Positions 1 to 28,391 of a DNA stretch of 28,391 nucleotides are shown piece by piece. The stretch is taken from contig JAKOZM010000179.1 of the NCBI GenBank assembly GCA_029779995.1, forward strand, positions 1 through 28,391, written 5' to 3'. The notes under the pieces are model-generated. The model had not been told where the DNA came from and did not search any database. It saw only the letters and a program-made list of their open reading frames with translations. A program made the position numbers and the translations under genes. The stretch comes from Actinomycetes bacterium. Lineage in GTDB: Bacteria > Actinomycetota > Actinomycetes > S36-B12 > UBA10799. The first letter of the stretch is position 1, and the number at the start of each line of letters is the position of its first letter.

Positions 1-914
1 GGGTGGGTGGTTGTCGTGATGGTGACGGTGTCGCCGGGTCGGGTGTGTTTGATGGCGTTGTCCAGCAATTGGTCGAGGATTTCGGCGACGCGTTCGGGGT
101 CACCGAGCGCCACTACTGGGGTGTTGTCGTGCGGCGGGACGAGAGCGATGCCGGCGGTTGTGTAGCGAGCGCTGGCAGCAGTCACGCCGGCGCAGGCGAT
201 CGCGGTCAGGTCCACTGGTTGGACAGTGACTTGGAAGGCGTGCTCGTCGGCGCGGGAGACCGCGTCGAGGTCGTCCACGAGGCGTAGCAATCGCTGGGTC
301 TGGGAGGTGAGGGTGGCCATTGTCTCTTCGTCAGCGGGAAGGACACCGTCGGCGATGCCTTCGACGGTGGCCTGCAGGGAGGTAAGAGGGGTCCTTAGTT
401 CGTGCCGTAGGTCCTGGAGTAGTCGCAGTCGGGCGGCGGCCGTGGCCTCTAGGCGGGAGGCGAGGCTGTTGACGGCGGTGGCGAGGTCAGCAAGTTCGGG
501 GCCCATGCCCGGCGGTTGGACGCGGACGCTGTAGTCCCCTCGGCTGAGGCGAGTGGCGGTGTCGGCCATGCCGGTGAGCGGATCAGCGATGCGGCGTGCG
601 ACCAGGGATGCGACCCCGATAGCGACGAGGGTGGCGGCGACGACGCCGCCGGCGACGCCCAGGAGCAGGGCGGTGGTGAATCCGGTGTTGAGGTGCGCGG
701 CGGCCGTGCCGGTGGGGGTCAGGCCGACGTCTGCGAGGTGGCTGTAGAAGACCGATGGTGCGACGAGGAACGCGACGGTGAAGAGGGTGCCTGCCCCGGC
801 CAGGACGATGAGTGCCATCGCGCCGAGCAGCCGCCATCTGAGCCCGGGTCCGTTGGGATTGCGCGGGGGGCGTTCTCTGTTGGTGGGGGAGGTGGAGTCG
901 AGGTGGGTTGTCAT
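1..914 (-). CDS. Sensor histidine kinase, C-terminus beyond window edge
   Basis: Membrane sensor kinase that should phosphorylate the response regulator encoded just upstream. The ATG at 914 overlaps the regulator's TGA (ATGA), so the two are translationally coupled. The N-terminus is a Pro/Arg-rich cytoplasmic stretch followed by a hydrophobic segment (LIVLAGAGTLFTVAFLV). The H-box reads HELRTPL, with the phospho-accepting His near residue 171, and the N-box of the ATPase domain reads LLDNAIKHT about 20 codons before the edge. The G boxes and the stop lie outside the window. It is the last gene seen of the cupredoxin/SHOCT/PepSY/regulator operon, which suggests envelope copper sensing; the ligand itself is inferred. 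About 304 residues are visible. Confidence 0.93.
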   Translation of the reverse strand, partial: MTTHLDSTSPTNRERPPRNPNGPGLRWRLLGAMALIVLAGAGTLFTVAFLVAPSVFYSHLADVGLTPTGTAAAHLNTGFTTALLLGVAGGVVAATLVAIGVASLVARRIADPLTGMADTATRLSRGDYSVRVQPPGMGPELADLATAVNSLASRLEATAAARLRLLQDLRHELRTPLTSLQATVEGIADGVLPADEETMATLTSQTQRLLRLVDDLDAVSRADEHAFQVTVQPVDLTAIACAGVTAASARYTTAGIALVPPHDNTPVVALGDPERVAEILDQLLDNAIKHTRPGDTVTITTTTH

Positions 915-1639
915 CCGGTCCCCGATCGGAAGCCGACTCCACGCACGGTGATGATGAAGCGGGCGCTGGCGGGGTCATCGTGGAGTTTGGCGCGCAGGTG
1001 GGATATGTGTGCGTCGATGAGTCGGTCGTCGCCGATCCAGGCCGGTCCCCAGACCTGCTCGATGAGTTGGCGTCGTGAGAGCACCTGCCCGGGCCGCTCG
1101 GTGAGGGCGTTGAGCAGGTCGAATTCGATGCGGGTCACCTCAACGGGTTGATCGCCGATCAGGACGGTGCGGGTGGCTGGATTCACTGTGAGGGATCCGA
1201 CCCGGCGGGAGGGTGCCTGGTCAGCGGGGGTGCTGGGGGGCGCGGTGGGTGTGCGGGGGCGGCGCAGGAGGGTCTTGATGCGGGCGATGAGGATACGGGG
1301 GCTGAAGGGTTTGGACAGGTAGTCATCTGCTCCGACGGAGAGGCCGATCAGGGTGTCCACCTCGTCTGTTCGGGCGGTGAGCATGACGATGTAGGCGTCG
1401 GTGAATGTGCGTAGCTGTCGACAGACCTCGATGCCGTCGATGCCGGGCAGCATGATGTCCAGGACGACCACGTCGGGGTGGTCGCGGCGGGCGATCTCGA
1501 CGGCCGTCTCACCGTCGCCGGCCTCGGCCACGGTGAAGCCTTCAGCGCGAAGGTAGCCGACGATGACGCGGCGAATCGATGCCTCGTCCTCGACCACCAG
1601 CGCGCGGGGGGCTGCGATGGGAGTCGTTGCCACGCTCAC
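911..1639 (-). CDS. OmpR-family response regulator (copper-type two-component system 1)
   Basis: DNA-binding response regulator of 242 residues. The receiver domain has the acidic pair E17/D18, phospho-acceptor D61 (VVVLDIMLPG), the conserved T of MLTAR and the K of SKPFSPR. A winged-helix OmpR/PhoB output domain follows (VEVTRIEFDLLNALTERPG to ITVRGVGFRSG). The GTG start at 1639 overlaps the TGA of the PepSY-like gene (GTGA); the longer open frame upstream is low-complexity Arg/His/Pro and unlikely to be translated. It closely resembles the regulator at 12939-13634, notably in the shared LDIMLPG and FTD.Y..MLTAR segments. The 11-base-spaced CTTCA repeats upstream of several operons here are plausible targets for one or both regulators. 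Confidence 0.94.
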   Translation of the reverse strand: MSVATTPIAAPRALVVEDEASIRRVIVGYLRAEGFTVAEAGDGETAVEIARRDHPDVVVLDIMLPGIDGIEVCRQLRTFTDAYIVMLTARTDEVDTLIGLSVGADDYLSKPFSPRILIARIKTLLRRPRTPTAPPSTPADQAPSRRVGSLTVNPATRTVLIGDQPVEVTRIEFDLLNALTERPGQVLSRRQLIEQVWGPAWIGDDRLIDAHISHLRAKLHDDPASARFIITVRGVGFRSGTG

Positions 1640-2136
1640 GACCGTGCCGGTGTGGGGGTGGCGATGGTGCGTGCGCCGAGCCGGCCGGTTGTCGCATCGA
1701 CCCACACCAGTGCGATGGCTTGCCCGTTTCGGGTGACGGTGAACCGGTAGGCGCCGCTCATGCTTGAGGCGGGGTCCGCGGTGGCGCCGGGGGCGTTGGT
1801 GTCGACCCACCCTTGGGCCAGGGCGAGGGCCTGGTCGGCGGTGACCGTGGTTCCGGTGCCACCGGAGACGGTCCACCCGTCTGCGTTCATCCAGCCGCGC
1901 TGCCCGTCGCCCATCATCATGCCCGTGTCGTCCCAGCCGTTAACGCCTGGTTGCCCGCTGGTCGGAGCACCGGTCCCGGGTGATGTCCAGCCCTGCCAGC
2001 CGCTGGTTTGGCCGGTGGGCGCCTGGCTGCGGGTGGTATGCCCGCCGGTGTAGACGGCGACGGCTGTCATCGATCCCAGGAGTAGCAGGACTGATGCGAT
2101 CAGTGCCACGATCACGGGCCTGCGCCGCGCGGTCAT
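1636..2136 (-). CDS. Membrane-anchored PepSY-like protein
   Basis: Predicted 166-residue envelope protein. An N-terminal hydrophobic segment (about residues 8-28, VIVALIASVLLLLGSMTAVAV) acts as signal or anchor. A Gly/Trp/Met-rich linker follows, containing GMMMGDGQRGWM, then a C-terminal domain (about 98-160) with the pattern ADQALALAQGWVD...YRFTVTRNGQAIALVWVDATTGRLG, which resembles PepSY domains. It overlaps its neighbours on both sides by four bases, placing it inside the cupredoxin-to-kinase operon. PepSY proteins in such operons are often proposed to modulate sensor kinases or bind periplasmic ligands; the Met-rich linker could bind Cu(I). The fold is assigned by pattern only and the role is inferred. 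Confidence 0.8.
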   Translation of the reverse strand: MTARRRPVIVALIASVLLLLGSMTAVAVYTGGHTTRSQAPTGQTSGWQGWTSPGTGAPTSGQPGVNGWDDTGMMMGDGQRGWMNADGWTVSGGTGTTVTADQALALAQGWVDTNAPGATADPASSMSGAYRFTVTRNGQAIALVWVDATTGRLGARTIATPTPARS

Positions 2137-2405
2137 TGCTGTCTGCCCATCTCGGTGAGGGCAGCTCGCCGGGACCGGTAGGTCGCCTCGTCGATCTCAC
2201 CCAGTACGAACAGGCGGTCCAGGGTCTGTTCCGGGGTCTCTTTCACTTCACGGTGCGCGGCTGCGGCGCGGCGGTCGCTGCCGGATGGAAGGAGCCGGAT
2301 CACCAGGAAGACGATCAGCGCGATCAGCGCGACCCACAGCATGATCAGCAGCAGCCAGACCAGCGGGGCGATACCTCCGCTGCCGTCGCCGTACCAGTTC
2401 ATCAT
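2133..2405 (-). CDS. Small SHOCT-domain membrane protein
   Basis: Protein of 90 residues with one strong transmembrane helix (about residues 15-40, LVWLLLIMLWVALIALIVFLVIRLL) and a C-terminal SHOCT motif (LDRLFVLGEIDEATYRSRRAAL), the short helical element found at the ends of many small bacterial membrane proteins. The start ATG-ATG at 2405 has GGAG nearby, and the stop overlaps the PepSY-like start by ATGA. A similar SHOCT protein (12643-12912) stands directly before the second response regulator, so SHOCT, regulator and kinase form a repeated set in this island. The function is unknown; an oligomerisation or sensor-accessory role is a guess. Confidence 0.88.
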   Translation of the reverse strand: MMNWYGDGSGGIAPLVWLLLIMLWVALIALIVFLVIRLLPSGSDRRAAAAHREVKETPEQTLDRLFVLGEIDEATYRSRRAALTEMGRQQ

Positions 2406-2424
2406 CGCCGTGACTCCTTGGCTC

Positions 2425-3231
2425 TCACGTCACGACCAGAGTCGCGAACATGCCGTTGCGGTAGTGGCCGGGTAGGTTGCACACGATCTCGTAGCGGCCC
2501 GGCGCAAGTGTCAGGGTGACCTGGCCCACGTTGCCCACGGCGATCCCGTCGACGGATGTCGGCTGATCGCAGACCGGCTGCACCTCACCCAGCACCCCAG
2601 CCTCGCTCGCCCGGTCATCCGCGCCGATGCTGCGCTGACCGGCGACCTGGTCTCCTGTGAGCTGGTAGACGAGCAGCTCATGCGGGACGCTGCCGCGGTT
2701 GACCAGATCCACCGTGACAGTCCCGGCGTGAACGCTGGCCCACATGGGCATCAGGCGCATCATCGAACCGCCCATCATCGACTGGCCCATGTCCATGGCC
2801 ACATACGTGATCTGCTGCGTTGACGGGGCCGGCGCCGTGCATTGCGCCGACCTCACCGGCGAGGTTGCGCTCCAGGCGGCACCACCCATCCAGGCGCCCA
2901 TCCCGCCCCACATACCAGCCCGTCCTCGGGACCCGGCGGCTGACCCGGTGGAGCCCTGGTACATGCCACCGCGCCAGCGATGGGAGTTCCAGTGGTGGCT
3001 GTTCCCGTGGTTGTTGTGCCAGTGGTTGTTGTGCCACGTGTTCCAGTTGTGGTTCCGGGGTCCGGAACTGTTGGCTGTGGGCCTGGCGAGGCTGGCTGAA
3101 ACGGTCTCGCCAGGGGTTGACATTGCCCAGGCGCCGGTCGTGGCCGCCGCGAACGTCACCGTGGCGGCTGTCAGGGCGACGGCCTGGATGTGGGGGCGGC
3201 GCCGGCCAGCTCTGATTGTCGTTTGAATCAT
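2425..3231 (-). CDS. Secreted cupredoxin-domain protein with His/Asn/Trp-rich linker
   Basis: Exported copper protein of 268 residues. A signal peptide (about 1-36, basic RAGRRR then a hydrophobic run ending TTGAWA) is followed by an unusual stretch (about 59-88) rich in His, Asn and Trp (HNNHWHNNHGNSHHW), a Gly/Met-rich stretch, and a C-terminal plastocyanin-like domain. Type-1 copper ligands are visible: H184 in PHELLVYQ, then C251, H256 and M261 in EIVCNLPGHYRNGM. The ATG at 3231 is preceded by AAAGGACGG, a good ribosome-binding site; a longer open frame upstream lacks coding character. It is first in the operon ending with the two-component system, and a degenerate repeat of the island's regulator box lies about 80 bases upstream. 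It probably binds or passes copper outside the membrane. Confidence 0.92.
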   Translation of the reverse strand: MIQTTIRAGRRRPHIQAVALTAATVTFAAATTGAWAMSTPGETVSASLARPTANSSGPRNHNWNTWHNNHWHNNHGNSHHWNSHRWRGGMYQGSTGSAAGSRGRAGMWGGMGAWMGGAAWSATSPVRSAQCTAPAPSTQQITYVAMDMGQSMMGGSMMRLMPMWASVHAGTVTVDLVNRGSVPHELLVYQLTGDQVAGQRSIGADDRASEAGVLGEVQPVCDQPTSVDGIAVGNVGQVTLTLAPGRYEIVCNLPGHYRNGMFATLVVT

Positions 3232-3310
3232 GATTGATTCCGTCCTTTCGCCTTTGTGCTCTCTGTGAATCAGTCTCGGCGTCCGGTGTTGCGCCGATCT
3301 CGCGAAAGTG

Positions 3311-3326
3311 TTGAGATTTCGTGAAG
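3311..3326 (-). promoter_or_regulatory. Degenerate response-regulator box upstream of cupredoxin operon
   Basis: In the gene direction this reads CTTCAcgaaatCTCAA: one perfect CTTCA half-site and a weak second one 11 bases away. It lies about 80 bases before the cupredoxin ATG, with the same orientation and spacing as the stronger boxes at 7823, 12541 and 12561. It is proposed by analogy; alone it would not stand out. Confidence 0.4.
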
Positions 3327-3356
3327 GAAATTCCGCAGAGGCTGGCCGGCGTGGCT

Positions 3357-3503
3357 TCATGGGTGCGCCGGGAACTCGTGGTTGGCGTGACCAGGCTCTT
3401 CGAGGTGGAACGTGCAGTGGGCGACGTCGAAGTGATGCTCCAGTCGGCCCCGGTGCGCGGCTCTCGCACGCACCCAATACGCGTGGGTGTGGTCGTGACC
3501 CAT
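3357..3503 (-). CDS. 48-residue His-rich protein, possible collapsed CDF transporter
   Basis: Small open frame whose ATG shares one base with the stop of the CDF-like transporter gene (TGATG), so translation by re-initiation is likely. The protein starts MGHDHTHAYWVRARAAHRGRL, like the His-rich cytoplasmic N-terminus of CzcD-type cation diffusion facilitators, and ends EHHFDVAHCTFHLEEPGHANHE, like their C-terminal domain (pattern H.Ti.lE..gH..He). No transmembrane segment lies between. It could be a CDF gene whose membrane domain was deleted, now kept as a small soluble metal-binding protein, or a chance remnant. Ten of 48 residues are His and one is Cys. The third-gene position after ArsR and the transporter argues for retention. 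Confidence 0.6.
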   Translation of the reverse strand: MGHDHTHAYWVRARAAHRGRLEHHFDVAHCTFHLEEPGHANHEFPAHP

Positions 3504-4255
3504 CAGGTGTCCCTACCGGGCTGGTGGGCCGTCATCGATGGACCTGCCGCCTCGGCCTCGGCGCAGCAGGCATCCCCGCTGCCGCAGCTGGGTTCCTCGC
3601 CGATAACTGCCGGGGTGCAGTCGCAGGACTCTCCTTGCCACGCCTCGCGTCCCTCCGCCAGCGCTAGCCCGGCCACCACCAGTCCGACCGCAGGGTCGGC
3701 CCACCACCAGCCCAGCAGTGAGTTCAGCAGCAGGCCCGCCAGCAACACCGCAGACAGGTATGTGCACAGCAACGTCTGTTTGGAGTCCGCCACCACGGTC
3801 AGCGAACCCAGTCGCCGCCCAGTTCGACGCTGCGCAAACGACAACGTGGGCATGATCACCAGCGACAGTGCGGCGATCACGATGCCGACCGTGGAGTGCT
3901 CCGGGGCCTGCCTCATGAGAAGCGTCCGAACCGATTCGAAGCCCACGTAACCCGCCAACGCGAAGAAGGACACCGCGATCGCGCGTAACGCGGCCCGCTC
4001 CCTGGTCTCCGGCAGCCGATGTCGGAATTGCCACAGAATGATCAGCCCGGAGGACATCTCGACCACCGAGTCCAGCCCGAACCCGACCAGCGCGACTGAC
4101 GACGCCGCCGCCCCCGCCGCGACCGACACCACCGCCTCGACGGCGTTGTAACCCACCGAGACCCCCGCAAGCCACTGCGCTCGACGCCCCAACCGGGCCC
4201 GCTCGGCAGCCGTCAGCGTCTGCTTGCCCCCTACCCCGGCAGTAGTCCCGGTCAT
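3503..4255 (-). CDS. CDF-like heavy-metal cation efflux transporter
   Basis: Integral membrane protein of 250 residues with about five or six predicted helices, related to the cation diffusion facilitator membrane domain. Candidate metal-site segments are GFGLDSVVEM (D62) and VADSKQTLLC (D158). It lacks the usual cytoplasmic C-terminal CDF domain; instead it ends in a Cys-rich tail with cysteines at 211, 213, 224, 230 and 231. The ATG at 4255 overlaps the ArsR stop by ATGA, and the gene's own stop touches the 48-residue His-rich gene, so the three form one operon. With a CmtR-type regulator, the likely substrates are Cd(II), Pb(II) or Zn(II), exported by proton exchange. The substrate is inferred. 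Confidence 0.88.
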   Translation of the reverse strand: MTGTTAGVGGKQTLTAAERARLGRRAQWLAGVSVGYNAVEAVVSVAAGAAASSVALVGFGLDSVVEMSSGLIILWQFRHRLPETRERAALRAIAVSFFALAGYVGFESVRTLLMRQAPEHSTVGIVIAALSLVIMPTLSFAQRRTGRRLGSLTVVADSKQTLLCTYLSAVLLAGLLLNSLLGWWWADPAVGLVVAGLALAEGREAWQGESCDCTPAVIGEEPSCGSGDACCAEAEAAGPSMTAHQPGRDT

Positions 4256-4650
4256 GGCCGTGTCCTCGTGCCGTAGGTAGGGCACAAGACCACTGCCTGA
4301 CCGGTGTCCGCGAGCAGGCCTTCGGCCGCCGACAGCAGCGCCACGAGCGCCGGTTCCGCGGCCAGTGAGTAGAACGATGCCCGACCCTGGGCACGCACAC
4401 GCACCATTCCGCAGTCCAACAAGCACTTCAAATGAGCCGACACCGTGGATTGTGCAAGACCCAAATGCTCGGTCAACTCGACGACTCTGTGCTCACCCAG
4501 CATCAGATGCGTGAGGATCGACAACCGCGACGGGTCACCCAGGCTCCGGAACAGACTCGCCGCTGCACTGATCGCCTCAGCATCCACTGCTTCCACCCAC
4601 TCGGGTGCGGGCCGCGCCCCGCTGCCCGCTTCGGGCGATGGCATCGTCAT
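4252..4650 (-). CDS. ArsR/SmtB-family metal-sensing repressor, CmtR-like
   Basis: Winged-helix repressor of 132 residues. The SmtB/ArsR core runs from LFRSLGDPSRLSIL through the recognition helix (LAQSTVSAHLKCLLDCG) to the wing (GRASFYSL). Cysteines at 76 and 80 in the recognition-helix region (C-x3-C) plus C123 in the tail (VVLCPTYG) match the ligand pattern of mycobacterial CmtR, a Cd(II)/Pb(II) sensor; the ELCVC motif of ArsR/CadC is absent. The ATG at 4650 follows a likely leaderless promoter; a second ATG two codons in is possible. The repressor should bind the inverted repeat at 4655-4665 and release it on metal binding, derepressing itself, the transporter and the His-rich mini-protein. 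Confidence 0.93.
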   Translation of the reverse strand: MTMPSPEAGSGARPAPEWVEAVDAEAISAAASLFRSLGDPSRLSILTHLMLGEHRVVELTEHLGLAQSTVSAHLKCLLDCGMVRVRAQGRASFYSLAAEPALVALLSAAEGLLADTGQAVVLCPTYGTRTRP

Positions 4651-4654
4651 AGGA

Positions 4655-4675
4655 CGATATTATCGCCTGATTGTA
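4655..4675 (-). promoter_or_regulatory. arsR promoter with CGATA-A-TATCG operator
   Basis: On the minus strand GATAAT (4664-4659) fits a -10 element and stands 8 bases before the ATG at 4650, as in leaderless actinobacterial transcripts; TACAAT (4675-4670) is a second candidate. The perfect inverted repeat CGATA-A-TATCG at 4655-4665 overlaps the -10 element, an ideal place for ArsR repression. Confidence 0.6.
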
Positions 4676-4739
4676 TGCTCGCGAAGAGTCCCAGAGTCGC
4701 CCACAAGGCAGCGGGCCGACTGCCCGAGGACCCGAACCT

Positions 4740-5297
4740 CTACTGAGGGCTGCTCCGCAGGTGTTGGTACAGCGTCTCCCGGCTCACCCCGTACTCCCGG
4801 GCAAGCGCGGCCTTCGTCTCCCCGGCGGCCACCCGCCCCCGGATCTGGGCCACCTGGGTGTCGGTGAGGGCCTTCTTGCGGCCGGTGTAGACGCCGCGTT
4901 TCTTGGCCGCGGCGATGCCCTCCATCTGGCGCTCGCGGATCAGGGCCCGTTCGAACTCGGCGAAGGAGCCCATGATGGACAACAGCAGGGTGGCCATCGG
5001 GGAATCGTCACCGGTGAAGGTCAGGCTCTCCTTGACGAACTCGACCCGCACCCCACGCCCGGTCAGGGTGCGCACCAACTGGCGCAGGTCATCGAGGTTG
5101 CGGGCCAGCCGGTCCATCGAGTGCACCACCACGGTGTCGCCGGCCCGCACGAGGTCCAGCAGCTCCTCGAGCGCGGGGCGGTGGGTGTTCTTGCCCGAGA
5201 TCATGTCGGCGAACACTCTGTCGACGGGGATGCCGTCGAGCTGACGATCCAGGTTCTGGTCGATGGTGCTGACCCGGGTGTAGCCGACGCGAGCCAT
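4740..5297 (-). CDS. Serine resolvase/invertase (Tn3-type site-specific recombinase)
   Basis: Small serine recombinase of 185 residues, the normal length for resolvases and invertases. It begins MARVGYTRVSTIDQN with the catalytic Ser at 10, continues with HSMDRLARNLDDL (the RLxR active-site segment) and SFAEFERALIRERQMEGIAAAKKRG (dimer/E-helix), and ends with a helix-turn-helix (about 145-182, ALTDTQVAQIRGRV to YGVSRETLYQHL). The ATG at 5297 has AGGGA just upstream. No transposase gene is visible in the window, so any Tn3-type element is incomplete. Short repeats of GTCAGG lie upstream (5328-5446) as expected of a res site, and one of them recurs 13.3 kb away. It may excise or resolve the metal island; that is inference. 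Confidence 0.95.
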   Translation of the reverse strand: MARVGYTRVSTIDQNLDRQLDGIPVDRVFADMISGKNTHRPALEELLDLVRAGDTVVVHSMDRLARNLDDLRQLVRTLTGRGVRVEFVKESLTFTGDDSPMATLLLSIMGSFAEFERALIRERQMEGIAAAKKRGVYTGRKKALTDTQVAQIRGRVAAGETKAALAREYGVSRETLYQHLRSSPQ

Positions 5298-5327
5298 GAT
5301 CCCTGGGCCCTTCCCGTTGCGCTGATC

Positions 5328-5446
5328 TGTCAGGTTGGACTCTAGAACCTGGGTGCGACAGCGCCACGCAGACGTCAGGAAGTGTCGCTGCGGACCCTAG
5401 CCGGACACGTTAGACGCAGTGTGCCTGACGTCAGGTTGGGGTGTAC
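5328..5446. promoter_or_regulatory. Candidate res (recombination) site of the resolvase
   Basis: Three direct copies of a GTCAGG core lie upstream of the resolvase: TGTCAGGTTGG at 5328-5338, ACGTCAGGAAG at 5372-5382 and ACGTCAGGTTGG at 5428-5439. An inverted pair GCGACA/TGTCGC (5355-5360, 5383-5388) and the palindrome CCTGACGTCAGG (5424-5435) fall in the same stretch. Clustered repeats next to a resolvase gene are the usual layout of a multi-subsite res, which often also holds the resolvase promoter. Confidence 0.5.
5424..5446 (+). repeat. 23-bp direct repeat, left copy
   Basis: The sequence CCTGACGTCAGG followed by TTGGGGTGTAC matches 18763-18785 in the same orientation at 22 of 23 positions (C/T at the sixth base). 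The flanks on both sides are unrelated. It forms the outer end of the res-like region. Confidence 0.75.
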
Positions 5447-5791
5447 ATGCTCCTACATCAATGCCGGAAGCAATGGGCTTCCGCCCGGGTTACGACACAA
5501 CCGATTCAAGATATGAAGTCGCATCGGGGAGACACGTCGGGCGAATCCCTCGTGGTTCGTGGGAAGTCGGTATTGCCTATGTCCGCCTGCAGTGGAAGGG
5601 GTGCCCACTCCGGCTGGTCTGGAGCCACAATCAAACGCCTTGATGGACCAGCGTGGTCGGCAGGCGGAGCGTTGGTGATGGCGGAGAGGCGGAACAGGCT
5701 CGTCGCGGCGGCGATGCTCGAAGACAAGAGGGGGCCTGGGTCCGGCGTCTTAACTTAGGGCTCCTTCGTTGCCGAGTGTGGGGTTCAGCGG
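5447..5791. other. Intergenic stretch without a convincing gene
   Basis: No recognisable protein is encoded between the left direct repeat and the terminator of the thiol-redox operon. A 105-codon plus-strand frame (5441-5758) and a 73-codon minus-strand frame exist, but their composition is mixed and no domain is visible. It may be remains of the element that brought the resolvase. Confidence 0.5.
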
Positions 5792-5833
5792 CGCCGTGGC
5801 CACCCCATGGGCCCCGATAGGGCAGCCACGGCG
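5792..5833 (-). terminator. Hairpin terminator after thiol-redox operon
   Basis: Perfect 9-bp arms CGCCGTGGC (5792-5800) and GCCACGGCG (5825-5833) with further pairing possible in the loop, seven bases beyond the stop codon of the TlpA-like gene. There is no T-tract, which is common in high-GC actinobacteria. Confidence 0.7.
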
Positions 5834-5840
5834 TTGTTGG

Positions 5841-6485
5841 TCAGGACGAGGGCAAGTGGTTGCTGACCTCGGTTGCCAACTGGTCGGGGGCCAGCCACAT
5901 GGACGGGTATTCGCCGTACCAGCGTTGGGTGCCGGTCTTGTCGATCAGAACGAAACTGTGGCCCGGCAGTCCACCGTGCATACCCTTCCCGATCGTTCCG
6001 TAGGCAGTGGACAACCGGCCGTCGTCGAGGAGGAACGGCGTCTTGACGCCGTTCACCGTCATGTCGTGCATGATCTGCTCCTTGGTGTTCATGACCACGG
6101 GTAGCACGACGGTGTCCAACTTGTCGAAGGCGGCCTGTTTCTTCTCTATCGCGCCCATCTGTGCCAAGCATGCTTGGCACCCGGCCCCCTCGCTGAAGTA
6201 CAGCAGGACATTCTTCTTCCCGGCGTAGTCAGCCAAGCTGACCTGCTGGCCGTCGGTGTTGGTCATCGTGAACGGCGCAGCTGGGGTGGCGATGCCGCTC
6301 TGCTGGGGGCGACTGGTGACGAGCGCGGCGGCGATGAGGGCGGCCACAATCCCCGCGCCGATGATCCAGGCGATCATGACGGTGCGGCGGCGACGTCGCG
6401 TGCGCTCGGCTTCGCCGTGAGCGGCGTCAGCCTTGGCTTGGCGCTGTTCGGCGCGGGTGGGACGGTGTTCGTGCTGGATCGTCAC
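5841..6485 (-). CDS. TlpA-like membrane-anchored thiol:disulfide redoxin
   Basis: Extracytoplasmic thiol-redox protein of 214 residues. A charged cytoplasmic N-terminus (RRRRR) leads into one transmembrane helix (about 37-57), followed by an AhpC/TSA-redoxin-like domain starting APFTMTNTDGQQVSLADYAGKKNVLLYF. The active-site pair is C103-Q-A-C106 (GAGCQACLAQM). Further family-like elements are VNTK...PFLLDD and HSFVLIDKTGTQRWYGEYP. Its start overlaps the CcdA stop by ATGA. CcdA would carry electrons across the membrane to this protein, which could then reduce cysteine-containing envelope proteins, a useful activity when copper causes unwanted disulfides. The redox partner is inferred from the operon. 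Confidence 0.92.
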   Translation of the reverse strand: MTIQHEHRPTRAEQRQAKADAAHGEAERTRRRRRTVMIAWIIGAGIVAALIAAALVTSRPQQSGIATPAAPFTMTNTDGQQVSLADYAGKKNVLLYFSEGAGCQACLAQMGAIEKKQAAFDKLDTVVLPVVMNTKEQIMHDMTVNGVKTPFLLDDGRLSTAYGTIGKGMHGGLPGHSFVLIDKTGTQRWYGEYPSMWLAPDQLATEVSNHLPSS

Positions 6486-7489
6486 GGTACTGGCCTTTCT
6501 GTGCGGGACTGCGTACTCGTAGCCTCGGTGTCGGGGCAGGGATGGGGGTCGTGTGCCTCTGCGGCGCTCAAAGCCGTTTCGTGGCAGCCGTGGGGCTGAC
6601 CGAGGTCCAGGTCGGCGGCGTCAGTCAGGGTTTGGGCTGATCGGTCGCGCAGCATCGTCACGACGATGACCACGACAAGAGCCAGAAGAGCCGCGCCGAG
6701 GACGGGTTCGGGGATGGGCCAGGACTCGATGGTGGCAAATATCTTGGTTAGGAAGTCGCCGACGGCGACCTGGAAGCCGGGTCCGCTGGTCATGGTGCCC
6801 GTGTTGGCCAGGTAGAGGACGAACACGCCCATCACGGCGAACCCGATCGCCACAGCCACGTTGATCGTGTTCGTGTGGAGTTTGCGTCCGGCCACTGTGA
6901 GGGCGACGGGCTTGGCTTGCAGGAACCGGCGCTCGCCAAGGCGGAACCGGTCCCAGAGCAGCGCCATAACGAACAGCGGGAACGTCATGCCGAACACGTA
7001 CATCAACCCGAGAACGATGCCCCCGGCCGGGTTCCCGGACAGGGCCGACAAGGTCATGATGCCAGCGAGGACCGGAGCGCAGCAGGACGAGGCGATGCCG
7101 GAAAACACGCCGAGGGCGAAGAAGCTGGCGGAGTCGCCCCGGCGGGTATCTGGGGCACGCAGGAATGAGGGCATGCTCCACATCCGCCCGGACAGTGACC
7201 AGGCCGCCAGCAGCAGCATGAGGATGCCCCCGGCGAGGTAGAGGATTTGGTGGTAGTGGGTGATTGCCGCTGACAGTAGACTCATCCCCAGCGTGATGGG
7301 CACAAGCACGGTTGCCAGACCGGCGGCGAAGACGAACGTTAATGGCAGCAGCCGCCAGCGCCGGTTCTTCACCGCGACCGCCAGGTAGCTGGGGGCCAGG
7401 AACACGATGCAGCACGGGGCGAACAGGGCCACACCACCTGCGAAGAACGCCGCAATGATCGATCCGGTCGCGAACAGGTCGCCGTTCAC
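6482..7489 (-). CDS. CcdA/DsbD-type membrane electron carrier
   Basis: Polytopic membrane protein of 335 residues related to cytochrome c biogenesis protein CcdA, which moves reducing equivalents from cytoplasmic thioredoxin to extracytoplasmic thiols. The paired redox cysteines lie in FAPCCIVFLAPSYLAV (helix 1) and SGIASSCCAPVLAG (helix 4); each is a Cys-Cys pair rather than the usual single Cys. It has six core helices and an extra C-terminal helix (ALLALVVVIVVTML), then a His/Cys-containing tail (LGQPHGCHET, DPHPCPDTE) that could bind metal. The GTG start at 7489 overlaps the glutaredoxin-like stop (GTGA), and its own stop overlaps the TlpA-like start. It is longer than a minimal CcdA (about 200-250 residues). 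Confidence 0.92.
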   Translation of the reverse strand: MNGDLFATGSIIAAFFAGGVALFAPCCIVFLAPSYLAVAVKNRRWRLLPLTFVFAAGLATVLVPITLGMSLLSAAITHYHQILYLAGGILMLLLAAWSLSGRMWSMPSFLRAPDTRRGDSASFFALGVFSGIASSCCAPVLAGIMTLSALSGNPAGGIVLGLMYVFGMTFPLFVMALLWDRFRLGERRFLQAKPVALTVAGRKLHTNTINVAVAIGFAVMGVFVLYLANTGTMTSGPGFQVAVGDFLTKIFATIESWPIPEPVLGAALLALVVVIVVTMLRDRSAQTLTDAADLDLGQPHGCHETALSAAEAHDPHPCPDTEATSTQSRTERPVP

Positions 7490-7776
7490 AGCGCACCCCT
7501 CGTGGCGGTTGCTGCGCGGTCGAGTGCGCTTGTGAGCTGGCGCACTTTGCCACGTGGGAGGCGACCTTGGCTGAAGAACTGTCCGTCCACGAGAACAAGC
7601 GGGCTCATCGCTGCTCGATGCTGCTGGGTGAGCAAGAGCCCTTCGGATGTGCGCATGTCCAGCCGGATCAGTTGGACTGGGTAGCAGTCGGCCAAGTCAG
7701 ACAGGATCTGGTCAGCGTCGGCGCAGAAGTGGCAGGCGGGTGCCTGCACGATCGTTATGGTGGTTTCTTGTTCCAT
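7486..7776 (-). CDS. Glutaredoxin/thioredoxin-like protein with CxxC
   Basis: Small thioredoxin-fold protein of 96 residues from the ATG at 7776. The active site is C15-H-F-C18 in TITIVQAPACHFCADADQIL, and the cis-Pro region reads AAMSPLVLVDGQFFSQGRLP, a glutaredoxin-like pattern. Earlier starts exist (ATG 7800, TTG 7806), but they would crowd the regulator box at 7823-7838, and the conserved fold begins at MEQETTIT. It has no signal peptide, so it is probably cytoplasmic. Standing first in the operon with CcdA and the TlpA-like protein, it may feed electrons to CcdA or buffer Cu(I). Which start is used decides the leader length. Confidence 0.88.
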   Translation of the reverse strand: MEQETTITIVQAPACHFCADADQILSDLADCYPVQLIRLDMRTSEGLLLTQQHRAAMSPLVLVDGQFFSQGRLPRGKVRQLTSALDRAATATRGAL

Positions 7777-7822
7777 GAATACTGTCTCGGCTTCGGACAT
7801 GTTCAACAGCCGGTGATGTCCC

Positions 7823-7838
7823 TGAAGAAACGATGAAG
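7823..7838 (-). promoter_or_regulatory. Response-regulator box upstream of thiol-redox operon
   Basis: In the gene direction this reads CTTCAtcgtttCTTCA: two perfect CTTCA half-sites exactly 11 bases apart, about 47 bases before the ATG at 7776. It matches the two boxes between the divergent operons at 12541-12576 in sequence, spacing and orientation. OmpR/PhoB-family dimers typically bind such 11-base tandem half-sites. Confidence 0.65.
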
Positions 7839-8055
7839 AAAGTCGTCAGTTTGCGCACGGGCGTTGTTCCTGGACAGCGGCACGATCATCGCGGTGGTCA
7901 ACCCCGTCATCCCCGCAGCCGGACGAAGAAGTTGCCGATTCCGCTGAGCGTCCCAGCAACTCGCTCAGACCGTGGTCGGCAGAGGAAGTTGCCGTCTGAG
8001 CCCGGGTCCGGCGGATAGTCGACCACGGTGCCAGCGTCGAGGTGTCTCGTGACCA

Positions 8056-10311
8056 TCAGACTCGTGCGCGGCGCAGTCGAAGGGCATTCACTATGACCGA
8101 AACGTTGGACAGGCTCATCGCGGCAGCGGCGATGATCGGGGACAGCAGCAGGCCCGTGAACGGGTAGAGCACTCCCGCGGCGATCGGGATCCCGAGAGAG
8201 TTGTACAGGAACGCGAAACCGAGGTTCTGTTTCATGTTGCGCACAGTCGCGCAGGAAACCCTGCGGGCGGCGCTGATGCCCCGCAGATCCCCCTTCACCA
8301 GGGTGATCTCGGCGGAGTCGATGGCGATGTCGCTGCCTGTGCCCATGGCGATCCCGATGTCGGCCTGCGCGAGCGCGGGGGCGTCGTTGATCCCATCGCC
8401 GGCCATCGCCACGACGTGTCCCTGCCGCTGCAGTTCCGCTACCAGGGCGAGCTTGTCGTCCGGCTTCACTCCCGACCGGTAGTCGTCGATGCCGAGTGAC
8501 TCTGCCACGTGGCGAGCCGGGCCAGCGGCGTCGCCGGTGGCCATGACGATGGTCAGGCCCTCGTGGTGCAGTTGTTCGACGGCCTTCGGCGTACTGGGCT
8601 TGACCTCATCGCGCAGTGTGACGAGTCCCGCCTCTCGGCCGTCGATGGCAACTCGGATGGTTGTCTGGCCGGCCGGTGCGCGGTCTTCCAGCTCCAGCGA
8701 CATCTTCACGCCCTGATCCCCCATGAGATCGGCGTTGCCGACCAGGACGAGGCGACCGCCCACCATCCCGCTCACGCCGAAGCCTGGCTTGGCCTGGAAC
8801 TCCTGCACCGGGGTGAGAGGTAGACCAGCGGCTGCCTCGGTGACGGCTCGGGCCAGCGGGTGCTCACTGCCCTTGTTGGCGCTGGCGGCCGCGCTCAGGA
8901 CCTCGTCGTGGGTGAATCCGTCAGCCGGGACAACACTGCTCACCGTCGGACGGCCCACCGTCAGGGTGCCCGTCTTGTCCACTATGAGGGTGTCGACCTC
9001 GCGCAGTCTCTCCATAGCGGCGGCGTCCTTGAACAGCACGCCATGCCGGGCGCCCAATCCACTGCCCACCATGACCGACATCGGCGTGGCCAGGCCCAGG
9101 GCACACGGGCAGGCGATGATCAGCACGGACACCGCGTTCACCAGGGCGTGCCCCCAGCTGGGTGCCGGGCCGAACACACCCCAGACCAGGAACGTCCCGA
9201 CCGCGATGCCGATCACGGCCAGGACGAACACCCCTGCGACCTTGTCGGCCAGACGTTGCATGGGCGCTCTGGAGCGCTGGGCCACGGCCACCATCTCCAC
9301 CACTCGCGACAGGACCGTGTCCGAGCCCACTTGGTAGGCCTCAACGATGAGGCTGCCGGTGGTGTTCACAGTGCCCCCGATGACCGTGTCGCCGGCTGCC
9401 TTCTCGGCTGGCACCGGCTCGCCGGTCAGCATCGACTCGTCCACGGCCGACCGACCGGACACCACGACACCGTCGACCGGCACCTTCTCCCCGGGGCGCA
9501 CACGCACCCGGTCGCCGACCTCGATCGCTGCCAGATCGACGTCTTCCTCGGTGCCATCGGCGTCGATGCGGCGGGCCGTGGACGGCGCGAGCTGCAGCAG
9601 GCCCTTGATCGCATCCCCGGTGGAGGCACGTGCTCGCAGTTCCAGCACCTGTCCGAGCAGGGTGAGGGTGCAGATGATGGCGGCCGCCTCGAAGTACACC
9701 GGGACCTTCCCGTCCTCCTTCAACGCGTCGGGGAAGATGCCGGGAGCGACCACAGCGAGCACGGAGTAGCTGTACGCCGCGGCGACACCCAGGCCGATCA
9801 GCGTCCACATGTTGGGACTGCGATGGCGCACCGATTGCACGGCCCACACGAAGAACGGACCCGCCGCCCACAGCACTACGGGGCTGGCCAGCACCAGTTG
9901 CGCCCACGGCATGACGTCCTTCGGCAGGGGCGCGAATCCGAGCATCGCGATGGACAGCACGGCCAGCGACAACGGGACCGACACCCAGAACCGCCGCAGC
10001 ATGTTCCGGTACTCCGCACGATCGGAATCGTCATCGACCTGCGGCGTCATCGGCTCCAGATGCATACCGCAGATGGGGCAGCGCCCCGGGTGATCCTGAA
10101 CGATCTCGGGATGCATGGGGCAGGTGTACAGGACCTTTGTGGCCGACGGGTGTGAGGGCCGCGGTTCCTCGTGATGGTGTGTGTGCACGTCGGCCTGTCC
10201 CTCAAGAACCAGTGTCATGCCGCAGATCGGGCATTCCGACGGGTGGTCGTCGACGACCTCGGGGTGCATGGGGCAGATGTAGCGAGAAGCTGTATCAGTG
10301 TGGTCCACCAC
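8056..10311 (-). CDS. Copper-exporting P1B-type ATPase
   Basis: Cu(+)-transporting P-type ATPase of 751 residues. The N-terminus carries two heavy-metal-binding repeats (about 12-36 and 62-86), each YxCPMHPE..xDHP..CPICGM, split by a His-rich linker (HTHHHEEP), instead of MxCxxC domains. Then come the membrane helices, the actuator loop ([11 protein letters not shown]), the metal site CPC (401-403) in [11 protein letters not shown], the phosphorylation site DKTGT (445-449), the SEHPLA motif, [14 protein letters not shown], and final helices with N-x6-YN-x4-P ([14 protein letters not shown]) and MSLSNVSV, which indicate Cu(+)-type 1B-1 selectivity. The GTG start has AGGAGG four bases upstream. 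It is probably cotranscribed with the DUF305 and oxidase genes 92 bases away; no regulator box of its own is visible. Confidence 0.97.
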
Positions 10312-10403
10312 GTGACCTCCTCAGACGTGTTCGATCTAGATACCCGGTTGCCGTTGGGTGATGCTGCGTCTCCTCACGGGATGCGGGTGCAGGCACGTCG
10401 CAC

Positions 10404-11036
10404 TCACTTCGCCAGCAGCTGCTGCATCGTCGCGATCTCCTGCTGCTGTCCGGTGATGATGGCGTCGGTGAGGGTCGTCACCTGACTGCTGTTCGACGCC
10501 TGCGCCTGCTGAGCCATCGAGATGGCGCCCTGATGGTGCGCGATCATCATGGTCAGCCACATCTGGTCGAAGTCGGCGCCCCGCGCCTGCTCCAGTTGTT
10601 GCATCTGCTCGGCGGTCATCATCCCAGACATCGTCATACCGCCCATGTCGTGGCCGCTGTGATCCATGCCTGCCGTGCCGCCGCCGTCGGTGGCGCCTGG
10701 CATCGCCGTCGGCGCGCCCCACGCCTGCAGCCACTGGGTCATCTGCTGGATCTCCGGATCCTGGGCACCCTTGATCTGCTCGGCCAGTTGCTTCACCTGC
10801 TCGGAGGCACCTGCCGCCGGATCGAGCGCAAGGTCGGCCATCTCGATCGCCTGTTGGTGGTGCGGGATCATCGACTGCGCGAATGCGATGTCTGTCGGAG
10901 AGCCCTGCATCATGGGGGCGGTCGCCACCGACTCCGTCGGCGAGGGCGCGCTGTCAGGGGTGCTGCTGGAGCACGCAGTCAGTGCTGCCACTCCCAACAC
11001 GGCGGCGGACATGGCGATGGTGCGATGGATCTGCAC
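10404..11036 (-). CDS. DUF305 lipoprotein, copper-binding
   Basis: Secreted lipoprotein of 210 residues. The signal peptide ends in a lipobox (VAALTAC, Cys 22), followed by a Ser/Pro linker. The DUF305 (ferritin-like) domain has two His-pair helices: AQSMIPHHQQAIEMADLAL (about 53-71) and LTMMIAHHQGAISMAQQA. Between them is a Met/His-rich insertion (GMDHSGHDMGGMTMSGMM) well suited to Cu(I)/Cu(II). The GTG start lies 16 bases after the oxidase stop, so the genes are cotranscribed. DUF305 proteins are common beside copper oxidases in actinobacteria and probably store or pass copper on the cell surface. A decayed relative lies at 15569-15728. Confidence 0.95.
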   Translation of the reverse strand: MQIHRTIAMSAAVLGVAALTACSSSTPDSAPSPTESVATAPMMQGSPTDIAFAQSMIPHHQQAIEMADLALDPAAGASEQVKQLAEQIKGAQDPEIQQMTQWLQAWGAPTAMPGATDGGGTAGMDHSGHDMGGMTMSGMMTAEQMQQLEQARGADFDQMWLTMMIAHHQGAISMAQQAQASNSSQVTTLTDAIITGQQQEIATMQQLLAK

Positions 11037-11052
11037 GGATTATCTCTCTTTC

Positions 11053-12498
11053 TCAGGTGGTGTAGTCGAGGCGGGTCATCATGCCCGCCTCAGCGTGGTA
11101 GGCGTTGTGGCAGTGGAGCATCCAGCGCCCAGGGTTGTCGGCGACCAGGTCGACCTCGGCGCGGGTCATCGGCGGCAAGAGCACGGTGTCTTTGCGGGGA
11201 CCGGTCCCTCCGGCCGGCCCCACCTGGAACGTGTGGCCGTGCAGGTGCACCGGGTGCGTCATCATCGACATGTTCGACAACCGCAGCCGCACGGTTTGGC
11301 CCGCCTGAACCGTGAGCGGTTCTGCCCGGTCGTACGTGTCACCGTTGATGGTCCAGACGTAGGGCGCCATGGAGCCGGACAGGACGAGGTCGTAGGTCTG
11401 CTGGGGATCGCTGCGCGGCAGCCGCACGCTTTCGTCGGACAGCAGCACGTCAGCACCGGCGGGGTAGGCGGAGAGCTCGGCAGGAATGGGGCTGGCGGGC
11501 AGGCGGCCCGCGGCGCTGCGCAGAACCGCCATGGCGTATCCGCTCTTACCCGCAGGTTGGGCGACCACCGGGAAGACACCGTCGCCGGCCTGCACGACAA
11601 CGTCGTACCGTTCGCCCATGCCGATCCGCAGCGACTGCGCATCGACCGGCTGCACCGGATAGCCGTCGGTGTGGGTGATCGTCATGCGGTGCCCGCCCAC
11701 AGCGACGGTGAAGATGGTGTCCGCGGCCGCGTTGATGATGCGAACCCGGATCCTGTCGCCGGGCTTGACTCGCAGGACGTCTGGGTCTGCGGCAGCCCTT
11801 CCGTTGATCAGGTAGAGGGGGTAGGTGACGTCGCCGCCGTCGGAGCCCATGTCCATGCCGCCCATGTCCATCATGCCGCCCTGATCACTGCGCTGACCTG
11901 CGGAGACCAGGCCGTCGAAGATCTGCTGCGGGTCCTGGCCCACGCCCTGCGTCCAGTCGTCCAGCATGAGCACCCAGTCGTGGTCGTAGCGCGCGGTCTC
12001 GCCGGGGTCCTCCACGATGAAAGGGGCGTACAACCCGGTGTCGAGTTGCAGGCCCGTGTGGGGGTGGAACCAGTGGGTGCCCGCGTCCGGCACGACGAAG
12101 TCGTAGGTGAAGGAGGTGCCGGACGCGATCGCCGGTGTCGTCACGCCGGGGACCCCGTCCATCGGATTGGGAACCGCCAGGCCGTGCCAGTGCACGCTGG
12201 TCTCCTCGGGAAGGTCGTTGGTGACGGTGATGCGCACCCGCTCCCCGGCCTTCGCGCGGATCGCCGCACCCGGCACACGGTCGCCGAACGTCCACGCAGT
12301 CGCCGCACGGCCTCCCAGGTCGATCTGTGCTTCCCGGGCGCGCAACCTGATCTCCTGCGCGACGGGGCCGGTGGGTGAAGACGAGGGGACAACCGTGGCT
12401 GTGCCTCTCGGCGAGGAACAGGCGGCGAGAGTCGCTGCGGCGGCGGTGCCAAGCGACATGGCCAGGAATCGGCGACGCGACATCGAATAACTCACCAC
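11053..12498 (-). CDS. Tat-exported multicopper oxidase (CueO/CopA-like)
   Basis: Copper oxidase that probably converts Cu(I) to less toxic Cu(II) outside the membrane. It has 481 residues. A Tat signal (SRRRFLAM) is followed by a possible lipobox (TLAACSS). All four copper-binding motifs are present: HWHGLAVP (103-106), HWFHPHTG (142-147), HPVHLHGHTFQV (415-426) and HCHNAYHAEAGM (462-473, with the type-1 Cys, His and axial Met). A Met-rich loop (MMDMGGMDMG) resembles the methionine insert of CueO. The GTG at 12498 has CAGGG seven bases upstream; the ATG at 12483, directly before the Tat motif, is also possible. First gene of the oxidase/DUF305/ATPase operon, divergent from the second two-component operon. 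Confidence 0.96.
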   Translation of the reverse strand: MVSYSMSRRRFLAMSLGTAAAATLAACSSPRGTATVVPSSSPTGPVAQEIRLRAREAQIDLGGRAATAWTFGDRVPGAAIRAKAGERVRITVTNDLPEETSVHWHGLAVPNPMDGVPGVTTPAIASGTSFTYDFVVPDAGTHWFHPHTGLQLDTGLYAPFIVEDPGETARYDHDWVLMLDDWTQGVGQDPQQIFDGLVSAGQRSDQGGMMDMGGMDMGSDGGDVTYPLYLINGRAAADPDVLRVKPGDRIRVRIINAAADTIFTVAVGGHRMTITHTDGYPVQPVDAQSLRIGMGERYDVVVQAGDGVFPVVAQPAGKSGYAMAVLRSAAGRLPASPIPAELSAYPAGADVLLSDESVRLPRSDPQQTYDLVLSGSMAPYVWTINGDTYDRAEPLTVQAGQTVRLRLSNMSMMTHPVHLHGHTFQVGPAGGTGPRKDTVLLPPMTRAEVDLVADNPGRWMLHCHNAYHAEAGMMTRLDYTT

Positions 12499-12540
12499 TT
12501 GACCCTGACAGAGGTGCTTAGAGGTGCTGCCCAGATTCGA

Positions 12541-12556
12541 TGAAGTTTCGATGAAG
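12541..12556 (-). promoter_or_regulatory. Response-regulator box upstream of multicopper oxidase operon
   Basis: In the gene direction this reads CTTCAtcgaaaCTTCA: two perfect CTTCA half-sites 11 bases apart, 43 bases before the oxidase GTG. A second box in the opposite orientation follows four bases later for the divergent operon. Confidence 0.7.
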
Positions 12557-12560
12557 GGGT

Positions 12561-12576
12561 CTTCACGGAGTCTTCA
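12561..12576 (+). promoter_or_regulatory. Response-regulator box upstream of SHOCT/regulator/kinase operon
   Basis: CTTCAcggagtCTTCA, two perfect half-sites 11 bases apart on the plus strand, 67 bases before the SHOCT ATG. With the oppositely oriented box at 12541-12556 it makes a mirrored control region, suggesting that this two-component system controls its own operon and the oxidase operon together. Confidence 0.7.
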
Positions 12577-12642
12577 TGGAAACCCCAAGCCGATCTCCAT
12601 CGGCGGCCCGGAGGCTGGAGGTGTCGTCGAGACCGGAGGTGG

Positions 12643-12912
12643 ATGACGATGATGAACCACTACGGCTCCTACGGTGGCTGGCACGGCTGGATGCTGATGG
12701 CGATGTGGGTGTGGCCGCTCGCGGTTGCTGCCTGCATCTGGGCCCTTGTGGCGTTGACCAGGGACCGCCGCGCGGCGCCTTTCAAGCGACGCGAGGAGAC
12801 GACCTCGGACATCCTCAGGCGAAGGTTCGCCAGCGGCCAGATCAGCCAACAGGAGTACCTGGATGCGGCCGCGATCCTGGACAATGACAGCAGTCGCGCG
12901 ACCCATGGGTGA
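12643..12912 (+). CDS. Small SHOCT-domain membrane protein
   Basis: Protein of 89 residues. The N-terminus is Met/His/Trp-rich (MTMMNHYGSYGGWHGW); a single transmembrane helix follows (about 17-38, MLMAMWVWPLAVAACIWALVAL), then a basic linker and a C-terminal SHOCT motif (SDILRRRFASGQISQQEYLDAAAIL). It parallels the SHOCT protein at 2133-2405 and, like it, belongs to an operon with a response regulator and kinase. The Met/His-rich outer segment could contact copper and report to the kinase; that role is speculative. Confidence 0.88.
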   Translation: MTMMNHYGSYGGWHGWMLMAMWVWPLAVAACIWALVALTRDRRAAPFKRREETTSDILRRRFASGQISQQEYLDAAAILDNDSSRATHG

Positions 12913-12938
12913 TCGTCACGCGGCGGAATGGAGAGTGG

Positions 12939-13634
12939 ATGTCGGCACAACTACGGGTCCTGGTGGTCGAGGACGAACCGGATCTGGCGGCGGTGATCGC
13001 GGCCTACCTGCAGGATGAGGCCTTCGACGTCGACATCGCGGGAACCGGCCCGCAAGCGGTCACGATGGCCAAGGACCTGCACCCCGATCTCATCGTGCTG
13101 GACATCATGCTCCCCGGCTTCGACGGGCTTGAGGTGTGCCGCCGTATCCGCACCTTCACCGACTGTTACGTGATCATGCTGACCGCGCGTGACGACGAGA
13201 TCGACAAGGTGATCGGGCTGTCCATGGGCGCCGACGACTACCTCGTCAAGCCCTTCTCGCCCCGCGAACTGACGGCCCGCATCCGCGCGATGCTGCGGCG
13301 GCCGCGCACGCTCGGGGCGGAATCATCGGGGCTGCATGCCCGCATGTTCGGCGCGCTGCGGCTGGACCCCGACGCCCGCAAGGTCTGGATCGACCACGTC
13401 GAACTGGATCTGACCCGCACCGAGTTCGACCTGCTCGACGCCCTCACGACCGCACCCAAGCGCGCCTTCACGCGCAGGCAGCTCATCGACGCGGTGTGGG
13501 GCGGTGAGTGGTACGGGGACGAACACATCGTGGATGTCCACGTCGGCCACCTGCGCAAGAAGCTTGATGACGACCCCGGCTCCCCGCGCTACATCAGGAC
13601 CGTGCGCGGCATCGGGTACGGGATGGTGTCGTGA
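12939..13634 (+). CDS. OmpR-family response regulator (copper-type two-component system 2)
   Basis: DNA-binding regulator of 231 residues. The receiver domain has E11/D12, phospho-acceptor D55 (IVLDIMLPG), the T of MLTAR and the K of VKPFSPR; a winged-helix OmpR output domain follows (LDLTRTEFDLLDALTTAPK to IRTVRGIGYGMV). The ATG at 12939 is chosen because GGAGAG precedes it and MSAQLRVLVVEDE is a normal family start; a GTG at 12909 overlapping the SHOCT stop would add ten residues. The stop overlaps the kinase GTG (GTGA). It is the best candidate for binding the CTTCA-N6-CTTCA boxes, two of which lie in its own upstream region. Confidence 0.95.
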   Translation: MSAQLRVLVVEDEPDLAAVIAAYLQDEAFDVDIAGTGPQAVTMAKDLHPDLIVLDIMLPGFDGLEVCRRIRTFTDCYVIMLTARDDEIDKVIGLSMGADDYLVKPFSPRELTARIRAMLRRPRTLGAESSGLHARMFGALRLDPDARKVWIDHVELDLTRTEFDLLDALTTAPKRAFTRRQLIDAVWGGEWYGDEHIVDVHVGHLRKKLDDDPGSPRYIRTVRGIGYGMVS

Positions 13635-14758
13635 AGCGGCGCAGTCTGGCCGCGCGGCTGTTCACCGCCCAGTTGCTCGTCATCGCCACCACGTTCATTG
13701 CCTTGCTCGTCACCGTCGTGCTCATCGCCCCGGGCCTGTTCCTGCACCACCTTCGCATGACGGGGGAGGACTCGCCGGTGGTGCAGCTGCACGCACAGGA
13801 GGCCTTCGAGACCTCCGTCGGCCTGGCCCTGATGGCCGCGGCGACCGTAGCCATCGTCGCCGCGATCCTGTTGTCGTGGTTCCTGGCCCGCAGGGTCAGC
13901 CGCCCGATCACGCAGCTGGCGGCGTCCGCGGAGGCTGTGGCACACGGCAATTACGACGTTGTCGTGACCGAAACCGGCTTCGGTACGGAGTTGCGCACGT
14001 TGTCACAGTCGTTCCAGGACATGGCCGACAGTCTGGCGACCACCGACGAGGCGCGCACGCAGATGCTCTCCGACCTCTCGCATGAGATCCGCACCCCGCT
14101 GGCCACGCTCGAGGCGCATATCGACGGCCTCGAGGACGAGGTGATCCCCACGACCGCGGCGACCTACCATGTGATGCGTGGCCAAGTCCACCGGTTGCGT
14201 CGCCTGGCCAGTGACGTCCGCCTGGCGGCGCAGGCGCAGGAACACGCGCTCGACCTGCACCCGACGGCGACGAAGGCCAGCGACCTCGTGCACTCGGCGT
14301 GCGCGCTGTACGAACCGCGCTATCGGGACAAGGGCGTGCTGCTCGACGACCGCTCTCGCCACGACCGCGAGATGGTCGTTCGCGTGGACCGGGACCGGAT
14401 GCAGCAGGTCCTCGGAAACCTGCTGGACAACGCCCTGCGGCACACCCCCGCCGGCGGAACCGTGTCGGTGGGTTGCCACCAGAACGGGCAGGCCGTGGAG
14501 ATCGCGGTGACCGACTCGGGCGAAGGCATCGACCCCGCCGACGTGGACCGCGTGTTCCAGCGTTTCCAGCGGCTCGACACCTCCCGCCAATCGGACTCCG
14601 GTGGCAGCGGGCTGGGACTGACCATCGCCCGCGCCCTCGTCCAGAGCCAGCACGGGGATGTGACCGCGCACAGTGCCGGGCTTGGGACTGGCAGCACGTT
14701 CACGATCAGGCTGCCGCAGCAGACGATGCCCACCAAGGGGACGCCGCCGACCCGGTAG
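13631..14758 (+). CDS. Sensor histidine kinase of two-component system 2
   Basis: Membrane kinase of 375 residues. Two transmembrane helices (about 11-38 and 62-86) enclose a very short extracytoplasmic loop (HHLRMTGEDSPVVQLHAQEAFE) with three His and one Met, which could sense copper. A HAMP linker follows, then the H-box with H151 (LSHEIRTPLATL), N-box LLDNALRHTP, G1 DSGEGID and G2 GGSGLGLTIA. The GTG start overlaps the regulator stop. The last dozen residues (QTMPTKGTPPTR) are read antisense to a decayed membrane-protein gene (14722-15000), so the natural tail was probably altered when that DNA arrived. Confidence 0.95.
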   Translation: MKRRSLAARLFTAQLLVIATTFIALLVTVVLIAPGLFLHHLRMTGEDSPVVQLHAQEAFETSVGLALMAAATVAIVAAILLSWFLARRVSRPITQLAASAEAVAHGNYDVVVTETGFGTELRTLSQSFQDMADSLATTDEARTQMLSDLSHEIRTPLATLEAHIDGLEDEVIPTTAATYHVMRGQVHRLRRLASDVRLAAQAQEHALDLHPTATKASDLVHSACALYEPRYRDKGVLLDDRSRHDREMVVRVDRDRMQQVLGNLLDNALRHTPAGGTVSVGCHQNGQAVEIAVTDSGEGIDPADVDRVFQRFQRLDTSRQSDSGGSGLGLTIARALVQSQHGDVTAHSAGLGTGSTFTIRLPQQTMPTKGTPPTR

Positions 14759-15000
14759 AAGCCCACTGCGATGAGGTCCGCAGGGCCGCGCCAACTGCCT
14801 CCTCCAATGGTGAGGCGGAGCACGGACCGGTCAGGGACAGGAACCACGGCCCGGCCACCAGACCCGCCCTGCCGGTCGGCCGCTCCGCCCAGGTGGTGCA
14901 GGCACCCCCGCGTGACCGCCACCAGTTCGGTGATCGCCAGGGTGTCGGCAAGGCCCACCGGGGCCGCCATGACCAGCAGGAGGTTCCACGGCGGGTGCTC
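14722..15000 (-). pseudogene. Decayed copy of the 17593-18258 membrane protein family
   Basis: Minus-strand frames give pieces of the intact protein encoded at 17593-18258: PPWNLLLVMAAPVGLADTLAITELV against QPWNLLIFMAIPVILAETLAITELA, then in another frame GRAGLVAGPWFLSLTG against NRWAGLIAGPWFLGITA, then WRGPADLIAV and GGVPLVGI against WHGPADLIAV and AGVVPLVGI. At least two frameshifts separate the pieces, and both ends of the gene are missing. The divergence suggests a separate homologue rather than a fresh duplicate. Its far end overlaps the last codons of the kinase gene. Confidence 0.85.
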
Positions 15001-15131
15001 GATTGGCGGGAACGGTCAAAGAGGCGTCGAGACCAACTGGACCCTTTCAGCGGAAGAGCCCATCCTGCATTCCCGTGCGAAGTGTGCCCGGGTGAACCGT
15101 CACCAAACCTTGACCGTTCGTCGGGGGAAAC

Positions 15132-15147
15132 GTTCAGGAGTGCTTGC
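15132..15147 (+). promoter_or_regulatory. Weak response-regulator box upstream of small Met-rich protein
   Basis: GTTCAggagtgCTTGC on the plus strand: two imperfect CTTCA-like half-sites 11 bases apart, about 56-71 bases before the ATG at 15203. Spacing, orientation and distance fit the stronger boxes, but each half-site deviates. Confidence 0.3.
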
Positions 15148-15202
15148 GAACCTGAAGGTGAACGGCATTTCAGTCGGGATACCAACACCTAGGAGGACGA
15201 TC

Positions 15203-15466
15203 ATGAACCACAAGACGGACCTGAACGACACGGCACCGGTCACCACGGCCCGTGCCGCAGAGTCTCCGGCAACTGGCGGCCACGGCTTGGGACACACGCG
15301 CATGATGATGCTCATGTGTCTGCCCATGCTGGCGCTGACAGCCATCCTGATCGTCACCGGGGTGTGGGGCTGGGGTTCGGTCCTGCTCCCGGTGATGTGC
15401 CTGGGCATGATGGCCGTGGGCATGGTTGTCATGGCGCGGATGGGACGCAGTGGCACAGGCCACTGA
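15203..15466 (+). CDS. Small Met/His-rich membrane protein, DUF2933-like
   Basis: Protein of 87 residues preceded by an excellent ribosome-binding site (AGGAGG, ATG at 15203). After a polar N-terminus with GGHGLGHTR come two hydrophobic segments (about 34-55 MMLMCLPMLALTAILIVTGVW and 57-80 SVLLPVMCLGMMAVGMVVMA) with many Met and two Cys. The pattern, His-containing lead, MMMLMC.PM and a second helix with clustered Met, is like the small DUF2933 proteins found in metal-resistance loci. The Met/Cys faces could bind Cu(I) in the membrane. The family assignment is tentative; the coding call is firm. Confidence 0.85.
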   Translation: MNHKTDLNDTAPVTTARAAESPATGGHGLGHTRMMMLMCLPMLALTAILIVTGVWGWGSVLLPVMCLGMMAVGMVVMARMGRSGTGH

Positions 15467-15568
15467 CCCGAAGCCGCCTGGCGCGGGCACGGGACCCGTT
15501 CTCCCTCAGGCCCACCGGCAGCCGCGGCGGGAACGCCGCGCACATCGCATTCCCCAGTTGGCACGGCC

Positions 15569-15728
15569 GCTCAGGTCACCGCGCTCGCCAGGCAGATCAA
15601 GACGGCGCAGGACCCCGAGCTCGCCCAGATGACCGGCTTTCCCCCAGTAGGTTGGCCCCTTCGCCCAGGCGATGCTCGACGGGCAGACCACCGAGACCGA
15701 CGAGATGAAGGGTAGGCTCACCTTATGA
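15569..15728 (+). pseudogene. Remnant of a DUF305 gene
   Basis: One frame reads AQVTALARQIKTAQDPELAQMTG, matching KQLAEQIKGAQDPEIQQMT of the intact DUF305 lipoprotein at 10404-11036. After a shift in frame, FAQAMLDGQTTETDEMKGRLTL with a stop at 15726-15728 matches the end of a DUF305 domain. The first His-pair helix, the middle and the signal peptide are gone. The last bases overlap the start of the next gene and appear to supply its promoter. Confidence 0.7.
15713..15718 (+). promoter_or_regulatory. Leaderless -10 element (TAGGCT)
   Basis: TAGGCT stands six bases before the ATG at 15725, and no ribosome-binding site is present. The same TAGGCT plus six-base spacing precedes argG at 27363. 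This is the usual layout of leaderless actinobacterial transcripts. Confidence 0.5.
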
Positions 15729-16636
15729 GACGCCGCGCACTGGCGGCCACCACGATGGCCGCGGCACTTGTGCTCGCCGGATGCTCCGCCACCGGCACAG
15801 GCCCGGCCGCCGAACCCCCATCGACCCCTGCCGCCACGTCGACCGGCGCTACACCGACGGGAACCGCAGTGCAGGTGGACGGTACGGCGTGGGAGCACGT
15901 GCACGGCCTGGCCCTCGATGGCCAGCGTCTGGTGGTTGGCACCCATCAGGGACTGTGGGGCCAGGACCCGGGCCAGGACCCGGTGCAGGTCAGCGACACC
16001 GCGTTCGACGTGATGGGCCTTGCGTTGGACGGGGACCGGTGGCTGGCATCGGGGCATCCCGCGGCCGGGCAGGACGCCCCCGACGACCTCGGGCTGCAGG
16101 CCTCCACCGACGCAGGTGTCACCTGGGCGCCGGTGAGCCTGCAGGGTGAGGTCGACTTCCACCGCCTCGTTGCTGCGGCCGACACGGTCATGGGTATGTC
16201 CGCCCACGACGGAAAGTTGCTGCGCTCCACTGACGGCGGCACCACCTGGGACGACCTCGGCACCCCGGCTCTGTTCGACCTGGCCGTGGACCCAGCCCAG
16301 CCGAGGACCGTGGTCGCGACCACGCAGAAGGGCCCGGTGCGCTCCACTGACGGCGGCACCACGTTCACCCCCATTCCCGACGCCCCACTAGTTGCGTTCC
16401 TGGCCTGGACCAACCGCACCCTGTACGGGCTGGCCCCCGATGGGACCCTGCAGGCCTCGACCGATGGCGGGACCACCTGGGAAGCGCGCGGGAACGCCGG
16501 CAGCGGCCAACCCGGGGCGCTGGCCGCCGACGGGGACACCGTCGTCGCGCTCACCGGCAGTGTTGTCACGCAGTCCACCGACGGTGGGGCCACATTCGCA
16601 CCCCGCCTGAACCTAATCGGTGCGCAGGGCCACTAA
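15725..16636 (+). CDS. Asp-box (BNR) beta-propeller lipoprotein
   Basis: Secreted lipoprotein of 303 residues. The signal peptide ends in a lipobox (LVLAGC, Cys 20), followed by a Thr/Pro/Ala-rich linker and a propeller-like domain. It has five Asp-box turns: STDAGVTW, STDGGTTW, STDGGTTF, STDGGTTW and STDGGATF, each about 40-60 residues apart, as in sialidase/BNR and photosystem-stability-factor folds. No sialidase catalytic Arg triad is evident, so an enzymatic role is not supported. Similar Asp-box lipoproteins are known near actinobacterial copper genes, but what this one binds is unknown. It is transcribed away from the second two-component system. Confidence 0.9.
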   Translation: MRRRALAATTMAAALVLAGCSATGTGPAAEPPSTPAATSTGATPTGTAVQVDGTAWEHVHGLALDGQRLVVGTHQGLWGQDPGQDPVQVSDTAFDVMGLALDGDRWLASGHPAAGQDAPDDLGLQASTDAGVTWAPVSLQGEVDFHRLVAAADTVMGMSAHDGKLLRSTDGGTTWDDLGTPALFDLAVDPAQPRTVVATTQKGPVRSTDGGTTFTPIPDAPLVAFLAWTNRTLYGLAPDGTLQASTDGGTTWEARGNAGSGQPGALAADGDTVVALTGSVVTQSTDGGATFAPRLNLIGAQGH

Positions 16637-16692
16637 CGCCGGCGCGCACCGACCCACCCCCCATCGACCGAAGACGAGTGGGCCGATGCCGT

Positions 16693-17311
16693 ATGAATGC
16701 ACTCACCCCTGCCGTCGTGGCCGTGGCGGCGGCGTTAACCTGAGTGGTTGCGCCGCCGGCACCGCCGCGGTGGCTACATCTACCGACGCGACAGCGACGA
16801 CGGGCGCTGCCACGCCCACGAACCCAGCCGCCGAGGGCGGTGTGACGCTGCCCGACCAAGCACTACTGTCGACAGCGTCGAGGTGACAGTCACTGGCGTC
16901 ACCGTCGACACCACAGAAGCCCGCGCACTGGTCACCCTGGACACCCACGCGGGCTCCCTGGACGGCGACCTGTCCGCGAGCACTCTCACAGTCGCCGGCG
17001 CCCGTATCGGCCAGGCCACCTGGTCGGGCGACCCGCCAGGAAGCCACCACCGCAGCGGACAACTGACATTCCCCGGTACCAGCGCCGGTCCCGGCGACGA
17101 CGTCGAACTCGCCGTGTCCGGGCTTCCCGAACCGGTCGTGTTCACCTGGAAGGTGCCCGCCACCAGCCAGACCGCGCCCTGGGCCGAGACCCCCGCGACC
17201 ACAGGCGCTGCCGAGGCCCGCGCTCCGGCGCCCGTGGCGGATATCGTCTGTGGCCGCCTTCCCTGCGCTTCGGTTCTCAGACAGATGTCCGCACAGTCGA
17301 GGTGGGCGTAA
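16693..17311 (+). pseudogene. Frameshifted secreted lipoprotein gene
   Basis: The parts of one lipoprotein appear in three successive frames. An ATG at 16693 gives a signal-peptide start (MNALTPAVVAVAAALT, then TGA). A second frame continues with a lipobox and linker (LSGCAAGTAAVATST to GVTLPDQ, then stop). A third frame gives a beta-rich domain (VDSVEVTVTGVTVDTTEARALVTLD...VELAVSGLPEPVVFTWKVP) to the stop at 17311. Codon composition is coding-like throughout, so two single-base indels, natural or from sequencing, would explain it. The repaired protein would have about 200 residues. I do not recognise its family. Position suggests cotranscription with the Asp-box lipoprotein. Confidence 0.65.
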
Positions 17312-17402
17312 ATGTCCTTGCGCCGGTGTGGTGAATACCTGCCCGGCGTCGCCCGGGCCCGCACCTCTCGCCCCTCCGCGGAAATCCGCCGCAGTCGTCG
17401 CG

Positions 17403-17418
17403 TGAAGCCTTCGTGAAA
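17403..17418. promoter_or_regulatory. Isolated response-regulator-like box
   Basis: TGAAGccttcgTGAAA on the plus strand (TTTCAcgaaggCTTCA on the minus), 11-base spacing. Unlike the other boxes it has no gene start downstream in the expected direction, so it may be a relic or a chance match. Confidence 0.25.
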
Positions 17419-17445
17419 GTCCACCTCGACATCAGTCGCGTACCC

Positions 17446-17480
17446 GCCACACCCACCTCCCGCAGGGAGGTGGGTGTGGC
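17446..17480. terminator. Strong bidirectional hairpin
   Basis: A perfect 16-bp stem (17446-17461 with 17465-17480) closed by the three-base loop GCA; the arms are CCACCTCCC-type and GGGAGGTGG-type. It lies between the convergent genes ending at 17311 (plus) and 17593 (minus), so it can stop transcription from both sides. No T-tract follows. Confidence 0.8.
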
Positions 17481-17527
17481 CACATCGCGGCGCGGCCGCA
17501 GGCTGTGTTGGTGACCACGAACACCGA

Positions 17528-17559
17528 CGGGAACGCTGGCAACAGTGCCGGCGTTCCCG
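17528..17559. terminator. Second hairpin between convergent genes
   Basis: Arms CGGGAACGC (17528-17536) and GCGTTCCCG (17551-17559) continue inward through a T-G wobble to GGC/GCC, giving a 13-bp stem with the loop AACAGT. On the plus strand it is followed by a pyrimidine-rich stretch. It lies 34 bases past the stop of the minus-strand gene. Confidence 0.65.
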
Positions 17560-17592
17560 CCTTCTCGTAAGAGGCCTCGACTGGACCAGTGG

Positions 17593-18258
17593 CTACATGC
17601 GCATGCCGGGCATCGTGTCCCCGCCCGGCATCGTGTGCTCTGGGAACCAGCCCAGCAGGGTCGGATCCAGCATCCCGAAGATCATCGCGACGTGCGCCGC
17701 GACCAGGAACACCCCGACGAAGATCGCGTGCAACTTCATCCGCGCCCGGCCACCCTCGCGACCCAGTACGCCCAGTTCGATCAGCGTGATACCCACCAGC
17801 GGCACCACACCGGCTAGGTAGGCGAACACCGCGATCAGGTCAGCGGGCCCGTGCCAGCCCGAGCCGCTCGTCAGGGGCACGACCGCGTTCTTCAACAGGT
17901 AGGCGGTGATCCCCAGGAACCACGGCCCGGCGATCAACCCGGCCCACCGGTTCAGGGCATGCACCCATGGCTTGACGGCGCCCTGGGTGAACAGCACCGC
18001 CAGCTCCGTGATCGCCAGAGTCTCCGCCAGGATCACCGGTATCGCCATAAAGATCAGCAGGTTCCACGGCTGGTTCGCCGCGAGCAGTCCCATGTAGTGC
18101 GTCATCGAGCCGACGTCACCGCCGGCCACGTTCGGCAGTGACCAGGCGATCCCGACAGCGAGGACGCCGACGCCAGCGGCGATGGCGAGCCCGCGGCGGT
18201 TGACCGGCACTTGCTGCGTCTCGAGGGCGGTGTCTTGACCCTTACTGGTGATCGTCAC
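17593..18258 (-). CDS. Multi-spanning membrane protein with Met-rich tail (DUF6803-like)
   Basis: Membrane protein of 221 residues with about five or six predicted helices (GLAIAAGVGVLAVGIAW; PWNLLIFMAIPVILAETLAITELAVL; AGLIAGPWFLGITAYLL; PADLIAVFAYLAGVVPLVGITLIELGVL; AIFVGVFLVAAHVAMIFGML). The tail (EHTMPGGDTMPGMRM) holds one His and four Met, suitable for copper. The GTG start has AGGAGG six bases upstream. A decayed homologue lies at 14722-15000, so this family was present at least twice in the island. I recall similar permease-like proteins under a DUF6803 label, but the name is tentative. A regulator-like box lies 80 bases upstream. The role may be membrane copper handling. Confidence 0.88.
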   Translation of the reverse strand: MTITSKGQDTALETQQVPVNRRGLAIAAGVGVLAVGIAWSLPNVAGGDVGSMTHYMGLLAANQPWNLLIFMAIPVILAETLAITELAVLFTQGAVKPWVHALNRWAGLIAGPWFLGITAYLLKNAVVPLTSGSGWHGPADLIAVFAYLAGVVPLVGITLIELGVLGREGGRARMKLHAIFVGVFLVAAHVAMIFGMLDPTLLGWFPEHTMPGGDTMPGMRM

Positions 18259-18337
18259 GGTTTCCTCCTGTTACCGGTACATCCGGCGCTCGCGCCTCAA
18301 CGTAGCGGCACATCGCGAAGAAACCCCAGAGGAACCA

Positions 18338-18353
18338 TGAACGTTCTATGAAG
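18338..18353 (-). promoter_or_regulatory. Response-regulator box upstream of the Met-tailed membrane protein
   Basis: In the gene direction this reads CTTCAtagaacGTTCA: one perfect half-site and one with a single change, 11 bases apart, 80 bases before the GTG at 18258. Orientation and distance match the other boxes. Confidence 0.5.
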
Positions 18354-18437
18354 GACGGTGGGGGATTAGGCGGCACGGACCATGCCCAACCAGGCAACGA
18401 TGGAGGCACGGAACGCAGACACGCCGCTAGCCAGCCG

Positions 18438-18695
18438 TTAAAATGCCTTCGGGGGTTTCGTTCCCGGGGGGTTCGGTGGTTCTGGCGGTGTCGGTGGAGC
18501 GTTCGGATAGTCCGGTGAGGTGGGCCAGGGATTGGTCAGGTGGTGGTCGGCGTGGTCGCGTAGCCAGTCGGAGATGACCGTGGCCGGGTTAAGGCGGAGG
18601 GCTTCCCAGGAGCGCCACATCGCTTCGAGGCGGAAGATCGCTTCGGGTGATTCCCACCAGCGGGCGGCGAGGACGACCACCGCTGGCGGCACCAC
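18438..18695 (-). CDS. Truncated DUF4913-like protein
   Basis: Open frame of 85 codons whose core (RWWESPEAIFRLEAMWRSWEALRLNPATVISDWLRDHADHHL) matches the C-terminal part of DUF4913 proteins, common on actinobacterial plasmids and integrative elements. A Pro-rich tail follows. The usual N-terminal half is missing: upstream the frame closes at a TGA near 18739, and the only nearby ATG (MSTDLGEC...) is in another frame. The GTG at 18695 is the longest possible start. The break lies close to the right 23-bp direct repeat, so the gene was probably cut or shifted when the island or its boundary formed. It may not be expressed. Confidence 0.6.
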   Translation of the reverse strand: MVPPAVVVLAARWWESPEAIFRLEAMWRSWEALRLNPATVISDWLRDHADHHLTNPWPTSPDYPNAPPTPPEPPNPPGTKPPKAF

Positions 18696-18762
18696 CGCCG
18701 GCGGGGTGACGGTGGGTGTGGATTCTCACATTCGCCGAGGTCGGTGCTCATGGCTGCCACGC

Positions 18763-18785
18763 CCTGATGTCAGGTTGGGGTGTAC
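18763..18785 (+). repeat. 23-bp direct repeat, right copy
   Basis: CCTGATGTCAGG followed by TTGGGGTGTAC; identical to 5424-5446 except one C/T change, same orientation, 13,339 bases apart. It marks the change from metal-resistance genes to unrelated accessory genes. Confidence 0.75.
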
Positions 18786-18813
18786 CTCATCTGACGCCCG
18801 CCCAGCGGTGTAG

Positions 18814-19590
18814 CTACTCCCAGTTGTTGGCCCGACGGCGATCCAAGACAGCCGGATGGTTGTCTGGCAAGCTATGTGGCTTGTGTCTTCTCAGCCGGTC
18901 AACTTGCTCGGCCTCCCACCTGTCCAAACCTGACGGATCGAAGAACAGCCTGGCCGTGGGGCAGTTGTCGCGACCGCAACTGCATTTGGTGCCTCGCTGC
19001 TGTCGATGCAGAAGTTTGACCGTCAGTAATTCGGCGTAAGCGTGATCGCGACTGCTCAAGGCGGAACGAGTCTGCATCTTGTATCGATCCACGAGTTCCT
19101 GGTCGTGGTCTAGCTCAACGACCGGCCGTTCCTCGAGTTCTCTTCTTAGGCGTGCGAGTTCTTCCTCGAAGGACCGCTGGCGAGCTTGCAGTTCATCCTG
19201 AGCGTCGTGTGTGTATAGGAGTACATGGCTGCGGTTGCGTTGTGCTTCTCTCGATCCCGAAGGGTTTGAGTGCTGGGTGCATGGTCGGCAGATGTAGGAG
19301 CTGCGATCAGCGGGAAGGTCATCGGGTGTCTTTGGGGGGTACAGATCTCGATCGTCGCGAAGGCAGCACGGACACTTCCCATGCTCCGGATCTCCTACAC
19401 GGCCGAGGAACTTCGTACGGGTACTTGGCGGGCTTGGGCTGCCCTGACTTCTGAGGCGGCTGGCATCTTCGGGCTCGATGATCGCCGAGTCCGACTTCGC
19501 CGGCCTGCCAAGGTTCGTTCGGGCTGGCATGAATTCGCTTGAGTCGACGCCGAGTTCTCTTGCCATCTCGTGCACCCTCACCGTTGCCAT
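18814..19590 (-). CDS. IF2_N-domain protein with cysteine clusters and coiled coil
   Basis: Protein of 258 residues that I cannot match as a whole. Residues 1-47 (MATVRVHEMARELGVDSSEF to EDASRLRS) resemble the IF2_N winged-helix module at the start of translation factor IF-2, here detached from any GTPase. A Cys cluster follows (CPCC at 73-76, then C101 and C104 in YICRPC), which could be a zinc ribbon or a degenerate HNH-type fold. Residues about 128-160 form a charged coiled coil (ARQRSFEEELARLRRELEE), and a second cluster (CSCGRDNC, 203-210) precedes the C-terminus. The ATG at 19590 has GAGAGGAA upstream. Nucleic-acid binding is likely; a mobile-element or defence role is only a guess. Confidence 0.8.
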   Translation of the reverse strand: MATVRVHEMARELGVDSSEFMPARTNLGRPAKSDSAIIEPEDASRLRSQGSPSPPSTRTKFLGRVGDPEHGKCPCCLRDDRDLYPPKTPDDLPADRSSYICRPCTQHSNPSGSREAQRNRSHVLLYTHDAQDELQARQRSFEEELARLRRELEERPVVELDHDQELVDRYKMQTRSALSSRDHAYAELLTVKLLHRQQRGTKCSCGRDNCPTARLFFDPSGLDRWEAEQVDRLRRHKPHSLPDNHPAVLDRRRANNWE

Positions 19591-19688
19591 GCTGATCGTT
19601 CCTCTCCCGCGGTTTTCGATTGCGGCAGAAGGATACGTCGGGGGTCTGACACACTCGGGAAAACTCATCAACGACTTTGAAGTCGCAG

Positions 19689-20648
19689 TCACATGACCTG
19701 CCAGGCGATGATCTTTCCGCCTTGGTAGACGATGCTGAGGTCGGGTCCGGACCAGGAGCAGCCCAGGTAGCTGCGGGTTTCGTAGCCGCCGGCCACGCGG
19801 GATTCCAGGAATCCTGTGCCACCTATGATGCGATGCCACTGGCTTCGGGCCATCTGTATGCGTAGTCGGCTGAACTCGGGTCCGGAGACGCAACCGGGGT
19901 TGTACTCGGTGACTTTCACGGTGGTTCTGCTGCGGAGTTGAATATCGGGGCCGGGTTGTACGATTTCCTCCCAGGCCGGGGTTTCCTGCGTTCCGGGCTT
20001 CACCCCCGACACCACCCAATAGACCCCGGAGAGCGTCTTGACGGGGCTGTCTGGAAGGTAAGAGGAGGGGTCAGCTGCCCACTCCGCTACGTCCCGACCG
20101 GTGAAGGCCCGGTCCGGGACCAGCGCTATCCCGATGTAGAAGGGGGTGGCAGTGCCTGTCAGGAGTACCCCATCGGAGGGGCACGCAATCGTCACGGGGC
20201 CCACAACCGCCGGTGATCCGGTGAACAGGCCAATGTTCGCGATCGAGCACTGGCCTGGTGTGGGGTTCTGGACCGCCTGGGAGAGCTTCGTGGGGGCGGT
20301 GCCCGGAATGGATGGGTGGTAGATGCTCTGCGCTGGAATGTGAACGGTGGCCGCGCGTTCCACCTTCCACGTCCCACGCGGCAATTGAAGGGTGTGCCTG
20401 CCGTGTAGCGTGCGACCGCGTCCTCGGGCCGTGATGGACGTCGACGTCACCTCGTATCCGGCGGAGTTCCTAACCCGCAGTGTGATCCGCGCCCTGTGCC
20501 CTTCAGGGACTCGGCGAGTGGTGTCGACGGTTCCTAATGTCGGTGTCGTCAGGTCGTCTGAGGGGACAGCGGCATGTACCGGAACGCAGGCGACGAAGGT
20601 CATCAGGAAGAAGGTGAGAACCGAACTGATCATGCGCCTACCAGGCAT
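19689..20648 (-). CDS. Secreted hypothetical protein
   Basis: Exported protein of 319 residues with a clear signal peptide (MISSVLTFFLMTFVACVPVHA, cleavage probably after VHA near residue 26) and a beta-rich mature part containing five Cys. It has an N-terminal immunoglobulin-like region (HRARITLRVRNSAGYEVTSTSITARGRGRTL), and the C-terminus ends WSGPDLSIVYQGGKIIAWQVM. The start at 20648 follows AGGGGGCGG; the internal ATG at 20633 is also possible. I do not recognise the family. It stands 98 bases beyond the IF2_N-type gene start on the same strand and has no link to the metal genes. Confidence 0.8.
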   Translation of the reverse strand: MPGRRMISSVLTFFLMTFVACVPVHAAVPSDDLTTPTLGTVDTTRRVPEGHRARITLRVRNSAGYEVTSTSITARGRGRTLHGRHTLQLPRGTWKVERAATVHIPAQSIYHPSIPGTAPTKLSQAVQNPTPGQCSIANIGLFTGSPAVVGPVTIACPSDGVLLTGTATPFYIGIALVPDRAFTGRDVAEWAADPSSYLPDSPVKTLSGVYWVVSGVKPGTQETPAWEEIVQPGPDIQLRSRTTVKVTEYNPGCVSGPEFSRLRIQMARSQWHRIIGGTGFLESRVAGGYETRSYLGCSWSGPDLSIVYQGGKIIAWQVM

Positions 20649-20793
20649 TGGCCGCCCCCTGTGATCCTTAGTGCCAGATTAGCCTGGGGGCTGCGGCACT
20701 TCGCCTTGAGTCGCGTGGCCCCTCCCGCTATCGCCCCCAATCGCGTCGTGCAGTTCACGGTCCGCTGAGTTGCTGCACCCGGCTGCGGTGGGA

Positions 20794-21024
20794 TCATCCC
20801 GCCCCTGGGCGCAGGTATGCTCCGGCCACCCACTGCTCGTGGACACGGCCCACGCCGACCGCGACCCGGACATAACCGGTCCAGGCCGCCTTTGTCGGGT
20901 TGTCCCACCGCCACTGCAGAAGCTCACCGCTCCACCCGGGATCGCCATCGGGGAAGGGGGAGTGGGTCTGGTTGCGCGGACCGAGCTGCAGGTCCCACGC
21001 GGTCGACACCACCACACTGGTCAC
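20794..21024 (-). CDS. Small hypothetical protein
   Basis: Protein of 76 residues starting MTSVVVSTAWDLQLGPRNQTH and ending VHEQWVAGAYLRPGAG. It has six Trp, a balanced composition and strong G/C at third codon positions, which support coding. It has no signal peptide, membrane helix or known motif that I can identify. The longer frame that overlaps it is low-complexity Arg/Pro/Ser and was discounted. Confidence 0.6.
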   Translation of the reverse strand: MTSVVVSTAWDLQLGPRNQTHSPFPDGDPGWSGELLQWRWDNPTKAAWTGYVRVAVGVGRVHEQWVAGAYLRPGAG

Positions 21025-21339
21025 GGCCCGAACCTAGCCCCCAGGTACGACTTCGATGTCTGTCGTAGGTTGGGTGATATCGCCGCGGGTTCAGGGGGTA
21101 CGTGCCAGGTGTGACACGCCCACCGCGGTGTGGCAGGTAATGCGTACCAGTCGCGGTTTGGGGCGTCCTCGATTGTCCGAGGTGCCAGGCATGCTGAAGG
21201 GCATGGGCAGGTCAGGTAAGGGGCCGTTATCCGCCATCAGCGGCGGCATGTCAGCGGCACGGCGGCACCCGGGGGTAGCGTTCGCTGGCCCCGTCGTGAT
21301 CACCTGTGTGCAAACGTTTCCCCTGGTGTTCCCATCCGT
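21025..21339. other. Intergenic stretch without a recognisable gene
   Basis: Nothing convincing is encoded on either strand; open frames here have non-coding composition. It separates the small hypothetical gene from the terminator of the gene at 21365-22231 and probably carries the small gene's promoter. Confidence 0.5.
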
Positions 21340-21360
21340 AGGATGCGCCGGGCGCATCCT
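21340..21360 (-). terminator. Hairpin terminator
   Basis: AGGATGCGCC (21340-21349) and GGCGCATCCT (21351-21360) are perfect inverted arms around one base; realistically an 8-bp stem with a five-base loop. It begins four bases after the stop codon of the minus-strand gene at 21365. Confidence 0.75.
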
Positions 21361-21364
21361 TTGC

Positions 21365-22231
21365 TCAGATCTGAGGTGCTCGCCTTCGCCGGTCGAACGT
21401 CACCCATCCATACTCGAGAATCTCAGTGACGTTCCACAGCAGTGCTGTGAATACAGGAACGGACAGAGACAGTCGAGCCTCCACCGTCGGCTCGTGCGGC
21501 TCATCACGAACGACTTCCCGGCTCAACAGGGATGTGGCCCACCAGGCGCCGTGTGTCGCTCCGGACAGTGAACGCCACAACACCGTGTAGTGCGGGCCAC
21601 TCAGTCCTGCCAGCGCGGCCCCTGTCTGAACGATCTTGCCGTTCGTGGGCCAGCAGTTCTTGCGCATGCGTGTCAGGTTCAATTCCTCTGCACGCTGGGC
21701 GGCCCATCCGTCCGCCCACTTCTTGCCGTCATCAGCGACGGCGGTACTGACCGGCGTCTTACCGACGGCGAGCATCGCTTCCACCAGCGCCTCGTTCGCT
21801 GACGTTTCATCGTGCATCTCCTGCATATGCAGAATCAGCCGGGCTCTAACTCGAGCCTTGCGGTCAGGGGTACCAAGAAGCCACGCCGCAGTGCAGGCGA
21901 CGTCTAGACCCGTTCGAAGGTTCGGGAACAGGCCATGCGGATTCGTGATGAGCGTCGGCGAGCCATCATCGGTGTATGTCACGGATGCTCGCAGCAGAAC
22001 GCTCAGGCAGTCCGTGCCCACGCCGAGGTAGTTGTAGGCCAGCTGCGAAATGTGGAACGGGTCGGTGAGCCGATTGTCTGCGGCCAACGAAGACCCAGGC
22101 TCGACGGAGTCGTCCTGCTCCGCCAGGTACCGTGCGTGCCATGAATCGACTCGCTGCCGCACCTTGGCCAGAGCGGAGCTCACCATCTCCTGCTCTTGCG
22201 GTGTCAGCGATTCCGGAATGGGTGCCGTCAT
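21365..22231 (-). CDS. Hypothetical protein of 288 residues
   Basis: Predominantly helical, soluble-looking protein beginning MTAPIPESLTPQEQEMVSSALAKVRQRVDSW. Notable segments are FHISQLAYNYLGVGTDCLSVLL, LRTGLDVACTAAWLLGTPDRKARVRARLILHMQEM and, near the C-terminus, SGPHYTVLWRSLSGATHGAWWATSLL followed by a hydrophobic stretch (LSLSVPVFTALLWNVTEILEYGW). The His-containing SG..H...HG region, repeated helices and length recall the uncharacterised helical families common in genomic islands, but I cannot name one. The start has no strong Shine-Dalgarno sequence. A good hairpin terminator follows. Confidence 0.8.
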   Translation of the reverse strand: MTAPIPESLTPQEQEMVSSALAKVRQRVDSWHARYLAEQDDSVEPGSSLAADNRLTDPFHISQLAYNYLGVGTDCLSVLLRASVTYTDDGSPTLITNPHGLFPNLRTGLDVACTAAWLLGTPDRKARVRARLILHMQEMHDETSANEALVEAMLAVGKTPVSTAVADDGKKWADGWAAQRAEELNLTRMRKNCWPTNGKIVQTGAALAGLSGPHYTVLWRSLSGATHGAWWATSLLSREVVRDEPHEPTVEARLSLSVPVFTALLWNVTEILEYGWVTFDRRRRAPQI

Positions 22232-22389
22232 CTAACAAAGCATCACGCGTGTGGAACGATCACGCGATGCCTACCTCAGGTCTGGGGCGTAGATGGGTGA
22301 TAGGGGGATAGAGATCAGTCTGCCCGGTACCTGTGACATGGCAGTCCCGGCACGCGTCACACCGCACATAATGGCCCCTTCCGAGGCGC

Positions 22390-22848
22390 TCAACTCGATC
22401 GCCGTTTTGGGCGACCTCCGGGGGTGGGCCGTGGTGGCTTCTGGGCCGGCTCGGCCGGTGACTCGTCCCATGGGCGGTTGAAGAAGCGGCCTGGTCCGGC
22501 TTGGTCTTGTCCGAGGAGGCGGATACGGCCCACTGACCCGTTCCCGGCATGTTCGGACCGACTGCCCGCCAACGCCGCCGCCTCGTCGATGGCCAGGTGT
22601 CCGTTGGAGACGGATATCGGCAGGTAGAGGGCATAGGTCTCACCTGGTTTGAGGTGCTCCTGTGCCCACTGCCTCGCTTCGATGACGTTGCATTCAGTCA
22701 GCAGAATCTCGTCAACGTAAGAAGCGATGTCGGAGTCGTTCGGATCCACCCCTGGCGGAAGCGGCTTGGTGAGACCCCAGAACTCGACCAGGAAGGTCGA
22801 GGCATCGAGTTCGTAGGATTCCCATACCTTGAAGCTGGTGGCTCGCAC
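22390..22848 (-). CDS. Hypothetical protein with Pro/Arg-rich tail
   Basis: Protein of about 152 residues from the GTG at 22848, which has AGGA seven bases upstream; a GTG at 22884 would add 12 residues but lacks a ribosome-binding site. The N-terminal part (RATSFKVWESYELDASTFLVEFWGL) looks like a compact alpha/beta fold, followed by DSDIASYVDEILLTECNVIEARQWAQEHLKPGETYALYLP. The last 50 residues are low-complexity (PAEPAQKPPRPTPGGRPKRRSS) and basic, possibly for nucleic-acid contact. No family recognised. Confidence 0.7.
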   Translation of the reverse strand: MRATSFKVWESYELDASTFLVEFWGLTKPLPPGVDPNDSDIASYVDEILLTECNVIEARQWAQEHLKPGETYALYLPISVSNGHLAIDEAAALAGSRSEHAGNGSVGRIRLLGQDQAGPGRFFNRPWDESPAEPAQKPPRPTPGGRPKRRSS

Positions 22849-23590
22849 TCTCACATCCTGCCGGGAGGCCCTGAGCGATCCCACCTGATCACATCTGGAC
22901 CCGCCGCTGTCTAGCCGTTACGGACAGTTTGAATCGGGACTGTGGATAACCCCCCAACATTGAGCAGTGACCGTCGACCGGCGGGTGGCCCGGCGAACGC
23001 CCGAGGAACTGTGTATCCCCCGGTCAGCGCCGCTGGCGGACCCTGCCAAATACCGTAAGCCCACCTGCCATTTAGCGTGGCGAGTCACCGGATGACGTAG
23101 CTGATCAGCATGACCCCAGGTGTCTCAAAACCCGTCGACAAACCCAGAGGTTCTGGACACGAGTTTCGGACGCGTCGTTTCCTCATGGAGTTTCGGACGT
23201 CTCAGAAACGGTGGCTTTTGGACGCAGGCGCAGGTAGCAGCCGAGGGTGTGTCGCGTTCCGAGTTGGTGCGTCAATTCTGTCCACAGGGTTGCTCATAGA
23301 CTCCGCGTGGTGGCGTCCGGCACGGGCCCTCAGAGGACCTTGACTGAGGGTGTTGACCACCTCTGGTAGAAGAACGCGCTGTTGTTGGCGATTAGCGGTC
23401 GGCTGCCATTCCCCGGGCAACGTTATGTGCGAGAACCGTTGCCTCTGCCCGGTGGTGGTGTCGACCTTAACGATGACGCTGCCCTTGACCAAGTCGGAGT
23501 CGTAGTCTGCCTTGGTGCGCCGGGGGGAGCAGTCCCAACGCACAGGAGTGGGCCAGTCGCATCGATCGTGGACTCGTTCGGATCACGACG
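22849..23590. other. Gene-poor stretch with possible gene remnants
   Basis: No intact gene is convincing over about 740 bases. A minus-strand frame (about 23340-23543) reads YDSDLVKGSVIVKVDTTTG and HITLPGEWQP, which looks protein-like, but it has no good start and runs into non-coding composition; it may be a remnant. Short direct repeats lie at 23121-23209. Confidence 0.45.
23121..23209. repeat. Cluster of short direct repeats, possible orphan recombinase site
   Basis: GAGTTTCGGACG occurs at 23161-23172 and again at 23188-23199. TGTCTCAAAAC at 23121-23131 and CGTCTCAGAAAC at 23198-23209 are a second, imperfect pair. Repeats like these often form binding sites of serine recombinases, but no recombinase gene is adjacent. 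Confidence 0.4.
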
Positions 23591-23870
23591 CTGACCTGGC
23601 TGGAGGTGGGCACTCCGCGCACACCGCCGAGCGGACCTTTTCGGCGTTACGCGGGCCGCCACGGACGGCGATGCCCGTCGAGTATCTGACGCCCGCAACG
23701 AGGACCGGGCACTCGCGGTTCAACTCGTGCTCGCTGGAATGGGCCAGCACAGGGCCCCGTCGATCCCGGATCCGCTCATCGCGGCCGCAGCCGAACTCGC
23801 CGGTTTGACGCCTGCTGCACAAGACTTCGAGCTCATCGCGGTCATCACCGGTCAGCCCTGCGGAGAGGCT
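23591..23870 (+). pseudogene. Decayed VapC-type PIN-domain toxin gene
   Basis: Pieces of a VapC ribonuclease toxin appear in order but in different frames: LEVG (around 23600), SAHTAER, then [10 protein letters not shown], then after a shift [37 protein letters not shown] and [13 protein letters not shown]. These match the middle and C-terminal part of VapC proteins ([53 protein letters not shown]). The segment that normally holds a conserved acidic residue (VLHYD) is shortened, and the start and antitoxin gene are not seen. The gene is dead. Confidence 0.75.
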
Positions 23871-23994
23871 CTCTTCGTGAATCCACTCGGCACGATTCTG
23901 TCGAGGCGGACATGCGAACTGACTCGCGCCTTCGACGGGAGCCTTCCCGTGGCGAGGGTCATATCCCCGCTCGCTTCGCTCTACCTTGTTGAGC

Positions 23995-24524
23995 ATGACC
24001 ACGTCGTTGGTGTTCCTGCCCAGCCCCTTGCTCGGTCCGTCGGTGTGGAGGCCCGTCGCCCAGATCCTGGCTGGTCAGGGTTGGCACACCACGGTAGGTG
24101 AGGTGCCCTCGCCGCTGGCCACAGGGGATGACGTCTTTGGCGCTTTCCGTGCGGCGCTGCCCTTGGACAGGGATCTCGTCCTCGTCCCGCACAGTAACGC
24201 CGGCGCATACGTTCCGGAACTGTCGATGATTGCTCCGGTCGTGGCCACGCTGTTCGTGGACGCCGTTCTTCCGCCTCTGCGCGGTCAGATGCCGCTCGCG
24301 CCGCCCGCACTTCTTGGCCTCCTACGCAACCGGATGGGTGATGACGGCCTGCTTCCGCCTTGGACGGCATGGTGGGACGAGTCCGACGTTGGAGCCCTGT
24401 TCTGCAACCCGTCAAGCCGCGCCGCGGTCGAGCGCGAACAGCACACCAGCTGACTGCCCCGGATCAAGTGGCCGAGACGCTCGCTGCCCTGCTCGACGAG
24501 ATCGGCATCACCACGACACCGTGA
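23995..24524 (+). pseudogene. Decayed alpha/beta-hydrolase gene
   Basis: From the ATG at 23995 ([25 protein letters not shown]) the protein shows an alpha/beta-hydrolase start, a nucleophile-elbow-like PHSNAGAY, FVDAVLPPLRG and PPWTAWWDESDVGALF, then stops at 24453. A typical hydrolase C-terminus (PDQVAETLAALLDEIGI) continues at once in another frame to the stop at 24524. About 60 residues that should lie between them, including the usual catalytic His segment, are missing, so an internal deletion with frameshift is likely. A truncated 153-residue product could still be made but should be inactive. Confidence 0.7.
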
Positions 24525-24643
24525 TCACGGCGACGGACCGTTAGCGCATCATGCGCCGGCAGGAATGGCCCCAACCCTAGGAACCTGCGTCCGTCAGGTC
24601 CTCGTGATACGGGCCGGTCTGTGCCCGGCATCTGCTCGCTGGC

Positions 24644-24649
24644 TAGTCT
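24644..24649 (+). promoter_or_regulatory. Leaderless -10 element (TAGTCT)
   Basis: TAGTCT stands seven bases before the ATG at 24657, and no ribosome-binding site precedes that ATG, consistent with a leaderless transcript. This also supports choosing 24657 over the earlier in-frame ATG at 24621. Confidence 0.45.
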
Positions 24650-24656
24650 CGCAGCC

Positions 24657-25346
24657 ATGGACGACGTGGTGAGTTATGACCTTTCTGATGGGATTGCGAC
24701 CCTGACCCTGGACAACGGCAAGGTCAACGCCGTCTCCCCGGCCGTGATCGACGCCTTCAACGCTGGCCTGGACCAAGCGACCTCCGATGAAGCGGTGGTG
24801 ATCATCACCGGTACTCCGGGCATCCTGTCCGCTGGGTACGACCTGAAGGTGATGACCTCAGGCCCGCAGAACGCGATCGACCTGGTGGCAGCGGGATCCA
24901 CGCTGGCTCGCCGGATGCTCGCCCACCCGTACCCGGTGATCGTCGCCTGCCCGGGCCACGCCGTGGCCAAGGGAGCCTTCCTGTTGTTGTCGGCCGACTA
25001 CCGGGTCGGGGCGGACGGTGCGTTCCAGATCGGCCTCAACGAGGTGCAGATCGGAATGACGATGCACCATGTGGGCATCGAACTGGCCCGCGCCCGGCTG
25101 CACGCTTCTTACCTGAATCGGTGCGTGATCAATGCGGAGATGTTCGATCCGCACGGTGCGCGACGAGCGGGATTCCTCGACGAGGTGGTCGACGCCGACG
25201 CCGTCCTCGAAACCGCTCGAGGGCGAGCCGTGGCGTTCCAGAAGCTGAACATGAAAGCCCACGCGGCGACGAAACTCAAGGTGCGCAAGAAGTTGCTCGA
25301 TACTCTGGACGCCGCGATCGAGGCCGACAAGAAGCCGCTCTGGTAG
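24657..25346 (+). CDS. Enoyl-CoA hydratase/isomerase (crotonase) family protein
   Basis: Crotonase-fold enzyme of 229 residues. It starts MDDVVSYDLSDGIATLTLDNGKVNAVS, has the oxyanion-hole segments GILSAGYDLKVM and ACPGHAVAKGAFLLLSADYRVG, and the trimer region FQIGLNEVQIGMTMHHVGIELAR. The two Glu residues of true hydratases are not at their usual places: the second loop has NEVQIGM rather than PE..LG..P. It may therefore be an isomerase, hydrolase or decarboxylase of the family. It ends in a Lys-rich stretch (KLKVRKKLL). It stands alone, converging on the DUF4349 gene 28 bases away, and looks like ordinary chromosomal content. Confidence 0.93.
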   Translation: MDDVVSYDLSDGIATLTLDNGKVNAVSPAVIDAFNAGLDQATSDEAVVIITGTPGILSAGYDLKVMTSGPQNAIDLVAAGSTLARRMLAHPYPVIVACPGHAVAKGAFLLLSADYRVGADGAFQIGLNEVQIGMTMHHVGIELARARLHASYLNRCVINAEMFDPHGARRAGFLDEVVDADAVLETARGRAVAFQKLNMKAHAATKLKVRKKLLDTLDAAIEADKKPLW

Positions 25347-25374
25347 CGACTGGCGCTGCCGGAACGGGTGCGGT

Positions 25375-26394
25375 TCACCGGGTGCGGGCCCGCCGCCGCC
25401 AGAGCATCCACGCCAGACCCGCCACCCACAGCGGGCTGGTCCACAACAGCACCCGACCCAGCCACGACCAGCCCGCGGCGAGCGTGTCGAGCACCCGCTG
25501 CCAGCCGGATGGTTCGGTGTCGTAGCGGGCTGCCGCGTCCTCTCTGGTGAGGAGCTCCAGGGAGATCCGGGCCTGCGAGACCTGGCTCTGCAGGTAACGC
25601 TGCTGGGCGACCAAGCCGTCGAGTTCGGACTGCCGAGCAGCGATCGCCTCCTCCACCGCGATGACGCTGCCCACCGAATTCGCCCGGTCCAGCAGGGTCT
25701 GCAGCCGGGCCACGGAGGCGCGCAGGGCGGCGATCCGCGCCGCCCCATCGGCGAGCTGCGTGCCCGTGTCCACCGAGGACTGCGAGAACGTCACGACGTC
25801 ACCGAGGGGTTCGATCGCGGCGAGGGCCTGGTCGTAGGCACGAGCGGGGACCTCCACCGACAGGCTGATCCCGGGTGTGCGGGGGGAGACGGGGTAAGTG
25901 ACGTCGGAACCTGTGGGTGACACGGGTCCGCCCTCGGAGGTGACCGTCTCGCTCGTCACGCGACCCCCAAGGTCATTGACAGCGGTCACGAAGGCATCCA
26001 GAGCCGCCCGCACGTCGTCGGCCGCCACGACGGCGCTGGCATCGCGGGCCACGGTTGCTGCGGGTTCGACGCCCGGTGCCTGGGCTGAGTCCGCGATGTC
26101 GGTGGTCGGGGCATCCGCCATCCCCGGCGTCATCGCCTCCTGAGAGCTCACCACGGCGGAGTCGCTGCCGGATCCGCCGGAGATCTGCGCGACGGTCACG
26201 GTGCCGGCGAGCAGGGCCGCCCCCGCACAGGCGGCCAGCGCCAGATCCCACCACCTGCGCCGGCGCGGGGCCGGATCGGCTGCCAGCGGCAGTTCGTCCC
26301 AGACCCGCTGCAGGAGTGCCTCGTCAGGGGCGGTGGGGGGCTCGAGGTCCTTCAGTGCCGAGCGCAGATCCTCGTCGTGGAAGTCGGTGTTCAT
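25375..26394 (-). CDS. DUF4349 membrane protein, likely sigma-factor partner
   Basis: Protein of 339 residues. The N-terminus is cytoplasmic (MNTDFHDEDLRSALKDLEPPTAPDEALLQRVWDEL), like the zinc-less anti-sigma-type regions found beside ECF factors. A transmembrane helix follows (about 49-70, LALAACAGAALLAGTVTVAQI), then an extracytoplasmic DUF4349 domain with the coiled-coil signature RIAALRASVARLQTLLDRA...VEEAIAARQSELDGLVAQQRYLQSQV, then a C-terminal helix (LGRVLLWTSPLWVAGLAWML) ending in RRRRARTR. The ATG at 26394 overlaps the sigma-factor stop by ATGA. It may restrain the sigma factor at the membrane; that is inferred from position and layout. Confidence 0.9.
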   Translation of the reverse strand: MNTDFHDEDLRSALKDLEPPTAPDEALLQRVWDELPLAADPAPRRRRWWDLALAACAGAALLAGTVTVAQISGGSGSDSAVVSSQEAMTPGMADAPTTDIADSAQAPGVEPAATVARDASAVVAADDVRAALDAFVTAVNDLGGRVTSETVTSEGGPVSPTGSDVTYPVSPRTPGISLSVEVPARAYDQALAAIEPLGDVVTFSQSSVDTGTQLADGAARIAALRASVARLQTLLDRANSVGSVIAVEEAIAARQSELDGLVAQQRYLQSQVSQARISLELLTREDAAARYDTEPSGWQRVLDTLAAGWSWLGRVLLWTSPLWVAGLAWMLWRRRARTR

Positions 26395-26921
26395 CCGGTC
26401 CCTCCTTGGATCGAGGTGGTCGTCATTGCCGTCCGCAGCCTGGTCTTGGCGCGGTGCAGTCGAGTCCGGGCGGCGCCCGCATTCACACCGAGGGCCGTCG
26501 CCAACTCGTTGCCCTCCAGACCCTCCCAGGCCCACAGCTGCAGCACGTCCCGGTCAGGCTCGGACAGTGTCTGCAGCGCCTCGTTCAATGCGGTCCGTGC
26601 GTCAACGGCGCCGATTGTCTGCTCATCGATGTCGGGGGTCACGACGGGTTCATAGGTGGCGAGTCTCGCATCCAGACGGGTGCGGCGGGCTGACGAGCGT
26701 GCGGCGTGGGCGATGACATTGGCCGCGGTGGCGTACAGCCAGGGGAGTTCGTCCGCAGGCATATCGCGACGACGTCGCCAGGCTGTGGCGAACACCTCGA
26801 CCAGGACGTCCTCGCAGTCCTGCGGTGTCCGCAGCCGGCGCTGGGTGTACGCCAGGACGGGCGCCGCGGTGCGCCGGTACATCGCCTCGAACCAGGCGGT
26901 ATCACGTGCGATTTCGGCCAT
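26391..26921 (-). CDS. ECF-family RNA polymerase sigma factor
   Basis: Sigma-70 family factor of 176 residues with only regions 2 and 4. Region 2 runs FEAMYRRTAAPVLAYTQRRLRTPQDCEDVLVEVFATAWRRR, with the core D-C-E-D-V and tryptophan motif. Region 4 runs ALNEALQTLSEPDRDVLQLWAWEGLEGNELATALGVNAGAARTRLHRAKTRLR, a helix-turn-helix typical of ECF factors. The ATG at 26921 is preferred over the GTG one codon earlier. Its stop overlaps the DUF4349 gene, so the pair is coupled. The target promoters and stimulus cannot be read from the window. Confidence 0.95.
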   Translation of the reverse strand: MAEIARDTAWFEAMYRRTAAPVLAYTQRRLRTPQDCEDVLVEVFATAWRRRRDMPADELPWLYATAANVIAHAARSSARRTRLDARLATYEPVVTPDIDEQTIGAVDARTALNEALQTLSEPDRDVLQLWAWEGLEGNELATALGVNAGAARTRLHRAKTRLRTAMTTTSIQGGTG

Positions 26922-26977
26922 CACATCTCTTCATTCCCGGATGAGCCCTCAGTGTTACACCGGTGCCACAACTCACG

Positions 26978-27277
26978 TCATGGCACGCGCCCCGGCCACA
27001 GATCCACATCAAGGGACTGTTCGAGGTTGGCGATGGTGGCCACGTCGGGTACCACTTTGCCCGTGATCAGCCGAGACAGGCTGGTGGGATCGATCCCGGC
27101 CGGCCCAGCCACCGCCCGCAGTGACGCCCCGCGATCGGCCATCTCTGACTGCAGCCGTACGACCAGGGCGGCCGTCACGATGGCGTACGTGGGCGTGCCG
27201 GGGGTGAAGGGACCGGTCGGCCACAGCCCATCGGGCGCCACGAACGATGCCGGTGGTTGGTAGGAACGAGAGGCCAT
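26978..27277 (-). CDS. XRE-type helix-turn-helix regulator
   Basis: DNA-binding protein of 99 residues from the ATG at 27277 (MASRSYQPPASFVAPDGLW). After a Pro/Gly-rich N-terminus, the region AIVTAALVVRLQSEMADRGASLRAVAGPAGIDPTSLSRLITGKVVPDVATIANLEQSLDVDLWP is a lambda-repressor/XRE-like helix-turn-helix. It is divergent from argG, with 97 bases between starts, but a link to arginine control is not shown. An ATG ten codons earlier exists but adds only MVVVGGTLPC. Confidence 0.85.
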   Translation of the reverse strand: MASRSYQPPASFVAPDGLWPTGPFTPGTPTYAIVTAALVVRLQSEMADRGASLRAVAGPAGIDPTSLSRLITGKVVPDVATIANLEQSLDVDLWPGRVP

Positions 27278-27362
27278 GCACGGCAGTGTGCCACCGACCA
27301 CCACCACCCGGCACCCGCATGCCGTCGCGTTGGCCAGCGGACGCCGACCGAAAGCGCGCCAC

Positions 27363-28391
<1,029 letters not shown>

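What the first reader, a model, noticed from the sequence alone, without database searches (positions are those of the whole stretch)
7823..18353. A shared CTTCA-N6-CTTCA box defines a copper-island regulon
Seen: perfect pairs of CTTCA spaced 11 bases, all oriented the same way relative to the gene, lie 43-67 bases upstream of three operons (7823-7838 thiol-redox, 12541-12556 oxidase, 12561-12576 SHOCT/regulator/kinase). One-mismatch or weaker forms lie upstream of 18258 (18338-18353), 15203 (15132-15147) and 3231 (3311-3326). Known: OmpR/PhoB-family dimers bind tandem half-sites with 11-base pitch. Inference: one or both regulators here bind these boxes and control efflux, oxidation and thiol-repair genes together.
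Basis: partly seen in the sequence, partly recalled or inferred. Interest (0 to 1): 0.78.

Follow-up and report, generated by a model that had tools for sequence, protein, structure and literature searches.

The report
Conserved copper-regulator box before operons
Short paired DNA repeats in front of several operons of a copper island look like binding boxes of a known type of copper-sensing regulator, and many relatives of that regulator have the same box or a one-letter variant of it that goes with a change in the part of the protein that reads DNA.

Summary
The three perfect CTTCA-N6-CTTCA boxes are real and above chance. On the other strand they match the CopR box of Corynebacterium glutamicum, proven there by EMSA and mutation, so the box is known. 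(2) The box recurs at the same 11-base pitch before copper genes and copRS across Actinomycetota, also before ccdA-redoxin operons. (3) A -10-like element stands at a fixed offset in 63 of 79 sites; 5 of 6 window sites have it. (4) A sister group of regulators goes with CTTGA-N6-CTTGA, together with two recognition-helix residues; cause is not shown. Regulator 12909-13634 is the likely binder; 911-1639 is less supported but not excluded. No binding or copper response was tested. Best reading: a multi-promoter CopR regulon, new variant of a known kind.

The parts
12541..12556 (-). CopR-type box CTTCATCGAAACTTCA before MCO-DUF305-P-ATPase operon
   Evidence: perfect pair; matrix without window rank 1, 30.2 bits
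12561..12576 (+). CopR-type box CTTCACGGAGTCTTCA before SHOCT-like/regulator/kinase operon
   Evidence: perfect pair; rank 2, 24.8 bits
18338..18353 (-). box CTTCATAGAACGTTCA before DUF6803 gene
   Evidence: one mismatch; rank 3, 18.7 bits
7823..7838 (-). box CTTCATCGTTTCTTCA before glutaredoxin-like/CcdA/redoxin operon
   Evidence: perfect pair; rank 4, 16.7 bits; boxes before related ccdA operons
   Evidence: rank 5, 15.2 bits; -10 at the expected offset
3311..3326 (-). weak box CTTCACGAAATCTCAA before cupredoxin / second two-component operon
   Evidence: rank 6, 12.4 bits; -10 at the expected offset
12502..12507 (-). -10-like CAGGGT for the MCO operon
   Evidence: A...T at offset 50 from box start
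12611..12616 (+). -10-like GAGGCT for the SHOCT-like/regulator/kinase operon
   Evidence: A...T at offset 51
18299..18304 (-). -10-like TACGTT for DUF6803
   Evidence: A...T at offset 50
15148..15153 (+). -10-like GAACCT for 15203
   Evidence: A...T at offset 51
3272..3277 (-). -10-like GAGACT for the cupredoxin operon
   Evidence: A...T at offset 50
12909..13634 (+). CopR-type OmpR-family response regulator (RR1), recognition helix VDVHVGHLRKKL
   Evidence: Response_reg + Trans_reg_C; group of box-carrying regulators
13631..14758 (+). sensor histidine kinase (CopS-type)
   Evidence: HAMP, HisKA, HATPase_c
12643..12912 (+). SHOCT-like short membrane protein, 89 aa
   Evidence: translation; no Pfam match; called SHOCT-like by position and look, as in the annotated loci
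11053..12483 (-). multicopper oxidase
   Evidence: Cu-oxidase_3/_2/Cu-oxidase; start by translation
10404..11036 (-). DUF305 protein
   Evidence: Pfam
8056..10311 (-). copper-type P-type ATPase with heavy-metal binding domains
   Evidence: E1-E2_ATPase, HMBD; TIGR01511 above cut-off
7486..7776 (-). glutaredoxin-like CxxC protein, 96 aa
   Evidence: translation with CHFC; no Pfam match for the 106-aa form
6482..7489 (-). CcdA/DsbD-type membrane protein
   Evidence: DsbD_TM
5841..6485 (-). redoxin
   Evidence: AhpC-TSA/Redoxin
17593..18258 (-). DUF6803 protein with Met/His-containing tail
   Evidence: Pfam, translation
15203..15466 (+). 87-aa Met-rich small protein
   Evidence: translation; no Pfam match
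911..1639 (-). second OmpR-family regulator (RR2), less likely binder
   Evidence: Pfam (longer form); outside the CTTCA group; relatives' sites

Best explanation
The boxes are operators of the island's own CopR-type response regulator (12909-13634). Excess copper outside the membrane is sensed by the kinase 13631-14758, which phosphorylates the regulator; it binds the paired half-sites as a head-to-tail dimer on one face of the helix (11-base pitch), about 46-61 bases before the start of transcription, and helps RNA polymerase at a promoter with a -10 but no clear -35. One regulator thereby switches on the oxidase/DUF305/efflux-ATPase operon, its own operon, the thiol-redox operon, DUF6803, and probably the 15203 gene and the cupredoxin/second two-component operon. 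Shown: boxes, their conservation, pitch, direction, gene context and promoter register. Known for a relative: binding and copper-dependent activation by CopR. Inferred: binding, phosphorylation and copper response in this organism, and the transcription start.
For: Box matches the core of the CopR operator of C. glutamicum on the other strand; three-base changes in it abolish binding, and activation depends on copRS and copper there. Matrix without window: 6 sites at 12 bits or more against a mean of 0.12 in 50 shuffles, each before an island gene. In 20 annotated plasmid loci 16 of 19 perfect pairs at gap 6 have an annotated start within 300 bases (or overlap it); other gaps 0-20 give 0-4 perfect pairs each. 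In the wider set 45 of 59 perfect pairs read into a panel gene (copper genes or copR) within 900 bases against 2 of 19 pairs at eight control gaps (window included). Regulators with Gly in the helix, 69 loci: 42 CTTCA pairs at gap 6, 0-3 at the other gaps from 0 to 12. Fixed -10: 63 of 79, window's three perfect sites included; three window boxes not among the 79 (18338, 15098, 3311) all obey the rule. Nine of 10 related ccdA genes (60% identity or more, window left out) have a box within one mismatch upstream.
Against: No binding, footprint or expression data for this organism. No whole genome is held for the window, so genome-wide enrichment in it could not be tested. A strict pattern in 396 genomes finds 23 sites (reversed control 6), and only 6 of 21 fetched regions hold panel genes, 2 of those a distant regulator-kinase pair only. 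The thiol-operon box lacks the -10 at the usual offset. 31 of 56 Gly-His regulators had no perfect CTTCA pair within 3 kb. In C. glutamicum the site seemed to be the only one in the genome. In the nine best-scoring regulator loci CTTCA was not the most enriched tandem word: TACGT was, from two loci of one genome.
Confidence: 0.82

Rival explanations
1. The second regulator, 911-1639, binds some or all of the boxes too, at least the 3311 box of its own operon.
For: RR2 is 50% identical to the regulator of the Corynebacterium cassette, almost as much as RR1 (53%); its own operon carries the weak 3311 box. Two of its four nearest relatives (L240, L243) have box-like sites with CTTCG halves ahead of the regulator, 15.7 and 23.4 bits, both with the -10 in register.
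Against: RR2 groups with those four outside the 76-row CTTCA group; no perfect CTTCA or CTTGA pair within 3 kb of the four and no tandem 5-mer at gap 5-7 shared by four or more of the five. The CTTCA boxes of the other two relatives (L271, L273) are on contigs that also carry an RR1-type regulator. Helix of RR2 is IDAHISHLRAKL.
Confidence: 0.22
2. The boxes belong to a phosphate-type regulator (PhoP/RegX3 class, GTTCA-type repeats of 11-base pitch, recalled).
For: Same pitch; the 18338 box has one GTTCA half.
Against: Perfect GTTCA pairs at gap 6 occur in 1 of 56 regulator rows; gene context is copper.
Confidence: 0.02
3. Chance repeats in a GC-rich island.
For: The strict pattern also matches sites far from copper genes in whole genomes.
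Against: Shuffle controls, gap controls, gene context and the fixed -10.
Confidence: 0.01

Closest known systems
CopRS regulon of Corynebacterium glutamicum (CopR box TGAAGATTTnnTGAAGATTT; PMC3140484)
   Same: Same half-site TGAAG/CTTCA and 11-base pitch; OmpR-family regulator next to its kinase; divergent multicopper oxidase operon, copper ATPase, thioredoxin-like gene; autoregulation.
   Different: There one site serves two divergent operons and seemed the only one in the genome; here several boxes, one per operon, each reading towards its gene, most with a -10 at fixed offset, and a thiol-redox operon with a box of its own.
M. tuberculosis PhoP tandem-dimer recognition (5ED4; PMC4832192)
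   Same: OmpR/PhoB-family dimer on direct repeats of 7 bases with a 4-base spacer (11-base pitch); recognition helix aligns without gaps.
   Different: Different half-site (TCACAGC) and regulon.
CutRS of Streptomyces (PMC12802291)
   Same: Actinobacterial two-component system; two activating sites lie 62 and 69 bases before the start.
   Different: CutR site is TAWATAAA and its targets include HtrA-type proteases.

Membership tests
CopR operator (C. glutamicum type) | direct repeat TGAAG at 11-base pitch | tested here: met
CopR operator (C. glutamicum type) | full nine-base unit TGAAGATTT in both repeats | tested here: not met
   first units of the window boxes are TGAAGTTTC, TGAAGACTC, TGAAGAAAC; the pooled consensus of relatives is TGAAGATTCGATGAAG: core shared, flank differs. 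I therefore call the boxes CopR-type, not identical
CopR operator (C. glutamicum type) | lies between copRS and a divergent operon with a multicopper oxidase | tested here: met
   12541/12561 between MCO and SHOCT-like/RR1/kinase
CopR operator (C. glutamicum type) | bound by phosphorylated CopR | not testable with these tools
   needs EMSA or footprint
CopR response regulator | receiver plus winged-helix domain, in one group with Corynebacterium CopR | tested here: met
   53% identity to the plasmid-borne regulator; same 76-row group, SH-aLRT 94 in a quick tree, not starred
CopRS two-component system | induction by copper | not testable with these tools
   no expression data
PhoP/RegX3-type boxes (half-site recalled) | GTTCA half-sites | tested here: not met
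   no perfect GTTCA pair at gap 6 in the window, 1 of 56 rows in all

The most novel reading that the evidence does not exclude
CopR-type regulators of Actinomycetota fall into DNA dialects, CTTCA-N6-CTTCA and CTTGA-N6-CTTGA (and perhaps CTTCG in the RR2 group), set by two neighbouring residues of the recognition helix (Gly-His or Gly-Asn against Ala-Asn; the second aligns with the base-contacting Tyr220 of M. tuberculosis PhoP), with Ala-His regulators using mixed sites. The dialects drive one promoter plan: half-sites in 11-base register, the upstream two strong, and a -10 at offset 50-51. This would be a natural specificity switch in the OmpR/PhoB family, readable from sequence.
Probability: 0.45. 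Interest if true: 0.75.

Novelty: new variant of a known kind. Interest (0 to 1): 0.57.

Why it matters
If true, it turns a single-site copper switch known from one organism into a predictable multi-promoter regulon in many Actinomycetota, ties thiol-disulfide genes to copper control by a shared operator, links genes of unknown function (DUF305, DUF6803, SHOCT-like and Met-rich small proteins) to the copper response, and offers natural groups of regulators in which one base of the half-site changes together with named helix residues, so that the DNA-reading rule of OmpR/PhoB regulators can be tested directly.

Tried and rejected
I raised the rival's odds (0.10 to 0.22) and lowered the best explanation's (0.86 to 0.82) for that. 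Whole-genome pattern search as proof of specificity: not clean; 15 of 21 regions with a strict match hold no panel gene, and 3 of 19 control regions gave weak regulator/kinase hits. Contrast test of helix residue against dialect: 3 pairs on starred branches, none going the wrong way, sign test not significant, so cause is not shown. A simple 'Ala gives CTTGA' rule: Ala-His regulators (10 rows) have 3 CTTGA, 2 CTTCA and 6 mixed pairs, so Ala alone does not decide. Text search for TGAAGATTT gave 335 papers; the 40 listed were of no use. CutR was checked as a known source of such boxes and rejected (passages). That I found no paper on the multi-promoter regulon or the CTTGA form rests only on the listings in an open-access library; subscription papers were not searched.
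Full report
OBSERVATION. Three perfect CTTCA-N6-CTTCA pairs lie at 7823-7838 (-), 12541-12556 (-) and 12561-12576 (+); allowing one mismatch gives five sites in the window against 0.72 expected, and no shuffle of 100 reached five. MCO, DUF305 and P-ATPase run in one direction behind the 12541 box, so efflux is covered by it if they form one operon; regulator and kinase follow a SHOCT-like protein behind the 12561 box; the thiol genes follow the 7823 box.

THE BOX IS KNOWN. On the other strand the pair reads TGAAG-N6-TGAAG. The CopR operator of Corynebacterium glutamicum is TGAAGATTTgaTGAAGATTT; three-base changes inside it abolish binding, phosphorylation raises affinity, and the site activates divergent copper operons (passages of PMC3140484; review PMC3353115, passages). 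Of 21 promoters of putative targets tested there, only the copR promoter was bound. The regulator 12909-13634 is 53% identical to the regulator of a Corynebacterium plasmid cassette (C. marinum, L049); the tree rows of L049 and pLEW279b are identical, and the paper gives the pLEW279b region 97% nucleotide similarity to that of C. glutamicum. The C. glutamicum protein itself was not fetched.

CONSERVATION. Around related regulators I scanned six of the eleven loci from genome contigs and 20 plasmid loci chosen for spread among the hits (alone matched at least 5000 records). In these 26 loci perfect pairs number 24 at gap 6 and 0-4 at each other gap from 0 to 20. In the 20 plasmid loci 16 of 19 perfect pairs at gap 6 lie within 300 bases upstream of, or over, an annotated start. 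Sites within one mismatch stand before copR, SHOCT or MCO genes, DUF305, P-ATPase, a four-helix copper protein and others. Counted by hand, window left out: of 16 sites with a single gene near that is not copR, 15 read CTTCA towards it; of 5 with copR alone, none does. A matrix built from relatives only puts six sites at the top of the window: 12541, 12561, 18338, 7823, 15098 and 3311; at 12 bits or more 50 shuffles give a mean of 0.12 sites, the window 6.

WIDER TEST. A strict pattern in 396 Actinomycetota genomes gave 23 sites in 21 genomes against 6 for the reversed pattern. Of 21 fetched regions (22 of the 23 sites) 6 held panel genes, two of these only a distant regulator-kinase pair; 0 of 19 control regions held copper genes, 3 of 19 gave weak regulator or kinase hits. 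The pattern alone is thus not specific. Starting instead from the regulator I assembled 121 regulators with their surroundings: the matches listed in those three calls, the plasmid loci, two contig loci and the window. Among the ten best matches eight have a matrix hit within 400 bases before the regulator; among the other twenty two do, both of CTTGA form. Of perfect CTTCA pairs in 70 loci of Gly-class and a few other regulators, 45 of 59 read into a panel gene within 900 bases, against 2 of 19 pairs at eight control gaps. The link to thiol genes recurs: of 10 other loci with a ccdA at least 60% identical, 9 have a box within one mismatch upstream (L039 has none); of 4 with a more distant ccdA, 2 have one. 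Some of these boxes may also serve a divergent copR.

PROMOTER PLAN. Downstream of the box, A and T four bases apart stand at offset 50 or 51 from the box start in 63 of 79 non-redundant exact sites (window's three included); the median for other offsets is 3 (with a looser set 46 and 49 of 117 at the two offsets). This is a TANNNT-like -10 that begins 33-34 bases after the box and puts the box at about -61 to -46 (inferred). In the window MCO (CAGGGT), SHOCT-like (GAGGCT), DUF6803 (TACGTT), 15203 (GAACCT) and cupredoxin (GAGACT) obey it; the thiol operon does not. The sites 18338, 15098 and 3311 were not among the 79, so their agreement is an independent check.

DIALECTS. In 21 regulator loci of lower rank (G115 included) a search over all 5-mers found CTTGA as the most enriched tandem word at gap 6: 29 pairs against 0-4 at other gaps to 15. 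In the nine best loci CTTCA came second to TACGT, which stems from two loci of one genome. Most regulators of the CTTGA loci have Ala-Asn where the others have Gly-His in the recognition helix. In the full set, Gly-class regulators (69) have 42 CTTCA and 1 CTTGA pairs at gap 6, Ala-class (37) 4 and 33. By locus, for those with a clear dialect, the table is 28/1 and 2/22, after dereplication 22/1 and 2/19 (relatedness not otherwise corrected). Among the 68 rows added after the rule was noticed, 16 of 39 Gly-His rows have a perfect CTTCA pair within 3 kb and 1 a CTTGA pair; of 8 Ala-Asn rows 3 have CTTGA pairs and 1 a CTTCA pair; of 9 Ala-His rows 3 have CTTGA and 2 CTTCA pairs. Two more Ala-Asn loci (L284, L285) have a CTTGA pair farther off. 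Ala-His rows are mixed and Gly-His rows also use hybrid sites (16 of 56 pairs). CTTGA sites keep the -10 register (18 of 28, median 2) and show further half-sites at +22 and +33 (3 and 10 of 28 perfect). The two residues align with Ser219 and Tyr220 of M. tuberculosis PhoP, of which Tyr220 contacts bases in the crystal structure (passages of PMC4832192). The dialect follows the tree, with only three contrasts on starred branches, so that the residues cause the switch is a hypothesis.

WHICH REGULATOR. RR1 lies in the CTTCA group (76 rows, SH-aLRT 94, quick tree, not starred). RR2 lies outside it with four relatives. No perfect CTTCA or CTTGA pair is within 3 kb of these, but a matrix scan of their whole loci finds sites: CTTCG-type ones ahead of the regulator in L240 and L243, with the -10 in register, and CTTCA ones in L271 and L273, whose contigs also hold an RR1-type regulator, as the window does. 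So the 3311 box may be read by RR1, which would make a cascade, by RR2 itself, or by both.

LIMITS. No whole genome is held for the window. No binding, expression or copper data were available. Dialect and helix classes were defined after seeing part of the data. Some loci are related; dereplicated numbers are given where made. The literature check covers an open-access library only.

Noticed in passing
regulator loci of the Ala-Asn class, e.g. L142-L147, L163, L166-L171, L283-L286: A second operator form, CTTGA-N6-CTTGA, with further half-sites at +22 and +33 and a -10 at offset 50-51 in many, before SHOCT-like, DUF305, MCO and other genes.
   Followed up: yes
L240 3528, L243 6758: Box-like sites with CTTCG/CTTTG halves and the -10 in register, ahead of RR2-type regulators; perhaps a third dialect.
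   Followed up: partly
window 3-3231: A second two-component system (regulator 911-1639, kinase 3-914, cut by the window edge) in one run of genes with a SHOCT-like protein (2133-2405), a 166-aa protein and a His-rich cupredoxin (2425-3231); its promoter has a weak CopR-type box, hinting at a cascade or autoregulation.
   Followed up: partly
window 4740-5297: Serine recombinase (resolvase) between the two gene groups, in keeping with a mobile or plasmid-borne island.
   Followed up: no
window 12530-12567: Additional 11-base-register matches flank the 12541 box (12530 and 12552 score 11.0 and 9.6 bits), so regulator arrays longer than a dimer are possible.
   Followed up: partly
L149, L150: TACGT pairs at gap 6 (4 and 7) in two loci of one genome, nature not examined.
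   Followed up: partly
window 18814-22884: Several long open frames without a Pfam match above its cut-off (e.g. 19689-20648, 21365-22231); not identified.
   Followed up: no
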